Notes under the pieces: model-generated | Told to the model about the DNA's origin: nothing | Seen by the model: the letters and a program-made list of their open reading frames with translations, nothing else | Databases searched by the model: none | Part shown: positions 1 through 64,000 of the stretch, piece after piece | Layout of the letters: each line of letters starts with the position of its first letter | Position numbering within the stretch: position 1 is the stretch's first letter | Source: Nocardioides cavernae | Lineage (GTDB): Bacteria; Actinomycetota; Actinomycetes; Propionibacteriales; Nocardioidaceae | Direction of reading: 5' to 3' | Length of the DNA stretch: 64,000 nt | NCBI RefSeq assembly: GCF_016907475.1 | Contig: NZ_JAFBCA010000001.1 | Location: forward strand, 2,108,001-2,172,000 | Made by a program: the position numbers and the translations under genes

Positions 1-692
1 CCCCGGGACGGGTCACGGTCCTCATGGGCCGCAACGGCTCGGGCAAGTCCAGCCTGATCTGGGCGCTGCAGGGCTCGGGCAGGAGACGGTCGGGGACGAT
101 CAACGTGGCCGGCGACGACCCGGCCGACCTCGCGCCCGCCGAGCGTCGTACGCACGTCGGGCTGGTGCCGCAGACCGCCGCCGACCTGCTCTACCTCGAG
201 ACCGTCGCCGACGAGTGCGCCGCGGCCGACACCGGCACCGACGCCGAGCCCGGGACCTGCCGCGGCCTGCTCGACCGGCTCGCCCCCGGCGTCGACGACG
301 CCATCCACCCGCGCGACCTCTCCGAGGGACAGCGGCTCGCGCTCGCGCTGTCCATCGTCCTCAGCGCCCGGCCGCCGGTCGTGCTGCTGGACGAACCGAC
401 CCGTGGCCTCGACTACGCCGGCAAGGCGGAGCTGGCGCGCATCGTCGCCGACCTCGCCGCTGACGACCACGCCGTGCTCCTGGCCACGCACGACGTCGAG
501 TTCGCCGCCCACGTCGCCGACGAGGTCGTCGTGATGGCCGAGGGCGAGATCGTGTCGCACGGCACGCCGCGACGGGTGCTCGCCGAGTCGCCGTCGTTCG
601 CCCCGCAGGTCACCAAGGTCCTCGGACCGCCGTGGCTGGTCGTCGAGGAGGTCGCGGCGGCGCTGGCGCGGGCGGGGGCGGGACTCGCATGA
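1..692 (+). CDS. ECF-type ABC transporter ATPase, 5'-truncated by window
   Basis: ATP-binding domain of a vitamin/cofactor importer of the energy-coupling factor class, acting at the inner face of the membrane. The reading frame is open to the window start (first full codon at 3), so the ATG at 24, just before the Walker A, is not the real start. Visible motifs are Walker A GRNGSGKSS, signature LSEGQ, Walker B VVLLDEPTRGLD and the H-loop LLATHD. The missing upstream part could hold a first ABC domain, since actinobacterial ECF ATPases are often fused pairs. It overlaps the membrane gene at 689 by 4 nt, so the two are translationally coupled. The substrate cannot be told. Confidence 0.9.
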   Translation, partial: PGRVTVLMGRNGSGKSSLIWALQGSGRRRSGTINVAGDDPADLAPAERRTHVGLVPQTAADLLYLETVADECAAADTGTDAEPGTCRGLLDRLAPGVDDAIHPRDLSEGQRLALALSIVLSARPPVVLLDEPTRGLDYAGKAELARIVADLAADDHAVLLATHDVEFAAHVADEVVVMAEGEIVSHGTPRRVLAESPSFAPQVTKVLGPPWLVVEEVAAALARAGAGLA

Positions 693-1513
693 GCATCCTC
701 GAGCGCACCCGGTCCACGACCCAGCCGGAGGTCGCCCTGCCCATCGGGCCGCGGACCGCCGCGGTGCTGGTCCTCGCCTCTGCCGTCGGCCTGATGATGC
801 TGTGCTGGCCGCTGCTGCTCGTGGCCCAGCCCGGGGACCGGGTCGAGCCGCCCTTCATGTTCCTCGCGCTGCTCCCGCTCGTGATGGTCGTCGTGCTCGC
901 CGAGATGGGGGAGGGCGGCATGGACTCACGCGTGCTCGCCGTCCTCGGGGTCCTCTCCGCGATCAACGCGGTCATGCGCGGGCTCGGCGCCGGGACGGCC
1001 GGCATCGAGCTGGTGTTCTTCCTCCTCGTGCTGGGTGGTCGCGTGTTCGGTGCCGGCTTCGGCTTCGTCCTGGGCTGTACGTCGCTGTTCGCCTCCGCGC
1101 TGCTGACCGCGGGCGTCGGGCCGTGGCTGCCGTTCCAGATGATCTGCGCTGCCTGGGTCGGCATGGGCGCGGGCCTGCTGCCGCGGCGGGTGAGCGGCCG
1201 CGCCGAGATCGGCATGCTGGGCGCCTACGCGGTGGTCGCGTCCTACCTCTACGGCATGCTGATGAACCTCAGCTTCTGGCCGTTCACCCTCGGAATCGTG
1301 GTCCCCGGCCACGAGGGCGCGCTGGCCTACGTCGCCGGGGCGCCGGTGCTGGAGAACGCGCACCGGTTCCTGATCTACACGCTCCTCACCTCGACGGGCG
1401 GCTGGGACACCGGGCGCGCGATCACCACCGGCATCGCGATCGCCGTGCTCGGCCCGGCGATCCTCACCACGCTGCGCCGGGCGGCACGTCGCGCCGTCGT
1501 ACGACCCGGCTGA
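689..1513 (+). CDS. ECF transporter S component-like membrane protein
   Basis: A 274-residue integral membrane protein with about six hydrophobic segments, starting at the ATG that overlaps the stop of the ATPase gene (ATGA). The segment order and the coupling to an ECF ATPase fit a substrate-binding S component. A short cytoplasmic N-terminus of about 25 residues precedes the first membrane helix, and a basic C-terminal tail (RRAARRAVV) follows the last. Substrate specificity is not recognisable; cobalamin, queuosine or pyrimidine-type precursors are among the known ligands of such proteins. It converges on the lipoprotein gene that ends at 1540, and only a short GC hairpin lies between. Confidence 0.75.
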   Translation: MSILERTRSTTQPEVALPIGPRTAAVLVLASAVGLMMLCWPLLLVAQPGDRVEPPFMFLALLPLVMVVVLAEMGEGGMDSRVLAVLGVLSAINAVMRGLGAGTAGIELVFFLLVLGGRVFGAGFGFVLGCTSLFASALLTAGVGPWLPFQMICAAWVGMGAGLLPRRVSGRAEIGMLGAYAVVASYLYGMLMNLSFWPFTLGIVVPGHEGALAYVAGAPVLENAHRFLIYTLLTSTGGWDTGRAITTGIAIAVLGPAILTTLRRAARRAVVRPG

Positions 1514-1539
1514 CGTCCGGGCCTCGCCGCCCGACCCGG

Positions 1540-2706
1540 TCAGGGCTGGACGCGGAGGATCCGGTCGTCGTCCGGCGTCGGCTCGCCACGCCCGTCGCGG
1601 TTGGAGGTCGTCAGCCAGAGCAGCCCGTCGGGGGCGGCGACCACGGTGCGCAGCCGCCCGTACTCGTCGCCGAAGAACGCCCGCGGCTTCGACGCCTTCC
1701 CGTCGGCGGAGACTGCGATGCGCCACAGGCGCTGGCCGCGCAGGCCCGCCATCCACAGGTGGCCGTCGGCGAAGGCCAGCCCGCTCGGCGAGGCCTGGTC
1801 GACCGGCCACACGAGCTGCGGGTCGATGTACGACGCGTCGCCGCCGGCACCCTCGACCAGCGGCCAGCCGTAGTTGCCGCCCTTCTCGACCAGGTTGAGC
1901 TCGTCCCACTCCGAGTCGCCGAACTCCGAGGCCCACAGGCGCCCGTCGTCGTCCCACGCCAGTCCCTGCACGTTGCGGTGGCCGAGCGACCACACCGGCG
2001 AGTCGGGGTCCGGGTTGCCGGGAGCGGGGTCGCCGTCGGGCGTGATGCGGAGGATCTTCCCGGCCAGGCTCTGCGGGTCCTGGGCCAGCTCGGGGTCGCC
2101 GGTCTCGCCGGTCGTGACGTAGAGCTGGCCGTCCGGGCCGAAGGCGATGCGTCCGCCGTCGTGGATGAAGCCGGCGGGGATGCCGTCCAGGACGACCGTC
2201 GTACGTCCGAGCCGCGCGCCGTCCAGCTCGGCCCGGACGACCCGGTTGTCGGTGTCGGTGGTCAGGTAGAGGAACAGCGTCCGGTCGGTCTCGAAGTCCG
2301 GGGACACCGCGACGCCGAGGAGGCCGGCCTCACCCTGGGGCACGGCGCCCGCGACGGCGCCGAGCGGTGACACCTCGCCGTCCGTCCCGATGCGGAGCAC
2401 GCGCCCGGAGATGCGCTCGGTGACCACGGCCTCACCGTCCGGGAGGAAGTCCACGCCCCACGGCACCTCGAGTCCCTCGACGAGCGTGTCGACCACGTCG
2501 GGCGGGCCGCCGGGGGAGCCGGGCGGCGTCCCGGGCTCGGACTCGCCGTCGGTCGGGGTGTCGGTGGGGGTCGGCTGGCTGGGCAGGTCGGTGGGCTGGG
2601 TGACGCGCGGGATCGGCTCGGTGTCGGTGCCCGAGCAACCCGCGACAGCGCCGAGCGAGAGGACCAGCGAACCCACGGCCAGTCGCGATCTCATCTGTGA
2701 CTTCAC
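1540..2706 (-). CDS. PQQ-dependent sugar dehydrogenase-like lipoprotein (GSDH/YliI type)
   Basis: Secreted lipoprotein of the glucose/sorbosone dehydrogenase beta-propeller family. A signal peptide ends in the lipobox GAVAGC near residue 24, then comes a Pro/Thr/Ser-rich linker to about residue 70, then a propeller with the family's LEVPWGVDFLPDG, FIHDGGRIAFGPDG and GHRNVQGLAWD motifs. The last two contain residues that bind PQQ/calcium or the substrate in soluble glucose dehydrogenases. Of two possible starts, the GTG at 2706 has a purine-rich ribosome site (GAGGGGGG) upstream; an ATG four codons later is the alternative. It is 24 nt downstream of the EamA gene and may be cotranscribed. The oxidised substrate is unknown. 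Confidence 0.85.
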   Translation of the reverse strand: MKSQMRSRLAVGSLVLSLGAVAGCSGTDTEPIPRVTQPTDLPSQPTPTDTPTDGESEPGTPPGSPGGPPDVVDTLVEGLEVPWGVDFLPDGEAVVTERISGRVLRIGTDGEVSPLGAVAGAVPQGEAGLLGVAVSPDFETDRTLFLYLTTDTDNRVVRAELDGARLGRTTVVLDGIPAGFIHDGGRIAFGPDGQLYVTTGETGDPELAQDPQSLAGKILRITPDGDPAPGNPDPDSPVWSLGHRNVQGLAWDDDGRLWASEFGDSEWDELNLVEKGGNYGWPLVEGAGGDASYIDPQLVWPVDQASPSGLAFADGHLWMAGLRGQRLWRIAVSADGKASKPRAFFGDEYGRLRTVVAAPDGLLWLTTSNRDGRGEPTPDDDRILRVQP

Positions 2707-2730
2707 GTCGCCCCCCTCATGTGGCCCCCT

Positions 2731-3642
2731 TCACGTCGCCAGTGTGCCGGGTGTGGCCGAATGCTCCTCGCCCCGGTGACCGGGGTGCTCCCCGGGCGCC
2801 GACCCGGAGCGGGTCGCGCCGATCGACGCGGCGACGACGCACCCGATGGCCAGCCACTGGACGGGGGACAGGTGCTCCTGCAGCACCACGATCGCGGCGA
2901 GCGCCGCCGCGGCCGGCTCGAGGCTCATCAGGATGCCGAACACCGCCGGCCGCAGGCTGCGCAGCGCGACGAGCTCGCAGCTGTAGGGGATGACCGAGCT
3001 GAGCAGCCCGACGAGCGCACCGATCAGCAGCACCCGGCCGTCCCACAGCGACGTACCCGCGCTGAGCAGGGCGGGCAGCGTCATCGCGGCCGCGGCGATG
3101 ATGCTCGCCACGGCGAGGCCGTCGAACCCTGCCCACCGCCGCCCGGTGCTCGCGCTGAGCAGGATGTACGCCGCCCACGCGGCGCCGGCGAGCAGGGCGT
3201 ACGCGACACCGACCAGGTCGAGCCCGGTCCGCTGGAAGCCGAGGAGGGCGACCCCGATCGCGGCCAGCAGCACCCACACCAGGTCGCGGGCGCGGCGCGA
3301 GCCGAGGAGCGCCAGGGACAGCGGCCCGATGAACTCGATCGTCACGGCGATGCCGAGAGGGATGCGGGAGAAGGACTGGTAGATCGCCCAGTTCATCGTC
3401 GCGAGGCTGGCGCCGAAGCCGAGCACGACCAGCCAGTCCCGCTGCGTCCGGCCGGTGAACCGAGGACGGGCGACGGCGGCGAGCACGAGCGCGCTGGTCA
3501 CCAGGCGCAGCCACACCATCGCGGTAGGGGAGATCTCGCCGAACAGCCCCTTGGCGATCGCCGCGCCGAGCTGGACCGACAGGATCCCGACCATCACCAG
3601 ACCGACCGGTCCGAGCAGGGTCGGGCTCGGTCGGTGGGTCAC
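2731..3642 (-). CDS. EamA/DMT-family transporter
   Basis: A 303-residue inner-membrane protein with two EamA repeats (about residues 10-135 and 145-280) and ten hydrophobic segments, as in RhtA/YdcZ-type metabolite exporters. The motif GEISPTAMVWLRLVTSALVL near the N-terminus is typical of the family. It follows the PadR gene by 13 nt on the same strand, so PadR probably controls it. The C-terminal tail is hydrophilic and His/Gly-rich. Substrates of such exporters are commonly amino acids or drugs, and the sequence does not choose between them. Confidence 0.88.
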   Translation of the reverse strand: MTHRPSPTLLGPVGLVMVGILSVQLGAAIAKGLFGEISPTAMVWLRLVTSALVLAAVARPRFTGRTQRDWLVVLGFGASLATMNWAIYQSFSRIPLGIAVTIEFIGPLSLALLGSRRARDLVWVLLAAIGVALLGFQRTGLDLVGVAYALLAGAAWAAYILLSASTGRRWAGFDGLAVASIIAAAAMTLPALLSAGTSLWDGRVLLIGALVGLLSSVIPYSCELVALRSLRPAVFGILMSLEPAAAALAAIVVLQEHLSPVQWLAIGCVVAASIGATRSGSAPGEHPGHRGEEHSATPGTLAT

Positions 3643-3655
3643 CGGGCAAGCCTAT

Positions 3656-4219
3656 TCAGCCTGGTGCGCCGTCCTCGAGGCTGTCCAGCGCGCGGCGGGC
3701 GTGACGTCCCTCGGCGGCGAAGTAGTCCAGCCCCCAGTCGGCGACCAGCGACGGGAACCGGAACGGCTCGCCCGGTCGGTCCGCGCCGCGCAGCGCCTCC
3801 CTCACCTCGGCGAGGTCGGTCGTCGCCCGCTCGAGCTCGTCGAGGTAGTCCAGCAGCATGCGTCGGGTCTGCTCGGGCTCGCTCGCGTGGCCGATCAGCA
3901 ACCGCAGCAGCACGGTGTGCTTGAGGACGGGGAAACCGGCGGGCGTCTGGTCCATCCAGTCCTTGAGCGCCTGCTGGCCCGCGTCGGTGATGGCGTACGT
4001 CGTCACCTCGCGGCCGTCGTCGGGGCGGGCGTCCGCCCGCACCAGCCCGAGGCCGGTGAGGCGTCGCAGCTCGGTGTAGATCTGGCTCATCGCGGGGGAG
4101 ACCCAGTAGAAGCGGAGCGTGACGTCGGCGCGCTGCTTGACCTCGTACCCCGTCAGCTCGTCGCCGAAGGTGAGGAGGCCGAGGATCGCGTAACCCGTCA
4201 CCGGGACGTCTTGACTCAT
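3656..4219 (-). CDS. PadR-family transcriptional regulator
   Basis: A 187-residue regulator. The N-terminal winged helix (about residues 8-85) contains the family motif YAILGLLTFGDELTGYEVKQ and the wing-type IYTELRRLTGLGLV. The C-terminal half (about 100-185) is the helical Vir_act_alpha_C-type dimerisation domain. It is divergent from the BNR-repeat gene at 4282, and the 62-bp gap holds an inverted repeat (4238-4250) that may be its operator. It probably represses itself with the EamA exporter behind it. The effector is unknown. Confidence 0.9.
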   Translation of the reverse strand: MSQDVPVTGYAILGLLTFGDELTGYEVKQRADVTLRFYWVSPAMSQIYTELRRLTGLGLVRADARPDDGREVTTYAITDAGQQALKDWMDQTPAGFPVLKHTVLLRLLIGHASEPEQTRRMLLDYLDELERATTDLAEVREALRGADRPGEPFRFPSLVADWGLDYFAAEGRHARRALDSLEDGAPG

Positions 4220-4234
4220 CGCCCTCCGAGAGTA

Positions 4235-4253
4235 ATGTTCCTAATCGGAATAG
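4235..4253. promoter_or_regulatory. Inverted repeat, candidate PadR operator
   Basis: ATGTTCCTAATCGGAATAG lies in the divergent gap between the PadR gene and the BNR-repeat gene. The TTCC/GGAA arms are separated by five bases in an AT-richer patch. PadR proteins usually bind ATGT-N8-ACAT-type palindromes; this one shares only the ATGT half, so the assignment is tentative. Confidence 0.35.
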
Positions 4254-4281
4254 TCACCAACTCGCCGTCGCGGAGGCCCCG

Positions 4282-5382
4282 ATGTCGCGCACCCTGCTCA
4301 TGGTCGGAACCCGCAAGGGCATGTGGCTCGGGACCTCCGACGAGGCCCGCACGTCATGGGAGTGGACCGGGCCGCACTTCCCGATGGAAGAGGTCTACTC
4401 CGTCATGGTCGACACCCGCGGCAGCACGCCACGCCTGCTCGCGGGCGCCTCGTCGAGCTGGCTCGGCCCGCAGGTCTGGCGCTCCGACGACCTCGGTGCC
4501 ACGTGGGACGAGACGCCCAACGGCGCCGCCCGCTTCCCTGAGGACACGGACACCACGTTGGCCCGGGTGTGGCAGCTGCAGCCCGGCACCTCGGCCGACG
4601 GCGGCGACGACGTCGTCTGGGCGGGCACCGAGCCGGGCGCGGTCTTCCGCTCGGAGGACCGGGGCGAGACGTTCTCCCTCGTCCGCGGCCTCTGGGACCA
4701 CCCGCACCGACCGGAGTGGAACGAGGGCTTCGGCGGACAGGCCTTCCACACGATCCTGCCGCACCCCTCCGACCCTTCGCGCGTGCTCGCGGCGCTGTCC
4801 ACCGGCGGGGTGTACGTCACCGAGGACGGAGGGTCGTCCTGGAAGGCGTCGAACACCGGGGTGAAGGCGGAGTTCTTCCCCGGTGAGCGCAACTACCCCG
4901 AGTTCGGCCAGTGCGTGCACAAGGTCGCCCGGGACGCCGCTGATCCCGAGCGGCTCTACCTGCAGAACCACGGCGGGGTCTACCGCTCCGACGACGGCGG
5001 CGCGTCCTGGCAGGACATCGCCCCGGGGCTACCGACCGAGTTCGGCTTCGCCATGGTGGCCCACCCGCACCGCGCGGACACGGCGTACAACTTCCCGATC
5101 ACGGGCGCCGAGGCCCGCTGGCCCGTCGACGGGAAGGCGCGGGTCTACCGCACCACCGACGCTGGCGCGTCCTGGGAGCCGCTGGGGGAGGGGATCCTGC
5201 CCGACGGCTACTACACCGCCGTCATGCGCGACGCCCTCTGCGCCGACGACCACGACCAGCCCGGCCTCTACTTCGGCGGCCGCAACGGCGGCGTCTGGGC
5301 CTCGCCCGACGAGGGCGCGTCGTGGCAGGAGATCCACAAGGACCTGCCGGACGTCCTCGTGGTCCGTGCCGCGCGGATATGA
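4282..5382 (+). CDS. BNR/Asp-box repeat beta-propeller (sialidase-like fold) protein
   Basis: A 366-residue protein without a signal peptide, built of repeated Asp boxes: RSDDLGATW, RSEDRGETF, TEDGGSSW, RSDDGGASW, RTTDAGASW and SPDEGASW. Six such repeats predict a beta-propeller like those of sialidases and the sortilin/YCF48 group. The catalytic Arg triad and Tyr of true sialidases are not evident, so enzyme activity should not be assumed. It is divergent from PadR. Proteins of this exact type are common in actinomycetes and are usually annotated as exo-alpha-sialidase or WD40/YVTN/BNR-like proteins. Confidence 0.8.
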   Translation: MSRTLLMVGTRKGMWLGTSDEARTSWEWTGPHFPMEEVYSVMVDTRGSTPRLLAGASSSWLGPQVWRSDDLGATWDETPNGAARFPEDTDTTLARVWQLQPGTSADGGDDVVWAGTEPGAVFRSEDRGETFSLVRGLWDHPHRPEWNEGFGGQAFHTILPHPSDPSRVLAALSTGGVYVTEDGGSSWKASNTGVKAEFFPGERNYPEFGQCVHKVARDAADPERLYLQNHGGVYRSDDGGASWQDIAPGLPTEFGFAMVAHPHRADTAYNFPITGAEARWPVDGKARVYRTTDAGASWEPLGEGILPDGYYTAVMRDALCADDHDQPGLYFGGRNGGVWASPDEGASWQEIHKDLPDVLVVRAARI

Positions 5383-5456
5383 CCTGAGCTGATCTGACGT
5401 GACCCGGATCTGACATGGCTCTGCCGAACGCGCCGACCGAGGTCTAACCTCACGCC

Positions 5457-5915
5457 ATGGCCGACTTCTCGCTGTCGCGGAGCATCCGCGTCCACGCGTC
5501 CCCGGACCGCATCCACGCCCTGCTGGACGACTTCCGTGAGTGGCAGAAGTGGTCGCCCTGGGAGGGCCTGGACCCCGACCTGAACCGGGAGTACTCCGGC
5601 CCCGACCACGGCGTCGGGTCGACGTACCACTGGGCCGGCAACAAGAAGGCCGGTGAGGGCGAGATGGCGATCACGGAGTCCACCCCGACCTCGGTCGTCG
5701 TCGACCTGGTCTTCCTCAAGCCCTTCAAGGCCACGAACGTCACCCGCTTCGACCTCGCCCCGGTCGGCGACTCCACCGACGTCACCTGGACGATGACCGG
5801 CTCCCGCAGCGCGATCATGTCGGTGGGCGGCAAGCTCTTCTTCGACAAGGCGATCGCCAAGGACTTCGACCGCGGCCTCGGCGACCTCAAGACCCAGGCC
5901 GAGCGCGGCGCCTGA
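5457..5915 (+). CDS. SRPBCC (START-like) polyketide cyclase-type protein
   Basis: A 152-residue START-fold protein. Its start motif SLSRSIRVHASPDRIHALLDD and the following FREWQKWSPWEG are characteristic of the polyketide cyclase/dehydrase branch (helix-grip cavity binding a hydrophobic ligand). The middle is beta-rich (VVVDLVFLKPF, DVTWTMTGSR) and the C-terminal helix closes the pocket. It stands alone, 74 nt after the BNR gene, and is followed by an inverted repeat at 5925-6028. No substrate can be inferred. Confidence 0.85.
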   Translation: MADFSLSRSIRVHASPDRIHALLDDFREWQKWSPWEGLDPDLNREYSGPDHGVGSTYHWAGNKKAGEGEMAITESTPTSVVVDLVFLKPFKATNVTRFDLAPVGDSTDVTWTMTGSRSAIMSVGGKLFFDKAIAKDFDRGLGDLKTQAERGA

Positions 5916-5924
5916 CCCACTCGC

Positions 5925-6028
5925 CCTTGCCGGTGAGTCTGTCAGCGACTCAACGGTCCTGGCGGCCGTGTCCGACCCGGCTGCCGTCGGCAGTGGCCCG
6001 TGAGTCTCTGAGCGACTCACCGGCAAGG
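5925..6028. repeat. 15-bp perfect inverted repeat enclosing two GTGAGTC/GACTCA hairpins
   Basis: CCTTGCCGGTGAGTC at 5925-5939 is the exact reverse complement of GACTCACCGGCAAGG at 6014-6028. Within each end there is also a small hairpin: TGAGTC 5934-5939 with GACTCA 5947-5952, and GTGAGTC 6000-6006 with GACTCAC 6014-6020. A related hairpin recurs at 11551-11578. It could act as a terminator for the SRPBCC gene or be a REP-like dispersed element. Confidence 0.6.
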
Positions 6029-6166
6029 ACGGGCGGGAGGGGCCGGCGGTCGAGCCCGGCCTGACCGTCCCGGCCCGGGCGGTCGGAGAGGTGCCACGAA
6101 TCGTCCACAGTTGGCCAGGATCTCCGGGCCTGGGCCACGGTTGTGGACGAAGGCTGACCGCTGTGG

Positions 6167-6880
6167 GTGCCCGTGGGTGTGCTGGGAGTACGAGGTGCCC
6201 GACCCGCGGGTGCCGGTACGAGAGGCGGGGCCGTGGATCTCGTGGGTCGCGAGGACGAGGACCAGCAGGACGGTACGGCGGAGGTCGACGGGTCGACCTG
6301 GGACTGCTTGGCGAACTGGACACAGGCCGAGCGGGACTACTGGTTCATGGGTCCGTTCGACGGAGGGATGCCGGGCATGGTCCGCCGGATCAGGCGGATC
6401 CTGGACGTGTCCCAGCGTGGGCTGGCCGCGATCCTGGAGGTGTCGCAGTCGGTGGTGGCGCGGTGGGAGACCGGGCGTACGAGTCCGCGGGCATCCGTGG
6501 TCGAGCGGCTGCTGCGGCTCGCCCGGCTGCAGGTCACCGTCCACGACGAGGACGGGCGTGAGGTCGGGCCGATGCGCGCCGACGGGGCGCGGACCCACGG
6601 TGGCAGCCGCTTCCCGGCCCATGTCGACCTGCGCGCCACCGGGTGGTGGGTCCCGCGGAGGTTGCGGGCGATGACGTCTGTCGAGGCGTACTCCTGGCGC
6701 GACCGGTCCAGACGGCTGGGGGACCCGGCGGTGCGCTACCACGTCTCGCCGTTCCGGAAGCGGATCGAGCGGGAGCTGCATGGCACCCCGGACGACCACC
6801 CGGCGCTGGGCCAGCTCGTCGCCGAGGTGCGGTTCCTGGACGAGCGACGGGAGGCGTGGAGACCGCGGCGGGCGGCCTGA
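6167..6880 (+). CDS. XRE-type helix-turn-helix protein
   Basis: Up to 237 residues if the ATG at 6167 is used. A GTG at 6233 or the ATG at 6347 (MGPFDGG) are alternatives, and the first 40 residues look low in complexity, so the true start is probably one of the later ones. The XRE domain (about residues 70-118 of the long form) reads VRRIRRILDVSQRGLAAILE, then VSQSVVARWETGRTSPRASV, the canonical form in which a promoter-specific HTH is followed by ARWE. The C-terminal part is basic and Arg/Trp-rich with no recognised domain. It is solitary, with ilvD following. Function beyond DNA binding is unknown. Confidence 0.75.
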   Translation: MPVGVLGVRGARPAGAGTRGGAVDLVGREDEDQQDGTAEVDGSTWDCLANWTQAERDYWFMGPFDGGMPGMVRRIRRILDVSQRGLAAILEVSQSVVARWETGRTSPRASVVERLLRLARLQVTVHDEDGREVGPMRADGARTHGGSRFPAHVDLRATGWWVPRRLRAMTSVEAYSWRDRSRRLGDPAVRYHVSPFRKRIERELHGTPDDHPALGQLVAEVRFLDERREAWRPRRAA

Positions 6881-6944
6881 CGGACCGGGCGACCGGGATG
6901 AGACACGGCGAAGCGACGACGGGCGTGCCGACTAGCCTGCAGGC

Positions 6945-8636
6945 ATGACCCATGCAGCCGACGGACCCGACATCAAGCCCCGTAGCCGCGACGTCACGGA
7001 CGGGCTCGAGGCGGCTGCAGCGCGGGGCATGCTGCGTGCTGTCGGCATGGGCGACGACGACTGGGAGAAGCCCCAGATCGGCGTCGCGTCGAGCTGGAAC
7101 GAGATCACCCCCTGCAACCTGTCCCTCGACCGGCTCGCCAAGGCCGTCAAGAACGGCGTGCACGCGGGCGGCGGCTTCCCGCTGGAGTTCGGGACGATCT
7201 CGGTCTCCGACGGCATCTCGATGGGCCACGAGGGCATGCACTTCTCGCTCGTCAGCCGCGAGGTCATCGCCGACTCGGTCGAGACCGTGATGATGGCCGA
7301 GCGTCTCGACGGTTCGGTGCTCCTCGCCGGGTGCGACAAGTCGCTGCCGGGGATGCTCATGGCTGCCGCACGGCTCGACCTGGCCAGCGTCTTCCTCTAC
7401 GCCGGCACGATCATGCCCGGGCAGGTCGACGGCAAGGACGTCACGATCATCGACGCCTTCGAGGCCGTCGGTGCCTGCCTGGCCGGCAAGATCACCCGCG
7501 AGAAGGTCGACGAGATCGAGCGTGCGATCTGTCCGGGTGAGGGCGCCTGCGGCGGGGCGTACACCGCCAACACGATGGCCAGCGTTGCCGAGGCGCTCGG
7601 CATGTCGCTGCCCGGCAGCTCGAGCCCGCCGGCGGTCGACCGCCGCCGCGACGGCTTCGCGCACAAGTCGGGCGAGGCCGTCGTCAACATGCTGCGCCAG
7701 GGCATCACCGCCCGCCAGATCATGACCCGCCCCGCCTTCGAGAACGCGATCGCGATGGCGATGGCGCTCGGCGGCTCGACCAACGCCGTCCTCCACCTGC
7801 TGGCCATCGCCCGAGAGGCCGAGGTCGACCTCACGCTCGACGACTTCACGCGCATCGGTCGGAACGTCCCGCACCTGGCCGACATGAAGCCGTTCGGTCG
7901 CTTCGTGTGGACCGACTTCGACCGCGTCGGCGGCATCCCGGTGCTGCTCCGTGCCCTGCTGGACGCCGGCCACCTGCACGGCGACGTGCTGACCTGCACC
8001 GGCAAGACGATGGCCGAGAACCTCGCCGAGCTCGACCCCAAGCCGCTCGACGGCGAGATCCTGCGCCAGCTCGACCGGCCGATCCACGCCACCGGCGGAC
8101 TGACCATCCTCAAGGGCACGCTCGCGCCGGAGGGGGCCGTGGTGAAGAGCGCCGGCTTCGACGACTCCACCTTCACCGGCACCGCCCGGGTCTTCGACGG
8201 CGAGCGCAAGGCTCTCGACGCCCTGGCCGAGGGCGCCATCACCGCCGGCGACGTCGTCGTCATCCGCTACGAGGGCCCGAAGGGCGGCCCGGGGATGCGC
8301 GAGATGCTCGCCATCACCGGGGCGATCAAGGGCGCCGGCCTCGGCAAGGACGTCCTGCTGATCACCGACGGCCGCTTCTCCGGCGGCACCACCGGCCTCT
8401 GCGTGGGTCACATCGCCCCCGAGGCGAGCGACGGCGGCCCCATTGCATTCCTGCGCGACGGCGACCAGATCACCCTCGACGTGGCCAGCATGACCCTCGA
8501 CGTGCACGTCGACGAGGCCGAGCTGGCCGCCCGAGCCGAGGGCTGGGAGCCGCTGCCGCCGAAGTACACCCGTGGCGTGCTCGGCAAGTACCGCAAGGTC
8601 GTCCAGAGCGCCGCGCACGGAGCGGTCTGCTACTGA
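6945..8636 (+). CDS. ilvD: Dihydroxy-acid dehydratase
   Basis: Dehydrates 2,3-dihydroxy-isovalerate and 2,3-dihydroxy-3-methylvalerate to the keto acids in valine and isoleucine synthesis, in the cytosol. The 563-residue length is normal for IlvD/Edd proteins. Iron-sulfur cluster cysteines appear in the motifs [12 protein letters not shown] (about residue 128) and [14 protein letters not shown] (about 200), and the C-terminal [19 protein letters not shown] is the family signature. The ATG at 6945 gives the family N-terminus [20 protein letters not shown]. It sits 7 kb upstream of ilvBN-ilvC, so the pathway is split within this window. Confidence 0.97.
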
Positions 8637-8682
8637 CGTACGGCCGGGCCCACCGGAGGGTCCGGGCGGCGGATAGGTTGCC

Positions 8683-9906
8683 GTGGTGACCAACCTGATC
8701 CAACTGGGCGCAGCCGCGCTCGACGCTGACGACCCCCTCGCCCGTTTCCGCGACCGCTTCGTCGGGGCCGCGAGCGACCTCGTCTACTTCGACGGCAACT
8801 CCCTCGGCCGCCCCGTCGCCGCGACGGCGGGCCGGCTCGGCGCGTTCGTCGAGCAGGACTGGGGCGGCCGCCTCATCCGTGGGTGGGACGAGCAGTGGAT
8901 GGACCTGCCGACCACGCTCGGCGACGACCTGGCGCGCGTCTGCCTCGGCGCCGCCGCGGGCCAGACGGCTGTCGGCGACTCGACCACGGTGTGGCTCTAC
9001 AAGCTGATGCGCGCGGCCGTCGACCACGCGGTGCGCACGGACCCCGGCCGCACCGAGATCGTCATCGACACCGACAACTTCCCCACCGACCGCTACGTCG
9101 CCGAGGGCATCGCCGCCGAGCGCGGGCTGACGCTGCGGTGGATCGAGGTCGACACCTCCGAGGGCGTCACCGCCGACCAGCTCCGCGAGGCGGTCGGCGA
9201 GCGCACCGCCCTCGTCGTGCTCAACCACGTCGCCTATCGCTCGGCCTGGCTCGCCGACGCCCCTGAGCTCACCCGGATCAGCCACGACGCCGGCGCACTC
9301 GTCCTCTGGGACCTGTGCCACTCCGCGGGATCGGTGCCCGTCGCCCTCGACGCGTGGGACGCCGACCTCGCCGTCGGCTGCACCTACAAGTACCTCAACG
9401 GAGGTCCCGGGTCCCCGGCCTTCGGCTACGTCAACGCGCGCCTGCAGGACGAGCTCACGCAGCCGATCCAGGGCTGGATGGGCCACGCCGACCCGTTCCT
9501 GATGGGGCCCGGCTACACGCCCGCGCCGGGCATGCGGAGGTTCATCTCCGGGACCCCGCCGATCCTCGGCATGGTCGCCATGCAGGACATGCTCGCGCTG
9601 GTCGAGGAGGCGGGCATCGAGGCGATCCGCGCCAAGTCGGTCGCGCTGACGTCGTACGCCGTCGAGCTCGCCGACGCGACGCTGCCCGACGTCACCCTCG
9701 CCTCCCCGCGCGACCCGGCCCTGCGGGGCGGCCACGTGACCCTCCAGCACGACCGGATGCGCGAGGTCACCGCGCTCCTGTGGGAGCGGGACGTGATCCC
9801 GGACTACCGCGACCCGGGCGGCCTGCGGCTGGGGCTCTCCCCGCTGTCGACGTCGTTCGACGAGGTCGAGCGCGGCATCGCCGCGGTTGCCGAGGCCCTG
9901 CGATGA
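8683..9906 (+). CDS. kynU: Kynureninase
   Basis: PLP enzyme that cleaves kynurenine or 3-hydroxykynurenine to (hydroxy)anthranilate and alanine. The 407-residue chain begins at GTG 8683 (a second GTG at 8686 is equivalent). It shows the family's VYFDGNSLGRP start, the IVIDTDNFPTDRYVAEG segment, the aspartate-rich WDLCHSAGSVPV that contacts the cofactor, and the PLP lysine in CTYKYLNGGPG (about residue 236). The FISGTPPILG motif is also present. No tryptophan 2,3-dioxygenase or formamidase gene lies nearby. It overlaps the next gene by 4 nt, so GNAT, VOC and the deaminase may be cotranscribed. Confidence 0.95.
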   Translation: MVTNLIQLGAAALDADDPLARFRDRFVGAASDLVYFDGNSLGRPVAATAGRLGAFVEQDWGGRLIRGWDEQWMDLPTTLGDDLARVCLGAAAGQTAVGDSTTVWLYKLMRAAVDHAVRTDPGRTEIVIDTDNFPTDRYVAEGIAAERGLTLRWIEVDTSEGVTADQLREAVGERTALVVLNHVAYRSAWLADAPELTRISHDAGALVLWDLCHSAGSVPVALDAWDADLAVGCTYKYLNGGPGSPAFGYVNARLQDELTQPIQGWMGHADPFLMGPGYTPAPGMRRFISGTPPILGMVAMQDMLALVEEAGIEAIRAKSVALTSYAVELADATLPDVTLASPRDPALRGGHVTLQHDRMREVTALLWERDVIPDYRDPGGLRLGLSPLSTSFDEVERGIAAVAEALR

Positions 9907-10664
9907 CCGGGCCGGTGGGGGTGCGGCTGTCGGCGACGCGGACCCGGACGACCAACGACCACGGGCAGCCGCTGGGCCGTCCGGTCGAGTGGACGGGTGC
10001 GACCGCGCCGGCGAAGGACGTCGTCCTCGAGGGGCGTGGTGTCCGCCTCGAGCCGATCGGCGCCCAGCACGCCGACGACCTGTTCGCGGCGTTGTGCCGC
10101 GTGGACGACGACGCGCTCTGGACGTACCTGGCCTGGGAGCGCCCTCGCGACCGCGAGCAGATGGTCGCACTCGTCGAGCAGCTCGCGACCGACGACGAGC
10201 GGGTGTTCGTCGCGATCGTCCCGACCGAGACCGACCGGGCGGCCGGTTTCTGCGGACTGATGCGCATCGACCCGCAGATGGGCTCGATCGAGGTTGGAGC
10301 GATCGCCCTGGGCCGCCAGCTCCAGCGCAGCCGCGCGGCGACCGAGCTGCAGGCTCTGCTGATGCGTCACGTCTTCGACGACCTGGGATTCCGTCGTTAC
10401 GAGTGGAAGTGCGACAGCCTCAACGCGCCGTCGCGTCGCGCAGCGCTCAGGCTCGGATTCATCTGGGAGGGCCGGTTCCGCAACGCCCTCGTCTACAAGG
10501 GCCGCAACCGCGACACCGACTGGTTCTCGATCACGGACGGCGAGTGGCCGCGCGTGCGCACGGCGCTCGACGCGTGGCTCGACGACGACAACTTCGACGA
10601 CACCGGCCGCCAGCGCACCCGCCTGGCCGCCCGGGCCCCGCGACCCGACCAGCAGGAGGCCTGA
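9903..10664 (+). CDS. GNAT-family N-acetyltransferase (RimJ/RimL type)
   Basis: A 253-residue protein starting at the ATG that overlaps the kynU stop. The acetyltransferase domain (about residues 40-225) starts with LEGRGVRLEPI and contains the acetyl-CoA-binding beta4-alpha3 region around IEVGAIALGRQLQRSRAATE, then FDDLGFRRYEWKCDSLNAPS, typical of RimJ/RimL-type enzymes that acetylate amino groups of proteins or small molecules. The family's Q/RxxGxG/A loop appears here in a loose form (RQLQRSRAA). It has no obvious tie to kynurenine metabolism except coupling. Substrate unknown. Confidence 0.85.
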   Translation: MTGPVGVRLSATRTRTTNDHGQPLGRPVEWTGATAPAKDVVLEGRGVRLEPIGAQHADDLFAALCRVDDDALWTYLAWERPRDREQMVALVEQLATDDERVFVAIVPTETDRAAGFCGLMRIDPQMGSIEVGAIALGRQLQRSRAATELQALLMRHVFDDLGFRRYEWKCDSLNAPSRRAALRLGFIWEGRFRNALVYKGRNRDTDWFSITDGEWPRVRTALDAWLDDDNFDDTGRQRTRLAARAPRPDQQEA

Positions 10665-10665
10665 G

Positions 10666-11082
10666 ATGGACCAGCGCGTCAGCTTCATCACCCTCGTCGT
10701 GACCGACCTCGAGGTCACCCGGCGCTTCTACGTCGACGGCCTGGGCTGGGAGCCCGAGATCCACGTGCCGGGGGAGGTGCTGATGTTCAAGGTCGCCGAC
10801 AAGGTCGTGCTGAGCCTGTGGACCGAGAGCGGCTTCGTCGCCGAGGTCGGCCAGGCGCCGGCGCGCGGCGGCGTACCCCCGGTCACGCTGTCCCACAACC
10901 TCGCCACCACGCAGGGCGTCGACACCGTCCTCGAGCAGGCCCGGGCCGCCGGGGCGTCGCAGGTCGGCGAGGCGAGCGAGCGCGACTGGGGTGGCTACTC
11001 GGGCTACTTCGCCGATCCCGACGGCTTCCGCTGGGAAGTGGCCTACAACCCGGGCGAGATCGGGCAGTCTGTGCTCCCGTGA
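10666..11082 (+). CDS. VOC-family (glyoxalase/bleomycin-resistance fold) protein
   Basis: A single 138-residue VOC module: QRVSFITLVVTDLEVTRRFY at the N-terminus, and YSGYFADPDGFRWEVAYNPG near the end, which carries the conserved metal-side Glu. It starts one base after the GNAT stop and overlaps the deaminase gene by 4 nt. The family includes glyoxalases, dioxygenases and antibiotic-binding proteins, and short stand-alone members like this are usually of unknown function. Confidence 0.85.
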   Translation: MDQRVSFITLVVTDLEVTRRFYVDGLGWEPEIHVPGEVLMFKVADKVVLSLWTESGFVAEVGQAPARGGVPPVTLSHNLATTQGVDTVLEQARAAGASQVGEASERDWGGYSGYFADPDGFRWEVAYNPGEIGQSVLP

Positions 11083-11543
11083 GCACCGCCAGCGCCGGGA
11101 GCACCGGACACGCCGTACCCGGGTGGGACGACTACTTCCTCGGCATCGCCGACGCCGTCGCCGCCCGGGCCAAGTGCACACGCCGACGGGTGGGCGCGGT
11201 CCTCACGATCGACCACCGCATCATCGCCACCGGCTACAACGGCGCCGCGCCCGGCGAGGACGACTGCCTGGCCGGTGCGTGCCCGCGGGGGCAGCTCGGG
11301 TACGACGTCGTGCCGGGGCTCGGGGACTACGACCGGCCGGGCACGGCGGGCTTCTGCATCGCCATCCACGCCGAGGTCAACGCCCTGCTGTTCGCGACCC
11401 GCGACACCAAGGGTGCGACCGCCTACATCACGGACCCGCCCTGCCCGGGCTGCCGCAAGGCGCTCGCCGCTGCCGGCGTGATCCGTGCCGTCTGGCCCGA
11501 CGGCGAGCACGACCGCGAGGGCCTCACGACCTGGAGTCGGTAG
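11079..11543 (+). CDS. dCMP deaminase-type cytidine deaminase
   Basis: A 154-residue zinc-dependent deaminase starting at a GTG that overlaps the VOC stop. Zinc ligands and the catalytic Glu are in AIHAEVNALLF (HAE), with the second site PPCPGCRKAL (PCxxC). The N-terminal AVAARAKCTRRRVGAVLTID and GYNGAAPGEDDC match the ComEB/dCMP deaminase subfamily, which supplies dUMP for thymidylate synthesis. The segment CLAGACPRG is an insertion typical of this subfamily. Its last 20 nt overlap the 3' end of the convergent membrane-protein gene. Confidence 0.9.
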   Translation: MSTASAGSTGHAVPGWDDYFLGIADAVAARAKCTRRRVGAVLTIDHRIIATGYNGAAPGEDDCLAGACPRGQLGYDVVPGLGDYDRPGTAGFCIAIHAEVNALLFATRDTKGATAYITDPPCPGCRKALAAAGVIRAVWPDGEHDREGLTTWSR

Positions 11544-12231
11544 ACCCGCTTGCCCGTGAGTCTCCAGGAGACTCAAGGTCGAGTTCCCGCTTCTCCTCGG
11601 CCTTGCGCCGGCGCTTGACCTCGCCCCGCGCGATGAAGAACGCGATCAGGACCGGGATGGCGAACTTCCGCACGGTGTCGACCCACGGCGGCAGGTCCGG
11701 CAGGTCGATGTCGGGCCAGGGGATCGCCGGGAGGCGGATGTCGGGCCACGGGATGGAGGGCAGGTCGGGCCAGGGGATCGACGGCAGGTCGACGTCGGGC
11801 CACGGGATGCTCGGCCACGGGACGAGCGTCAGCAGCCAGACCACCAGGACGGGTACGCCGACGCCAGCAGCCGCGATCGCCGTCTGCCGCGCGGTGTGGA
11901 GGTGGGGGTGCGCGCCGATCCACTCGGCGCGCGCGGCTGCCTTCGACCCGGCCTCGGGCTCGAGGTCGGTGCCTCCGAGGCCGGCGTGCGCCTCGGTCTC
12001 GGAGTCGTGCAGCGTGACGCGCCGTGCCGGCCCGGTCACCCCGAACTTCAGGCGGACGGCCCCGTCCGCACCCTTCGGCGCGACGACGAAGGTCTCGTCG
12101 GAGGTCTTCTTCCGGCCCACCTCGACGCCGTCACGGCTCCAGACGGCCTCCCGGACGAGCGCGCCGCGCTCGACCACGACGGCATGCTCGTCGCCGTCGC
12201 GGACGAGGTGCCAGCGCTCGGTGTCCCCCAT
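11524..12231 (-). CDS. Membrane protein with Pro-Trp-Pro repeats
   Basis: A 235-residue protein of unknown function, with the start chosen at ATG 12231 because upstream codons read into the TetR promoter. Residues 1-95 are a hydrophilic beta-rich domain (ERWHLVRDGDEHAVVVERG). A membrane segment (about 118-137) follows, then an extracytoplasmic array of IPWPD/LPSIPWPD repeats (six PWP units, about 138-185), then a second membrane segment and a basic tail. The repeat array is unusual and may be a rigid extended surface element. The last codons lie within a GTGAGTC-type hairpin (11551-11578) and overlap the deaminase gene. Confidence 0.7.
   Translation of the reverse strand: MGDTERWHLVRDGDEHAVVVERGALVREAVWSRDGVEVGRKKTSDETFVVAPKGADGAVRLKFGVTGPARRVTLHDSETEAHAGLGGTDLEPEAGSKAAARAEWIGAHPHLHTARQTAIAAAGVGVPVLVVWLLTLVPWPSIPWPDVDLPSIPWPDLPSIPWPDIRLPAIPWPDIDLPDLPPWVDTVRKFAIPVLIAFFIARGEVKRRRKAEEKRELDLESPGDSRASGSTDSRS
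11551..11578. repeat. Third copy of the GTGAGTC hairpin family
   Basis: TGAGTCTCC at 11557-11565 and GGAGACTCA at 11567-11575 form a near-perfect palindrome, preceded by CTTGCCC as in the elements at 5925-6028. It lies where the deaminase and membrane-protein genes converge and codes for the last residues of the latter, so it may serve as their terminator. Confidence 0.5.
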
Positions 12232-12274
12232 GCGTGCAATACTAGAGCATCCACTCCAAGAAAGGATGTGACGG

Positions 12275-12880
12275 GTGGCCCGCACCGTTGACCCCGAGCG
12301 CCACCTCGCGCGCCGGCTGGTGATCATCGACGCCGCCCTCACCTGCTTCGCTGCCACCGGTTACGTCGGGACCTCGACCGCGGCGATCTGCCGGGAGGCC
12401 GGCATCGGGTCCGGCACCTTCTTCCACTACTTCCCGACCAAGCAGTCGCTGCTGCTGGCGATCCTGGCCCACGGCACCGAGGAGACCCGGGCGTGGTTCG
12501 CCGCCCGCGCGGACGACGCCGACCCGCTCGCGGTCGTCGAGGCCTACGTCGACCACACCGCGGAGGAGATGTCGGAGCCCCGGCTGGCCGGGTTCGTCCG
12601 GGCGGTCGGCGCGGTGATGGGGGAGCCGGAGGTCGAGGCCGCGTTCGCGCTCGACAGCCAGGTGCTCCAGGAGGGGCTCGAGCCCTGGGTCGCCCGGGCG
12701 CAGGAGGCCGGGCAGGTGCGCGGCGACCGCTCCGCCCGCGACCTGACGGCGTGGCTGATGGTCGTGCTCGACGGCTTCCTCGGCCGGCTCGCGGTGGACG
12801 CGGACTTCACGGCCGACGCGCAGCGGGCCACGCTCCTCGACGTCGTACGACGACTGCTTGCGCCCGAGGCGCGGTCCTAG
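12275..12880 (+). CDS. TetR-family transcriptional regulator
   Basis: A 201-residue regulator starting at GTG 12275 behind the ribosome site AAAGGA. The N-terminal HTH (about residues 15-60) reads IIDAALTCFAATGYVGTSTA, then GIGSGTFFHYFPTKQSLLLA, the standard TetR signature. The C-terminal ligand domain has no close recognisable relative. A short inverted repeat (CATCC 12248-12252, GGATG 12264-12268) in the 43-bp divergent gap to the repeat-bearing membrane protein could be its operator. Target genes are probably these two. Confidence 0.9.
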   Translation: MARTVDPERHLARRLVIIDAALTCFAATGYVGTSTAAICREAGIGSGTFFHYFPTKQSLLLAILAHGTEETRAWFAARADDADPLAVVEAYVDHTAEEMSEPRLAGFVRAVGAVMGEPEVEAAFALDSQVLQEGLEPWVARAQEAGQVRGDRSARDLTAWLMVVLDGFLGRLAVDADFTADAQRATLLDVVRRLLAPEARS

Positions 12881-13332
12881 GGCTGGCGGACCCAGACGAG
12901 CTCGCCCGACTCCCACATGCCCAGGGCGACGGGGACCAGGCTGCTCATCGCCTCCGACGGCGTGAGCCCGGCGAGGTCCTCCGCGTGCTCGGTCCCGTAG
13001 GCCTGCCCGGCCGCGTTGTTGTGCGCGTCGATGCGGGAGTCTCGGCGGCTCGGGGTGCCGGCCTCCTGCGCGGCCGCGATCGAGCGGGCGACGTCGACCC
13101 CGAAGCGCGCGGTGAGCGTCGCCTGCCACATGAAGTGGCGCATCGCGTTGGTGCGCCCGGGGACGCCGCGGCCGTGCGTCGCGGCCGCCTGCAGGGCGGC
13201 CTGAGAGACGCGCAGCACCTCGAAGGCGCCCGAGGGCCCGAGGCCGGCCCTGGTCGCGGCGGCGTACAGCCGCGGGACCCCGGTCCCGGCGTGGATGGCC
13301 TGCTGCACGACGTCACCGAAACCCATGGACAC
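12877..13332 (-). CDS. DUF6973-like hypothetical protein
   Basis: A 151-residue soluble protein. It has a central NAMRHFMWQATLTARFG motif followed by SRIDAHNNAAGQAYG, an arrangement of conserved Asn, Arg-His and Asp-x-x-Asn-Asn that I associate with the DUF6973 group. These polar clusters could be a metal or hydrolase site, but no activity is known to me. It converges on TetR with a 4-nt tail overlap and is divergent from the LD-carboxypeptidase gene. Confidence 0.6.
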   Translation of the reverse strand: MSMGFGDVVQQAIHAGTGVPRLYAAATRAGLGPSGAFEVLRVSQAALQAAATHGRGVPGRTNAMRHFMWQATLTARFGVDVARSIAAAQEAGTPSRRDSRIDAHNNAAGQAYGTEHAEDLAGLTPSEAMSSLVPVALGMWESGELVWVRQP

Positions 13333-13351
13333 ACAGTGTCAGACTCGTGGC

Positions 13352-14368
13352 ATGGCCCGACCACTCCGCTTCCCGGCCCCGCTCCGCCCCGGTGACCGCA
13401 TCGCCGTGACTGCACCGTCCGCCGGCGTCACGGGTGCCTCGGCGGCCCGGATCGACTTCTGCCTCGACTGGCTGCGCGGTCGCGGGTACGACGTCGTGGT
13501 GGGGGAGTGCCTCTACGGCGACGGCCTCACCTCCGCCCCCGCAGAACAGCGTGCGGCCGAGCTGACCCGCATGCTCGCCGACCCCGACATCCACTGCGTC
13601 GTGCCTCCATGGGGCGGCGAGACCGCGATCGACATGGTCGACCTGCTCGACTGGGACGTGCTCGCCGAGGCTGAGCCCACGTGGCTCGTCGGCTACTCGG
13701 ACCTGTCCACCCTCCTCCTGCCCGTCACGACCCGCCTCGGCTGGGCCACGCTCCACGGCGACAACCTCGCGGACACGCCGTACGTGGTGCCCGACGGCCT
13801 GCTGCACTGGCTCGACCTGGCCGGCGGCCCGGGCCCGTTCGTGCAGCGCGACTCCGGACTGGTCGCCACCTGGGTCCGTTTCGAGCAGGACGCGCAGGCC
13901 ACCGAGTGGTCGCACGTCGGACAGGGCCGTTGGGAGGTGGAGGGCGGGGGGCGGCTGGACGTCACCGGCCGGCTGGTGGGCGGCTGCGCCGAGACGGTCG
14001 CCAACCTCGCCGGCACGCCGTACGGCGACGTGCGCGCGTGGGCCGAGGACCTCGACGAGCCGACGATCGTCTACGTCGAGGCCTGCGAGGAGCACGCGGT
14101 CAACATCTGCCGCTACCTGCACTCCCTGCGGCTGGCGGGGTGGTTCGACCGGGCGGCCGCCGTGCTGGTCGGCCGGACCAACGCCCCCGACCACGCCGAC
14201 CTCACGCAGCGCGAGGCGGTGCTCGACGCCCTCGGCCGGCTGGACGTCCCGGTCGTGTGGGACCTCGAGATCGGGCACGTCCCGCCGCACCTGCCGCTCG
14301 TCAACGGGGCGCTCGCCCGGGTCGTCGTCGACGGTGACACCCGCGAGATCACCCAGACCCTCGCCTGA
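13352..14368 (+). CDS. LD-carboxypeptidase (peptidase S66)
   Basis: A 338-residue cytosolic serine peptidase of the MccF/LdcA family, which removes the terminal D-alanine from murein tetrapeptide during recycling or degrades microcin-like adducts. The start MARPLRFPAPLRPGDRIAV is chosen because PGDRIAV is the family's N-terminal strand; an upstream ATG would add 19 unrelated residues. Visible catalytic pieces are the nucleophile elbow VGYSDLS (Ser about 112), the Glu in VYVEACEEHA and the His in EIGHVPPHLPL. PPWGGETAIDMVDLLDWD is also typical. The MccF-like branch cannot be excluded. Confidence 0.9.
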   Translation: MARPLRFPAPLRPGDRIAVTAPSAGVTGASAARIDFCLDWLRGRGYDVVVGECLYGDGLTSAPAEQRAAELTRMLADPDIHCVVPPWGGETAIDMVDLLDWDVLAEAEPTWLVGYSDLSTLLLPVTTRLGWATLHGDNLADTPYVVPDGLLHWLDLAGGPGPFVQRDSGLVATWVRFEQDAQATEWSHVGQGRWEVEGGGRLDVTGRLVGGCAETVANLAGTPYGDVRAWAEDLDEPTIVYVEACEEHAVNICRYLHSLRLAGWFDRAAAVLVGRTNAPDHADLTQREAVLDALGRLDVPVVWDLEIGHVPPHLPLVNGALARVVVDGDTREITQTLA

Positions 14369-14422
14369 CGTCGGCGACAAAGGGGCTGGTCGCTGTCGGT
14401 GGACGGTGGCAGGGTCGGTGGC

Positions 14423-15106
14423 ATGAGCGATGCGACCACGGACCCGAAGGCGCGCCTGAGCCACGACGAGATCCTCGAGGCTGGCCTCGACGACTGGCGC
14501 AAGGTGCTCAACCAGCTCCGGGCCCGCTTCCGCACCGGTGACTTCGCGACGGGCGTCGCCCTCGTCGACCGCATCGGGGCCGCCGCCGACGAGGCCAACC
14601 ACCACCCCGACGTCTCGCTGACCTACCCCGAGGTCATCGTCACGCTCAGCAGCCACGACGTCGGCGGCATCACCAGCCGCGACGTCGACCTGGCCCGGCG
14701 GATCAGCGGGTTCGCGGCCGAGCTCGGCGCGAGCGCCGACACCTCCGGGCTCACCGCGCTGGAGCCCGGGCTCGACACGGCCGCACCTGAGCGGCTCGGC
14801 GCCTTCTACGCCGCGCTACTCGGGGGCGAGGTCGACGACGGCGAGCCCGTCGACCCGAGCGGTCAGGTGCCGGGGCTGTGGTTCCAGAAGGGGGAGCGCG
14901 GCGAGTCCACCCTTCCCCCGCAGGACCCCGAGCAGCGCTGGCACCTCGACGTGTGGGTGCCCCACGACGAGGGCGAGCGGCGCCTGGAGGCCGTCCTCGC
15001 CGCCGGTGGCCGGTTGGTGAGCGACGCCGAGGCGCCGTCGTTCTGGGTCGTCGAGGACCCCGACGGCAACCGCTCCTGCATCTGCACGCCGCTCGACCGC
15101 GGGTGA
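14423..15106 (+). CDS. Pterin-4a-carbinolamine dehydratase fused to a VOC domain
   Basis: A 227-residue two-domain protein. Residues 1-95 are a PhhB/DCoH-type pterin dehydratase, with the catalytic motif EANHHPDVSLTY and the strand-turn LSSHDVGGITSRDVDLARRI. Residues about 105-225 are a glyoxalase-like VOC domain (WHLDVWVPHDEG, VVEDPDGNRSCIC). Dehydratases of this kind recycle the tetrahydropterin used by aromatic amino acid hydroxylases or work in molybdopterin metabolism. The fusion is known in actinomycetes, but the role of the VOC part is unclear. The start MSDATT is preferred to an upstream ATG. Confidence 0.85.
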   Translation: MSDATTDPKARLSHDEILEAGLDDWRKVLNQLRARFRTGDFATGVALVDRIGAAADEANHHPDVSLTYPEVIVTLSSHDVGGITSRDVDLARRISGFAAELGASADTSGLTALEPGLDTAAPERLGAFYAALLGGEVDDGEPVDPSGQVPGLWFQKGERGESTLPPQDPEQRWHLDVWVPHDEGERRLEAVLAAGGRLVSDAEAPSFWVVEDPDGNRSCICTPLDRG

Positions 15107-15221
15107 CCGGCCGGCCTCGCCCGGAGCGCGTCGCGCCACATGGCGAGACTCCCGTTCCAGATACTGGGACGCCTGTCACACTTGCTTGACGCCGGACCAC
15201 CCCGGCGACGACGGTTGTCGC

Positions 15222-15263
15222 ATGCGCACCGAGATTCTTGTACGCACGCGACGCGTGAGCTGA
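15222..15263 (+). CDS. Leader peptide of the ilvB attenuator ([13 protein letters not shown])
   Basis: A 13-codon ORF 104 nt upstream of ilvB whose product contains Ile-Leu-Val in a row (ATT CTT GTA, 15234-15242) and a further Val. It is followed by an intrinsic terminator with six T (15291-15323). This is the layout of branched-chain amino acid attenuators such as that of Corynebacterium ilvBNC: ribosome stalling at the Ile-Leu-Val codons would favour an antiterminator and allow ilvBN expression. ATT, CTT and GTA are rare codons in this GC-rich genome, which should sharpen the response. Confidence 0.75.
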
Positions 15264-15290
15264 GGCCAGTCGGCCAACGCACGCGCGTCA

Positions 15291-15323
15291 CCCCTCGTCG
15301 CCCACCGGGCCGAGGGGTTTTTT
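15291..15323 (+). terminator. Intrinsic terminator of the ilv attenuator
   Basis: CCCCTCG (15291-15297) pairs with CGAGGGG (15311-15317), with an inner GCCC/GGGC stem, followed directly by TTTTTT (15318-15323). It ends 43 nt before the ilvB start, downstream of the leader ORF. It is one of the few U-tract terminators in the window, which supports a regulatory role. Confidence 0.85.
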
Positions 15324-15366
15324 CATGGGCTCATCGCCGGACACCGCACACGCAGGAGAGAAGGAC

Positions 15367-17121
15367 ATGACGGAGCAGGGCGCACAGGGAAGCGGATCGG
15401 TCACGGGCGCGCAGAGCCTCGTCACGTCCCTCGAGGCGGCCGGTGTCACCGACATCTTCGGCATCCCGGGCGGTGCGATCCTCCCGGCCTACGACCCCCT
15501 GATGGACTCCACGCGGATCCGCCACATCCTGGTCCGCCACGAGCAGGGCGCCGGGCACGCCGCCCAGGGCTACGCCGCCGCCACCGGCCGGGTGGGTGTC
15601 TGCATGGCGACCTCCGGTCCCGGCGCGACCAACCTCGTCACGCCGCTGGCCGACGCCCACATGGACTCGGTGCCGATGGTGGCCGTGACCGGGCAGGTCG
15701 GCGCCGCGATGATCGGCACCGACGCCTTCCAGGAGGCCGACATCCGCGGCATCACGATGCCGATCACCAAGCACAACTTCCTGGTCACCGACCCCGCCGA
15801 CATCCCGCACACGATCGCCGAGGCCTTCCACATCGCCTCGACCGGTCGTCCGGGCCCGGTGCTCGTCGACGTGGCCAAGTCCGCCCTGCAGGCGCAGACG
15901 ACGTTCGCCTGGCCCGACGAGCTGCACCTGCCCGGCTACCGACCGGTGACGACGCCGCACTCCAAGCAGATCAAGGAGGCCGTCCGGCTGATCCGCGAGG
16001 CCCGGCGCCCCGTCCTCTACGTCGGCGGCGGTGTCATCCGCGCCCGCGCGTCGCGCGAGCTGGCGCAGCTGGCCGCGTTGACGGGCATCCCGGTCGTGAC
16101 GACCCTGATGGCGCGCGGGGCGTTCCCCGACAGCCACCCGCAGCACCTCGGCATGCCGGGCATGCACGGCACCGTCGCCGCCGTCGCCGGCCTGCAGAAG
16201 AGTGACCTGATCATCAGCCTGGGCGCGCGGTTCGACGACCGCGTGACCGGCAACCTCGACTCGTTCGCGCCGAACGCGCTCGTCATCCACGCGGACATCG
16301 ACCCCGCCGAGATCGGCAAGAACCGTCACGCCGACGTGCCGATCGTGGGCGACTGCAAGGAGGTCGTCGCCCAGCTGGTCGCGCTGCTCACGACCGAGGG
16401 CGCCGACGGCGACTACGAGGCGTGGGTGGCCTTCCTCGCCGGACTGAAGACGCGCTACCCGCTCGGCTACGACACCCCGGCCGACGGCTCGCTCGCCCCG
16501 CAGTACGTCATCGAGCGGCTCGGCGCGATCGCCGGCCCCGAGGCGATCTACGCCTCCGGTGTCGGCCAGCACCAGATGTGGGCGGCGCACTACGTCGGCT
16601 ACGAGAACCCCAACACGTGGATCAACTCCGGCGGTCTCGGCACGATGGGCTTCGCGGTGCCGGCAGCCATGGGCGCCAAGGTCGGACGACCCGACAGCAC
16701 GGTCTGGGCGATCGACGGCGACGGCTGCTTCCAGATGACCAACCAGGAGCTCGCGACCTGCGCGATCAACGACATCCCGATCAAGGTCGCGATCATCAAC
16801 AACGAGTCGCTCGGCATGGTGCGGCAGTGGCAGACGCTCTTCTACAACGAGCGCTACTCCAACACCGACCTGCACTCCAAGCGGATCCCCGACTTCGTCA
16901 AGCTCGCCGAGGCCTACGGCTGCGTGGGGCTGGCCTGTGAGTCGCCCGAAGATGTCGACGCGACCATCGAGAAGGCCATGGCGATCGACCGGCCGGTCGT
17001 GGTCGACTTCCGCGTCCACCGTGACGCGATGGTGTGGCCGATGGTGGCCGCCGGCACCAGCAACGACGAGATCAAGTACGCGCGCGACCTGGCGCCCCAG
17101 TTCGACGAGGACGACATCTAG
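15367..17121 (+). CDS. ilvB: Acetolactate synthase large subunit
   Basis: Condenses pyruvate with pyruvate or 2-oxobutyrate in the first common step to valine, leucine and isoleucine. The 584-residue chain has the three ThDP-enzyme domains. The N-terminal catalytic Glu is in [16 protein letters not shown], the FAD-binding middle has [13 protein letters not shown], and the C-terminal ThDP/Mg site is [16 protein letters not shown] through VAIINN. The start MTEQGAQG is chosen for its ribosome site AGGAG at 15354-15358; an ATG 42 nt earlier overlaps the terminator tail. ilvN follows after 79 nt. Expression is probably set by the leader peptide and attenuator. Confidence 0.97.
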
Positions 17122-17126
17122 TGGAC

Positions 17127-17193
17127 GAGCGAAGCGAGACCACCATCAGGAACAGTGCACAGGGAGCCTCGTCGGCGCCCGGAGCGAAGCGAG
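17127..17193 (+). repeat. Two direct copies of GAGCGAAGCGAG in the ilvB-ilvN gap
   Basis: GAGCGAAGCGAG occurs at 17127-17138 and again at 17182-17193, framing the intergenic segment. The unit contains a partial palindrome (CGAAGCG). Similar short elements are scattered through many actinomycete genomes. It could affect mRNA stability or translation of ilvN, but nothing in the sequence proves a function. Confidence 0.5.
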
Positions 17194-17200
17194 GACGTCG

Positions 17201-18809
<1,609 letters not shown>

Positions 18810-18847
18810 GGTTCAGCGGCGGGACGGCCCTGGAGCCGTCTCGCGCA

Positions 18848-18901
18848 CCCTCCTGGGCAGGGCCGGCTACGCGGGGAACCCGCCGGCCCGGCCCAGGAGG
18901 G
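18848..18901. terminator. Long bidirectional hairpin between ilvC and the HMG-CoA lyase gene
   Basis: CCCTCCTGGGC (18848-18858) pairs with GCCCAGGAGGG (18891-18901), and inside it GGGCCGGC (18860-18867) pairs with GCCGGCCC (18882-18889), giving a 19-bp interrupted stem with a 14-nt loop. It covers the stop codon of the convergent lyase gene. It has no T-tract, as is usual in this genome. It marks the border between housekeeping genes and the catabolic island. Confidence 0.75.
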
Positions 18902-19763
18902 CGGGCGCCTGCTGGAGTCCGAGCCGCGCGCTGATCCAGGCGCCGGTGGCGGCGACGGACTCGCGGTCGACCCCTGTGGCGATTCCCGAGCGGTCCAGCA
19001 GGTAGGTGAGGTCCTCGGTGGCGATGTTGCCGGTCGCGCCGGGGGCGAACGGGCAGCCTCCGATACCGCCGGCCGACGCGTCGAGGACGCTCACACCCGC
19101 CTCGATCGCGGCGATCGCGTTGGCGTAGCCGGTGTTGCGGGTGTTGTGGAAGTGCGCCCGGATCGGCACCGACGCATCGAGTCCGCGGATCCCTCCGACC
19201 AGCTCGCGCACCTGGGCGGGGACGCCCACCCCGATCGTGTCGGCGATCGCCACCTCGTCCGGTCCGGCTTCGAGGCAGGCCCGGGCGACGTCGAGGACCC
19301 GTGCCGAGGGGACCTCGCCGTCGAACGGGCAGCCGAATGCCGCCGCGATCATCACGGTCGTGGCCAGGCCCGCGGCTCGTGCGTCAGCGGCCACCTGCTG
19401 CCAGGTCGAGACCTGCGCGGCGGTGTCGACGCCCTGGTTGCGCAGCGCCAGTCCGTCCGAGGCGACGACCACGACCGTCACCTCGTCGCAGCCCGCGGCG
19501 ACCGCGCGGTCGAGCCCGCGGCGGTTCAGCACCAGCCCGATCGAGCGCAGGCGGGGGTCGTCCCGGACGGCCGCGATGACGTCCTCGGCATCGGCCATCT
19601 GAGGCACCAGGTCGGGACGCGCGAAGGCCGTCACCTCGATCCGGCGCACGCCGGCGTCCAGGCAGCGGCGTACGAGGGTGGCCTTGTCCTCGGTCGAGAC
19701 CAGCCTCGCCTCGTTCTGCAGGCCGTCTCGGGGGGAGACCTCGACGATCTCGATGTCCGGCAC
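18867..19763 (-). CDS. Hydroxymethylglutaryl-CoA lyase family enzyme
   Basis: A 298-residue TIM-barrel lyase that cleaves 3-hydroxy-3-methylglutaryl-CoA or a related acyl-CoA (for example citramalyl-CoA type) into acyl-CoA and a keto or acetoacetate fragment. Visible are IVEVSPRDGLQNE (catalytic Arg and metal Asp), IRAHFHNTRNTGYANA (metal-binding HxH) and the catalytic Cys in GGIGGCPFAPGATGN. The start is placed at GTG 19763, which has a perfect AGGAGG nine bases upstream; a longer frame to 19799 would run across the divergent operators. It is the outermost gene of the island, reading away from a CaiB-type gene. Confidence 0.9.
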   Translation of the reverse strand: MPDIEIVEVSPRDGLQNEARLVSTEDKATLVRRCLDAGVRRIEVTAFARPDLVPQMADAEDVIAAVRDDPRLRSIGLVLNRRGLDRAVAAGCDEVTVVVVASDGLALRNQGVDTAAQVSTWQQVAADARAAGLATTVMIAAAFGCPFDGEVPSARVLDVARACLEAGPDEVAIADTIGVGVPAQVRELVGGIRGLDASVPIRAHFHNTRNTGYANAIAAIEAGVSVLDASAGGIGGCPFAPGATGNIATEDLTYLLDRSGIATGVDRESVAATGAWISARLGLQQAPALLGRAGGFPA

Positions 19764-19772
19764 CTGGGCGCA

Positions 19773-19778
19773 CCTCCT
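19773..19778 (-). promoter_or_regulatory. Ribosome binding site that fixes the lyase start
   Basis: AGGAGG on the minus strand lies 9 nt before the GTG at 19763. It shows that the ATG at 19799 is not the start and leaves 56 bp of divergent promoter region free for the palindromes at 19780-19808. Confidence 0.7.
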
Positions 19779-19779
19779 C

Positions 19780-19813
19780 ATATCAGATGTGCGAAGCATA
19801 TCTGATATACGAT
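19780..19813. promoter_or_regulatory. Paired AT-rich palindromes in the divergent lyase/CoA-transferase promoter
   Basis: ATATCAGAT (19780-19788) and ATCTGATAT (19800-19808) form a perfect 9-bp inverted repeat around an 11-bp centre. The right half is itself the palindrome ATATC-T-GATAT (19798-19808), and the left reads ATATC-A-GATGT. The next bases give ATATACGAT (19805-19813), the reverse complement of ATCGTATAT found at 46417-46425. Located 12 nt before the CoA-transferase start, it can act as an operator for both genes. Confidence 0.65.
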
Positions 19814-19819
19814 CCGCTC

Positions 19820-21037
19820 ATGACGACTGCAACCCCTGCGGCCACCGGGCCGCTCGCCGGTGTTCGGGTGCTGGAGGCGGGACAGCTGCTCGCCGGGCCC
19901 TTCGCCGGCCAGCTCATGGGCGATCTCGGCGCCGACGTGATCAAGGTCGAGCCGCCGGGCGTGGGCGACCCGATGCGGCAATGGGGTCGGGAGAAGGCCG
20001 AGGGCGCCTCGCTGTGGTGGCCGGTGGTGGCCCGCAACAAGCGGTCGGTCACCCTCGACCTGCGGCAGCAGGAGGGGCAGGAGCTCTTCGCCCGGTTGGT
20101 GGCGGACTGCGACATCGTGGTGGAGAACTTCCGCCCGGGCACGCTCGAGCGCTGGGGGCTGGGCTACGACCGGCTCCGCGAGCTCAACCCCGGCCTGGTC
20201 CTGGTGCGGGTCAGCGGCTACGGCCAGACCGGTCCCTACTCCTCCCGGGCGGGATACGGCTCGATCGGCGAGGCGATGGGGGGTCTGCGGCACGTCGTGG
20301 GGGAGCCGGACCGGCAGCCCTCGCGCACCGGCATCTCGATCGGCGACTCGCTGGCGGCCATGCACGCCGCGGTCGGCGCCCTGGCGGCACTGCGCCACCG
20401 TGACCAGACCGGTGAGGGTCAGGTCGTCGACAGCGCGATCTACGAGGCGGTGCTCGCGATGATGGAGAGCACGGTCACCGAGTGGGACGTCGCGGGCTAC
20501 CAGCGAGAGCGCACCGGTGCGGTGCTGCCGAACGTCGCGCCCAGCAACGTCTACCCGACCGCGGACGGCCAGATGGTCCTGGTCGCCGCCAACCAGGACT
20601 CGGTCTTCGGGCGACTCGCCGCCGCGATGGACGAGCCCGAGCTCGCCGCGCCGGGGAGCCCGTACGCCGACCACGTCGGCCGCGGTGACCGCCAGCAGGA
20701 GCTCGACGACCACATCGCCGTCTGGACGGCCGCGCACGACGCCGACGAACTGCTCGAGCTGCTGCATGCCGCCGGCGTCCCGGCCGGCCGCATCTATCGC
20801 GCGGCCGACATGCTGACCGACCCGCACTTCGCCGCTCGCGAGGCGATCGTCCGGGTCCAGGACCCCACCTTCGGATCGGTGGCCATGCAGAACGTCGTCC
20901 CCAAGCTGTCCGCCACCCCGGGATCTGTCCGGTGGACCGGTCCCGCGCTCGGCGCCCACAACGACGAGGTCTACGGAGGGCTCCTCGGGCTGACCGAGGC
21001 CGAGCGTGGCGACCTCGCGGACCGGGGCGTCATCTGA
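19820..21037 (+). CDS. CaiB/BaiF (class III) CoA-transferase 1
   Basis: A 405-residue CoA-transferase that moves CoA between carboxylic acids without a stable free intermediate. The N-terminal GVRVLEAGQLLAGPFAGQLM and LGADVIKVEPPGVGDPMRQW are family signatures, and the likely catalytic Asp is in GISIGDSLAAMHAA (about residue 175). The ATG at 19820 is 12 nt past the operator palindrome. It starts a three-gene unit with the amidase-like and cupin genes (1-nt and 4-nt overlaps). In context it may activate a substituted C4 dicarboxylic acid such as a mesaconate-type product. A second family member is at 58073. Confidence 0.92.
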   Translation: MTTATPAATGPLAGVRVLEAGQLLAGPFAGQLMGDLGADVIKVEPPGVGDPMRQWGREKAEGASLWWPVVARNKRSVTLDLRQQEGQELFARLVADCDIVVENFRPGTLERWGLGYDRLRELNPGLVLVRVSGYGQTGPYSSRAGYGSIGEAMGGLRHVVGEPDRQPSRTGISIGDSLAAMHAAVGALAALRHRDQTGEGQVVDSAIYEAVLAMMESTVTEWDVAGYQRERTGAVLPNVAPSNVYPTADGQMVLVAANQDSVFGRLAAAMDEPELAAPGSPYADHVGRGDRQQELDDHIAVWTAAHDADELLELLHAAGVPAGRIYRAADMLTDPHFAAREAIVRVQDPTFGSVAMQNVVPKLSATPGSVRWTGPALGAHNDEVYGGLLGLTEAERGDLADRGVI

Positions 21038-21684
21038 TGGACCTGTCCGACGACTACGCCGCTGCCGGGTTCATGGGCCGCCTCGGCTTCGGGGCGCGTC
21101 CCGCCGTCGTCGTGGTCGACGTGGTGCGCGCCTACCTCGAGCCCGGTTCGCCGCTGGCCGACGGCGCCGGCCGCTTCGAGGGCGCCCGGGCGAGCGCTGC
21201 CCGGGTCGTGAGGGCAGCGCGTGCTGCCGGACACCCGGTGGTGTTCACCCGGGTGCGCCTGATGCCCGGGCGCGCCGACGCCGGGCTCTTCGGCCAGAAG
21301 GTGCCCGGGCTCGTCGTCTTCGAGGAAGGATCGCCGCTGGCGGAGTTCCCCGACGACCCCGCGCCGCTGGCGGGGGAGGTGGTGGTCGCCAAGCAGTACG
21401 CCTCGGCGTTCTTCGGCACCAGCCTCGCCTCCACCCTGAACGCCTGGGACGTCGACACCGTGGTGGTGGTCGGCTTCTCCACCAGCGGCTGCGTGCGCGC
21501 CACCGCCCTCGACGCCCTCCAGCACGGGTTCCGCCCGATCGTGGTCGCCGAGGCGTGCGGGGACCGGGCCGACTGGGCACACGCCCAGAACCTGTTCGAC
21601 CTCGACGCCAAGTACGCCGACGTGCTCGGCGAGCGCGAGGTGCTCGACCACCTCACCACCCACCCCGGAGGAGCAGCCCGATGA
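21037..21684 (+). CDS. Isochorismatase-family amidohydrolase (maleamate/N-carbamoylsarcosine amidase-like)
   Basis: A 215-residue cysteine hydrolase. The catalytic triad of the family is visible: Asp in VVVVDVVRAY, Lys in VVAKQYASAFFGT and Cys in VGFSTSGCVRATALDAL. The cis-peptide region and the FFGTSLASTLNAW segment match the N-carbamoylsarcosine amidase/maleamate amidohydrolase (NicF) side of the family rather than isochorismatases. The start ATG overlaps the stop of the CoA-transferase gene. Hydrolysis of a maleamate or other unsaturated half-amide to ammonia and a dicarboxylate would fit its neighbours; this specificity is inferred. Confidence 0.85.
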   Translation: MDLSDDYAAAGFMGRLGFGARPAVVVVDVVRAYLEPGSPLADGAGRFEGARASAARVVRAARAAGHPVVFTRVRLMPGRADAGLFGQKVPGLVVFEEGSPLAEFPDDPAPLAGEVVVAKQYASAFFGTSLASTLNAWDVDTVVVVGFSTSGCVRATALDALQHGFRPIVVAEACGDRADWAHAQNLFDLDAKYADVLGEREVLDHLTTHPGGAAR

Positions 21685-22301
21685 TCCCGACCGACCCCAG
21701 CCCGCTCGTGCCCCCGACCGCACCACGGACCGTCGACCTCGATGGCTCCGACCTGGTCTGGCGCAGCCATGCGATCTCCGGCTCGGACCAGGCCGCCGAG
21801 CTGGTGATGCTGCACCACGACCCCGAGCGGGAGACGCGCACCGTGATGGTGCGCTTCCCACCGGCCTGGCGGCGCGACGCGGTCGGGCACCAGCCCGCCG
21901 GCGAGGAGATGGTGCTCCTGACCGGCGCGCTGACGATCAGCGGGCACACGGCGACGGCCGGCAGCTATCTGCTCATCGAGCCCCGCGCGACCCGGTCGGC
22001 CAGCTCCACTGTCGACGGGACCCGGGCGCTGGTGTGGTTCTCAGGCCCCGGTGGCGGGTGGAGCGAGGGATCGGCCGAGGCCGCGGGCTCGATCAGGGTC
22101 GCGCCGCTCGACGGCAGCCTCTCCCGCTCCGCCAACGACGTGATGTCCGGGTCGGTCACCGTGCACGACGACCTCGCCGAGCAGACCTTCCCGTGCGACG
22201 TCGACGTGCTCTGGACCGCCCACCGTCGCTGGGCGCACGTCGTTTCCGGCGATCTCGTCCCGGCCCACAGCGGCCCGGCCGTCGTCCGGCGCTGGGCCTA
22301 G
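21681..22301 (+). CDS. Cupin-domain protein
   Basis: A 206-residue protein with a bicupin-like beta-rich pattern. The N-terminal half contains WRRDAVGHQPAGEEMVLLTG and GSYLLIEPRATR, which is the cupin two-motif pattern with a His and Glu as possible metal ligands. The second half is more degenerate. It resembles the ChrR/DUF4437-type anti-sigma or ring-cleaving cupins, but not closely enough for a function. It is the last gene of the CaiB-amidase-cupin unit (ATGA overlap) and converges on the MFS gene. Confidence 0.7.
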   Translation: MIPTDPSPLVPPTAPRTVDLDGSDLVWRSHAISGSDQAAELVMLHHDPERETRTVMVRFPPAWRRDAVGHQPAGEEMVLLTGALTISGHTATAGSYLLIEPRATRSASSTVDGTRALVWFSGPGGGWSEGSAEAAGSIRVAPLDGSLSRSANDVMSGSVTVHDDLAEQTFPCDVDVLWTAHRRWAHVVSGDLVPAHSGPAVVRRWA

Positions 22302-22316
22302 GGATCCGCCGCCCGG

Positions 22317-23687
22317 TCAGCCCCGGATCGCCCGGGCGGCATCCTGGTCGTAGTGCCCGATCGTGCGCCGCAGCACGATGAGCGTGAGGAAGAGCGGCGG
22401 CAGCAGCGCCAGCAGGGCGAGCGGGAGCGAGCCCACCGCATCGGAGACGACCCCGACCAGCAGGGGACCGGCCGCGCCGCCGAGCGTCATGAGGAACTGG
22501 AGCAGCGCGAAGCCCAGCCCCCGACGGCTGGCCGGCACGACGTCCGCCGATGCCGCCGTCAGGTTCGGGATGGCGCCGGCGAAGCCCACGCAGGCCAGCG
22601 CGACCAGCGTCAGGCGTAGGGGCAGGCCGGGCAGCAGCACCGCGCCGGTGAGCGAGACGGCACCGAGCAGCAGGAACCAGAGGGCGGTGCGCAGCCGCCA
22701 GGCGGACCTGACGCCGTGGCCGCGGTCGCCGATCCGGCTGCCGAGGATGATGCCGATCACGATGCCCGTTCCGCCCACGCCGCCGGCCAGGCCGGCTGCG
22801 GCGTCGTAGCCGAGGTCCTCGGTGCGCTGGAGCAGCGTCGGCAGCCAGTAGAAGAGGCCGCCCAGTCCGAGGTAGAGCAGCGAGAGGCTGGCGATCACGC
22901 CCCTGAGTGCTCGGATGTCCAGCAGCTCGCGCGCCTCGCGCATCATCGAGTGGCGGTCCGCGAGCGTGGGTGCCGCGTGGGTCTCGCCAGCAGCGGTGCC
23001 GCGCATCTGGTCGATCCGGTCGCCCAGGCCGCGCAGCGGCTCCCGGACGGTGAGGACCAGGAGCGCGACCAGCGCGCCGGGGACCGCGACGATGAAGAAG
23101 ACCGCCCGCCAGCCGACGGCCTCGGCGAGTGCGCCGCCGACGGCGACCCCCACTGGCAGCCCCATGTAGTAGCCCGCCCGCTCCAGGCCGTACGCCTTCC
23201 CGCGCGTCTGGCCCGGGTAGTAGTCGGCGAGGAGGCTGGAGGCCGGCGGGTTGTAGAGCTGGCCCGCCGCGCCGAGCACGATCCGGGTGATGAAGAAGAG
23301 CGCGAACGTGGTGGCCAGGCCGCTGAGCACCGAGCAGACGGCCCAGACCAGCACGACCAGGGCGATGATCGACGTACGCCGTCCGGTGTCGGCCAGTCGG
23401 CCCGCCGGGAGCAGCAGGACCACGCCCGCGACTGCCGCTGCGGTCGGGATCGCACCGGCCATGGTGTCGCCGAAGCCGAAGTGGTCCTGGATGGCTGGCA
23501 GGGCGCCGGCGACCAGGTTGAACTCCACGCGGTCGATGAAGGCGACCAGCGCCACCACCACTGCGGGCCACCAGCCGAACGGCGCACCCCTGCCGAGGTC
23601 GACGCTGACGGCGGCCCGCCCGGGGAACGCCTCGACCTGAACCTGGTCGGGCGACTGCGTGGATTCGGCGCCCTCGACGTCCGACAT
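22317..23687 (-). CDS. MFS transporter (anion:cation symporter-like)
   Basis: A 456-residue inner-membrane protein with twelve hydrophobic segments, a hydrophilic N-terminus of about 35 residues and the MFS loop motif GRLADTGRRTSIIAL between segments 2 and 3. The RVEFNLVAGALPAIQDHFG segment of helix 1 resembles the ACS/hexuronate-aromatic acid branch. The ATG at 23687 has AGGAG upstream. It is divergent from the tandem nitrilase gene over a 75-bp gap that contains an operator-like palindrome. Probably takes up an acid processed by the cluster, or exports one. Confidence 0.9.
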   Translation of the reverse strand: MSDVEGAESTQSPDQVQVEAFPGRAAVSVDLGRGAPFGWWPAVVVALVAFIDRVEFNLVAGALPAIQDHFGFGDTMAGAIPTAAAVAGVVLLLPAGRLADTGRRTSIIALVVLVWAVCSVLSGLATTFALFFITRIVLGAAGQLYNPPASSLLADYYPGQTRGKAYGLERAGYYMGLPVGVAVGGALAEAVGWRAVFFIVAVPGALVALLVLTVREPLRGLGDRIDQMRGTAAGETHAAPTLADRHSMMREARELLDIRALRGVIASLSLLYLGLGGLFYWLPTLLQRTEDLGYDAAAGLAGGVGGTGIVIGIILGSRIGDRGHGVRSAWRLRTALWFLLLGAVSLTGAVLLPGLPLRLTLVALACVGFAGAIPNLTAASADVVPASRRGLGFALLQFLMTLGGAAGPLLVGVVSDAVGSLPLALLALLPPLFLTLIVLRRTIGHYDQDAARAIRG

Positions 23688-23734
23688 CGGCGATGCTCCT
23701 ATCGTGCGGGTGGCAGGTGTGTCAGGCTAAACCA

Positions 23735-23751
23735 GATATCGTAAAAGATAT
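23735..23751. promoter_or_regulatory. AT-rich operator-like palindrome before the nitrilase gene
   Basis: GATATCGTAAAAGATAT sits in the MFS/nitrilase divergent gap. ATATC and GATAT arms are separated by six bases, and GATATCGTA matches the site at 46414. It ends directly before the nitrilase ribosome site, so a bound repressor would block that transcript. Confidence 0.6.
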
Positions 23752-23765
23752 AGGAGAATGAGTTG
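23752..23765 (+). promoter_or_regulatory. Ribosome site, two-codon ORF and TTG start of the nitrilase gene
   Basis: AGGAG (23752-23756) is followed by ATG AGT TGA (23758-23766), and the nitrilase start TTG (23763-23765) overlaps that stop. The family N-terminus LRVAAVQFSV needs the TTG. A start-stop mini-ORF sharing the ribosome site may lower or tune translation. Confidence 0.45.
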
Positions 23766-25391
23766 ACCACCCTGCGCGTCGCCGCCGTCCAGTTCTCCGT
23801 GACCGAGGACGTCACGGCCAACCTCCACACCTGCCTGCGGATGACCGACCGGGCCGTCGCCCGCGGCGCCCGGGTCGTGGTGCTGCCGGAGTTCTGCAAC
23901 CACGTCTCGTGGTACGACGACCGCGCGCACGCGCGCCGGATGGCCGTGACCCTCGACGGGCCGTTCGTGGCGGCGCTCGCGGCCAAGGCGGCCGAGCACG
24001 GGATCCACCTGATGGCCAACTGCACGCTGGCGCGACCCGACGGGCGCACCACGGGGACCAACCTGCTCTTCGGCCCGACCGGCGACCTGCTCGCCTCGAG
24101 CGACAAGCAGGTGCTGATGGGCAGCGAGCGTGACCACCTCGACCCGGCCGTCGAGGCCTCGGCAGTGGTGGACACCGAGCACGGCCGGCTCGGGATGTAC
24201 TCCTGCATGGACGGGGTGATCAACGAGACCCCACGGATGCTGGCCGTGGGCGGCGCCCAGGTCCTGCTCAACAGCCTCAACTCCTTCGCCCTCGACGAGG
24301 CGTCGCTGCACGTGCCGGTCAGAGCCGTGGAGAACCGCGTCTGGGTGGTCGCCGCCAACAAGGTCGGCCCACTGGTGCCCCAGCGGAGCATCGAGGTGGT
24401 GGCCGAGAAGGTCGGCGTACCGGTCGACCTGCTGCACGGCGCGGGGGAGAGCCAGATCGTCGCGCCCGACGGCACCGTGGTCGCAATCGGTCCGCGCACC
24501 GGCGAGGCGGTCGTGGTCGCCGACATCGACGTGCACGACGCCGACGACAAGCAGCGCCCCGACGGCACCGACGTCCTCGCCGCGCGTCGCCCCGAGCTCT
24601 ACGCCGCGATCATCGAGGCACCGGTGGGTCGCCGGGCGCCCGGTGGTGCGGCGCAGATGCAGGCAGCCGTGATCTGCCCGGCCCCCGGCGACGACGTCCA
24701 CGAGCTGCTGGTCGAGGCGCTCGGCACCGGTGCAGACCTCGTGGTCCTGCCCGAGCTCGCCGGCCCCTCGGCCGACGAGATCGCCTCGGCGATCACGGCC
24801 GGTCCCCACCGCGATGCCCTCGTGGTGACCACGGCGGCCGAAGGAGGAACCCATGCAGGGCTGGTCGTGGGCGCCGACGGCGTGCGGCTGCGGCAGCCAC
24901 AGCTGCACGACAGCGCTCGGCACTCGTCCTGGGCCACCGCCACCGGCGAGCAGCTCCTGGTCCTCGCGACTCCGTGGGGTCGACTGGCCGTCGTCGTCGG
25001 TGACGACGCGCTCTATCCGGAGACGTTCAGGCTCGCGGCCCTGGCGGACGCCGACGTGGTCGCCGTGCCCTTCACGGTCGCGACAGCCTCCGACCTCGAG
25101 CCCCTGCTGCTCGAGCGAGCCGCGGAGAACCGGCTCAACCTCGCCGTCGCCAGCCCGGTGGGCGAGCACGGCGCAGGAGGCCTGGTCCCGCTGTCGGCCG
25201 ACTTCACGTTGTGGACCGAGTGGTCCCGGCCGTTCTCCGGCGTGATCAGCCGCCCCGAACCGGTGAGGTCGACCGGGCCGCTGACGGTGGGCACGCTACG
25301 GCCCGCCTGCGCGGTCAACCGGTTCGTCACCCGAGGCACCGACCTGGTCGACGGCCGGCCCTGGGCGCTGGCCGGAGCGCTCGCCCGCTGA
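23763..25391 (+). CDS. Tandem carbon-nitrogen hydrolase (nitrilase superfamily), second domain inactive
   Basis: A 542-residue protein with two nitrilase-fold domains. Domain 1 (about residues 1-280) has the full Glu-Lys-Cys triad: E43 in VVLPEFCNH, K115 in SSDKQVLMG and C148 in GMYSCMDGVINETPR. Domain 2 (about 295-540) keeps VVLPELAGPS but carries VVVGDDALYPE where a Cys is expected, so it should be catalytically dead and may bind ligand or scaffold. Usual family members are about 270-320 residues. It would hydrolyse an amide, nitrile or cyclic imide product of the pathway. It starts at TTG and is followed convergently by the GntR gene. Confidence 0.85.
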   Translation: MTTLRVAAVQFSVTEDVTANLHTCLRMTDRAVARGARVVVLPEFCNHVSWYDDRAHARRMAVTLDGPFVAALAAKAAEHGIHLMANCTLARPDGRTTGTNLLFGPTGDLLASSDKQVLMGSERDHLDPAVEASAVVDTEHGRLGMYSCMDGVINETPRMLAVGGAQVLLNSLNSFALDEASLHVPVRAVENRVWVVAANKVGPLVPQRSIEVVAEKVGVPVDLLHGAGESQIVAPDGTVVAIGPRTGEAVVVADIDVHDADDKQRPDGTDVLAARRPELYAAIIEAPVGRRAPGGAAQMQAAVICPAPGDDVHELLVEALGTGADLVVLPELAGPSADEIASAITAGPHRDALVVTTAAEGGTHAGLVVGADGVRLRQPQLHDSARHSSWATATGEQLLVLATPWGRLAVVVGDDALYPETFRLAALADADVVAVPFTVATASDLEPLLLERAAENRLNLAVASPVGEHGAGGLVPLSADFTLWTEWSRPFSGVISRPEPVRSTGPLTVGTLRPACAVNRFVTRGTDLVDGRPWALAGALAR

Positions 25392-25397
25392 CCCAGG

Positions 25398-26105
25398 TCA
25401 GTCCGCGTCCTCCGCGGGGCGACGACGCAGGGCCGCGCGCAGCTCCTCTGCGCTGGCATCGAGGTGCGCCACCCAGGCGTCGCGGAACTCCTCGGCCTTC
25501 CCGGCCCTGGCCAGCTCGAGGAGGTGGCGGTGCTCGTCGATGCGTCCCTCCTGCGTCTCGGGCGCACTGTCGAGCTCGGCCATCAGCAGGTGCAGGTAGC
25601 GATCGGCGGCGTGCCAGAGCAGCTCGAGGACCCGCCGGTCCATGGCGCCCATGACGTCGGCCAGCAGGCTGGCGTGGTAGGCGTGGTGAGCGGCGGCCAG
25701 GGCGGCCGGCTCGCGCTCGATCCCGACGTAGTAGTCCAGCGCCTGCTCGGCGTCGTCGAGGCGCTCGGGGGTCATCTCCTTGACCGCCTCGACCGCGAGG
25801 TCGCCCTCGATGGTGCGCCGCAGTCGGTAGATGTCGTCGAGGTCCTCCAGGCTGAGCGAGGCGACGAGCGCCGAACGCCCCGGGCGGAGGCTGACGATGC
25901 CCTCGCTCTCGAGCCGCCGCAGCGCCTCACGGACCGGGATGTGGCTGACGTCGAACTGCTCGCACAGCTCCACGATCGACACCGCCGACCCGGGCTGGAT
26001 GTCCCCGACGAGCACGGCTCGCCGAAGCTCGTCGGTGACGCGATCGACCAGGGACAGGTGCTCGATCGGACGAACGGTGGACTCGGCTCGCGCGCGTCGC
26101 GCCAT
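25398..26105 (-). CDS. GntR-family regulator with FCD effector domain
   Basis: A 235-residue repressor-type regulator. The winged helix (about residues 12-80) reads LSLVDRVTDELRRAVLVGDI, with FDVSHIPVREALRRLESEG as recognition helix region. The FCD domain (about 95-220) shows the metal-site pattern of Asp/His residues (ALDYYVGIE, HAYHASLLA, EHRHLLELARAG). It is the only regulator inside the catabolic island and is divergent from the flavin reductase-fusion operon. FadR/VanR-type proteins bind AT-rich palindromes containing GTATAC-like cores, so the GATATYGTATAT-type islands are natural candidates for its sites. The effector could be a carboxylate intermediate. Confidence 0.92.
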   Translation of the reverse strand: MARRARAESTVRPIEHLSLVDRVTDELRRAVLVGDIQPGSAVSIVELCEQFDVSHIPVREALRRLESEGIVSLRPGRSALVASLSLEDLDDIYRLRRTIEGDLAVEAVKEMTPERLDDAEQALDYYVGIEREPAALAAAHHAYHASLLADVMGAMDRRVLELLWHAADRYLHLLMAELDSAPETQEGRIDEHRHLLELARAGKAEEFRDAWVAHLDASAEELRAALRRRPAEDAD

Positions 26106-26240
26106 GGGTCTGCAGTCCTCTCACCAGGTGTCCGCCGGTCCCGGGATCGAGTCGGCGGGCGGAATCATAGATCCTCGCCGATTTGATGCTCCCACGACAA
26201 CGAACTGTTCTTCCGTTCCATCTTGCGCGATTGCAACATT

Positions 26241-26253
26241 GATATTGTATATT
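26241..26253. promoter_or_regulatory. AT-rich operator/promoter island before the flavin reductase fusion operon
   Basis: GATATTGTATATT, 21 nt before the start at 26275, differs from the site at 46414 (GATATCGTATATT) by a single base. TATATT may double as a -10 box. On the gntR side, CATAGATC (26165-26172) resembles the TAGATCAT-type islands at 34086 and 55427 and may give gntR its own control. Confidence 0.6.
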
Positions 26254-26274
26254 CTGTCATGAGAGGGGGTCGCC

Positions 26275-27597
26275 ATGGTGGAGCCCGCGATGTTCCGTGA
26301 CGTGCTGGCCCAGTGGCCGAGCGGCGTGACGGTCGTCACGACGGTCGTCGACGGTTCCTGGCACGGCATGACCGCCAGCTCGTTCTCCAGCGTGAGCCTC
26401 GACCCGCCGTTGGTCTCCATCTGCCTGGACCGCAGGCTCTACACCCACGGGCTGATCCAGGAGAGCGGCGTCTTCGGTGTCAGCGTGCTGGCCAAGGACC
26501 AGGCCGACGTGGCCCGGCGCTTCGCCGGGATGGCGGGTGAGGTCTCCGAGCGTTTCCTCGGCGAGACCTGGTCGGTAGCCGGGACCGGCACGCCGCTGCT
26601 GGACTCCGCGCTGGGCTGGGTGGACTGCCGCGTGGTCCACGAGCACCCGGGCGGCGACCACACGATCTTCGTGGGCGAGGTGGTGGCTGCCCACACCGCG
26701 CGCCGGACCGCGCCGCTGCTCTTCCACTCCCGGGGTTGGGGCCAGTTCGCCGACGTCCTCCCCGACGTCGCCACCCTGTCCGACGGCGGACTGGTGTCCA
26801 CCCTCACCTCACGCGGGGAGAACGACGCGTGGGTCACCCGGACGTCCAAGCGGGTCCGTGAGTCGGGAGTCCGCGTCCGGGTGATGGACCTGACCGGGGA
26901 CCCTGCGCGGGACTCCGGGCGACGCGCCCGACGCCTCGACGACGGCCACAACACCTCGGCCCTGGTGGGCTCTGCCGCTGCGGCCAGTGAGGCGGTTGGT
27001 CGCGGGGTCCGCACGGTCGAGGTCTACGCCGATCCCGCCGACGCACGTTCGGTCGAGAGCGCCGTGGCGGCACTCAGCGCACATCCGACGGTGGGAGCGG
27101 TGGTCATCCCGGACGCGTTCCACCACGAGCGGCTCGAGGCCGTGCTGGCAGCCGTGGAGGCGTTCGCCGCCCTGGGCATCAGCGAGATCTCCTTCCAGGA
27201 CACCCTCGGCTCGGCGACGCCGCTGGAGGTGCGCGCCACGCTCCAGGAGGCGGTGGGGCTGGCGCGGCCGGTCCCGCTGCGCGTGGCGTTGCACGACGCC
27301 GACCGACTCGGCCTGGTCAAGGCGCTCACCGCCCTCAAGAGCGGCGTCCACCACTTCGACACCACGCTCGGCGGCGTCGACGGTGCGGTCGCCACCGAGG
27401 ACCTCGTTCGACTGCTCGGTGCCGTCGACGTCGAGACACCGGTCGATGCGCCGGCGATCACCCGGCTCGCCCGCCGGGTGCGCCAACGCCTCGACGCCAC
27501 CCCCGACCTGCCCCGGCAGGTCGCCGACCGCGACCCGGCGCAACCGGACAGCACGCCGAGCCCCCGGCTCGCCGACACCGTAGGAGCCGCAGGATGA
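26275..27597 (+). CDS. Flavin reductase fused to a degenerate HMG-CoA lyase-like barrel
   Basis: A 440-residue fusion. Residues 1-155 form a split-barrel flavin reductase (FRWPSG-like LAQWPSGVTVVTT, then MTASSFSSVSLDPPLVSICL and LFHSRGWGQFAD), which would supply reduced FMN or FAD. Residues about 170-425 resemble the HMGL TIM barrel (EISFQDTLGSATPLEVRATL, GVHHFDTTLGGVDGAVATED). The catalytic residues are lost: HxH has become VALHDADRLG with only one His, and the GGCPYAP cysteine segment is GGVDGAV. The barrel is therefore probably not a lyase and may bind ligand or partner. It is followed, with a 4-nt overlap, by an acyl-CoA dehydrogenase-fold protein that could use the reduced flavin. Confidence 0.85.
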   Translation: MVEPAMFRDVLAQWPSGVTVVTTVVDGSWHGMTASSFSSVSLDPPLVSICLDRRLYTHGLIQESGVFGVSVLAKDQADVARRFAGMAGEVSERFLGETWSVAGTGTPLLDSALGWVDCRVVHEHPGGDHTIFVGEVVAAHTARRTAPLLFHSRGWGQFADVLPDVATLSDGGLVSTLTSRGENDAWVTRTSKRVRESGVRVRVMDLTGDPARDSGRRARRLDDGHNTSALVGSAAAASEAVGRGVRTVEVYADPADARSVESAVAALSAHPTVGAVVIPDAFHHERLEAVLAAVEAFAALGISEISFQDTLGSATPLEVRATLQEAVGLARPVPLRVALHDADRLGLVKALTALKSGVHHFDTTLGGVDGAVATEDLVRLLGAVDVETPVDAPAITRLARRVRQRLDATPDLPRQVADRDPAQPDSTPSPRLADTVGAAG

Positions 27598-28916
27598 CGA
27601 CACGACTCACCGCCGAGTACCTCCTCCCCGACCTGACCGAGGAGGAGCGCGAGCGCGCCGAGCGGGTGGAGTCGGTGCTCCCGACCCTGCGCGAGGCAGC
27701 CCTCGAGGCAGACGCCTGCGGTGAGTTCCCGCCCGGGCACGTCAAGACGCTGGCGGAGGCCGGTCTCCTGGGACTCGTCGTCCCGGTGGAGTACGGCGGC
27801 CTGGGCGGCGGGCTGCGCGACCTCGCAGCGACGACGTACGCGCTCGGCACCGCCTGCGGCTCGACCGCGCTGGCCTACTTCTTCCACTGCTCGGCCTCCT
27901 CGCGCGGCCTGCTGCCCCTGGCGGCGATCGACGCCGGCGTCTATGAGGACCACGAGGTGGAGGTGGTCCGAGCGTTCGCCGAGAAGGTGCTCTTCGCGAT
28001 GGGTCGCGACAAGCGCCTGCTGGCCAACTTCGCGAGCGAGGCGGTCAAGGCCAGCACCGCCAACGTGCTGATCAACACCACCGCCCGTCGCACCGAAGGC
28101 GGCTGGCTGCTCAACGGCGAGAAGTCCTTCGGCTGCCTCTCCGGCACTGCCGACCACTACCTCGTCACGGTCCGGCGCGAGGACGTCGAGGGCATCGACG
28201 GGCTGAGCCTGGCGCTCGTGGCCCGCGACTCCGAGGGCATCCGGCCGCGGGCGCGCTGGAACGGCCTGGGCATGCGGGCCTCGGACAACCACGGCCTGGT
28301 CATGGAGGACTGCTTCGTCGCCGACGCGGACGCCCTGACCGTGCCCGGTGCGTTCACGCGCGCCACCCAGATGTCGCGCGGCTCGTGGGTCGGCAACCAG
28401 GTCGCGATCGCCGCGATCTATGCCGGCATCGCCCGAGGCGCCTGGGAGTATGCGTTCGGGAGGACGATGTCGGCGACCTTCGCCGACACCGGCAAGCCGA
28501 TCGCGTCCAGCCCGATGCACCAGGTCCTCGTCGGCAACGGTGAGGAGGCGCTCGCCGAGGCCCACCTGTGGCTGCGCCGCCAGATCGACCTCGAGGCCAG
28601 TGACCCACCGATCCTCCCCAAGCCCGAGGTCGTGGCCAGCTGGAAGCTGGCGAAGGGCGCGATCTGCGAGCGCTCGTTCTCGGTGGCCGTCGATGCCCTG
28701 AAGATGTGTGGCACCTCCGGCGCACTGATGGACAACATCATCGGACGCGCCGTCCGCGACACGTCCATGGGCCTGGTCCAGGCGTTCCCGGCCGAGCGCG
28801 GCCGGCTGGACATGGCCAAGATGTTGGTCGAGAAGGAATCATGGGCCGGACTGACCACGAGTGACACGTTCGCGCGCACCCCTGCCCGGGCCGGCGCACG
28901 CCGGGAGGAAGGGTGA
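27594..28916 (+). CDS. Acyl-CoA dehydrogenase-fold flavoprotein, probable two-component monooxygenase
   Basis: A 440-residue protein with the ACAD architecture: helical N-domain (GLVVPVEYGGLGGGLRDLAA), beta middle domain (EGGWLLNGEKSFGCLSGTAD, WNGLGMRASDNHGLVMEDCF) and a helical C-domain. The usual catalytic Glu region near the C-terminus is replaced by FSVAVDALKMCGTSGALMDN. The gene overlaps a flavin reductase gene, as in HsaA/DszC-type systems, so it more likely oxygenates its substrate with reduced flavin than desaturates an acyl-CoA. Oxygenation of a pyrrole or maleimide-type ring is a guess from context. A plain acyl-CoA dehydrogenase remains possible. Confidence 0.8.
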   Translation: MTTRLTAEYLLPDLTEEERERAERVESVLPTLREAALEADACGEFPPGHVKTLAEAGLLGLVVPVEYGGLGGGLRDLAATTYALGTACGSTALAYFFHCSASSRGLLPLAAIDAGVYEDHEVEVVRAFAEKVLFAMGRDKRLLANFASEAVKASTANVLINTTARRTEGGWLLNGEKSFGCLSGTADHYLVTVRREDVEGIDGLSLALVARDSEGIRPRARWNGLGMRASDNHGLVMEDCFVADADALTVPGAFTRATQMSRGSWVGNQVAIAAIYAGIARGAWEYAFGRTMSATFADTGKPIASSPMHQVLVGNGEEALAEAHLWLRRQIDLEASDPPILPKPEVVASWKLAKGAICERSFSVAVDALKMCGTSGALMDNIIGRAVRDTSMGLVQAFPAERGRLDMAKMLVEKESWAGLTTSDTFARTPARAGARREEG

Positions 28917-30418
28917 CGGCCACGTCTCGAGACGAGCGCACGGGGAGCCTGGTGCTTCCTGAGGTCGGCCAGCTCGTCGACGGGGAGTGGCACGTCCCCG
29001 ACGAGCGCCTGGACCTCGTGCTGGAGGACCCGTTCCGGGGCGAGAGGCTCGATGCTGCCGTCGCGAGCGACGAGGCATCGGTCGAGCGGGCCGTGCAGGC
29101 CGCGCACGACGCGCACGAGTCGGGTGCGTGGGCCGACCGGCCACCGGTCGCTCGTGCCGAGGTCCTCGACGCGGTTGCCGGGGCGCTCGAGGCCGAGCTG
29201 TCCCGATTGGCGGAGCTCGAGGCGTTCGCCACCGGAGTCCCGGTGCGGCAGACCTCGATCGTGGGAGTCATCGTCCCGGGGGCCTTCCGGCTGGCTGCCG
29301 AGATGCTGCGGGCCGGCATCCTCCTCGAGCACCACGAGGGCCCCGCCGGGAACCCGGTCGAGGTGCACCGGTTGCCGCTGGGCCCGGCCCTGTGCCTGGT
29401 GCCGTGGAACGCCCCGGCCCCGATGGCCGCCCACAAGGTCGCCAGCTCGCTGGCGGCGGGAGCAGCCACGATCCTCAAGCCGAGCGAGTTCGCGCCCTAC
29501 GCGACGACCGAGCTGGCCCGCACCGTGGGCTCCGTGCTCGCCGACGCCGGCCTGCCCGGTGGCGTGTTCCAGCTCGTGCAGGGCGGCCCCGGTGTCGGCG
29601 GCCGCCTCGTCAACGACCAGCGGATCCGGGCGGTGTCCTTCACCGGCGGTCTGGCGGGTGGCCGCGCGATCGCCGCGGCCTGCGCCTCCGACTTCACCGC
29701 CCTCCAGCTCGAGCTCGGCGGCAACAACCCGCTGGTCGTGCTGCCCGACGCCGACCCCGAGGACGCCGCCCGGTCCGCTGTCGACCTGTTGACCACGCTG
29801 AACGGCCAGTGGTGCCGGGCGCTCGGTCGATTGGTGCTGCCCGCTGCCGGCGCACAGGAGATCCTCGAGCTGGTGCTCGCGCGCCTGGCCCTGCTGCAGG
29901 CCGGTGACCCCCTGGACGAGGCGACCGACCTGGGACCGGTCGTCCACTCGGTGCACCTGGCCCGGCTCCGTGCGGCCATCGCCGAACGCACCCGGGCCGG
30001 CGGCGTGGCCCACGCCAGCACGCACGTGCCCGAGGGCCCGGGCCACTTCCTCGCCCCGACGCTGCTCACCGGCGTGCCGGTGGAGCAGTCGGTCCACGAG
30101 ATCTTCGGCCCGGTCGCGACCGTGCACACCTACGACACCGAGGAGCAGGCCCTCGCGGTGGCCAACGGCACCCCCTACGGCCTCGAGGGCTACGTGCTGG
30201 GTGAGGACACCGAGCGGGCGCTCTCCTTCGCGCGCCGGGTGCGCGCCGGGGAGGTCAAGGTCAACGGCTCCTCGATCATGAGCCTGCACCTGATGACGCC
30301 CCGACCTGCCTGGGGACTGTCCGGCCTCGGCGAGGAGGGCACCGTGGAGACCATCCGTGCCTTCACCGGCGCCCGCGTCGTCGGGGTCGAGGGCGGCCAC
30401 GCCCTGCACGCGCGATGA
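28913..30418 (+). CDS. Aldehyde dehydrogenase-family protein 1
   Basis: A 501-residue NAD(P)-dependent dehydrogenase starting at a GTG that overlaps the previous stop. It has the cofactor-loop CLVPWNAPAPMAAHKVASSL and LKPSEFAPYATTELA, the catalytic Glu in LQLELGGNNP (about residue 266) and the catalytic Cys in GQWCRALGRL (about 301). The C-terminal EIFGPVATVHTYDTEEQALA is also standard. The segment GQWCR, lacking the usual Gly-Gln-x-Cys-x-A, is slightly unusual. It is the third gene of the operon beginning at 26275 and would oxidise an aldehyde intermediate, for example from a side chain. Confidence 0.9.
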   Translation: MTATSRDERTGSLVLPEVGQLVDGEWHVPDERLDLVLEDPFRGERLDAAVASDEASVERAVQAAHDAHESGAWADRPPVARAEVLDAVAGALEAELSRLAELEAFATGVPVRQTSIVGVIVPGAFRLAAEMLRAGILLEHHEGPAGNPVEVHRLPLGPALCLVPWNAPAPMAAHKVASSLAAGAATILKPSEFAPYATTELARTVGSVLADAGLPGGVFQLVQGGPGVGGRLVNDQRIRAVSFTGGLAGGRAIAAACASDFTALQLELGGNNPLVVLPDADPEDAARSAVDLLTTLNGQWCRALGRLVLPAAGAQEILELVLARLALLQAGDPLDEATDLGPVVHSVHLARLRAAIAERTRAGGVAHASTHVPEGPGHFLAPTLLTGVPVEQSVHEIFGPVATVHTYDTEEQALAVANGTPYGLEGYVLGEDTERALSFARRVRAGEVKVNGSSIMSLHLMTPRPAWGLSGLGEEGTVETIRAFTGARVVGVEGGHALHAR

Positions 30419-31308
30419 GCACGCCTCCGGAGCGGCTCCGGGTGCTGCTGGCCGGCCCGGACCTGGTGCACCTGCCCGGTGTCTACGACGCCGTCACGGC
30501 GCGGCTCGCCGCCCGGGCCGGGGCCCGCGGTGTCTGCCTCTCCGGCGCGGTCGCCTCGGCGGTCGCGCTGGGTGTGCCGGACCTGGGCTTCGTCAACGGG
30601 TCGGACATCGCGGCCCGCGCGACCCAGGTGACCGGAGTGCTCGACGGGCTGCCGGTGCTCGCCGATGCGGACACCGGCTACGGCAACGCCCTGCAGGCGC
30701 GGCGTACTGCCCAGACCTACGCCGCGGCCGGCCTCGCCGGGCTGCACCTGGAGGACCAGGTAGCCCCCAAGCGCTGCGGCCACCTGGCCGGAAAGGCGGT
30801 CGTCGGCGTCGCCGAGGCCGCGGGTCGGGTCCGGGCCGCGGTCGAGGCCGGCAGCGGCCTGGTGATCGTGGCCCGCACCGACGCGCTCTCCGTGGACGGG
30901 GTCGACGCGGTGGTCGAGCGCTGCCTGGCCTTCGCGGCGGCCGGTGCCGACGCCTTGTTCGTGGAGGGTGCCGGCGCTGACGTGATCGCCCGGGTCGGTG
31001 CCGCGGTCCGGGCCGCGCACGGGCGCGAGGTCCCGTTCGTGCACAACCGCTCGGAGGCCGGCGGCCCGGTCGAGCAGGGCCCCGACGACGACGAGCTGCG
31101 GGCGCTCGGCGTCCGACTGGTCATCCACCCCGTCTCGGGGCTGCTGGCCGCGGCGCGCGCGGCCGCGGCGTCCTACGACGCGATCGTGGCCTCGGGTCAC
31201 GCAGGAGGTACCCCGCGGATGGACTGGACCGAGCTCACCGACCTGCTCGACCTGCCCGGCCAGCTCCGGTTGGAGCACCGCTACGCCGATCCGGTGGACG
31301 CGCGATGA
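30415..31308 (+). CDS. Isocitrate lyase/PEP mutase-superfamily lyase
   Basis: A 297-residue ICL/PEPM enzyme that would split a 2-substituted malate- or citrate-type acid into two acids, or decarboxylate oxaloacetate. The metal and substrate motifs are VLADADTGYGNALQARRTA (about residue 83) and LHLEDQVAPKRCGHLAGKAV (about 112), where the Cys of the KKCGH loop is preserved as PKRCGH. Members include 2-methylisocitrate lyase and 2,3-dimethylmalate lyase. The latter acts on alkylated malates, which is notable because pyrrole-derived maleimides would yield such acids. It is translationally coupled on both sides. Confidence 0.88.
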   Translation: MSTPPERLRVLLAGPDLVHLPGVYDAVTARLAARAGARGVCLSGAVASAVALGVPDLGFVNGSDIAARATQVTGVLDGLPVLADADTGYGNALQARRTAQTYAAAGLAGLHLEDQVAPKRCGHLAGKAVVGVAEAAGRVRAAVEAGSGLVIVARTDALSVDGVDAVVERCLAFAAAGADALFVEGAGADVIARVGAAVRAAHGREVPFVHNRSEAGGPVEQGPDDDELRALGVRLVIHPVSGLLAAARAAAASYDAIVASGHAGGTPRMDWTELTDLLDLPGQLRLEHRYADPVDAR

Positions 31309-32531
31309 CGGCGCCGGGCGGAGCCGGCCGCACCGTGGGTGAGGTCCTGGTCGTCGGAGCCGGCCCGGTCGGACTGACCGCGGCCCTGTGCCTGGCACGC
31401 CGGGGCATCGGGGTGACGGTGCTGGAGGCCGGCGACGGTCTCGCCACCGAGTCCCGCGCCTCGACCTACCACCCGCCCAGCCTGGAGATGCTCGCCGAGC
31501 TCGGCGTGCTCGAGCCGCTGCTCCAGCGCGGCATCATCTCCACCGCCTTCCAGTACCGCGACCGCCGTGGCGGCCCGATCGCCGAGCTCGACCTCGGCGT
31601 CCTGGCCGCGGACACGCCCTTCCCGTTCCGCGTGCAGTGCGAGCAGAGCAAGCTCACTCCGATCCTGCTCGAGCAGCTGCTCGCGTGCCCGTCCGCCTCG
31701 GTCCACTTCGGTCAGCAGGTCGTCGCTGTGGTCGACGACGGACTGACGACGGTGGTCCGCACCGCCGCCGGGCGGGAGTGGCGCGGCGACTGGGTCGTCG
31801 GCGCCGACGGAGCGAGCTCGGCCGTGCGTCGGGCCATCGGGGTCCAGTTCGAGGGCATCACCTACCCCGAGCGCTTCCTCGTGGTCTCGACCACCGAGGA
31901 CCTCACCGCCGCGCTGCCCGGCATCGCCTCGGTCAACTATGTCTTCGACCCCGACGAGTGGCTGGTGCTGCTGCGCACCCCGGAGCACTGGCGGATCCTC
32001 TTCCCGACCGATCCCGACACCGCCGACCACGAGGAGACCGCACCCGCCCGGGTCCAGGCCCGACTGCGCGGAGTGGCTGACCTCGGTCGCCCGTGGGCAC
32101 TGCTGCACGCTTCCCTCTACCGCGTGCACCAGCGGGTCGCCGACCGGTTCCGGGTAGGCCGCACCCTGCTGGTCGGCGACGCCGCCCACGTGAACAACCC
32201 CCTGGGCGGCATGGGCATGAACAGCGGCCTGCACGACGCCGTGCTCGTCGGTGCGGCGCTGGGCGACGTCATCACCGGCACTGGCGTCATCGACGAGCTC
32301 GACGGCGTGCTGGACCGTCGCCGCGAGGTCGCGCTCTCCTACGTCAGGACGGTCACCCACGACAACTGGAAGCAGCTGCGCGAGACCGACGCCGAGGCCC
32401 GGGACGCACACCACGCCTCGCTGCGCCACCTGGCGGCCGACCCCGAGGCGGCGCGCGACTACCTCCTGCGCACCTCGATGATCGACTCGCTGCGCGAGCG
32501 ACGACCCGCAGCTGACGCGGTCGGCGGATGA
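31305..32531 (+). CDS. FAD-dependent monooxygenase (class A, PHBH fold)
   Basis: A 408-residue flavoprotein hydroxylase. The FAD Rossmann motif is VVGAGPVGLTAALCLARRG (about residues 12-30), the DG motif WVVGADGASSAVRRAIG (about 165) and the GD motif TLLVGDAAHVNNPLGGMGMN (about 288). It resembles the 3-(3-hydroxyphenyl)propionate/pentachlorophenol hydroxylase branch but is shorter because it lacks the C-terminal thioredoxin-like domain. It uses NAD(P)H and oxygen to hydroxylate a ring or chain. It stands in the middle of the operon and could act on a linear tetrapyrrole, a monopyrrole or an unrelated aromatic. Confidence 0.9.
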   Translation: MTAPGGAGRTVGEVLVVGAGPVGLTAALCLARRGIGVTVLEAGDGLATESRASTYHPPSLEMLAELGVLEPLLQRGIISTAFQYRDRRGGPIAELDLGVLAADTPFPFRVQCEQSKLTPILLEQLLACPSASVHFGQQVVAVVDDGLTTVVRTAAGREWRGDWVVGADGASSAVRRAIGVQFEGITYPERFLVVSTTEDLTAALPGIASVNYVFDPDEWLVLLRTPEHWRILFPTDPDTADHEETAPARVQARLRGVADLGRPWALLHASLYRVHQRVADRFRVGRTLLVGDAAHVNNPLGGMGMNSGLHDAVLVGAALGDVITGTGVIDELDGVLDRRREVALSYVRTVTHDNWKQLRETDAEARDAHHASLRHLAADPEAARDYLLRTSMIDSLRERRPAADAVGG

Positions 32532-32541
32532 GGCCGGTCGG

Positions 32542-33984
32542 ATGAGGCTGGCCCGGGAGAACCCGTCTCGCACCGACGAGTGCGTCGGTGTGGTCGAGAT
32601 CGCCGACGCCGCCGTGGTGGGCGCCGCCGTGGGTCGCGCGAGCGCCGCGCAGCCGGCGTGGGCCCGGGTCCCGGTCCCCGAACGGTCGCGGCTGCTGCAC
32701 GCGGCGGCCGACCGGGTGGCGTCCGAGCAGGACGCGATCGCGGAGCTGATGGCCCGGGAGACCGGCAAGGTGCTGCCCGACTGCCGCGGTGAGGTGGCGT
32801 TCGCCGTCACCGTCCTCCGCTGGGCCGCGGACACGGCCGCCCGGCTGCTCGTCGACCGCGAGGTGGACGACGACCTCGGTCGCCTGCTCCTGCGGCACCG
32901 TCCCTACGGCGTGGTCGCGGCCGTCACGCCCTGGAACGCGCCGGTGGTCCTCGCCGTGCTCAAGGTCGGCCCCGCCCTGGCCACCGGCAACACGGTCGTC
33001 GTGAAGCCCTCCCCGCTGGCGCCGTTCGCCGTGGCCCGGTTCCTCGACCTGGTCGCCGACCGGCTCCCGGACGGCGCGCTCCAGGTCGTCCAGGGCGACG
33101 CGACCACCTCCGCCGCGCTGGTCGGTCATCCCGGCGTCGACCGGGTCGCCTTCACGGGCGGAGAGGCCGCCGGCCGGGCGATCGGGGAGCTGGCCGGCCG
33201 CTCGCTCACCCCGTCCCTGCTCGAGCTGGGTGGCAACGACCCGGCGATCCTGCTCGCCGACGTGGTCCTGGACGACGCAGCGATGGACCGGATGGTGATG
33301 GCCGCCTTCGCCACCAGCGGCCAGGTCTGCATGGCGGTCAAGCGGCTCTACGTCCACCGATCCCGGCACGCCGAGCTGATCGACGGCCTTCGCGCCGCCG
33401 CCGACCGGGTGCTGTGCTGGGGTGACGCGATGCACCCCGGGGTCACCATGGGACCCCTGGTGTCGGCAGCCGCGGCGTGCCGGGTGGGAGACCTGCTCGA
33501 GCGCGCCGTCGGAGGAGGTGCCTATGCCATCCGGATCGGCCGGCAGGACGACGCCACCGACCCCGGCCGGGGCCACTACCTCGCCCCGCACCTGGTGCTC
33601 GGGACGGGGGACGACGACGCGCTGGTCGCCGAGGAGCAGTTCGGCCCGGTGCTGCCCGTGCTCTCCTTCCGCACCGAGGAGGAGGCGCTGACCCGCGCCA
33701 ACTCCGGCGACCTCGGCCTCGGTGCCTCGGTCTGGTCGGCCGACGAGGACCACGCCTTCGACCTGGCGCGCCGACTCGACGCCGGATTCACCTTCGTCAA
33801 CACCCACAACCGCACTGGCCTGGCCCTGCGTGCGCCGTTCGGCGGCGTCAAGCGCTCGGGCTGGGGGCGGGAGTACGGCGACGAGGGGCTGCTCGAGCAC
33901 GTCCAGACCTGCGTCGTGCACGCGCCTGGGCCGTTCAGGCCGGGTGGCACCGGGCTCGGCGCGACGGCGTACCCGACCGGCTGA
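32542..33984 (+). CDS. Aldehyde dehydrogenase-family protein 2
   Basis: A 480-residue dehydrogenase with cofactor motifs TPWNAPVVLAVLKVGPAL and VVKPSPLAPFAVARF, catalytic Glu in LLELGGNDP (about residue 227), catalytic Cys in SGQVCMAVKR (about 262) and the C-terminal FTFVNTHNRTGLALRAPFGG with VKRSGWGREYG. It follows the monooxygenase gene by 10 nt; a more upstream ATG at 32528 leads to an immediate stop, so 32542 is the start. It ends the operon 26275-33984 and is followed by an imperfect hairpin. Succinate-semialdehyde- or benzaldehyde-type substrates are possible. Confidence 0.92.
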   Translation: MRLARENPSRTDECVGVVEIADAAVVGAAVGRASAAQPAWARVPVPERSRLLHAAADRVASEQDAIAELMARETGKVLPDCRGEVAFAVTVLRWAADTAARLLVDREVDDDLGRLLLRHRPYGVVAAVTPWNAPVVLAVLKVGPALATGNTVVVKPSPLAPFAVARFLDLVADRLPDGALQVVQGDATTSAALVGHPGVDRVAFTGGEAAGRAIGELAGRSLTPSLLELGGNDPAILLADVVLDDAAMDRMVMAAFATSGQVCMAVKRLYVHRSRHAELIDGLRAAADRVLCWGDAMHPGVTMGPLVSAAAACRVGDLLERAVGGGAYAIRIGRQDDATDPGRGHYLAPHLVLGTGDDDALVAEEQFGPVLPVLSFRTEEEALTRANSGDLGLGASVWSADEDHAFDLARRLDAGFTFVNTHNRTGLALRAPFGGVKRSGWGREYGDEGLLEHVQTCVVHAPGPFRPGGTGLGATAYPTG

Positions 33985-34010
33985 CCCGGCCGCACACCGT
34001 GTGGCCCGGG
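33985..34010 (+). terminator. Imperfect hairpin after the aldehyde dehydrogenase 2 gene
   Basis: CCCGGCCGCACAC faces GTGTGGCCCGGG across one base, giving an imperfect GC-rich stem right after the stop codon. No T-tract follows. It probably separates this operon from the RCCR-1 operon 155 bp downstream. Confidence 0.45.
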
Positions 34011-34085
34011 TCACGATCAGGTCACTTCGCGGACGGCATGCGACCCGATGTGGAGAAATACCCGTGGATGTCCTTCTCGGAAACG

Positions 34086-34097
34086 TAGATCATATAT
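34086..34097. promoter_or_regulatory. AT-rich island TAGATCATATAT before the RCCR-1 operon
   Basis: TAGATCATATAT lies 43 nt before the ATG of RCCR-1 and recurs exactly, in inverse orientation, at 55427-55438 before RCCR-3. TATATA may serve as a -10 box. Two identical 12-mers before two RCCR paralogs argue for shared control. Confidence 0.6.
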
Positions 34098-34139
34098 ACC
34101 CTGAGACTGCACCCACCCTCACCACCGCAGGAGACCTTG

Positions 34140-34949
34140 ATGAGCCAGAGCCTGAAGTTCGTCCAGGAGCACCTCGACGAGGCGGCGCCGACCGACGTCT
34201 CGGAGGTGTTCGGGGCCTGGCAGGCGCTGGTCGAGCGGCTCCGGGCGAAGGTGGCGGACCGGTTCGAGCTCGAGCGGGATCCCTCGACCGAGGTGCTCGA
34301 GGACTTCGGCTCCGAGACCGGCCCGCGCGGCCGGGTCCGGGCCTACACCGGGCCCGAGATCGACTGGATGGTGCACTCGCACATGGAGAACGCCGCCCAG
34401 GGCTTCTGCAACGTGCACCTGACGATCTGGCTCGGCCCGCAGGTCAAGGTCCCGCACTTCGGGATGGCGCTCGGCTGCTTCCCGCAGGGCTGGGTCTACC
34501 TCGACTCGGTCCCGCGGAGCTACCTGGTGACCGACACCGAGTCCTTCGACCGCTACTTCGAGCCGGTCAACGAGCGGTGGGAGCAGGTGCGCAACGACCA
34601 CCCTGAGATGGAGCCGTTCGTGAGCCGCAGCGCATTCGTGCGCGCCGGGCTGTCCCCGACCGCCTTCTGCTACATGGCCCCGGCCGACCAGCAGATGACC
34701 GACCTGGTGACCGAGCTCGCCGAGGAGCACCTCGACCGCTGGCTGCGCTGGGTCGACGAGGCCGAGGCGGTCCCCGCGGAGGAGCGTCCCGCGCTCGCAG
34801 CGGCCGACGAGGCGATCCGCCGCAACATCGCCGAGCGCGACCCGGCCAACGTGATGGGCGACCGGTTCTTCGGCCCCGAGACCACCCACCGCCTGGTGCG
34901 GGCCCTGTGGGGCGGCGACCGGGTGCTGGCCCGCCCGCTGGACCGATGA
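34140..34949 (+). CDS. Red chlorophyll catabolite reductase (RCCR)-like protein 1
   Basis: A 269-residue soluble protein that I align over most of its length with plant RCCR, the ferredoxin-dependent bilin reductase-fold enzyme that reduces red chlorophyll catabolite. Shared blocks are VKVPHFGMALG with VYLDSVPRSYLV (residues 103-130; plant form has PxFxxE, then LDLPPRKDLV), PFVSRSAFVRAGLSPTA (159-175; plant PYxSxSLYxRxxxSPTA) and the C-terminal DRFFGPETTHRLVRAL (241-256; plant FGPExAxRV). The ATG is preferred to a TTG one codon earlier. It opens the operon to 41179 and overlaps the chlorophyllase-like gene by 4 nt. The homology is from memory of plant sequences, so the exact substrate is inferred. 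Confidence 0.8.
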   Translation: MSQSLKFVQEHLDEAAPTDVSEVFGAWQALVERLRAKVADRFELERDPSTEVLEDFGSETGPRGRVRAYTGPEIDWMVHSHMENAAQGFCNVHLTIWLGPQVKVPHFGMALGCFPQGWVYLDSVPRSYLVTDTESFDRYFEPVNERWEQVRNDHPEMEPFVSRSAFVRAGLSPTAFCYMAPADQQMTDLVTELAEEHLDRWLRWVDEAEAVPAEERPALAAADEAIRRNIAERDPANVMGDRFFGPETTHRLVRALWGGDRVLARPLDR

Positions 34950-35941
34950 CCGCGCCCGTGCTGGTCCGGGCGCTCCGCAGCGCGGCGCACGTGCCGGGCG
35001 CGGAGGCGCCGTACGACACCGTGCACCTCACCGTGCGCTACCCCGCTCTCGCTCCGCGCGACGACGTCGAGCGGATGAGCGGCCGGCTCGCCGCCGACAC
35101 CGCCGCGGCGCCGTACCCGGTCGTGGTGCTGGTGCCCGGTGTCAACGTGGCCGCGGAGTCCTACCGGTGGCTGGCTGTGCGGCTCGTCGAGGCCGGCTTC
35201 GTCGTCGTCGGCTACGACTGGGTCGGCGAGCTGTTCCCGGGGGAGCACGGGCTGACCCCCGGCGTCGACATCACGGCGTGCGGGCCCGATCACTACGGAG
35301 AACGGCCGACGACCCATGCCCTGCGTCCGGTGCTGGAGGCCGTCAGCCGGCTTGCTGACGCCGGGCCGCTGGCCGGCCTGCTCGACCTCGACTCGGTCGG
35401 CCTGGTCGGCCACTCCGCCGGCGGCACCGTCGCGCTCCAGTCGGCGGCTCCGGCCTGGTTCCCGGAGGTGCGGGCGGTGGTGACCTACGGCGCCCACACG
35501 ATGGCCTCCCAGATGCTGGGCTACCCGCCCAGCACCCTGCTGCCAGCGCCCGTGCAGGCGCCGGTGCTGCTGGTGGCCGGCACCGACGACGGAGTCGTCG
35601 CCGCCAGCGCGATCCGGTACGGCGAGCGGGCCGGCGCCGCCGGCCACGACCCGATCGAGCGCACCTGGGCCGAGGCACTGCCGGCCACCACCGAGGCCTG
35701 GCTGGTGCGGCTCGCCGGAGCCGGACACATGCTGGCCGCGCACCCCGACGACCCGTCGACGGCCCGGGGCTTCCTGGAGACCCCGACCGACGCTGACCAG
35801 GACCGGCTGCGGGACACCTTCGCCCACGTGGTGACGACATTCCTGCACGCCCAGCTGCGCGGCGACACCGCCGCCAAGGGCCGGCTCGAGCACCTCGCCG
35901 AGCACCCCGAACCCGAGATCGCCGACATCCGGCGACGCTAG
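34946..35941 (+). CDS. Chlorophyllase-like alpha/beta hydrolase
   Basis: A 331-residue hydrolase without a signal peptide. The oxyanion region is VVVLVPGVNVAAESYRWLA, the nucleophile elbow VGLVGHSAGGTVAL (Ser about 157), the acid LLVAGTDDGVV (Asp 214 or 215) and the histidine AGAGHMLAAH (His about 261). The layout, with the elbow near residue 155 and GHSxGG, fits the chlorophyllase/dienelactone-type group; plant chlorophyllase has GHSRGG. Chlorophyllase removes phytol from chlorophyll. Its place between an RCCR-like and a PAO-like gene makes a pigment ester a good substrate guess. Cutinase- or PHB-type esterases of similar design cannot be excluded. Confidence 0.75.
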   Translation: MTAPVLVRALRSAAHVPGAEAPYDTVHLTVRYPALAPRDDVERMSGRLAADTAAAPYPVVVLVPGVNVAAESYRWLAVRLVEAGFVVVGYDWVGELFPGEHGLTPGVDITACGPDHYGERPTTHALRPVLEAVSRLADAGPLAGLLDLDSVGLVGHSAGGTVALQSAAPAWFPEVRAVVTYGAHTMASQMLGYPPSTLLPAPVQAPVLLVAGTDDGVVAASAIRYGERAGAAGHDPIERTWAEALPATTEAWLVRLAGAGHMLAAHPDDPSTARGFLETPTDADQDRLRDTFAHVVTTFLHAQLRGDTAAKGRLEHLAEHPEPEIADIRRR

Positions 35942-35955
35942 GAGGACAAACCGCG

Positions 35956-37203
35956 ATGTTCAAGAACTTCTGGTACGGCGTCGAGTTCAGCTCCGACGTC
36001 CAGGTCGGCAGCCCCAAGAAGGTGAAGGTCCTGGGCCAGCAGCTGGTGCTCTACCGCAAGCCCAGCGACGGGAAGGTCGTGGCGATGTCCGACCTGTGCG
36101 TCCACCGGGGCGCAGCGCTCTCGGAGGGCACGGTCAAGGGCGACTGCATCGTGTGCCCCTACCACGGCTGGGAGTACAGCCCCGAGGGTGAGGTGCAGAA
36201 GATCCCGGCGCACCCGGAGAAGGGCATTCCGCGCAAGGCGCGGATCGACGCCTACCCCGTGGTCGAGAAGCACATGATGATCTGGGTTTTCATGGGCGAC
36301 CTGCCCGAGGAGGAGCGTCCGCCGATCCCCGACTGGTCGGCCGTCGACGACACCGAGACGTACCGCGCGGTGACCGGCACCTTCCTCTGGAAGTCCAACT
36401 ACGAGCGGATCCTCGAGAACGGCGTCGACATCGCGCACACGCCGTTCGTGCACGCCGGCTCCTTCGGCAATCCGGACAAGCCTGAGGTGCCCGAGTTCGA
36501 GGTCGAGACCTCGCCGTGGCACTGCAAGGCTTCGGTGAAGCTCAACCCACCGAAGCCGCAGGGGATCTGGGGGAAGATGAACCCGGACAAGGGCGACCTC
36601 CTGAACCGGCCGCTGGTGCCGGTCTCGACGACGTGGTGGCTGCCGAACGCGATCCTCCTCGAGGTCGACCTGCCCATGGGCAAGCTGAAGATCTTCGACG
36701 TCAACATCCCGATCGACGAGGAGACCACCCTCGTCAAGTTCATCGCGCTGCGCACCTTCTTCAAGGGGAAATGGGCCGACAAGGACGCCAGGCGCCGGGT
36801 CTTCAAGGTCCTCAAGCAGGACGAGGCCGTGGTCGACACCGTGCGTCCGGAGCTGCTGCCCTTCGACCTGTCCGACGAGCTGCACGTCAAGAGCGACTAC
36901 AACCAGGTCCTCTACCGCCGCCGCCGCCGCGAGCTGATCGAGGCGGGCTGGTCGGTCGAGGGCAACACGATCGTGGGAGAGGGCACGTCGGCACGGGTGG
37001 AGGCGCGGGTCATCCCCTCGCCGATCCGTCGCGAGGTACCCGAGCTCGCGAGTGCCTGGAACTTCAAGGAGGTCCGCAGCCGGCAGCTGCTGGAGTCCGA
37101 GGCCGCGCGGCGGACGCCGACGTCGACCCCGACGACCCAGGCCACCCCGGACGTCGACGACGACGAGCCGGAGTCCATGCCGACCACGGAGGTCACGGTA
37201 TGA
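35956..37203 (+). CDS. Rieske non-heme iron oxygenase, pheophorbide a oxygenase-like
   Basis: A 415-residue oxygenase. The Rieske cluster ligands are C48-x-H50 (LCVHRGAALSEG) and C67-x2-H70 (VCPYHGWEYS). The mononuclear iron site is NGVDIAHTPFVH with D158, H161 and H166. The pattern and VLGQQLVLYR/IPAHPEKGIPRKARI segments fit the PAO/TIC55/CAO type rather than ring-hydroxylating dioxygenases with small subunits. PAO opens the chlorin ring of pheophorbide a. The C-terminal CxxC of plant PAO is not seen; instead the end is a Thr/Pro/Asp-rich tail (about 385-415). Good ribosome site AGGAGG at 35941-35946. No ferredoxin or reductase gene is nearby. Confidence 0.82.
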   Translation: MFKNFWYGVEFSSDVQVGSPKKVKVLGQQLVLYRKPSDGKVVAMSDLCVHRGAALSEGTVKGDCIVCPYHGWEYSPEGEVQKIPAHPEKGIPRKARIDAYPVVEKHMMIWVFMGDLPEEERPPIPDWSAVDDTETYRAVTGTFLWKSNYERILENGVDIAHTPFVHAGSFGNPDKPEVPEFEVETSPWHCKASVKLNPPKPQGIWGKMNPDKGDLLNRPLVPVSTTWWLPNAILLEVDLPMGKLKIFDVNIPIDEETTLVKFIALRTFFKGKWADKDARRRVFKVLKQDEAVVDTVRPELLPFDLSDELHVKSDYNQVLYRRRRRELIEAGWSVEGNTIVGEGTSARVEARVIPSPIRREVPELASAWNFKEVRSRQLLESEAARRTPTSTPTTQATPDVDDDEPESMPTTEVTV

Positions 37204-37958
37204 GCCGGAGTCTCCCGGGCAGCCTCTGCATCGGCACGCTCGCCGCGATCGTCGAGCGCGCCGGGCTCACCGAGGTCGTCGGCCCCGACGGCGGTCCGTT
37301 CCGCACGCTCAGGTCCCCGATGTCACCCGAGCCGGTGGGCCGGGTGCGGGTCTTCAGCGGCGAGGCCGTGGCCAAGGTCGTCTACGTCGGCCTCGCGGTG
37401 CCGGCGATCGGCCTGGACAGCCACATGGTGTTCGCGTTCGCGCCCGCCGACGTGGCGGTCCCGCACTTCACGTTGGACTCGGTCCAGGGGCAGGGCTCCT
37501 ATGCCTTCCACCTCGACCTGATCCCGCGGGCCGATCTCGCGACCCACCTGACCTACGTCGACTGGGCGCACACCCCGCTCACCGACACCTTCGACGAGGT
37601 CTCCGCGCGCCCGGGCCTGTCCAAGGCGGCGATCGGGCCCCGCCAGTTCGCGATGATGTCGCCCTGGATGCTGGTCCACCGGGCCGACGAGGACGCCTTC
37701 GCCGGCATCGGCGACGCGGTCGGGGAGTATCTCGACCACTGGTTCGGCCTGCTCGGGGCCGGCGTGCCCGCCGAGGTGGCGGCCGACCTCGCAGACACCG
37801 ACCTCGCGGCCCGCGACCACCGGAACCGGGCCAACATCTTCAGCCCCGACGTGGACAAGGTGTGGGCCCAGGTCGAACGGCTGCTCGGCCCTGACGCGAT
37901 GGAGGACGTGCGCGCGCAGCTGCTCGACAACAAGATCGTCTCGGAGGTGCCGGCGTGA
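37200..37958 (+). CDS. RCCR/bilin reductase-fold protein 2
   Basis: A 252-residue paralog of RCCR-1, with the start ATG overlapping the Rieske stop. Matching blocks are VAVPHFTLDSVQGQ with AFHLDLIPRADL (residues 85-113), RQFAMMSPWMLVH (148-160) and RNRANIFSPDVDKVWAQVER (209-228). It is the most divergent of the three: the FVRxxLSPTA block has become FAMMSPWMLV, so substrate or stereochemistry may differ. The fold family uses ferredoxin and no bound cofactor to reduce bilins. A role in reducing a ring-opened chlorophyll product, or another bond of it, is inferred. Confidence 0.7.
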   Translation: MSRSLPGSLCIGTLAAIVERAGLTEVVGPDGGPFRTLRSPMSPEPVGRVRVFSGEAVAKVVYVGLAVPAIGLDSHMVFAFAPADVAVPHFTLDSVQGQGSYAFHLDLIPRADLATHLTYVDWAHTPLTDTFDEVSARPGLSKAAIGPRQFAMMSPWMLVHRADEDAFAGIGDAVGEYLDHWFGLLGAGVPAEVAADLADTDLAARDHRNRANIFSPDVDKVWAQVERLLGPDAMEDVRAQLLDNKIVSEVPA

Positions 37959-38929
37959 CCACCGTGTCCGAGAGTGCCGAGGCCGGCACCACGAGCGAGT
38001 GGCAGCAGCGGATCGCGGGGGAGTGGCACGGCCGTCCGGGACTCTTCGACGCAGTCGGCAACCACGTGGGCTTCGAGCGGGTCGACCGGGCGAGCGTGGT
38101 CGAGGACGGCGTCGCGCGCTACTGGATGAACACCTCGCTGGAGGCCAGCGGGCCGCTGCGCAACAGGTTCGAGCTCGGCGCCCAGTTCGACTTCGGCATC
38201 GTCGACTCCGACGAGAACCGGGTCTACTGCGGACCGGACTTCTACGGCACCGGCCAGCCCTACGGCCTGTTCGTCGACGCCCACTACTACTCTCCGGGCT
38301 GGCAGGCCGACCTGCGCACCTGGAACCAGGTGCTCCCCGACGGCTCGACCCAGGTCTACTCCTCGGTGCTGCACGACGGTTGGGCGGTGTGCGCGGTCTT
38401 CAACGGCATCTACCAGCGCACCTTCGACCACGGGACCAACCCCGAGACGCAGGCGTTCGTCGAGGACTGGATCGCGCTGGAGACCCGGCGGGGCCCGACG
38501 CCCCAGGTGCTCCCGACCAAGGAGAGCGGTGCCTGGCGCGGGTCGCTGTTCGTCAACGCCGCCGACCAGACCGCGCTGGGCGAGGTCGAGGTCGTCATCG
38601 AGCACGAGCCGATCTCCCTGCGCCGGGCCCGTCACCGTGTGACCTGGACGGGTGCGCTCGAGCGCACGTACGCCTTCGAGCGGGTCCGGGACGGCGCGCG
38701 CACCCAGTACGAGGGGCCGGAGGTGTTCGGCAACGCGACGTCGTACGGCCGGGCGCTCTTCACCAGCCAGCACCTCGTCGGGCCGGACGCCCGCGGCGTC
38801 GAGAAGATCAGGGGCCGCGAGGTGCTGATCGATGCCGGGACCCGCGACCTCGCCGTGGTGTGGCAGCTCTTCCGCGGCGACACCACGACGCACTTCGTGC
38901 ACGGCCTGCTCACTTGGGAGGGCGCATGA
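37955..38929 (+). CDS. Unknown beta-rich protein of the pigment operon (possibly calycin-like)
   Basis: A 324-residue soluble protein starting at a GTG that overlaps RCCR-2. I recognise no family with confidence. Predicted beta strands dominate; the opening EWQQRIAGEWHGRPGLFDA and the second half (RARHRVTWTGALERTYAFER) suggest two lipocalin/calycin-like barrels of about 150 residues, as in bilin-binding lyases or DUF3598 proteins. Aromatic residues are frequent (YCGPDFYGTGQPYGLFVDAH). Position between RCCR-2 and the NYC1-like reductase makes it a candidate for pigment binding or for a missing step such as Mg removal. It has no resemblance to STAY-GREEN that I can see. Confidence 0.55.
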   Translation: MTTVSESAEAGTTSEWQQRIAGEWHGRPGLFDAVGNHVGFERVDRASVVEDGVARYWMNTSLEASGPLRNRFELGAQFDFGIVDSDENRVYCGPDFYGTGQPYGLFVDAHYYSPGWQADLRTWNQVLPDGSTQVYSSVLHDGWAVCAVFNGIYQRTFDHGTNPETQAFVEDWIALETRRGPTPQVLPTKESGAWRGSLFVNAADQTALGEVEVVIEHEPISLRRARHRVTWTGALERTYAFERVRDGARTQYEGPEVFGNATSYGRALFTSQHLVGPDARGVEKIRGREVLIDAGTRDLAVVWQLFRGDTTTHFVHGLLTWEGA

Positions 38930-39756
38930 GCACAACGTCCGGTCGCGTCGTCGTCGTCACCGGCGGAACCCGCGGCATCGGCCACGGACTGGCGCGCGAG
39001 CTCCTCGCGCGCGAGTGCCGGGTGGTCATCTGCGGCCGGTCCGCAGCGAGCGTGGACGCCGCCGTCGGTGCCCTCGCCGCGGCCGCGCCGGGTCGGGTGA
39101 GCGGCGTCCCTGCCGACGTCACCGACCGCGCGTCGGTGCAGGCGCTCTGGGACCACGCCGTCGCGACCTTCGGCCGCGTCGACGTGTGGATCAACAACGC
39201 CGGCCTCTCCTCGCCGCGACTGCCCTTGCCAGAGGTGCCGGTCGAGGCGGTGGGTGCCGTGGTCGCGACCAACCTGGTGGGCGCGATGAACGGGTGTGCG
39301 GTGGCCCTGGCCGGCCTCGCGGCTCAGCCGGGCGGCGGCTGGGTCTGGAACATGGAGGGCTTCGGCTCCGGCGGGCAGAAGCAGCCCGGGATGGCCGTGT
39401 ACGGCGCCAGCAAGCGCGCGGTGACCTACCTGACCGAGTCGCTGGTCAAGGAGGCCAAGGACGGACCCGTCAAGGTCGGCTTCCTCTCCCCGGGCATCGT
39501 GGCCACCGACCTCCTGGTCGACGACTACGACGGTCAGCCGGAGGCCTTCGAGAAGGCACGCAAGATCTTCAACATCCTCGGCGACCGGGTCGAGACCGTG
39601 ACCCCCTGGTTGGCGGACCGGTTGCTGGCTGCCGACAGGAACGGAGTCCGGGTCGCGTGGCTCACCACGCCGAAGGCCATGGCTCGTTTCATGACCGCCG
39701 GATTCAGGAAGCGCGACATCTTCGCATCCGGGTCCCCCGAGATCGCGGCGTCCTGA
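38926..39756 (+). CDS. SDR similar to chlorophyll b reductase (NYC1/NOL)
   Basis: A 276-residue short-chain dehydrogenase. Cofactor motif TGGTRGIG (12-19), NNAG (90-93), likely Ser148 in NMEGFGSGG, and Tyr159-x3-Lys163 in AVYGASKR. Several stretches match plant chlorophyll b reductases rather than generic SDRs: VDVWINNAG, WNMEGFGSGGQKQPGMAVYG (plant FNMDGAGSGGSSTPLTAVYG), LVKEAKDGPVKVGFLSPGIV, RKIFNILGDRVETV and WLTTPKAMARFMTA (plant LTPPRILLAI). NYC1/NOL reduce the 7-formyl of chlorophyll b. ATGA overlap with the preceding gene. The plant comparison is from memory; specificity is inferred. Confidence 0.8.
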   Translation: MSTTSGRVVVVTGGTRGIGHGLARELLARECRVVICGRSAASVDAAVGALAAAAPGRVSGVPADVTDRASVQALWDHAVATFGRVDVWINNAGLSSPRLPLPEVPVEAVGAVVATNLVGAMNGCAVALAGLAAQPGGGWVWNMEGFGSGGQKQPGMAVYGASKRAVTYLTESLVKEAKDGPVKVGFLSPGIVATDLLVDDYDGQPEAFEKARKIFNILGDRVETVTPWLADRLLAADRNGVRVAWLTTPKAMARFMTAGFRKRDIFASGSPEIAAS

Positions 39757-40439
39757 TGGCGATCGATCCCTGCACCGAGTACGGCCTGGCGCTGGCCGCC
39801 GAGGACTTCGTCCCGGTGCTGCTGGCCGGGGCAGGCACGGTCGTGCTGGCGCTGGCTGCCGGCCGGTCGGTGCCGCAGGTCCGGGTGCCCGCGCTCCTCG
39901 CCGGCGGTCTGGTGACGCTCGGCGGGCTGGCCAAGGCGGTGTGGAAGCTGCTGGTCGCCGCCGAGCCGTGCCGCAACATCGAGGTGCTGGAGCAGCTGCT
40001 CTTCCCGTGCCTGGCCTTCGGCTTCGCCGGGATCGTGTGGGCGCTGGTCGGCGTACGTCGCGGTCGGCCCGCACCGTGGCCGCCGTACCTCGTGCTGCCG
40101 GTGCTCGGCGCCGTGGCCGCCCTGGCCGTCGGGGACACCTGGCCGCTGTTGATCGCCGCCGCCATCGGCGCGGTGACCGTCGGCGTGCTCGGGATCCTGC
40201 TGGCCCGACGACGGCGCGACGCGTTCGGGGTGGTGCTGTTCGGCGTCTACATCGTCGGCACGCTCGTGCTGCCGCCGCTGGCCGGACGACCCGACCAGTC
40301 CGAGGCGCTGCAGTGGATCGAGCAGCTCACCAACTCCGTCGTCCAGCTCTGCTTCCTCCTCGGCGCGATCGGCCTGCTCCGCGCGGCCGCGCCGTCCACG
40401 TCCGTGCCCGACCACACATCCGCAGGAGTGCCCCGATGA
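39756..40439 (+). CDS. Multi-pass membrane protein of the pigment operon
   Basis: A 227-residue protein with about seven hydrophobic segments and no recognised domain. The N-terminus begins MAIDPCTEYGLALAAEDFVP, so Cys and Asp/Glu residues lie close to the first membrane segment; another Cys pair is in AAEPCRNIEVLEQLLFPCLA between segments 2 and 3. The start overlaps the SDR stop as TGATG. It may be a transporter or a membrane anchor for the pathway. It has no relation I can see to the ECF or MFS proteins in this window. Confidence 0.6.
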   Translation: MAIDPCTEYGLALAAEDFVPVLLAGAGTVVLALAAGRSVPQVRVPALLAGGLVTLGGLAKAVWKLLVAAEPCRNIEVLEQLLFPCLAFGFAGIVWALVGVRRGRPAPWPPYLVLPVLGAVAALAVGDTWPLLIAAAIGAVTVGVLGILLARRRRDAFGVVLFGVYIVGTLVLPPLAGRPDQSEALQWIEQLTNSVVQLCFLLGAIGLLRAAAPSTSVPDHTSAGVPR

Positions 40440-41179
40440 CCGACCGCCTCGGCTGGCGCCGCAAGTTCGGCGTGATCGCCCCGAGCACCAACACGATCGT
40501 GCAGCCCGAGTTCGCGATGATGTCGGTCCCCGGCGTCACCTCGCACTTCTCGCGGATCCACATCCGCGACCAGAACATGGACTCCGACGACGGCATGGAG
40601 CGACTGCTCGAGCAGATCCGCGAAGAGATCGGGGGCGCGTGCGAGCGGGTGCTCACCTGCGAGCCCGACTACATGGTGATGGGGATGAGCGCCGAGACCT
40701 TCTGGGACGGCGTGGAGGGCAACCGCGCCTTCAAGAAGCAGATCACCGGCATCACCGGGCTCGACGTCGCGACCGGTGCCGAGGCCTGCGAGCGCGCGCT
40801 GCACCTCTTCGGTGCCCGCAAGATCGGCGTGGTCACGCCGTACCAGCCGATCGGTGACGAGAACGTCGTGAAGTTCTTCGGCGAGCTCGGCTTCGAGGTC
40901 GCCTCCATCAAGGGACTGAAGTGCCCGACGGCCGTCTCCATCGCCCACGTGAGCGAGGCGGAGCTGCGGGACGCGATCTTCGAGGTCAACGAGTCCGACG
41001 TGGACGCGATCGTCCAGTGCGGCACCAACCTGTGCATGACCACGCTCGCCGACGAGGCCGAGCGTTGGCTGGACAAGCCGGTGATCGCGATCAACGCCGC
41101 CACGTGGTGGATGGCGCTGCGCGACAACGGGATCGAGGACCGGCTGCAGGGCCTCGGCACGCTCCTGCGCGAGCACTGA
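40436..41179 (+). CDS. Asp/Glu racemase-superfamily enzyme (arylmalonate decarboxylase/maleate isomerase-like)
   Basis: A 247-residue enzyme. It starts with the family motif FGVIAPSTNTIVQPEF. Maleate isomerases and racemases use two cysteines. Here the second is present in IVQCGTNLCMTT (C195-G196), but the first position reads VMGMSAETFW, with Gly83 and Ser85, exactly as in arylmalonate decarboxylase (MGTS). Tyr136 in VTPYQPIGDEN corresponds to the decarboxylase active-site Tyr. It should therefore decarboxylate a malonate-type acid, or isomerise by a changed mechanism. In plants the 13-2-carboxyl of chlorophyll breakdown products is a beta-keto acid. Last gene of the operon, followed by a hairpin. 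Confidence 0.75.
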   Translation: MTDRLGWRRKFGVIAPSTNTIVQPEFAMMSVPGVTSHFSRIHIRDQNMDSDDGMERLLEQIREEIGGACERVLTCEPDYMVMGMSAETFWDGVEGNRAFKKQITGITGLDVATGAEACERALHLFGARKIGVVTPYQPIGDENVVKFFGELGFEVASIKGLKCPTAVSIAHVSEAELRDAIFEVNESDVDAIVQCGTNLCMTTLADEAERWLDKPVIAINAATWWMALRDNGIEDRLQGLGTLLREH

Positions 41180-41195
41180 CGCGCCCCCACATCTC

Positions 41196-41236
41196 CCGCG
41201 CGGGGTCGTCTGTATCGCGGCAACGGCCCCGCGCGG
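41196..41236. terminator. Bidirectional hairpin between the pigment operon and the sortase operon
   Basis: CCGCGCGGGGTCGT (41196-41209) pairs with ACGGCCCCGCGCGG (41223-41236) over 14 bp with one wobble and a 13-nt loop. It lies between convergent genes and has no T-tract. Confidence 0.75.
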
Positions 41237-41246
41237 GGTCCAGCGT

Positions 41247-41402
41247 CTACTCCAGGGTGATCCGGTCGAACGGCAGCAGCGGCTCGAGCGCCGGGAACGC
41301 GAACGCGAACAGCAGGGCCAGGACGCCCAGCGCCAGGAGCACGGCGAGCAGCACCTTCACCGGCACCGGGCCCGGCAGCAGCCTCCAGAGTGCGGCGTAC
41401 AT
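41247..41402 (-). CDS. Small single-pass membrane protein of the sortase operon
   Basis: A 51-residue ORF: MYAALWRLLPGPVPVKVLLA is followed by a Leu/Ala/Phe-rich membrane helix (about residues 17-38) and a polar end PLLPFDRITLE. It starts 3 nt after the sortase stop, on the same strand. Small membrane proteins of this form with a PGP motif and a PF-D/N-x-x-T end commonly accompany sortases in actinomycetes. Function unknown; it may assist the sortase or be a membrane-associated accessory factor. Confidence 0.6.
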   Translation of the reverse strand: MYAALWRLLPGPVPVKVLLAVLLALGVLALLFAFAFPALEPLLPFDRITLE

Positions 41403-41405
41403 GCC

Positions 41406-42119
41406 TCACGCACCTCCCGTCGTCGGAGCTCGGTCGACGAGGTGTCCCGAGACGATCAACCGCTCGCTCGAGCCCCAGCGGGGATGGCAGGTGACGAGCG
41501 TGAGCAGGGCCTTCCTCGGTGTCGCCCCGGGTCGGCCGGGCACCGGCTCGAGCACCTCGGTGGCGGTTGGGGTCACGAGCTCGCTGCGGTCGACGACGTA
41601 GGTGAAGGTCGCGGCGAGGGTCTGCACCGTCACCTCGTCGCCCGGGACGAGTGCGTCCAGGTGTGCGAACGGCTCACCGTTGGTGGCTCGGTGGCCGGCG
41701 ACCGCGAAGTTGCCGACCTCACCCGGCATCGCGGTCCCGGGGAAGTGGCCGGGACCCAGGGCCAGCTGGTCGGTCTCGACCCCCTCGACGATGACCCGGG
41801 ACCAGCCCTGGCCGAGCCGGGGGATGGAGAGCAGCCCGAGCCCGCCGCCGGTGGGTGGCGGGGCGAGCGGGGCCGTGGCAACGGGGGTCCTGCTGCGGCC
41901 GCGGGCGGCGGGCCGGGCGCGCGGAGCAGGGGTGGACGGGGAGGTCCGGGACGCCTGCGCGACCCGTGCCTCGAAGGTCTCCCGGAGCGTGCTCTGGGCC
42001 GCCGCGTTCTGCACGTCGCTCCAGACCACGAGGTAGGCCGCGAAGGCCACCACGACCAGGCCAAGGGTGAGCAGCAGCTCGGCGGTGGTCCGGACCACTA
42101 CTCGCACGATCGCGCTCAC
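41406..42119 (-). CDS. Sortase (class E/F type)
   Basis: A 237-residue membrane-anchored transpeptidase that links LPxTG-type proteins to the cell wall. It has a membrane helix at about residues 13-32, a Pro/Arg/Thr-rich linker (60-92) and the catalytic domain with H143 (VAGHRATNG), C211 (TLVTCHPRW) and R220 (SERLIVSG). The start is GTG 42119. Class E enzymes usually prefer LAxTG, yet the two apparent substrates here carry LPHTG and LPQTG, so it may belong to class F or have relaxed specificity. It is divergent from a WxL-like secreted protein across an AT-rich island. Confidence 0.92.
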   Translation of the reverse strand: MSAIVRVVVRTTAELLLTLGLVVVAFAAYLVVWSDVQNAAAQSTLRETFEARVAQASRTSPSTPAPRARPAARGRSRTPVATAPLAPPPTGGGLGLLSIPRLGQGWSRVIVEGVETDQLALGPGHFPGTAMPGEVGNFAVAGHRATNGEPFAHLDALVPGDEVTVQTLAATFTYVVDRSELVTPTATEVLEPVPGRPGATPRKALLTLVTCHPRWGSSERLIVSGHLVDRAPTTGGA

Positions 42120-42144
42120 CCGCCCTCAAAGTTGCGATTCGCTA

Positions 42145-42166
42145 GAATATATCATTGACAATATCG
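42145..42166. promoter_or_regulatory. AT-rich island between sortase and WxL-like protein genes
   Basis: GAATATATC, ATTGACA and ATATCG follow each other here; read in reverse, GATATTGTCA matches the GATATYGTA islands at 26241 and 46414. It links the envelope module to the catabolic regulon. TTGACA may also act as a -35 box for the plus-strand gene. Confidence 0.55.
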
Positions 42167-42288
42167 TGTGACGTTGGACACCCTGAGCGCACTGCGCACC
42201 CAGAGGCGCACGGCAGGGACAGGTTCTGCGACTCACGGCGAGCGTTTCGACACGAAACGTTCATACCCGACAAGGAGACAACGGGTAG

Positions 42289-43998
42289 ATGAGATCACGA
42301 ATTCAACTGGCTGCTGCGGCAGCCGTGACAACCGTGGTGGCCGGCGGCCTCGCCGTACTCGGCGCCGCACCCGCCTCGGCTGCGACGCCCACCGGCGGGT
42401 GCTGGGTGTATTCGCCCACGACGCCGTCAAACATCGAGGACACGGTTCCGGCCAGTCAGACGTCGTCGACCCTGGCGCCGTGGGCGAACCCCGGTCCGGC
42501 CGACTACACGCTCACCTCGAGCGGTAGCAACGCTGTCGGTGGTACGCGCAACTTCAGCATGACCTTCAACGAAGGTCCGACCAACGGCGGTCCGCCCGCC
42601 AGCGGCACGGTCTACTACTACTTCTCGGTCAACGGCACCAACCTGCCCGCGATCTCGAAGGCGTTCAGCGCCGGAGGCGCTGCGCCCATCCCGGGTGACA
42701 CGATCAACGGGTCCTACAACATCACCGCTGCCGGGACGCAGAACATCGTGCTCCGCAAGGTCTACTACGACATCCCGTCGTTCTTGACCCGGGTCGCCTG
42801 CAACGGCCAGGCCACCGGCGTCCGGATCAATCCGAGCGGTGGGGTCAACCCGGCGACGACGCCGGTGGACACCAACATCACCACCAGCTTCACCGCCGTG
42901 AACGCCCCCGCTGCCTCCATCACGGCGGTGAGCAACCAGACGGTCACCACGCACGCGCGCAGGAACGACGTCATCTCGTTCTCGGTGACCGACTTCACGG
43001 ACGGCTCGGCCAGCGCACAGCTGTGCGACTCCGCAGGCAACAACTGTGACACCGGAACGTCGTCCTTCACCGTCACCGGTGGCGCAGGGACCGGAACCCT
43101 CAACGTTGGTGCCTCTCCGACCACTGGGTCCCGGCGGCTCAAGGTCACGAGCGGTGCGGACACTCGCCTCGTCCCGATCACGATCCTGGCGAACGTCACC
43201 TTCAACATCACCGCAACGGGCAACAACGTCACGTTCTCCGGCTCCAACTGGGACCCGAACCAGTCGGTCAGCGTCGGTGGTTACCTCGCGCCGCCGCCGA
43301 TCCCGCCGAACCCGACCAGCGACGCGCCCACCACCGTCACGGCGGACTCGACCGGAGCCATTACCGGCAGCTTCACGGTCTCGGCCGGCCAGTCAACGGT
43401 CACCGCGTTCATCGGTGCCAGCCGAATCCACGCGAATGGCCCCCCGCCCACCGTCCTGTTCGCGTCCCAGTCCTTCGGTGACGCGTGCGTCGCCAAGGTC
43501 GGAACAGCCACAACGGGCAGCTGCTCCCTCGTGGAGACGGTCAACCTGACGGTGAACGCCGGCGACCTGAAGATGTCCAAGGTGTCCGGTCCGGTTGTCA
43601 TGTCCGCCGTCACGCTGGACGGCACCGCCACCACCTCGAGCGGTTCGCTCCAGGACGTCACCGTCAAGGACTACCGCGGTGGCACCCTCGGGTGGTCACT
43701 GGTCGGCCGGTTCTCGGGGCTCAGCAACGGCGGCTTCTCCATCACACCGGACAAGCTGACCTGGGCGCCGACGTGCACGGCCGGAGGCAACAACAACGAC
43801 ACCGTGACCGCGGGTGCAGGTGGTGCGTTCGCCGACTCGGCGACTGCCCTGCCGCTCTGCTCCGTGGTGGCGGGTGGCTTCGGCGCCGACGGCACGAGCG
43901 GTGGCGACACCGTCGCCGACGCCGGTCTCACGCTGGCGGTGGCAGCCAACCAGGCTGCCGGCAGCTACACCGGCACGATCACCCTGACGCTGTCGTGA
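42289..43998 (+). CDS. Secreted protein with 'GGCWVY' N-domain and WxL-like C-domain
   Basis: A 569-residue exported protein. The signal peptide ends near residue 31 (APASAATP). Residues about 35-195 form a domain that recurs in the LPQTG protein at 52229: GGCWVYSPT, LAPWANPGPADYTLT, MTFNEGPTNGGPPASG and ACNGQATGV. The middle has Ig-like repeats. The C-terminal part (about 430-569) resembles WxL cell-wall domains (VTVKDYRGGTLGWSLVG, ending AGSYTGTITLTLS). WxL proteins bind peptidoglycan non-covalently with DUF916 partners, and such a partner is the next gene. Good ribosome site AAGGAG. A hairpin at 44026-44062 follows. Confidence 0.72.
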   Translation: MRSRIQLAAAAAVTTVVAGGLAVLGAAPASAATPTGGCWVYSPTTPSNIEDTVPASQTSSTLAPWANPGPADYTLTSSGSNAVGGTRNFSMTFNEGPTNGGPPASGTVYYYFSVNGTNLPAISKAFSAGGAAPIPGDTINGSYNITAAGTQNIVLRKVYYDIPSFLTRVACNGQATGVRINPSGGVNPATTPVDTNITTSFTAVNAPAASITAVSNQTVTTHARRNDVISFSVTDFTDGSASAQLCDSAGNNCDTGTSSFTVTGGAGTGTLNVGASPTTGSRRLKVTSGADTRLVPITILANVTFNITATGNNVTFSGSNWDPNQSVSVGGYLAPPPIPPNPTSDAPTTVTADSTGAITGSFTVSAGQSTVTAFIGASRIHANGPPPTVLFASQSFGDACVAKVGTATTGSCSLVETVNLTVNAGDLKMSKVSGPVVMSAVTLDGTATTSSGSLQDVTVKDYRGGTLGWSLVGRFSGLSNGGFSITPDKLTWAPTCTAGGNNNDTVTAGAGGAFADSATALPLCSVVAGGFGADGTSGGDTVADAGLTLAVAANQAAGSYTGTITLTLS

Positions 43999-44025
43999 TG
44001 TCGCGACTCGTCTGACGCTCCATGG

Positions 44026-44062
44026 CCCGGATGGGCGCCGCTCGGGCGGCGACCCATCCGGG
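44026..44062 (+). terminator. Strong hairpin between WxL-like and DUF916-like genes
   Basis: CCCGGATGGGCGCCGC (44026-44041) pairs with GCGGCG-A-CCCATCCGGG (44046-44062): 16 base pairs with one bulged A and a TCGG loop. It probably attenuates or ends transcription after the WxL-like gene, so that the secreted protein can be made in excess over the downstream anchor. Confidence 0.75.
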
Positions 44063-44114
44063 TGGAGTCATTCCCCAGCCCCATCGAATCGACTGACGAA
44101 CGAGGAGACCCGCG

Positions 44115-45140
44115 ATGACCCTCGTGGCACGACGTGTGACGGCCACCCTGACCGCCCTGATCCTCGGCGTGGGGCTCGTGCTCCTGGCAGGAACCGAGGC
44201 CGTGGCGGCCGACAACGGGGCCTGGTCGGTGACGCCGACCCCCCCGGAGGTGGAGACAGCGACGCCGCGCAACTACTTCGTGCTGGAGGGCGAGCCCGGC
44301 CAGGTCGTCAAGGACAGCGTGCGGATCCAGAACTTCACGGACAAGCCCATCACGTTCGACCTCTACGGTGCCGATGGCTACAACACCCGCGCGAGCGGCT
44401 TCTTCGCCCTCAAGGGTTTGGAGGAGCCCCAGACCGACGTCGGTGCCTGGATCCGGATGCCCTTCCGCCGCCTGACTGTCGCCGGGCGTACCCAGGCTGA
44501 CGTCCCCTTCACCATCAAGGTCCCGGACAACGCGACGCCCGGCGACCACGTGGGAGGCGTCGTCGCGCTCAACACGGCGATCGAGGGCACCCAGGATGCC
44601 GACGACCTCAAGATCGGCGTGCAGCGCGCCGTGGGGGCGCGGCTCTACCTCCGGGTCGCTGGCCCAGTGACACCCGACGTCACCGTGACTGAGGTGGGGC
44701 TCGACCACGAGCGAGGCTGGCTTCCCTGGACCGGCTCGGGCAACGGCACGGTCACCTACACGATCGAGAACACCGGCAACGTGCGACTGGCGCCCGGCAC
44801 TGTGATAGCGCTGACGGGCCTCTTCGGTCGCGAGCTGGACACCGTGCGCCCAGAGGCTCTCGTCGATCTGCTGCCCGGCCAGACGGTCACGCTCACCGAG
44901 GCGGTCACTGGCATCGGGTTCCTGGACCGGGTCACGACATCGGTCTCGCTGGAGATCAGCGAAGGCGTGGGTGACACCGGGCAGACCGTCAGCTGGGTCA
45001 TTCCGTGGCTGGCCATGGCCCTCCTGGCTCTCCTCCTCGTCGGGGCCGCATGGTGGTGGCGCCGCCGCCGGAACGAGCGCCAGCGAAGCTTCGACTCCGT
45101 CAGGGATGCCCCTCTGATCACCGTCTCATCGGTCCCGTGA
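44115..45140 (+). CDS. DUF916-like WxL-interacting, membrane-anchored surface protein
   Basis: A 341-residue protein with an N-terminal signal peptide (to about residue 32), an Ig-like DUF916 region (NYFVLEGEPGQVVKDSVRIQ, GDHVGGVVALNTA; about 48-185), a second beta domain (about 190-285), a C-terminal membrane helix (WVIPWLAMALLALLLVGAAW) and a basic tail. WxL-interacting proteins of this build bind both WxL proteins and peptidoglycan. It follows the WxL-like gene and overlaps the next gene by 4 nt. Assignment rests on pattern and neighbourhood. Confidence 0.75.
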   Translation: MTLVARRVTATLTALILGVGLVLLAGTEAVAADNGAWSVTPTPPEVETATPRNYFVLEGEPGQVVKDSVRIQNFTDKPITFDLYGADGYNTRASGFFALKGLEEPQTDVGAWIRMPFRRLTVAGRTQADVPFTIKVPDNATPGDHVGGVVALNTAIEGTQDADDLKIGVQRAVGARLYLRVAGPVTPDVTVTEVGLDHERGWLPWTGSGNGTVTYTIENTGNVRLAPGTVIALTGLFGRELDTVRPEALVDLLPGQTVTLTEAVTGIGFLDRVTTSVSLEISEGVGDTGQTVSWVIPWLAMALLALLLVGAAWWWRRRRNERQRSFDSVRDAPLITVSSVP

Positions 45141-46408
45141 GGCGCCTCCTCACGGCGTTGCTCGCTGCACTCCTGGCGCTCCCTCCCGCAGCGGCCTTCG
45201 CTGACGACGATGTGACTGTGGAGCGCACGGAGTCGCTCACGGCCACTGTGGTGCCGGGTTCCGCGGCCCCGGGCACCACGGTTGAGGTGGTCGGGTCGGG
45301 GTGGCCGGCCTTCACCCAGGTGCAGGCGGTGCTCTGCGGTGACCTTGCGATCGGGGGCTCGAGCACCTGCGACCAGTCAGGAGCAGTCCTGGCGAGCGCC
45401 ACCGAGAACGGCATGATCGAGCTCGACCTCCTGGTGGGCCGGCCGCCCGCGCCCTGCCCCTGCGTGGTGCGCGTTGCGTCCTACCAGGGATCGACGGTGG
45501 CGGTGGATGCACCCTTCACGGTCATCGGGCACCCCGTCGGAACCCCGCCGGAACCGGTCGTCCCTGCGCCCCGGCTCGAGGTGACAGAGGTCCGCCTGGA
45601 GGGGAGCGGCGGCCCGGCCGCACTCTTCGGGGCTGCGCCCGAGCGCCGTGTCGTCCTCACCTTGCAGAACACCGGCACGGCGCCGGCGGTCAACCCGCAG
45701 GTGCGCCTCGGCGTCGGGAAGAGCGCGTCCACCGAGCCGACCTCGACGACCACGACCGACCTGACCATCGAGCCGCTGCAGAGCGTCGAGGTGTCGGTCA
45801 CCGTCGGCCTCCCGATCGCCGCCTTCGGTGACTACCGGGTCGTCGCGCAGGTCGGGGACGACCCGGCGACCGCCGCCAGCACCACCTGGACCGCCTACCC
45901 CTGGGGTCTGATCGCGCTCAACGTGCTCGGTCTGGTGCTGCTCGTCTGGGGGATCCGGCGCCGGATGACCGCCCGTCGTCGTGCCGACGCGGCAGCCCAA
46001 GCTGCGCGGCACCGTGCCACGGCCGAGGGCTACGCCCTGCCCGACGTGGTGTACGTCGAAGCGCTCGGCGGCTTCCTGGTCAGCCCGCGGGCTGCGAGCC
46101 GGTCCAGGGTGCTGAGGAAGGTCGACGGCCGGCTCGAGGCGCGCGACCTGGCGGCGCTGCTCGCTGGTGGCACCCGCCTGCCGGACGCGCCCTCTGACGA
46201 CACTGGCGCAGCGGTCGTCGACCTGGCGGCCGTCGAGCGGTGGCTGGCCAGGCGCGGTGGCCGTGGTCGCAGTCTGATCGACGAGCTGCTCGATCCTCCG
46301 CCTGCGCAGGTCCGCGACGGCGCCCGCGTGTCTGCCGATGCCGTGGTTGACATCGAGGCGGCCGATCGATGGCTGGAGCGACGCGATCGGCAGAAAGGTT
46401 CCGCCTAG
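45137..46408 (+). CDS. Membrane-anchored surface protein with neocarzinostatin/Ig-like domain and long cytoplasmic tail
   Basis: A 423-residue protein starting at GTG 45137 (overlap with the previous stop). A signal peptide (to about residue 23) is followed by a beta domain (about 30-135) with PGTTVEVVGSGWPAFTQVQA and Cys pairs (VLCGD, STCDQ, PCPCVV) recalling the neocarzinostatin-type fold. A second Ig-like domain (about 150-250) and a membrane helix (PWGLIALNVLGLVLLVWGI) lead to a charged cytoplasmic tail of about 150 residues. The tail has repeated acid-rich W-L motifs (VERWLARRG, ADRWLERRD). It could connect surface binding to the cell interior. Function not known. Confidence 0.65.
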   Translation: MRRLLTALLAALLALPPAAAFADDDVTVERTESLTATVVPGSAAPGTTVEVVGSGWPAFTQVQAVLCGDLAIGGSSTCDQSGAVLASATENGMIELDLLVGRPPAPCPCVVRVASYQGSTVAVDAPFTVIGHPVGTPPEPVVPAPRLEVTEVRLEGSGGPAALFGAAPERRVVLTLQNTGTAPAVNPQVRLGVGKSASTEPTSTTTTDLTIEPLQSVEVSVTVGLPIAAFGDYRVVAQVGDDPATAASTTWTAYPWGLIALNVLGLVLLVWGIRRRMTARRRADAAAQAARHRATAEGYALPDVVYVEALGGFLVSPRAASRSRVLRKVDGRLEARDLAALLAGGTRLPDAPSDDTGAAVVDLAAVERWLARRGGRGRSLIDELLDPPPAQVRDGARVSADAVVDIEAADRWLERRDRQKGSA

Positions 46409-46413
46409 AACTC

Positions 46414-46429
46414 GATATCGTATATTGTC
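46414..46429. promoter_or_regulatory. AT-rich operator/promoter island before the ABC importer
   Basis: GATATCGTATATTGTC lies 25 nt before the start of the binding-protein gene. It is the best copy of the island family: GATATCGTA also at 23735, GATAT-T-GTATATT at 26241, and ATCGTATAT (inverse) at 19805. TATATT is a possible -10 box. Confidence 0.65.
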
Positions 46430-46454
46430 GCAACGAACAGAGGACGGAGACCCG

Positions 46455-47852
46455 ATGGTGGAGCAGGCGCGCGCGAGCCGCAGGGCCGGTCGAGACCACG
46501 ACCGGTCACTTCTGCTGCGCGGTGCCGCCGTGGTCGTCGCCGCCGGCCTCGCGCTGGCCGGGTGCGGCACCGTCATGCCGGGCGCCGTCGTCGGCGACCG
46601 GGTCGCCGGCGGCACGGTCTCGGCCAGCGCCGAGGGCGTCGGTGCCGGCGTCACCGACGACGCGGTCAAGGTGGTCTTCGTCGGCACGGACCTCGAGGGC
46701 GTCAAGAAGGTCACCGGCTTCAAGACCGCCGACGCCGGCGACCCCGAGGCCCAGGTGGCCGCGCTGGAGGAGTGGGTCAACGCCAACGGCGGGATCGGTG
46801 GTCGCACGCTCGACGCGGTGTTCAAGATGTACGACGCCACCGAGGACTCGCCGGCCGCGGAGGAACAGTTCTGCAACCAGATCACGCAGGACGACCGAGC
46901 CTTCGCCGTCGTACTGACCGGTCAGCTCCAGAGCAACGCCCGCCCCTGCTACGCCAAGCGCCAGACCCTGATCCTGGACGCCACCCTGGTCGCCACCGAC
47001 AAGCAGGCCTACCAGGAGATGGCGCCCTACCTCTGGTCGCCGGCCTACCCGGAGTACGACGGCACGGTGCGCGCCTTGATCGACACCCTCGACGAAAAGG
47101 GCTTCTTCGAGGGCCGCGACAGGGTCGGGCTGGTCGCCGACGACACCCCGATCAACCGACGCGTGGTCGAAGGCCTGGCCACCTCGATGCTCAAGGAGCT
47201 CGGGGTCACGCCTGAAGTCGGGTGGGTCGACACGACCGACCTGGGGTCGTTGTTCCAGGGCAACGAGCAGGCGGCGGTCACGTTCCGCTCGGAGGGGCTG
47301 GACCGGGTGATGTTCCTCGGCGGCGCCCGGCTGGCCTCGATCTTCGCGACCGTCGCCAGGACCCAGGAGTTCGACGCCACCTACGCCATCTCCAGCTTCG
47401 ACAGCCCGGGCTTCTTCGTGAACAACCCCGACACGGTCCCGCCCGAGGTGCTCCAGGGCATGGTCGGGATCAGCTTCAACCCGAGCGGCGACGTCTCCGA
47501 TGCGCAGCTGCCCTTCCCTCGTCAGGGGCCTGAGCAGGAGTGCATGGACATCTACGCCGATGCAGGGATCACCTTCGACTCCCGGGAGTCGGCTCGCGTC
47601 GCCCTGCCCTACTGCGATGCGGCTCGGATCCTGCAGGCGGGTGCGGCCGACCTCACCGACAACCTCAACGCCTCGGCCTGGGGTGCTGCCGTCCAGGGCC
47701 TGGGTGACTCGTTCGTCCCGGCCACGGGCTTCGCGGGAGGTGTCGCCACGGACTCCTACTCCGCCTCCGGCGCCTACCGAGTGATGGCCTTCGACGACAC
47801 GTGCGGCTGCTTCCAGTACGAGGGTGAAGATGTTGCTCTCCCGCGGCCGTGA
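46455..47852 (+). CDS. ABC transporter substrate-binding lipoprotein (branched-chain amino acid type)
   Basis: A 465-residue periplasmic-binding-type lipoprotein. The signal peptide ends in the lipobox LALAGC (Cys about residue 36). The body is the Leu/Ile/Val-binding type I fold: VKVVFVGTDLEG, then NANGGIGGRTLDAVFKMYD (about 110) and the second-domain segments VGLVADDTPINRRVVEGLA and VMFLGGARLASIFATVARTQ. It starts the importer operon with LivF-type and fused LivHMG genes, and its 3' end overlaps the ATPase gene. Such importers take up amino acids but also aromatic and other hydrophobic acids, so a pathway acid or pigment fragment is possible. Confidence 0.9.
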   Translation: MVEQARASRRAGRDHDRSLLLRGAAVVVAAGLALAGCGTVMPGAVVGDRVAGGTVSASAEGVGAGVTDDAVKVVFVGTDLEGVKKVTGFKTADAGDPEAQVAALEEWVNANGGIGGRTLDAVFKMYDATEDSPAAEEQFCNQITQDDRAFAVVLTGQLQSNARPCYAKRQTLILDATLVATDKQAYQEMAPYLWSPAYPEYDGTVRALIDTLDEKGFFEGRDRVGLVADDTPINRRVVEGLATSMLKELGVTPEVGWVDTTDLGSLFQGNEQAAVTFRSEGLDRVMFLGGARLASIFATVARTQEFDATYAISSFDSPGFFVNNPDTVPPEVLQGMVGISFNPSGDVSDAQLPFPRQGPEQECMDIYADAGITFDSRESARVALPYCDAARILQAGAADLTDNLNASAWGAAVQGLGDSFVPATGFAGGVATDSYSASGAYRVMAFDDTCGCFQYEGEDVALPRP

Positions 47853-48609
47853 GCGCGTGGTGACCGCGCCGGTCGCGGGCGCGCCCGCGCTCGAGGTGTC
47901 CGGCGTCCAGTGCTCCTACGGCCAGGTGCAGGTGCTCTTCGACGCTTCGCTGCGCGTCGACCAGGGCGAGATGGTGGCGTTGCTCGGCCCCAACGGGGTC
48001 GGCAAGAGCACGCTGCTCAAGGTCATCGGCGGACTGCTGGCTCCCGACGCCGGGACCGTCGCGCTCGGCGGTCTCGACGTCACCCGGTGGAGCACCCGGG
48101 AACGCATCGAGCACGGCCTCTGCCAGGTCGTCGGCCAGTCGACCTTCGGTTCGCTGAGCGTCGAGGAGAACCTCCGCATGCACGCCTACGGTGCTCAGGA
48201 CCGTGAGTGGGCACGTGAGGCGGTCGACGCCGCGCTCGCTGTCTTCCCGCGCTTGGAAGCGCGCAGCGCCCAGCCCGCCTCGACGTTGTCGGGGGGTGAG
48301 CGTCAGATGTTGGCGCTCGCCAAGTCGATCGTCCAGTCGCCACGGCTCCTGGTCATCGACGAGTTCTCCCTGGGACTGGCGCCGGTCGTGGTCGGTGGCC
48401 TCCTCGACCTGGTCCGCCGGCTCAACGAGCGCGGCGCTGCCGTGCTGGTGGTCGAGCAGTCGGTCAACGTCGCGCTCTCGCTGGTGGACCGGGCCTACGT
48501 GATGGAGAAGGGCCGGATCGTGGCGGAGGACGCCGCGGCCGCGCTGCACGCCGACCCCGAGCGGGTGCACGCCCTGATGCTCGGGGGCCACGTGGGGGAG
48601 CGGCCATGA
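47830..48609 (+). CDS. ABC transporter ATPase (LivF type)
   Basis: A 259-residue ATPase with Walker A LLGPNGVGKSTLL, signature TLSGGERQMLALAKSIV, Walker B LLVIDEFSLGLAP (LivF-type IDEF-S-LGLAP) and the H-region VLVVEQSVNVALSL. The ATG at 47830 is chosen over a GTG two codons earlier because of the purine-rich GAGGGTGAAG before it; either overlaps the binding-protein gene by about 25 nt. It pairs with the LivG-type domain fused at the end of the next protein, so that the complex has two different ATPase subunits. Confidence 0.92.
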   Translation: MLLSRGRERVVTAPVAGAPALEVSGVQCSYGQVQVLFDASLRVDQGEMVALLGPNGVGKSTLLKVIGGLLAPDAGTVALGGLDVTRWSTRERIEHGLCQVVGQSTFGSLSVEENLRMHAYGAQDREWAREAVDAALAVFPRLEARSAQPASTLSGGERQMLALAKSIVQSPRLLVIDEFSLGLAPVVVGGLLDLVRRLNERGAAVLVVEQSVNVALSLVDRAYVMEKGRIVAEDAAAALHADPERVHALMLGGHVGERP

Positions 48610-51473
48610 CCCTCCTCCTGACGAACGGCCTGGTGGCGGTGGGCGGCTTCGACGTCGGTATCGACCGCGTGGTCATCGGGCTCTTCAGCGGCCTGACCTA
48701 CGGGCTGCTCGCAGTCGGCCTGGTGCTGGTCTACCGCTCGAGCAGGTTCGTGAACTTCGCCTACGGCTCGATCGGCGCGTTCGGTGCCGCCATCCTGGCC
48801 CTGTTCGTGGGCGACTGGGGAGCGCCCTACTGGATCGGCTTCCCGGCGGCGATTCTCGTGGCGGCGGCCCTCTCCGGGGCTATCGAGGTGGGCGTCGTTC
48901 GCCGGCTCGCGGGCCGTCCGAGCCTGATCGGGATGATCGCGACGCTCGGTCTCTCGCAGTTCATCCTGATCAGCGCGCTGCTCATCAACAGCGACGGCGT
49001 CAGTGGCTTCACCTTCCCTCAGCCCTCCTACCTGCCGTCGTTCACCATGGGCCGGATGCCGGTGGGTCCGCCCTACATCGCGATGTTCGTCCTCGGGCCG
49101 CTCGTGCTGCTCGGCCTGGCCCGGTTCCTGCGGCACAGCCGGCACGGACTGGCGATCCGGGCTGCGGCGGACGACCCGGACGCCGCCTCCCTGGAAGGGA
49201 TCCGGGCGCCCCGCATGGCGAGCCTGGCGTGGGCGATCGCGGGTGGCATCGCGGCGTTCTCGGCGATCCTGGTCACTCCGACCACGTCGGGACAGTCGAT
49301 CGAGACGCTGGGCCCGGACCTGCTGCTCAAGGGCCTCGCCGGCGCGGTGATCGCGCGGATGTCCTCGATCCCGATCGCGGTCGGCGCCTCGCTCGGCGTG
49401 GGCGTGCTCGAGCAGGTCCTGCTCTCCAACCCCGACACCCGCGACCTGGTCCCCGTCGTCCTCGGCCTGGTGATCGTGGCCGCGCTCCTGCGCCAGCCGG
49501 AGCTCGGTCGGGCCGGGCAGGAACGGATCGGCTGGCGACGGATCGGGCCCTCGCCCCTTCCCGCGGCCTACGCTGACGTGCGGGCGATCCGCCTGACCCC
49601 GGTCGTGCTCGGCGCATCCTTGGCGCTCGTGGCCGTGTCCCTGGCCTATGTGGTCAGCAACGAGACCGCCTCGGTGCTCACCTCGGTCACCGGGTTCGCC
49701 CTCGTCGGTCTCAGCGTCGGGTTGATCACCGGGGTGGCGGGCCAGCTGTCGCTGGGTCAGTTCGCCTATGCCGGGATCGGGGGAGCCGTCTCGGTCCACC
49801 TGGCGACCCGCTCGGACAACTTCGTGGTCGGGGTGGTCGGCGGCGTCGTCGCTGCTGGGCTGGTCTCGGCCCTGGTCGGGATCCCTGCGCTGCGCCTCAA
49901 GGGCCTGGCCCTGGCGGTGTCGACGCTCGCCTTCGCGCTGGCGACGTCGGCGTGGGTGCTGCGCCTGGACCTGTTCCTGGGCGACGGGGTCTCACCGCCG
50001 AAGCCGACCTGGTTCGGCTACTCGCTGGAGCTCTCGCGCGACTACTACCTGTTCGCGCTGCTCATGCTCGCGCTGGGCCTCTGGGTCTCCGCCAACCTGT
50101 GGCGCAGCGGCTTCGGACGCTCGCTGCAGGCGCTGCGCGACAACGAGGACGCCGCGCGGGCTTTCACCGTCCCGAGCCGGCGCCGCAAGCTCCAGCTCTA
50201 CTTCACCGCCGGTGCGCTGGCAGGTCTCGGCGGCGTCGTGATCGGTCACGGCCAGTCCCAGCTGACCGTCAACTCCTTCCCCGCCTCCGCCAGCATCGAC
50301 GTCGTCGCCCTGACCGTGGTCGGTGGTCTCGGACTCGTCCTGGGACCGCTGGTCGGCTCGCTGCTGATCGTCGGACTGCCGTCGCTTGTGGCCCTCGGGC
50401 TCCCCGGCCAGGCGGCGCTCGCGGTGGGTTGGCTGGCCGTCGTCGTGCTGCTCCCCGACGGGCTCGGTGGGCTGGGCATCCGCGCCCGCGATCGCTGGTA
50501 TGACCTGCTGGCGACCCGGGCAGGCATCGACCCGGCGTCGGCGCGCGCCGAGCTCGAGGACGCGCCCTCACCACTGCGCGCCACTGCGCGCCTCGAGGGA
50601 CTCTTCGAGGAGCCGCCGGCGGTGGGGGCCGCGGGAGCTCCGCAGCTCGTCGTCCAGGGGCTCGCCAGGCGCTTCGGTGGCGTCGTCGCCGTCGACCAGG
50701 TCCACCTCGAGGTCGGCCGCGGCGAGATCCTGGGGATCATCGGGCCCAACGGTGCCGGCAAGACCACGTTGTTCGAGGTCATCGCAGGATTCACCGCGGC
50801 GGACGCCGGCCAGGTGCTCTTCGAGGGCGTCGACGTCACCAGATCCAGCCCGGAGAGCCGGGCGATGGCAGGCCTGGTGCGTTCGTTCCAGGACGCCGCG
50901 CTGTTCAGCACCCTCACGGTGCGCGAGACCGTGATGATCGCGGGTGAGCGCGTGGCGCCCAGCAACGTGCTCGCCTCGGCGCTCGGCACACGGCTGCCCG
51001 ACCGGCGCAAGGCCGCGCAGGCTGACGAGCTGATCGAGCGGATGGGCCTGGGACCGTTCGAGGGCCGGACGATCGCGGAGCTGTCCACCGGGACCCGTCG
51101 CGTGGTCGAGCTGACCTGCCTGCTCGCCCTGGAGCCACGGGTGCTGCTCCTCGACGAGCCCTCGGCGGGGATCGCCCAGAGCGAGAGCGAGGCCCTGGGC
51201 AGCCTGCTGCTCGACATCCGGCGCGAGCTCGGCACGACCATGATCGTGATCGAGCACGACCTGCCCCTGCTGGCCCGGCTGTGCGACCGGATGGTGGCCA
51301 TGAACCTGGGCCGCCTGGTCGCCTCCGGGACTCCCGACGAGGTCCGCGCGCACCCCGCCGTCGTCGAGTCCTACCTGGGGTCCTCCGCGGCTGCGAACGA
51401 CCGCTCCGGCCCGCATCTGTCAAGTGTTCCCCGGACGGGGAGCGACACCATGACGCTCACAACGCCGTTGTGA
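48606..51473 (+). CDS. Fused LivH-LivM-LivG ABC importer (two permeases plus ATPase)
   Basis: A 955-residue chain that joins three normally separate subunits. Residues about 1-295 are the LivH-type permease (GLFSGLTYGLLAVGLVLVYR, LASLAWAIAGGIAAFSAIL), about 320-640 the LivM-type permease (GLITGVAGQLSLGQFAYAG, ALRDNEDAARAF) and about 680-940 a LivG-type ATPase with Walker A IIGPNGAGKTTLF, Walker B VLLLDEPSAGI and H-loop MIVIEHDLPLL. The ATPase signature is altered to ELSTGTRR instead of LSGGQ. The chain overlaps LivF by 4 nt. Fusion fixes the stoichiometry. Substrate unknown. Confidence 0.92.
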   Translation: MTLLLTNGLVAVGGFDVGIDRVVIGLFSGLTYGLLAVGLVLVYRSSRFVNFAYGSIGAFGAAILALFVGDWGAPYWIGFPAAILVAAALSGAIEVGVVRRLAGRPSLIGMIATLGLSQFILISALLINSDGVSGFTFPQPSYLPSFTMGRMPVGPPYIAMFVLGPLVLLGLARFLRHSRHGLAIRAAADDPDAASLEGIRAPRMASLAWAIAGGIAAFSAILVTPTTSGQSIETLGPDLLLKGLAGAVIARMSSIPIAVGASLGVGVLEQVLLSNPDTRDLVPVVLGLVIVAALLRQPELGRAGQERIGWRRIGPSPLPAAYADVRAIRLTPVVLGASLALVAVSLAYVVSNETASVLTSVTGFALVGLSVGLITGVAGQLSLGQFAYAGIGGAVSVHLATRSDNFVVGVVGGVVAAGLVSALVGIPALRLKGLALAVSTLAFALATSAWVLRLDLFLGDGVSPPKPTWFGYSLELSRDYYLFALLMLALGLWVSANLWRSGFGRSLQALRDNEDAARAFTVPSRRRKLQLYFTAGALAGLGGVVIGHGQSQLTVNSFPASASIDVVALTVVGGLGLVLGPLVGSLLIVGLPSLVALGLPGQAALAVGWLAVVVLLPDGLGGLGIRARDRWYDLLATRAGIDPASARAELEDAPSPLRATARLEGLFEEPPAVGAAGAPQLVVQGLARRFGGVVAVDQVHLEVGRGEILGIIGPNGAGKTTLFEVIAGFTAADAGQVLFEGVDVTRSSPESRAMAGLVRSFQDAALFSTLTVRETVMIAGERVAPSNVLASALGTRLPDRRKAAQADELIERMGLGPFEGRTIAELSTGTRRVVELTCLLALEPRVLLLDEPSAGIAQSESEALGSLLLDIRRELGTTMIVIEHDLPLLARLCDRMVAMNLGRLVASGTPDEVRAHPAVVESYLGSSAAANDRSGPHLSSVPRTGSDTMTLTTPL

Positions 51474-51527
51474 GTCCTCCGCGATGACCGCACCACGCCC
51501 GAACCCGAGCAGTATGGAGACGAACAC

Positions 51528-52229
51528 ATGAAGAGACGGCTTCTCTCTGGCCTGGCAGTCGCGTTGTCCACGATCGGCTTCCTGGTCCTCACCGCCTCGC
51601 CGTCCTCGGCGGCCCCGCGGGTGACCACCACCCCGTCGGTGTCGGGCACCATCCAGGACGGCACCAAGGTCACCGTGAGCGTCTCCGGGTTCCCCGCGAA
51701 CACCAAGCCCGTCGCAGTGGGTCAGTGCCGGGTGCCCTACGCCGGGCCGGCGGACTGCAACATCAGCGGCGGCGCGACGCTGCGCACCGCCGATGCCAGC
51801 GGCAAGATCGAGGACACCACCTTGACGCTCTCGGCGAAGTTCACGACAGGTTCGGGGGCCACCGTCGACTGCACCCAGGTCAAGTGCGTGATCGGAATCG
51901 GGCCGCTGCCCACCTCGAACCCGCCCGCGGTCGTCTCGGCCAACACCGTGAACATGCCGCTGGTCTTCGGTGCCGCCGGCGGTGGCACGGCGCCGGTCTC
52001 CAGCCCCAGCACGGCACCGGTCTCCAACCCCAGCACGGCACCGAGCACGACCCCGACCGCCGCCCCGACCAGCGCGCCGACGACATCGGGCGGCTCGGCC
52101 GCGCTTCCGCACACCGGACCGCTGGACGCCCTGCCGGTCGTGCTCATCGCAGGCAGCGCGCTGCTGCTGCTCGGGGCCGCGGTGCTGCTGCTCGTGCCCG
52201 GTCGACGCCGGATCGGGGGGCAGGCGTGA
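51528..52229 (+). CDS. Cell-wall-anchored neocarzinostatin-like protein (LPHTG)
   Basis: A 233-residue surface protein. Signal peptide to about residue 29, then a domain (about 32-128) matching the neocarzinostatin/actinoxanthin apoprotein family: DGTKVTVSVSGFPANTK, VGQC with ADC (first disulfide), TADASGKIEDTTLTL and VDCTQVKCVIGIG (second disulfide). A Thr/Pro/Ser linker follows, then the sortase signal LPHTG (about residue 194), a membrane segment and RRR. Family members bind a chromophore in a hydrophobic cleft. No enediyne gene is here, so binding a tetrapyrrole or other hydrophobic ligand at the surface is a possible role. Confidence 0.75.
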   Translation: MKRRLLSGLAVALSTIGFLVLTASPSSAAPRVTTTPSVSGTIQDGTKVTVSVSGFPANTKPVAVGQCRVPYAGPADCNISGGATLRTADASGKIEDTTLTLSAKFTTGSGATVDCTQVKCVIGIGPLPTSNPPAVVSANTVNMPLVFGAAGGGTAPVSSPSTAPVSNPSTAPSTTPTAAPTSAPTTSGGSAALPHTGPLDALPVVLIAGSALLLLGAAVLLLVPGRRRIGGQA

Positions 52230-53626
52230 TGCGCGCACCTCGACTCGGCTCGCTGGCGGTGCTGGTCGCGTTCGCCGCGGGGACGCTCGCTCCGGCCACC
52301 CTGCTGGCCACCCCGGCCGGCGCCGTCACCCCGCCGGGTGGCTGCTGGGTCTGGGGCGGCTCGGGTGCCGACCTGTACGAGATCTCCACGTCCTTGGCGC
52401 CCTGGACCGACCCGGACGTCGCACCGGCCGGGCCTGCCGACTACACGATGACGCTGTCGCCTGCCGCGCCCCGACCGGGCGAGAACGTCACCATCTCGCT
52501 GACCTTCAACAAGGGGCCGAAGAACGGGGGGCCGAAGGCCTCGGTCTCGGGCCGATTCGACTTCTCGGCCAACGGACAGACGGTCAGCGGCACGATGCCG
52601 GCCGTCGAGGTCAAGGGTGCCTCGATCATCCCCGGCTCGACCGTCACCGCGACGTTCCCCGCCGTGGCCGGTGCGAACACGGTGACCTTCGCCGGAGTCC
52701 AGTTCCGCGCAGCGGCTTTCGACATCAACATCGACTGCAACGGCCAGACGAGCGGGGTCAAGGGCGGCGACAACCCACGTACCAAGCCGCTGGCGACCAA
52801 CGTCACGGCCAGCGTGACCGGGGCCGGTGAGCCCGTGGCTCCACAACCCACCCCGACCCCGACGGCAACCCCGAGCGCCACTCCGACGAAGTCGCCCAGC
52901 CCGTCGCCCACCAAGTCGCCGACGGCGTCACCCACGAAGTCACCGTCCGCCTCTCCCAACGCCCAGGCCAGCACCTCCGTGCCCGCGAAGGGCAAGGCCG
53001 AGTTCGCCTGCGTGCTCAACCCGCTCGGGTCGGACTTCAGCTACCCGGCGACGATCGCGGTCAGCGGCTTCCGTCCGAAGACGGGGGCACCGGTCCAGCT
53101 TCGGGCACAGATGTCCGACCTGCCGGGAATCGCCCCGCTGCCGATCGACGGCCGGATGGATGTCACCCTCGGGCTCGTCGCCGGCGGCAAGTCGATGAAG
53201 ATGGCAGGCGGTGCCGACGTCAAGGCGCCGCCCAAGCAGCCAGTTCCCGTGCCGGCACTCGTCGGCACGGTCAGCTCGGACGCCGACGAGATGGAGATCG
53301 AGGTCAAGGAGTTCACCTTCGCGTTCAAGGCGCTCTCCATCGACGCCGACTGCAAGGCGTCCGGTGCCGGCCTCGGCAAGCTGACCGTCGGCAGCAAGGC
53401 GCCCGCGGACGGAGGCGGCGGCTCGACCGACGCGAGCTCGGGCGGGGGAGGCTCGGTCGACGCGAGCTCGAGCGGCGGAGGGTCGAGCGGCACAACGACG
53501 TCGTTGCCCCAGACCGGCGATCCCGCCTCGCTGCCGGTGCTGGGCCTCTGGGCCGGCGCGCTGGTCCTGTTCGGTGCCGCCGGACTGCTGCTGGTGCCCC
53601 GCGTGTCCTATCGCCGGCAGCACTGA
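52229..53626 (+). CDS. Cell-wall-anchored protein with 'GGCWVW' N-domain (LPQTG)
   Basis: A 465-residue protein. Signal peptide to about residue 33, then the domain shared with the protein at 42289 (GGCWVWGGSG, LAPWTDPDVAPAGPADYTMT, LTFNKGPKNGGPKASVSG, DCNGQTSGV; about 35-195). A repetitive SPTKSP-type linker (about 205-250) leads to a second beta domain with Cys residues (ACVLNPLGSDFSYPATIAV, about 255-385) and a Gly/Ser-rich stretch. The end is the sortase signal LPQTG (about 427), a membrane helix and a basic tail. The start ATG overlaps the preceding stop. Ligand and function unknown. Confidence 0.72.
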   Translation: MRAPRLGSLAVLVAFAAGTLAPATLLATPAGAVTPPGGCWVWGGSGADLYEISTSLAPWTDPDVAPAGPADYTMTLSPAAPRPGENVTISLTFNKGPKNGGPKASVSGRFDFSANGQTVSGTMPAVEVKGASIIPGSTVTATFPAVAGANTVTFAGVQFRAAAFDINIDCNGQTSGVKGGDNPRTKPLATNVTASVTGAGEPVAPQPTPTPTATPSATPTKSPSPSPTKSPTASPTKSPSASPNAQASTSVPAKGKAEFACVLNPLGSDFSYPATIAVSGFRPKTGAPVQLRAQMSDLPGIAPLPIDGRMDVTLGLVAGGKSMKMAGGADVKAPPKQPVPVPALVGTVSSDADEMEIEVKEFTFAFKALSIDADCKASGAGLGKLTVGSKAPADGGGGSTDASSGGGGSVDASSSGGGSSGTTTSLPQTGDPASLPVLGLWAGALVLFGAAGLLLVPRVSYRRQH

Positions 53627-53640
53627 GCTGCGACCCGGCC

Positions 53641-53706
53641 GGACCTGTCGCAGGTCCCCACGGACGGCGAGCCCCCCGCGTCACCTGTCGACGCGGGGGG
53701 CTCGCC
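53641..53706. terminator. Double hairpin terminator of the envelope/transport module
   Basis: GGCGAGCCCCCCGCGTC (53666-53682) pairs perfectly with GACGCGGGGGGCTCGCC (53690-53706), 17 bp with a 7-nt loop. A smaller hairpin, GGACCTG/CAGGTCC (53641-53657), precedes it. The pair separates the surface-protein gene from the convergent epimerase-like gene. Confidence 0.85.
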
Positions 53707-53726
53707 TCGTGGGCGGAACGGTCTGC

Positions 53727-54587
53727 TCAGCGGGCCAGCGTCGGGTGCGGCTCGTACGACGTCACGGCCACGAAGCCCGCCTCCGCCAGCCGGTCGACCG
53801 AGACCGCGCAGGCGGGACCTGCGATCTCGTCGCGGTAGACCAGCGGCGGGAGGCCCTGGCTCAGCGAGATCGCGTCGAACAGCTCGGCGTTGGTGGGAGG
53901 AAGCTCCGGGTGGGTCAGGTTGTAGACGCCGGTGAGCCGATGCTCCACCGCGTGCACCACCGCCGCGGCCGCGTCCTGGACCGAGAGGCGGTAGAACAGC
54001 GCGTCGGCCCCGAACGGGACCGAGCCGCCGAGGTACTGGTGGGCCATGGCCACCTTGGCCTCGATGGGCGGGTCGTCGGCGCCGAAGACGTCGCCGCACC
54101 GGAAGACGCACGTCCGGTCGCCACCGGCGCCGAGGTAGGTGGCCTCCATCTCCAGGAACTTCGTCGGGCTCGGGTCGGGGGAGTCCGTCACCGGGCCGTC
54201 CTCCAGGACCCCGCCGAGGTGGTCGGCGGCACGGCCGTAGACCGACAGCGCCGACAGCGCCACGAGGTGGGGCGCGCCCTCGGCCGCGACCACGTTCCGG
54301 GCGGTCTCGACCAGCACCTGGTGGTAGGTCGCGGCCCGGTCCTCCGGAGTCATCGCCCGCTGGGCCGACGGTCCGGCCGTCACCACGACCGCGTCGGCAC
54401 CGACGACCGCGGCCGCGACCGCGTCCCGGTCCGACCCGACCAGGACCAGCACGTCGTCGAACCTCTCGCGCAGACCCTCCACCTTCGCCGGCGTCGTGGT
54501 CGTGACGGTCACCTCGTGCCCGCGCTCCTGGAGCTGTGCGGCGGCGGCCGAGCCCACCAGCCCGGCACCGATCACCAGGACTCTCAT
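53727..54587 (-). CDS. NAD(P)-dependent epimerase/dehydratase-like protein (atypical SDR)
   Basis: A 286-residue Rossmann protein with VLVIGAGLVGSAAAAQLQER at the N-terminus (about residues 3-22), SALSVYGRAADH where extended SDRs have the catalytic Ser and Tyr, and VFRCGDVFGADDP further on. The YxxxK lysine is not obvious (YGRAA follows the Tyr), which suggests an atypical SDR such as the NmrA/YeeZ type. It follows RCCR-3 on the same strand with a 4-nt overlap, so the pair is a unit. It may be a reductase or binding protein for the same pathway. Confidence 0.8.
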   Translation of the reverse strand: MRVLVIGAGLVGSAAAAQLQERGHEVTVTTTTPAKVEGLRERFDDVLVLVGSDRDAVAAAVVGADAVVVTAGPSAQRAMTPEDRAATYHQVLVETARNVVAAEGAPHLVALSALSVYGRAADHLGGVLEDGPVTDSPDPSPTKFLEMEATYLGAGGDRTCVFRCGDVFGADDPPIEAKVAMAHQYLGGSVPFGADALFYRLSVQDAAAAVVHAVEHRLTGVYNLTHPELPPTNAELFDAISLSQGLPPLVYRDEIAGPACAVSVDRLAEAGFVAVTSYEPHPTLAR

Positions 54588-55411
54588 GCGCCGGTCCGCA
54601 TCTCACGGATCTGGCCGAGTCCGGCACGGGTGGCCACCAGCTCCTCGACCCGCTCGGCTCCCAGGAAACGCTTCGACAGCTCGTTCATCGGGTCGAGCGT
54701 GTAGCCGTAGGTGCGCACCAGGTGGTCGCGCTCGCGCAGCGCAGCCCTCTCGTCCTCGGGCACCGGGGACGCCTCGCGGACCCAGCCGAGCCAGGTCTCG
54801 ACCCGGTCCCGCACCGACTGGCCGAGCACCTCGACCGCCTCGTCGTCGGGGCAGGTCGCCATGTAGGAGTTGGCGACGGGGGAGTTGAACGCGCGCATGT
54901 AGGTGCCATGGCTGACCGACCACGAGAAGCGGTTGTCCCCGCGCAGCGCCAGCCAGGCGTCGTTCTGGCCGCCGTAGTAGCGATCCAGGTACTCGATGTC
55001 GGTCATCAGGTCACGCCGTGGCACCAGGTCGCTGAAGTGGAAGACGTTCGGCACGGTGCCGAACACGATCACCAGGTGGGGGACGTCGATGTGCGGGCCG
55101 AGCCAGACCTGGAGGTTCATGTCGAGGATGGAGGCGCTGCGGTTCCCGATCCAGGAGTGCACCAGCCACTCGGCGCCGTGGTCGGCGTCGCCGACGTAGG
55201 GGTTCAGGGATCCTTCGTAGCGGCCGTCCTCGGAGGTCCAGTAGCCCAGGCCTTCGCCGGAGGGATGTGGATGCACCGCCAGCTCGGCGGTGATCGTCTC
55301 CTTGACCTCGGTGAGGATCCCCCACAGCGAGGCCCACAGCTCGGAGCGGTCGACATCGGGAGCGTCGGCCAGGAACTCATGGATTGTCTTTGTCTGCGCG
55401 CTACTGGTCAT
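54584..55411 (-). CDS. RCCR/bilin reductase-fold protein 3
   Basis: A 275-residue third paralog. It aligns with RCCR-1 through VHSWIGNRSASILDMNLQVW (VHSHMENAAQGFCNVHLTIW in RCCR-1), WLGPHIDVPHLVIVFGTVPN, HFSDLVPRRDLMTDIEYLDR and YMRAFNSPVANS (residues 171-182, where RCCR-1 has FVRAGLSPTAFC), and ends with KRFLGAERVEEL. It starts a unit with the epimerase-like gene and is divergent from the ABM/methylesterase operon. The shared AT-rich 12-mer (55427-55438) ties its expression to the RCCR-1 operon. Three paralogs may reduce different double bonds or isomers. Confidence 0.75.
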   Translation of the reverse strand: MTSSAQTKTIHEFLADAPDVDRSELWASLWGILTEVKETITAELAVHPHPSGEGLGYWTSEDGRYEGSLNPYVGDADHGAEWLVHSWIGNRSASILDMNLQVWLGPHIDVPHLVIVFGTVPNVFHFSDLVPRRDLMTDIEYLDRYYGGQNDAWLALRGDNRFSWSVSHGTYMRAFNSPVANSYMATCPDDEAVEVLGQSVRDRVETWLGWVREASPVPEDERAALRERDHLVRTYGYTLDPMNELSKRFLGAERVEELVATRAGLGQIREMRTGA

Positions 55412-55426
55412 AGCGACAGCATAAAG

Positions 55427-55438
55427 ATATATGATCTA
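55427..55438. promoter_or_regulatory. AT-rich island before RCCR-3 and the ABM operon
   Basis: ATATATGATCTA is the exact reverse complement of TAGATCATATAT at 34086-34097. It lies 16 nt upstream of the RCCR-3 start and 31 nt before the divergent ABM start, so it can control both. Confidence 0.6.
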
Positions 55439-55468
55439 TGACATCCAGAGTTTGGCGAGAGGAATGCC

Positions 55469-55789
55469 GTGACGGTCGTGGTGGTGAGCCAGGCGTGGAC
55501 CCGCGAGGGCGAGGAGCACGCGCGTGTGTACATCGAGCTGTCGGGGGAGTTCGGACGCTTCTTCCGCGACCATCCGGGCTATCGCGGCCGGCAGCTGGTC
55601 CGCGGTGTGGAGGACCCGACGCACTTCACCCACCTGCGCTTCTTCGACTCGGTCGACAGCTACGAGGAGTGCACCCGCGCCGCGGGCTACCAGGACCACC
55701 TGATGGCCATGTACAAGCACCTGCGGCCCTACGACTCCTATCCGCGCGAGTACCTCGAGGTCGTGCTCAACGAACCGGGCCACGCATGA
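55469..55789 (+). CDS. ABM-fold monooxygenase-type protein
   Basis: A 106-residue ferredoxin-like alpha/beta barrel protein (antibiotic biosynthesis monooxygenase family). It starts at GTG 55469 behind GAGAGGA. The strand-helix pattern TVVVVSQAWTREGEEHARVY, GYRGRQLVRGVEDPTHFTHL and FFDSVDSYEECTR is typical. The same small fold is used by IsdG/MhuD heme-degrading enzymes and by cofactor-free quinone-forming oxygenases. The IsdG catalytic Asn-Trp-His triad cannot be identified with confidence. In this context oxygenation of a tetrapyrrole or its fragment is possible. ATGA overlap with the next gene. Confidence 0.75.
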   Translation: MTVVVVSQAWTREGEEHARVYIELSGEFGRFFRDHPGYRGRQLVRGVEDPTHFTHLRFFDSVDSYEECTRAAGYQDHLMAMYKHLRPYDSYPREYLEVVLNEPGHA

Positions 55790-56508
55790 GCCCCTACGTC
55801 CTGGTGCACGGCGCCTTCCGCGGCGGCTGGGCCTGGGCCAGGGTCCGGACCCGGCTGCTCGCCGCGGGTCACGACGTGCAGGCGCCCAGCCTCGCGGGCG
55901 CCGGTGAGCGGGCGGCCCACCACGTCTCCGGCTTGTCGACCTGGGTCGACGAGCTGACCGACCTGCTGGTGCTCGAGGACCTCCACGACGTCGTGCTGGT
56001 CGGTCACAGCCAGGGCGGGGTGGTGGTGCGCGAGGTCGCGCTGCGCGTACCCCGACGACTGCGCCGGCTGGTCTACCTCGACGCCGCGGTCCCCGACCCG
56101 GGGGAGCGGGCCGTGGACCTCGGACCGCCGCCGCCCCACCCGCACAGCCTCCCTCCCCGCGACACCCTGGTGCCGGCCCGGCCGCTCGAGCCCGGTGGCG
56201 ACCTCGACGTCGCCACCGCGGAGTGGATCAACGCCCGGCTCACCCCGACGCCGCTCGCGCCGTCCCTGGACCCGGTCGCGGATGCGCTGCCGGATGTTCC
56301 CGCGACCTACGCCTTCTGCACGGGCACCCCGGCGACGTACCCATCGGGAACCACCCGGCGACGGCTCGACGAGCGCGGCACCGGCTACGTCCTCCTCGAC
56401 GCCGGGCACGACGCACCCCTGACCCGTCCCGACGCGGTCGCCGAGCTGCTGCTCCGCGCCGCCGACCGGACCACCACGATCATCGGCACGGAGGAGAGAA
56501 CGGCGTGA
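55786..56508 (+). CDS. Alpha/beta hydrolase of the plant methylesterase (MES)/EstC type
   Basis: A 240-residue esterase. The N-terminal YVLVHGAFRGGWAWARVRTR, the elbow VLVGHSQGGVVVREVA (Ser about 83) and the C-terminal VLLDAGHDAPLTRPD (His about 209) match the hydroxynitrile lyase/MES/EstC group. In plants, MES16 and pheophorbidase of this group remove the methyl ester of chlorophyll breakdown products. Here it is two genes from RCCR-3, so demethylation of the isocyclic ring ester is an attractive role. Other ester substrates remain possible. It is coupled to ABM and MaoC by 4-nt overlaps. Confidence 0.82.
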   Translation: MSPYVLVHGAFRGGWAWARVRTRLLAAGHDVQAPSLAGAGERAAHHVSGLSTWVDELTDLLVLEDLHDVVLVGHSQGGVVVREVALRVPRRLRRLVYLDAAVPDPGERAVDLGPPPPHPHSLPPRDTLVPARPLEPGGDLDVATAEWINARLTPTPLAPSLDPVADALPDVPATYAFCTGTPATYPSGTTRRRLDERGTGYVLLDAGHDAPLTRPDAVAELLLRAADRTTTIIGTEERTA

Positions 56509-57026
56509 GCGTCAAGCCAGGCTGGCAGGGACGGTTCTTCGAGGACTTCGGAGTCGGCGACGTCTACCAGCACCCCCTCGGCCGCACGGTGAGCGAGGCC
56601 GACAACACGTGGTTCTCGCTGCTGACCATGAACAGCAACCAGATGCACTTCAACGCCGAGTACGCCGCACGGTCGGAGTTCGGGCGACCGCTGGTCGTCT
56701 CGACCCTGACGGTCGCCATCGCGGTCGGCCAGAGCGTCACCGACCTGACCCAGAACGCCTTCGCCAACCTCGGCTGGGACGAGATCCGGATGACCCATCC
56801 GGTGTTCGCCGGCGACACGCTCTTCAGCGAGTCCATCGTGCTCGAGAAGCGCGAGTCGGGTTCGCGCCCGCACGCCGGCATCGTCACCGTCCGCACCCGC
56901 ACGCTCAACCAGGACGGGCGTGAGGTGTGCTCGTTCAGGCGCACCTTCTACGTCTACAAGCACGGCGCCGCGCAGCTCGAGGGGATCTTCCCCGACGGCG
57001 AGCGACCCATCGGCCTGGAGGGCTGA
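56505..57026 (+). CDS. MaoC-family hydratase, mesaconyl-CoA hydratase-like
   Basis: A 173-residue hot-dog protein starting at GTG 56505. The segment GRTVSEADNTWFSLLTMNSN, then QMHFNAEYAARSEFGRPLVV and NLGWDEIRMTHPVFAGDTLF resembles beta-methylmalyl-CoA dehydratase/mesaconyl-CoA hydratase more than generic R-hydratases. These interconvert mesaconyl-CoA and methylmalyl- or citramalyl-CoA. With CaiB CoA-transferases and HMGL/ICL-type lyases nearby, it could hydrate an alkyl-fumaryl-CoA. The catalytic Asp and His are within ADNTW and QMHF. Confidence 0.85.
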   Translation: MSVKPGWQGRFFEDFGVGDVYQHPLGRTVSEADNTWFSLLTMNSNQMHFNAEYAARSEFGRPLVVSTLTVAIAVGQSVTDLTQNAFANLGWDEIRMTHPVFAGDTLFSESIVLEKRESGSRPHAGIVTVRTRTLNQDGREVCSFRRTFYVYKHGAAQLEGIFPDGERPIGLEG

Positions 57027-57029
57027 GGC

Positions 57030-58076
57030 GTGCGGATCACCTTCGGCCCGTGGGGCGAGACGCTGGGCGAGGTCGCGGACGCGGCGCGAGCCGCCGAGGA
57101 CGCCGGGGCCGAGGTCGTCTGGGTGCCCGAGCTGCACCGCAGCGCCACGGTCGGCGCGGCCGCGCTGGCCCAGGCCACCAGCACCACCGGGGTGGGGACC
57201 GCGATCGCGCTCGCCTTCACCCGGAGCCCGATGGTGACGGCACTGGAGGCCCTCGACCTCGACGAGCTCTCGGGCGGCCGGTTCGTGCTCGGCCTCGGCA
57301 CCGGCGTGCAGCGGCTCAACGAGGACTGGCACCACGTCACGTGGGGCAAGCCGGTGACCCACCTGCGCGAGACCGTTCGCAACATCAGGGCCTTCTGGGC
57401 AGGCTGCACCAGCGGTGAGCCCATCGCGCTCGACGGTGACCACGAGCCGATGCAGATCCGGGGCTACCGGCGCCCCTACCCCGTCCTGAGGACGGACATC
57501 CCGGTCTACCTCGCGGCCATGGGCCCGGCCATGACCCGGCTCGCGGGCGAGATCGGCGACGGCTGGATCTCCCACGAGCTGATCTCCCCGGACTACCTGC
57601 GCGACCTGATCCTGCCCGAGCTCGAGGCCGGGCTCGCTCGCGGTGACCGGCCGCGCGATGCGCTGGACGTGGTGACCTCCGCCTGCTGCTCGGTGGACGC
57701 CGATCCGCAGGTGGCCCGACGCCGCTCCGCCGGGATGGTCGGCTTCTACGCCTCCGTCCGCACCTACGCCGACTTCTTCGCCTTCCACGACCTCGCCGAC
57801 GAGCAGGCCGCGGTCGTGGAGGCGTTCCGCGCCGGGCGCGGCGCCGGCGACCTCGCGCATGCGGTCGCCGACCGGATGGTCGACGCACTCACCCTGTCGG
57901 GAACCCGCGACGACGTCGCCGAGCGACTCGCCGCCTATGACGGCATCACCGACAGCATCAAGCTCACCCCGCCCACCCACGGGCTGTCCGCCGCCGAGAC
58001 GCGGGCCGCCCAGAAGGAGCTGATCGCGCTGATCGCCGACCTGACCGGAGCCTCCGGAACCGGGGCACTGCGATGA
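57030..58076 (+). CDS. LLM-class (luciferase-like, F420 or flavin) oxidoreductase
   Basis: A 348-residue TIM-barrel oxidoreductase starting at GTG 57030. It shows RITFGPWGETLGEVADAARA, ALAFTRSPMVTALEALDLDE with GGRFVLGLGTGV and the VYLAAMGPAMTRLAGEIGDG strand, all family standards. Actinomycete members mostly use F420 as hydride carrier, though flavin-dependent oxygenases exist. It could reduce a double bond of a breakdown product. It is 3 nt after MaoC and overlaps the CaiB gene. Confidence 0.9.
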   Translation: MRITFGPWGETLGEVADAARAAEDAGAEVVWVPELHRSATVGAAALAQATSTTGVGTAIALAFTRSPMVTALEALDLDELSGGRFVLGLGTGVQRLNEDWHHVTWGKPVTHLRETVRNIRAFWAGCTSGEPIALDGDHEPMQIRGYRRPYPVLRTDIPVYLAAMGPAMTRLAGEIGDGWISHELISPDYLRDLILPELEAGLARGDRPRDALDVVTSACCSVDADPQVARRRSAGMVGFYASVRTYADFFAFHDLADEQAAVVEAFRAGRGAGDLAHAVADRMVDALTLSGTRDDVAERLAAYDGITDSIKLTPPTHGLSAAETRAAQKELIALIADLTGASGTGALR

Positions 58077-59281
58077 GGCCGTTGGAGGACGTCCGGATCC
58101 TCGCCGTGGAGCAGTACGGCGCCGGGCCGTTCGGGAGCGTGCACCTCGCCGACCTCGGTGCCGAGGTGATCAAGATCGAGGACCCCCGGGTCGGTGGCGA
58201 CGTGGGCCGCTATGTGCCGCCGTACGCCGAGGGCGAGGACTCGCTGTTCTTCGAGGCCTTCAACCGCAACAAGTCGAGCCTCTCGCTCGACCTGGCATCT
58301 CCGGCCGGCCGCGCGGTCTTCGAGGACCTGGTGAGGACGAGCGACGCGGTCTACAGCAACCTGCGCGGCGACGTCCCGGCGAAGATCAGGATCACCTACG
58401 ACGACCTCGCGCACCTCAACCCCGCGATCGTGTGCTGCTCGCTGACCGGCTTCGGCATGACCGGTCCACGGGCCTCGGAGCCCGGCTACGACTACGTGCT
58501 CCAGGCGCTCGGCGGCTGGATGGAGCTGACGGGTGACCCGGACGGCCCCCCGTCGAAGTCCGGGCTGTCGATGGTCGACTACAGCGGCGGCTTCGTCGCC
58601 GCGATCTCGCTGCTGGCCGGCATCCACGCCGCACGCCGCGACGGCATCGGCATGGACTGCGACGTCAGCCTCTACGACACCGCCATCGGCATGCTCACCT
58701 ACCCTGCCGCCTGGCACCTCAACGCCGGCTTCCGACCGACGCGGATGCGTCACTCCGCCCATCCCTCCCTGGTGCCCTTCCAGGCCTTCGAGGCCAAGGA
58801 CGGCTGGCTGGTCGTCGGCTGCGCCAAGGAGAAGTTCTGGCAGCGACTGACGGTCGTCATCGAACGTCCGGAGTGGGCGAGCGACCCTCGCTTCGCGACC
58901 TTCGCCGACCGTGACCGCAACCGGGACGTGCTGCTGCCACTGCTCGAGGCGATCATCGCCGAGCGCACCGTCGCCGAGTGGCTCGAGCCGCTGCGCACGG
59001 CATCGATCCCGCACGCTCCCATCAACGACGTGGCCGCCGCACTTGCCGAGCCGCACACGATCGCACGCGACCTCCTGGTCGAGACCGATCACCCCCGGTA
59101 CGGCGTCATCCGCCAGGTCGCCTCACCGGTCCGGGTCGGCTCGGAGCCGCCGACCTACCGACGTGCGCCGCAGCGCAACGAGGACGCCGCCAGGATCCTG
59201 GGCGAGGTGCTCGGCTACGGAGCCACCGCCATCTCCGACCTCGCCGCCCGCGGTGCCTTCGGGGACGTGGCCCCGGCATGA
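58073..59281 (+). CDS. CaiB/BaiF (class III) CoA-transferase 2
   Basis: A 402-residue CoA-transferase. LEDVRILAVEQYGAGPFGSV and LGADLGAEVIKIED-type start (here LADLGAEVIKIEDPRVGGDV), catalytic Asp in GLSMVDYSGGFVAAI (about residue 167) and SLTGFGMTGPRASEPGYDYV are family marks. It differs clearly from the first copy at 19820 and so is likely to have another substrate. It is coupled to the LLM and MmgE/PrpD genes by 4-nt overlaps. Activation of a dicarboxylic acid for MaoC hydration fits the order of genes. Confidence 0.92.
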   Translation: MRPLEDVRILAVEQYGAGPFGSVHLADLGAEVIKIEDPRVGGDVGRYVPPYAEGEDSLFFEAFNRNKSSLSLDLASPAGRAVFEDLVRTSDAVYSNLRGDVPAKIRITYDDLAHLNPAIVCCSLTGFGMTGPRASEPGYDYVLQALGGWMELTGDPDGPPSKSGLSMVDYSGGFVAAISLLAGIHAARRDGIGMDCDVSLYDTAIGMLTYPAAWHLNAGFRPTRMRHSAHPSLVPFQAFEAKDGWLVVGCAKEKFWQRLTVVIERPEWASDPRFATFADRDRNRDVLLPLLEAIIAERTVAEWLEPLRTASIPHAPINDVAAALAEPHTIARDLLVETDHPRYGVIRQVASPVRVGSEPPTYRRAPQRNEDAARILGEVLGYGATAISDLAARGAFGDVAPA

Positions 59282-60618
59282 CCGTGACCTCCGACCTCGC
59301 GGCGTGGGCCCTGGGCCTGCACCACGACGACATACCCGAGGAGGTGGCCGCGGCCGCCCGCCGTCACCTGCTCGACGGTCTCGGTTGTGCGGTCGCGGCC
59401 GCGCGGCGGGGGCTGGCCGACCCCGCACTGACTGTCGCGGCCGGCCTCGGAGGTCCGCCGGAGGCCACCTTGCTGGGGCGTGGCACGCGGGTCTCTGCCC
59501 CGGCGGCTGCGCTCGCGACCGGCACCCTCGTGCACGCGCTCGACTTCGACGACACGCATGCCGGCGGGCTGGTGCATGCGACGGCCGTCGTCCTGCCGGC
59601 CCTGCTCGCCGTCGGCGAGGAGGTCGGCGCCTCCGGTGACGAGGCACTGGTCGCCGCGGTGATCGGCTTCGAGACCGTCTGCCGGATCGGCGGTGCCGCA
59701 CCCCACGCCTTCCACCAGCGCGGCCTGCACGCCACGCACGCCTGCGGCGTCTTCGCCGCGGCGCTGGTGGCCGCCCGACTGCTCCGCCTCACCGAGGCCC
59801 AGACCGTCGATGCCCTGGGCATCGCCGGCAGCTCGTCGGGGGGACTGCTTGAGTTCCTCGCCACCGGATCCGACACCAAGCAGCTGCACCCGGGGCTGGC
59901 CTCGCACGCTGGCATCCTCGCGGCGCGCTTCGCCGCCGCCGGGGCGGACGGACCCGACTCGGTGCTCGAGGGCGGTCGAGGGCTCTACGCCGCGCACGCC
60001 GACGGGCAGGCGGACCCAGCGCTGGTCGTCGCGGACCTCGGCGTGCGGTGGGAGACCACGCAGATCACCCTCAAGCCCTACCCCGCCTGCCAGCTCATGC
60101 ACGCGGCGCTCGACGCCGGCCTGCGGACACTGGTCGACGGACCGCTCGATCCCGCCCGGGTGCACACCGTCACCGTGGAGGTGCACCCCGACAGCGCCGC
60201 GATCGTCTGCGAGCGTGACAAGGTCGTGCCGCGCACGGCCTACGACGCCAAGTTCTCCCTCCCGTGGAGCCTGGCCGCGCTGCTCACCGACGGTGGCGTC
60301 GGCGTCGACACCTACGCGCGGGACTCGCTGGACCGGCCGGCCGTCGCCGCCCTCGCCACCCGCGTACGCGTCCACGAGGTGCCGGACCCCCGCGTCGCCG
60401 CGGACGCGCCGAGCCGGGTGGAGGTGGTGCTGGTCGACGGCGAGATCCGCACCGGCCGGGTCGAGCGCAGCGCCACGGCCTCGCCGACCACGAAGCTGGG
60501 CGGCAACCTCGGTTGCGCAGATGCCACCGCGGCCCTGACCGCCGCGGTCGACACGTTGGACCTGACCGCCCTGATCGCCATGGCCAACCGGCTGGCGACT
60601 CCCGAGGAGGATGCATGA
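59278..60618 (+). CDS. MmgE/PrpD-family protein (2-methylcitrate dehydratase-like)
   Basis: A 446-residue protein of the MmgE/PrpD fold, cofactor-free dehydratases and isomerases of methylcitrate, cis-aconitate and related acids. Visible family features are the N-terminal HLLDGLGCAVAAARRGL, LVHALDFDDTHAGGLVHATA (about residues 80-100, acid-base Asp/His), FHQRGLHATHACGVFAAALV and ITLKPYPACQLMHAALDAG. The start ATG overlaps the CaiB stop. It may dehydrate or isomerise an alkyl-substituted tricarboxylic or dicarboxylic acid. Confidence 0.9.
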   Translation: MTVTSDLAAWALGLHHDDIPEEVAAAARRHLLDGLGCAVAAARRGLADPALTVAAGLGGPPEATLLGRGTRVSAPAAALATGTLVHALDFDDTHAGGLVHATAVVLPALLAVGEEVGASGDEALVAAVIGFETVCRIGGAAPHAFHQRGLHATHACGVFAAALVAARLLRLTEAQTVDALGIAGSSSGGLLEFLATGSDTKQLHPGLASHAGILAARFAAAGADGPDSVLEGGRGLYAAHADGQADPALVVADLGVRWETTQITLKPYPACQLMHAALDAGLRTLVDGPLDPARVHTVTVEVHPDSAAIVCERDKVVPRTAYDAKFSLPWSLAALLTDGGVGVDTYARDSLDRPAVAALATRVRVHEVPDPRVAADAPSRVEVVLVDGEIRTGRVERSATASPTTKLGGNLGCADATAALTAAVDTLDLTALIAMANRLATPEEDA

Positions 60619-61466
60619 GCACCGTCGAGTACGTGACCGTGGGTGCGCTGCCCGCCTACGACGACCTGCGCTCGACCGACGACGTCGTGACGACGATCGT
60701 GGTCGAGTCCTTGCCGGACGGGTCGTCGTACCGTGCCGAGGTCGGCGCGCCACCAGTGGGTGCGGGTGCCGTCGTGCTGCCGACCGTGCTGCCGGTCGAC
60801 GCGCGCGGAGTGGTCGTGCACGAGGGGGACTTCGTGGGCCAGTACGCCTGGTGCCTGGAGGAGGCCGACCGGCGGCTGCGTGCGCTCGGACTCTCCCTCG
60901 ACGCGGTCGTCACCACCTACGACTACAGCACGCCTGCGACCCGCGACGTCTACCGGCGGACCCACCGTGAGCGGAAGGACCGGCTCGGGGGTGCCGGTGT
61001 CTTCCCGGGGGCCGGAGGCATCCTGATGTCGCGGCTGCACCGGCCCGGGATCCTGGTCGCCCTCGACGTGACCGCCTCGCGGCTCCCGCTGAAGGCCGTC
61101 AACCCGGGCTGGACGCGCTACGAGACGCTGACCTACACCCCGGGTGTGCTGGCCGGTGACACGCTCTACATGAGCGGGTTCGCCGCCCTGGACATGGTCA
61201 CCCAGGAAGCGCTCTTCCCGGGTGACTCCGCGGCGCAGTCGGAGGCGACGTACGCCGCCGTGCAGGAGGTGCTCGACGCCGCCGGTGCGACGGCGGACCA
61301 GCTGGTGCACGTGCTGGAGTACGTCTGCCCCGACGGCGACTCCGCCGAGATCGCATCCGCGCGCGAGGCGCGCTTCCCGGGTGCGAAGTCGTCGGTCGCC
61401 GGGTGCGCCGGGCTGCTGCGACCCGAGTTCCTCTTCGAGGTCTTCCCGACGGCGGTGGTGGTGTGA
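60615..61466 (+). CDS. Tandem RidA/YjgF-like protein
   Basis: A 283-residue protein with two Rid-type domains. The first (about 1-150) is variant, with VLPTVLPVDARGVVVHEGDF and CLEEADRRLRALGLSLDAVV. The second (about 150-283) is closer to standard: YTPGVLAGDTLYMSGFAALD, AQSEATYAAVQEVLDAAGAT and LFEVFPTAVVV. The catalytic Arg of RidA deaminases (near the R-C-V-E segment) is not evident in either; the second has GAKSSVAGCAGL. It may bind an enamine/imine product or serve structurally. ATGA overlaps on the 5' side and GTGA on the 3' side. Confidence 0.8.
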   Translation: MSTVEYVTVGALPAYDDLRSTDDVVTTIVVESLPDGSSYRAEVGAPPVGAGAVVLPTVLPVDARGVVVHEGDFVGQYAWCLEEADRRLRALGLSLDAVVTTYDYSTPATRDVYRRTHRERKDRLGGAGVFPGAGGILMSRLHRPGILVALDVTASRLPLKAVNPGWTRYETLTYTPGVLAGDTLYMSGFAALDMVTQEALFPGDSAAQSEATYAAVQEVLDAAGATADQLVHVLEYVCPDGDSAEIASAREARFPGAKSSVAGCAGLLRPEFLFEVFPTAVVV

Positions 61467-61930
61467 GCCTGCTGAGCGAGGAGGTCCGCGCGCTGGTCGG
61501 GCGGACCGCGACGTACGTCGCACCCGAGCCGCTGGGGCGCGCGGCGATCCGCTACTTCGCGATGGCGACCGGTGACGACAACCCGTTGCACCTCGCGGGT
61601 GACCTCGCTCCTCCCACGCTGGTGTGCGAGACCAACCAGTTCGTGGACCTTCCGCGCGACGTCAACGGCTTCGCCGGGCACGGCTGGGGCTTCCACCTGC
61701 CCGGCACCCGGGAGGTGCGCGGTGGCAACTCCTACCGCTTCCACCGGCCCGTCCGGCCCGAGGACGTCGTCACCACCCACTGGGAGGTCACCGACGTCAC
61801 CGAGCGCGTGACGGGTGGCGGCCAGGCGATGGTGATCGTGACGTCGCTCGCGACCTACACCAACCAGGAGGGCCACCTGCTCGTCGAGAACGAGGAGACG
61901 CTCATCTACGTGGAGGTGCCCACGCGATGA
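61463..61930 (+). CDS. MaoC-like hydratase subunit A (N-terminal hot-dog type)
   Basis: A 155-residue hot-dog protein starting at GTG 61463. RYFAMATGDDNPLHLAGDLA, then HLPGTREVRGGNSYRFHRPV and ENEETLIYVEVP. It resembles the regulatory, non-catalytic half of split MaoC hydratases such as ChsH1/ChsH2 or FAS1 dehydratase regions. The following gene encodes the other half, so the pair should assemble as a heteromer that hydrates an unusual enoyl-CoA. Confidence 0.82.
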   Translation: MSLLSEEVRALVGRTATYVAPEPLGRAAIRYFAMATGDDNPLHLAGDLAPPTLVCETNQFVDLPRDVNGFAGHGWGFHLPGTREVRGGNSYRFHRPVRPEDVVTTHWEVTDVTERVTGGGQAMVIVTSLATYTNQEGHLLVENEETLIYVEVPTR

Positions 61931-62316
61931 CGACAGGGACCGAGATCTCGCTCGAGCGCACCGTCGAGCTGGCCGACATGGTCGCCTACGCCGGTGCCAC
62001 CTGGGACTGGCACCGGCTGCACTACGACAGCGCCTGGCTCGCCGAGCGCGGCCTGGACCGGCCCGTGGTCGACGGCCAGCTCTTCGGCGCCCTGCTCGCC
62101 GAGATGGTGCTGGACTGGGCCGGTCCGGGTGCCACGCTGAGTGCATTGTCGTTCCGGTTCAACAGCTTCGTGTTCGCGGGGGAGCGGGTGCGCTGCGCGG
62201 GCCGGGTGACGTCGGTCGAGGACGGCGTGGCGACGCTCGAGTGCCGCGTCGAGGTCGTCGGCGACCAGGCGCGCGTCGCCGTCGCCCCGGCAGCCGCGCA
62301 GGTACGGCTGCGATGA
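61927..62316 (+). CDS. MaoC-like hydratase subunit B
   Basis: A 129-residue hot-dog protein with VAYAGATWDWHRLHYDSAWL, where Asp and His (about residues 27-32) are placed as the catalytic pair of hydratase 2, and GLDRPVVDGQLFGALLAEMV. It overlaps subunit A and the thiolase gene by 4 nt each. Together with subunit A it forms a split (R)-hydratase; its acyl chain specificity is unknown. Confidence 0.82.
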   Translation: MTTGTEISLERTVELADMVAYAGATWDWHRLHYDSAWLAERGLDRPVVDGQLFGALLAEMVLDWAGPGATLSALSFRFNSFVFAGERVRCAGRVTSVEDGVATLECRVEVVGDQARVAVAPAAAQVRLR

Positions 62317-63461
62317 GCACCGCAGTCGCCATCGTCGGAGCAGCCGAGTCGGACCTCGGGTCCACGGGCCGCTCGATCCTCGGCCTGCAGACGCAAGCGG
62401 TGACCCGGGCCCTGGCCGACGCCGGGCTCACCCTCGCCGAGGTCGACGGCCTCGCGACCACCGGCGTGGGTCGCTTCTCCGCGACCCAGCTCGCCGACCA
62501 CCTCGGCCTCGCACCGACCTGGACCGACTCGACCTTCGCGGGAGGCAGCGCGTTCGAGATGTTCGTCGCCCGGGCGACCCAGGCGATCCGCGACGGCCAG
62601 TGCACGACGGTCGTGATCTCGTTCGCGTCCAACCAGCGCTCGGCCCGGTCGCGCCGGCTCGGTGGACTGTTCGAGCCGTGGGCGCCCGAGGCCCAGTTCG
62701 AGGAGCCCTACGACCCGCTCTACCCGGCGTCCTACTACGCGATGGCCGCCCAGGCCTACCTGCACCGCTACGGCGGCAGCCGCGAGCAGCTCGCCGAGGT
62801 CGCCGTCGCGGCGCGGGAGTGGGCGCTGCTCAACCCGGCGGCGTACCGCCACGAGGCCGGCCCGCTGACGGTCGCCGACGTCCTGGACGCCCCGATGGTC
62901 TCCAGCCCGCTCACGGTCGCCGACTGCTGCCTGGTCACCGACGGCGGGGGAGCGGTCGTGCTCACCTCCCTCGAACGCGCCCGGGACCTGCGCCGTACCC
63001 CCGTGGAGGTGCTCGGTTACGGCGAGCGCACCACGCACACCTCCTTCACGACGGTGGCGGACCTGGCGGTGCCAGGTGCAGGAGGCGCGGCCGCCGACGC
63101 CTTCGCCCGAGCCGGCGTCACCGCCGACGACGTCGACGTGCTCGAGGTCTACGACTCGTTCACGATCACCGCGGCGCTCAGCATCGAGGGCCTCGGCTTC
63201 TGCGGTCCCGGCGAGGTGCTCGACTACATCGCGGACGGCCGGATCCGACCCGGCGGCGCCCTGCCGTTGAACACCAACGGCGGCGGCCTCTCCTACTGCC
63301 ACCCCGGCCAGTACGGCGTGCTGCTGCTCGTCGAGGCCGTCCGGCAGCTTCGGGGTGAGTGCGGTGATCGCCAGGTCGCCGGCGCCGAGATCGCCGTCGC
63401 CCACGGCACCGGCGGCATCCTCTCGACCCACGCCACGGTCGTCCTGGGGGCGGCCGGATGA
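62313..63461 (+). CDS. Thiolase-fold protein lacking the nucleophilic Cys (Ltp2-like aldolase)
   Basis: A 382-residue thiolase-fold protein: AIVGAAESDLGSTGRSILGL, YDSFTITAALSIEGLGFCGP and NTNGGGLSYCHPGQYG. At the usual first active-site Cys the sequence reads STFAGGSAFEMFVARA, so condensation or thiolysis chemistry is unlikely. Proteins of this type next to DUF35 proteins, as in Ltp2-ChsH2(DUF35), act as retro-aldolases that cleave steroid side chains. It is coupled to the MaoC pair and to the DUF35 gene. Substrate here may be a branched hydroxyacyl-CoA. Confidence 0.85.
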   Translation: MSTAVAIVGAAESDLGSTGRSILGLQTQAVTRALADAGLTLAEVDGLATTGVGRFSATQLADHLGLAPTWTDSTFAGGSAFEMFVARATQAIRDGQCTTVVISFASNQRSARSRRLGGLFEPWAPEAQFEEPYDPLYPASYYAMAAQAYLHRYGGSREQLAEVAVAAREWALLNPAAYRHEAGPLTVADVLDAPMVSSPLTVADCCLVTDGGGAVVLTSLERARDLRRTPVEVLGYGERTTHTSFTTVADLAVPGAGGAAADAFARAGVTADDVDVLEVYDSFTITAALSIEGLGFCGPGEVLDYIADGRIRPGGALPLNTNGGGLSYCHPGQYGVLLLVEAVRQLRGECGDRQVAGAEIAVAHGTGGILSTHATVVLGAAG

Positions 63462-63880
63462 GCGAGCCCACGACGACCTTCGTGCCCGGCGAGGTGCCGC
63501 CCGCGGACGAGATGACCGCGGCCTGGTGGGATGCGACCCGCGAGCACCGGTTCACCGTCCAGGCGTGTCCTGCCTGCGACCACGTCCAGCACCCTCCCCG
63601 GTCGCACTGCACGCGCTGCGGCGGCACCGGACCGCTCATCCCTCGCGAGATCTCGGGTGCGGGCACCGTCGACACCTTCACCGTCGTGCACCGCGGTCCG
63701 CGGGCCGACGTCGAGACGCCCTACGTTCTGGCGCGCGTGCGGCTGGCCGAGGGCCCGGTCGTGCTCACCCGACTGCCGTCCGAGCCGCAGGTCGGCGACC
63801 CCGTCACCGTCGGCTGGGTGGACCTGCCCGACGGTCGGTCGCTCCCCGTCTTCCGTCCCACGACCCAGGAGTCCGCATGA
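63458..63880 (+). CDS. DUF35 OB-fold protein with zinc ribbon
   Basis: A 140-residue protein with an N-terminal rubredoxin-like zinc ribbon (QACPACDHVQHPPRSHCTRC, about residues 35-54) and an OB-fold (AGTVDTFTVVHRG, then YVLARVRLAEGPVVLTRLP). Such proteins are obligate partners of thiolase-like enzymes and bind acyl-CoA. Start ATG overlaps the thiolase stop. It should form a complex with the preceding thiolase-like protein. Confidence 0.9.
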   Translation: MSEPTTTFVPGEVPPADEMTAAWWDATREHRFTVQACPACDHVQHPPRSHCTRCGGTGPLIPREISGAGTVDTFTVVHRGPRADVETPYVLARVRLAEGPVVLTRLPSEPQVGDPVTVGWVDLPDGRSLPVFRPTTQESA

Positions 63881-64000
63881 GGTTCGAGCTGGACGAGGAT
63901 CAGCGCGCGTTCAAGTCGCTGCTGCGCACCTTCGTCGACAAGGAGATAGTCCCCGTCGCACGGGAGTGGGAGGCCTCGGGGCGCTACCCGACCGAGATCG
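63877..64000 (+). CDS. Acyl-CoA dehydrogenase, 3'-truncated by window end
   Basis: The first 41 codons of an acyl-CoA dehydrogenase: MRFELDEDQRAFKSLLRTFV, then DKEIVPVAREWEASGRYP, the typical N-terminal helices. The start overlaps the DUF35 stop by 4 nt, so the operon continues beyond the window. With the MaoC pair and aldolase module it suggests a partial beta-oxidation sequence for a branched or cyclic acyl-CoA. The active site is not within view. Confidence 0.85.
   Translation, partial: MRFELDEDQRAFKSLLRTFVDKEIVPVAREWEASGRYPTEI

Follow-up and report, generated by a model that had tools for sequence, protein, structure and literature searches.

Plants dispose of chlorophyll, a pigment made and lost yearly in very large amounts, through the PAO/phyllobilin pathway, which comprises NYC1/NOL, PAO and RCCR and whose NYC1-type enzymes act on the C7 formyl of b-type chlorophyll. 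The literature that we searched describes no bacterial genes for dismantling the chlorophyll ring or for consuming senescent-leaf residues. One study reports that homologs of the STAY-GREEN Mg-dechelatase exist in non-photosynthetic bacteria (PMC8531759), likewise a plant chlorophyll-breakdown enzyme with non-photosynthetic bacterial relatives, but a different enzyme from those considered here. Non-photosynthetic bacteria also possess ferredoxin-dependent bilin reductases and pre-PcyA clusters (PMC10151467), which share with the present locus a superfamily, a fold and heterotrophic hosts. The pre-1 and pre-3 clusters reportedly carry mostly heme oxygenase, iron-sulfur protein, V4R and globin genes, whereas our locus has genes for a Rieske protein, an NYC1-type SDR and a calycin protein. 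In the main text of PMC10151467, "actinobact" occurs 0 times.

In the window (the whole stretch of 64,000 nucleotides of Nocardioides cavernae DNA that was analysed), eight genes are tightly coupled on the + strand from 34140 to 41179. Five of their seven junctions are 4-base overlaps, one is a 1-base overlap and one a 14-base gap, confirming the coupling claimed in the original prediction. This unit is the conserved core of an actinobacterial gene island of ~57 kb and 51 genes, extending from 18867 to about 75419 in window numbering (Table 1). Comparison of flanks placed the left end at the HMG-CoA-lyase-like gene at 18867 and the right end beyond the window. The island holds here three proteins of the RCCR/bilin-reductase superfamily, two NYC1-type SDRs, a Rieske oxygenase, a modelled double calycin barrel protein, hydrolases, flavoenzymes and CoA-dependent enzymes; the island itself, RCCR3, the second SDR and the calycin fold of U8 had been overlooked earlier. 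Like the plant pathway, it combines RCCR-family proteins, NYC1-clade SDRs and a Rieske oxygenase. Unlike it, the island is bacterial and operon-borne, has a different oxygenase (VanA-type, not PaO), no chlorophyllase, three RCCR paralogs with an altered RCCR1 active site, and a long attached tail of CoA-dependent catabolic genes.

Table 1. Genes of the island, in window numbering.
Feature	Position	Strand	Evidence or remark
HMG-CoA-lyase-like, left island end	18867..19799	-	
CoA-transferase family III	19787..21037	+	
Isochorismatase-domain hydrolase	20932..21684	+	start uncertain
Cupin-like protein	21681..22301	+	weak match
MFS transporter	22317..23687	-	
CNH, carbon-nitrogen hydrolase	23763..25391	+	
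GntR/FCD regulator	25398..26105	-	
Flavin reductase domain + HMGL-like domain	26275..27597	+	
Acyl-CoA-dehydrogenase-fold protein, probable flavin monooxygenase	27594..28916	+	role inferred
Aldehyde dehydrogenase 1	28913..30418	+	
PEP mutase / isocitrate lyase superfamily protein	30415..31308	+	
FAD-binding monooxygenase family protein	31305..32531	+	
Aldehyde dehydrogenase 2	32542..33984	+	
RCCR1, red chlorophyll catabolite reductase family	34140..34949	+	PF06405, PF05996, PDB match
HYD, alpha/beta hydrolase (dienelactone/PET-hydrolase-like), GHSAG motif	34946..35941	+	Pfam, weak PDB match
RIE, Rieske oxygenase with VanA_C domain	35956..37203	+	Pfam, VanA-type PDB matches, motif residues
RCCR2, diverged RCCR/bilin-reductase fold protein	37200..37958	+	AF2 model, fold search, HHalign to RCCR1
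U8, modelled double calycin barrel, candidate tetrapyrrole carrier	37955..38929	+	AF2 model, fold matches
SDR1, NYC1-type short-chain dehydrogenase	38926..39756	+	rice NYC1 identity, NYC1 profile, tree
MEM, small protein	39756..40439	+	membrane by eye; in 56/80 loci
RAC, arylmalonate decarboxylase / maleate isomerase superfamily	40436..41179	+	PF17645 64.5 bits
Sortase	41406..42119	-	
Probable substrate-binding lipoprotein	46338..47852	+	no Pfam family; assigned by eye, start uncertain
ABC transporter ATPase	47866..48609	+	13/13 genomes
Branched-chain-type ABC permease and ATPase	48606..51473	+	13/13 genomes
Neocarzinostatin-family protein	51528..52229	+	PF00960 54.6 bits; 13/13 genomes by loose match
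KPR, NAD-binding protein	53727..54587	-	4-base overlap with RCCR3; 13/13 genomes
RCCR3, third RCCR family gene	54584..55411	-	PF06405, PDB match
ABM-like barrel protein	55469..55789	+	PF03992 22.0 bits, just under cut-off 23.1
ABH6, methylesterase/hydroxynitrile-lyase-like hydrolase	55738..56508	+	
Mesaconyl-CoA-hydratase-like protein	56493..57026	+	PF19315 79.4 bits
Luciferase-like monooxygenase family	57030..58076	+	
CoA-transferase family III	58073..59281	+	
MmgE/PrpD protein	59248..60618	+	
RidA-family (endoribonuclease L-PSP) protein	61080..61466	+	
MaoC-like dehydratase	61463..61930	+	
Thiolase family	62304..63461	+	
ChsH2-like OB-fold protein	63458..63880	+	
SDR2, second NYC1-type SDR	65888-66691		past window end; NYC1 profile

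The RCCR homolog that had been predicted is RCCR1, which scored 60 bits with the RCC reductase family PF06405 (cut-off 24.9); RCCR3 reached 56.7 bits, and the best solved relative of both is Arabidopsis RCCR (PDB E 4e-13 and 7e-11, respectively). RCCR2 stayed below the same cut-off with 14.6 bits. Despite this score, its assignment as a second RCCR-fold protein stands: its AF2 model (pLDDT 95.8) has the RCCR/bilin-reductase fold with Arabidopsis RCCR as top Foldseek match (E 7e-11), and profile comparison found it homologous to RCCR1 (HHalign E 1.7e-14). We take Glu154 and Asp291 of Arabidopsis RCCR, residue numbers deduced from the sequence offset, to be the catalytic residues. An alanine was found at the RCCR1 position aligned to Glu154, and an aspartate at that aligned to Asp291, each in 63/63 rows; as read from the alignment, the RCCR1 active site differs from that of the plant enzyme at the Glu154 position. 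RCCR3 has likewise lost the Glu154 position, and RCCR2, as placed by its HHalign alignment with RCCR1, carries an aspartate there in 65/65 rows.

SDR1 shares 34% identity over 272 aa with rice NYC1. With a profile built from 12 plant NYC1 records, SDR1 scored 155.7 bits and SDR2 143.9, against 46.7 for the next-best SDR of the genome, which lies outside the island; SDR2, in the same island, is the only other strong NYC1-type SDR of this genome. In a tree with 22 control SDR rows (21 distinct, all from this one genome) and with NOL records left out, 7 NYC1, 9 SDR1 and 9 SDR2 rows formed one clade (support 100/99) and the controls fell outside, so that the NYC1/NOL signatures ascribed to SDR1 were borne out with respect to plant NYC1. 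The catalytic Tyr159 and Lys163 of SDR1 occur in 65/65 rows and Ser148 in 63/65. Among 391 genomes of the order, a NYC1-type SDR (E 1e-25 or better) was present in 19/19 RCCR-bearing genomes versus 3/372 others. Of the 18 genomes with two copies, 8 have the second one at a great distance or on a different contig; in all 6 of these whose surroundings were inspected, no other specific island gene adjoins it, so that the tie between RCCR and NYC1-type SDR is not only one of linkage.

Among 80 named loci, which span 20 genera, 73 retain the gene order of the unit when MEM is left aside, and in 66 of the 80 CNH is the next upstream + strand island gene to RCCR1. Each of 7 other genomes, taken with extended flanks, has 37 to 51 of the 51 island genes. 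RCCR1, the Rieske gene and U8 are still together in two distant actinobacteria, in one of them also with RCCR2.

U8 has no Pfam family and no credible PDB sequence match. Its AF2 model is a double calycin barrel (pLDDT 90.2), alike by modelled fold to BFA1 and DUF3598, which the full model matches, and to nitrobindin, CpeS and CpeT, which its single barrels match; from this model, a role as tetrapyrrole carrier is possible. The calycin fold is also found in bilin lyases and heme binders. RAC retains one of the two catalytic cysteines that maleate isomerase uses: Met84 (the first position, read by eye from the alignment) and Cys195 both occur in 48/48 rows.

We read the island as one for tetrapyrrole catabolism and consider it most likely, with confidence evenly balanced, that it lets its hosts feed on chlorophyll, or on open-chain products of its breakdown, by uptake and degradation, the substrate and all reactions being inferred. 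An unlikely alternative is that open-chain bilins, from heme or cyanobacterial antennae, are degraded instead, the NYC1-type SDRs using a different pathway intermediate, an aldehyde or an alcohol. In its favour, RCCR1 is just over the cut-off of the ferredoxin-dependent bilin reductase family PF05996 (31.7 versus 31 bits); this is far under its score with PF06405, and RCCR3 was not among the PF05996 matches at E 0.01. Against it, both proteins are closer to RCCR than to bilin reductases. The nitrobindin (heme) and CpeS/CpeT (bilin lyase) matches of U8 agree with bilins, as does the fact that no Mg-removal or dephytylation enzyme was identified here, neither of which, to our knowledge, bilins require; the STAY-GREEN profile (PF12638) found no match in the genome and was equally silent in control genomes. 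On the other hand, canonical heme oxygenase (PF01126) is absent from the genome, with a positive control, and two NYC1-type SDRs co-occur with RCCR, while we know of no role for such SDRs in known bilin routes.

The Rieske protein and the hydrolase depart from the plant pathway. RIE is a Rieske oxygenase, with C48, H50, C67, H70, D158, H161 and H166 each in 52/52 rows (no residue could be assigned as third iron ligand). Its predicted PAO type did not hold: the C-terminal domain is VanA_C (81.5 bits), no PaO domain (PF08417) was detected in RIE at E 0.1, and the PF08417 profile found no match in the whole genome at E 0.001, with control matches in 2/14. Identification of RIE as pheophorbide a oxygenase was therefore rejected, and the same applies to HYD as chlorophyllase, since it scored 19.4 bits with PF07224 (cut-off 26) and was absent from the three places listed for chlorophyllase in a whole-genome search at E 0.1. 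HYD keeps its GHSAG motif in 63/63 rows and weakly matches polyester hydrolases in the PDB. Thus, among the four plant activities claimed originally, family tests and genome co-occurrence support b-to-a conversion and RCCR-type reduction, and family tests fail for ring opening by PaO and for chlorophyllase; because two labels fail and the RCCR1 active site differs, the unit resembles the plant pathway in part.

A further idea, which we judge improbable, is that the RCCR-fold proteins and the calycin barrel were recruited to a new substrate and that the island degrades a non-tetrapyrrole cyclic or aromatic compound. In its favour, the PDB matches of RIE are VanA-type and the substrates of its relatives of solved structure are smaller ring compounds, the Glu154-aligned position is lost in RCCR1 and RCCR3, generic catabolic families make up most of the remaining genes, and the RCCR fold also occurs in chloroplast motor complex subunits. 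However, RCCR2 had 45 Foldseek matches at E <=0.001, and apart from two such subunits all of them are RCCR or bilin reductases; moreover, three RCCR paralogs stand together, accompanied by NYC1-type SDRs. That the unit instead makes a natural product or cofactor derived from a tetrapyrrole is very improbable, for although it is found in Streptomyces, Micromonospora and Actinoplanes (natural-product-rich genera) and others, the island has a catabolic make-up, with its GntR regulator, CoA ligase, thiolase, CoA-transferases, lyases and an ABC transporter of the uptake type, the transporter and CoA enzymes by their predicted functions speaking for catabolism; in other genera, the unit repeatedly has an IclR regulator close by.

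If chlorophyll or its open-chain breakdown products are the substrate, island proteins would import them, SDR1 and SDR2 would reduce the formyl group of the pigment, and the Rieske oxygenase would open or oxygenate the ring. RCCR1 and RCCR2, with RCCR3 where present, would then reduce the opened tetrapyrrole, and U8 may shield an intermediate or pass it on. Hydrolases and the decarboxylase-like RAC could trim ester and carboxyl groups; flavoenzymes, aldehyde dehydrogenases and the carbon-nitrogen hydrolase could cut the opened pigment to single-ring pieces, which CoA-transferases, the mesaconyl-CoA-hydratase-like protein and lyases would feed into central metabolism. More tentatively, and with less than even confidence, we propose a supercluster of ~50 genes with which actinobacteria may bind chlorophyll a and b of dead leaves (or plant phyllobilins from them), import, open and reduce these pigments and mineralise them fully, its RCCR and NYC1-type genes being bacterial kin of plant degreening enzymes and plants and bacteria sharing parts of one ancient pigment-disposal pathway.

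The island supplies candidate genes for steps of pigment breakdown. It also adds beside plant NYC1 a bacterial group tied by gene neighbourhood to RCCR relatives, and such bacterial kin of NYC1 and RCCR bear on the origin of the plant degreening enzymes. Some of the island-bearing strains have culture-collection numbers.

The eight plus-strand genes for RCCR1, the alpha/beta hydrolase HYD, the Rieske oxygenase RIE, RCCR2, the modelled double calycin barrel U8, the short-chain dehydrogenase SDR1, the small membrane-like protein MEM and RAC, in this order, form the tightly coupled unit described in the original prediction: among its seven junctions, five are 4-base overlaps, one is a 1-base overlap and one a 14-base gap. 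To follow this organization in other genomes, contigs were scanned with an RCCR1 alignment, giving 132 confirmed relatives, and the best 80 of these 132 were compared as loci. By record title they represent 20 genera, among them Mumia, Nocardioides, Actinomadura, Streptomyces, Nocardia, Micromonospora, Actinoplanes and Nonomuraea. Of the 80 loci, 73 preserve the arrangement RCCR1-HYD-RIE-RCCR2-U8-SDR1 and have RAC on that strand too; MEM was in place in 52, and the carbon-nitrogen hydrolase CNH was the next upstream plus-strand island gene in 66. A stricter tally of the same loci, leaving out SDR2 and RCCR3, whose counts were paralog cross-hits, gave RIE and RCCR2 in 79, SDR1, U8 and RAC in 78, HYD and CNH in 77 and MEM in 56. 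One locus (L137) contains RCCR1 without the other seven unit genes. RCCR is rare phylum-wide, occurring in 3 of 396 genomes with the window's own counted. Two distant members of the phylum still have a Rieske gene and U8 near RCCR1, with RCCR2 in one of them, as well as CNH and a lyase; no SDR1 match was found in either genome in the 20 kb read around RCCR1. Spread of the unit on plasmids was dropped as an explanation, RCCR1 giving no tblastn match among 72,556 plasmid records.

In the distant genome L153, hydantoinase A and B genes adjoin the RCCR1-Rieske-U8 group and could open a lactam or imide ring. The recurring non-island ORFs of the 80 loci were mostly antisense frames, judged by eye; three of them were scanned with Pfam, yielding one Dabb protein, one IclR regulator and one sub-threshold match only. 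The Dabb-domain protein occurs near the unit in 24 of the 80 loci (14 genera) and is absent from the window's unit.

The surroundings of the unit were compared in 13 of the 18 other RCCR-positive genomes, with longer flanks for 7. Counterparts of RCCR1, HYD, RIE, RCCR2, U8, SDR1, RAC, RCCR3 and KPR (a NAD-binding protein overlapping RCCR3) were present in all 13. The sharp island edge given by the first synteny comparison was partly an artefact of the compared stretch (the RCCR pair plus about 15 kb), and the ends were settled with the 7 extended genomes. Each of these has between 37 and 51 of the island's 51 genes, 30 being common to all 7, and the absent ones are mostly surface genes. Whole modules can also be absent: G371 is devoid of the stretch from the mesaconyl-CoA hydratase to the acyl-CoA dehydrogenase and G175 of that from the amidohydrolase to the CoA-transferase, while SDR2 lies outside the island, elsewhere in the genome, in G112 and G220. 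Judged by Pfam, the island sits between ilvC and serA in the window, G175 and G222, and adjoins ilvC in G367; in G112, G220, G248 and G371 these neighbors were absent in the parts read and the modules are rearranged. The island encodes an uptake-type ABC transporter, an MFS carrier and a GntR regulator, together with two aldehyde dehydrogenases, several flavoenzymes, amide-type hydrolases, three CoA-transferases, a mesaconyl-CoA-hydratase-like protein, PrpD-type proteins, a thiolase and lyases.

Positions of the unit, the island ends and individual features
Feature	Position	Numbering	Remark
Eight-gene unit	34140-41179	window	plus strand
Island end, HMG-CoA-lyase-like gene	18867	window	settled with 7 extended genomes
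Island end, AMP ligase	75419	window	settled with 7 extended genomes
SDR2, NYC1-type SDR	65888-66691	window	inside island; NYC1 profile 143.9 bits
Flavin reductase fused to HMGL-like domain	26275-27597	window	
Sortase and surface proteins	41406-46408	window	inside island
Neocarzinostatin-family protein	51528-52229	window	PF00960
Small ABM-like barrel protein	55469-55789	window	score just under family cut-off
ABH6, hydrolase	55738-56508	window	candidate esterase
Hydantoinase A and B	4615-8348	L153	distant genome of the phylum
Dabb-domain protein	7971-8255	L105	example

The co-occurrence of RCCR with NYC1-type dehydrogenases was then analyzed across 391 genomes of the order Propionibacteriales. 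PF06405 was found in 19 of them (3 of 40 genera), at two places each, about 18 to 27 kb apart; no third full RCCR copy was found outside Nocardioidaceae in 20 genomes tested. With the best 4 candidates scored per genome, an NYC1 profile matched at E 1e-25 or better in 22 genomes, including all 19 RCCR-bearing ones, 18 of which contain two copies. The three remaining genomes (L221, L222 and L223, of another family) have weaker, single matches. Fisher's test gives 1.6e-29 for this association, a value uncorrected for kinship. Eight of the 18 genomes with two copies have the second one well away from the cluster or on a different contig, and the 6 of these remote places that were read show SDR2 without other specific island genes, two of them with a generic ABC ATPase match. 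The co-occurrence is therefore not only a matter of linkage.

The claim that the unit's SDR bears the signatures of chlorophyll b reductase was borne out. SDR1, whose motifs resemble those of plant NYC1, aligns with rice NYC1 over 272 residues at 34% identity (140 bits). The genome has 45 places matching PF00106; a profile built from 12 plant records ranked SDR1 first (155.7 bits) and SDR2 second, the next place scoring 46.7 bits. A second scoring gave 163 bits for SDR1 and 149 for SDR2 versus 65 for the best of 28 other SDR loci; the scores of 64 SDR1 orthologs lay between 100 and 175 bits. A tree was computed from 7 of the 12 NYC1 records, 8 of the 64 SDR1 orthologs, 22 of the 28 control loci and 8 SDR2 orthologs; one frame was shared by two of the control loci used. 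The 7 NYC1, 9 SDR1 and 9 SDR2 rows group in a single clade (100/99) that excludes the 22 control rows (21 distinct); since all controls come from the window's own genome and NOL was left out, a bacterial group nearer to NYC1 may exist. The plant records were retrieved with a typed query, many being named chlorophyll(ide) b reductase NYC1, and because the best 120 of 3118 matches were considered, closer bacterial kin of NYC1 may exist as well. SDR1's own 120 best relatives bear solely generic SDR names, where named.

The resemblance to the plant pathway is thus partial: it holds for the RCCR and NYC1-type enzymes, while two other proposed assignments, a PAO-type oxygenase and a chlorophyllase, did not stand. 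RIE, whose motifs are intact in 52 of 52 rows, scores 81.5 bits with VanA_C and matches VanA-type PDB entries, and a profile search of the whole genome, in which the positive control matched, found no PaO domain. HYD failed the family tests for chlorophyllase; it is an alpha/beta hydrolase of broad type that weakly resembles polyester hydrolases. Judged by homology, ABH6 would be the better esterase candidate, its PDB matches including salicylic-acid-binding protein 2 and hydroxynitrile lyases, with a "probable pheophorbidase" further down the ranking. RAC belongs to the arylmalonate decarboxylase/maleate isomerase superfamily; in 48 of 48 rows Met occupies the first cysteine place and Cys195 is kept. 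Its role as a maleate isomerase acting on pyrrole-ring dialkylmaleates, and with it the maleimide step, was dropped because the first cysteine is missing. A related route may run via the mesaconyl-CoA-hydratase-like and lyase genes. After near-identical rows had been dropped, the U8 model took 51 of 62 kept rows, the RCCR2 model 49 of 64 and the RAC alignment 17 of 47, the window's own row being added to each.

Taking families, linkage and co-occurrence together, the best explanation, to which we give an even chance, is a tetrapyrrole catabolic island most likely acting on chlorophyll derivatives. A chlorophyll-derived pigment would be taken up, its formyl group reduced by the NYC1-type SDRs, and its ring oxygenated or opened by RIE; the RCCR-type proteins would reduce the product, with U8 as a putative carrier. 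Hydrolases, flavoenzymes and aldehyde dehydrogenases might trim and cut the intermediate, the ring pieces passing into CoA-dependent catabolism. Compared with the plant route, the island is partly alike in its enzymes, uses other enzymes at two steps and adds this catabolic tail. Proteins for Mg removal, for phytol removal or serving as electron donors to the oxygenase and reductases were not identified in the sequences scanned. The main rival is that heme-derived bilins are the substrate; the genome contains no canonical heme oxygenase, and the NYC1-type enzymes point to chlorophyll. A wholly different, non-tetrapyrrole compound is a less likely substrate, about as probable as bilins; the solved relatives of the RCCR fold include two motor-complex subunits and so are not all tetrapyrrole binders, which counts slightly for this reading and against the best explanation.

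Among the papers listed in the literature searches, none names a bacterial cluster of such a kind. Single RCCR1 proteins already carry the name "red chlorophyll catabolite reductase" in some sources. The nearest systems among those papers are the bilin reductases of non-photosynthetic bacteria (PMC10151467) and the bacterial STAY-GREEN homologs (PMC8531759).

Several further island genes deserve mention. All 7 extended genomes have the sortase, and 1 or 2 have the surface genes; one surface protein has a WxL-interacting domain, and together they are perhaps a cell-surface binding device. Neocarzinostatin-family proteins bind hydrophobic chromophores, and such a protein lies near the unit in 14 of the 80 loci (6 genera, strict tally). 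The ABM family, which the small barrel protein resembles, includes non-canonical heme-degrading enzymes. Finally, the flavin reductase and HMGL-like domain fused in the window appear as two separate matches in L093, suggesting two genes there.
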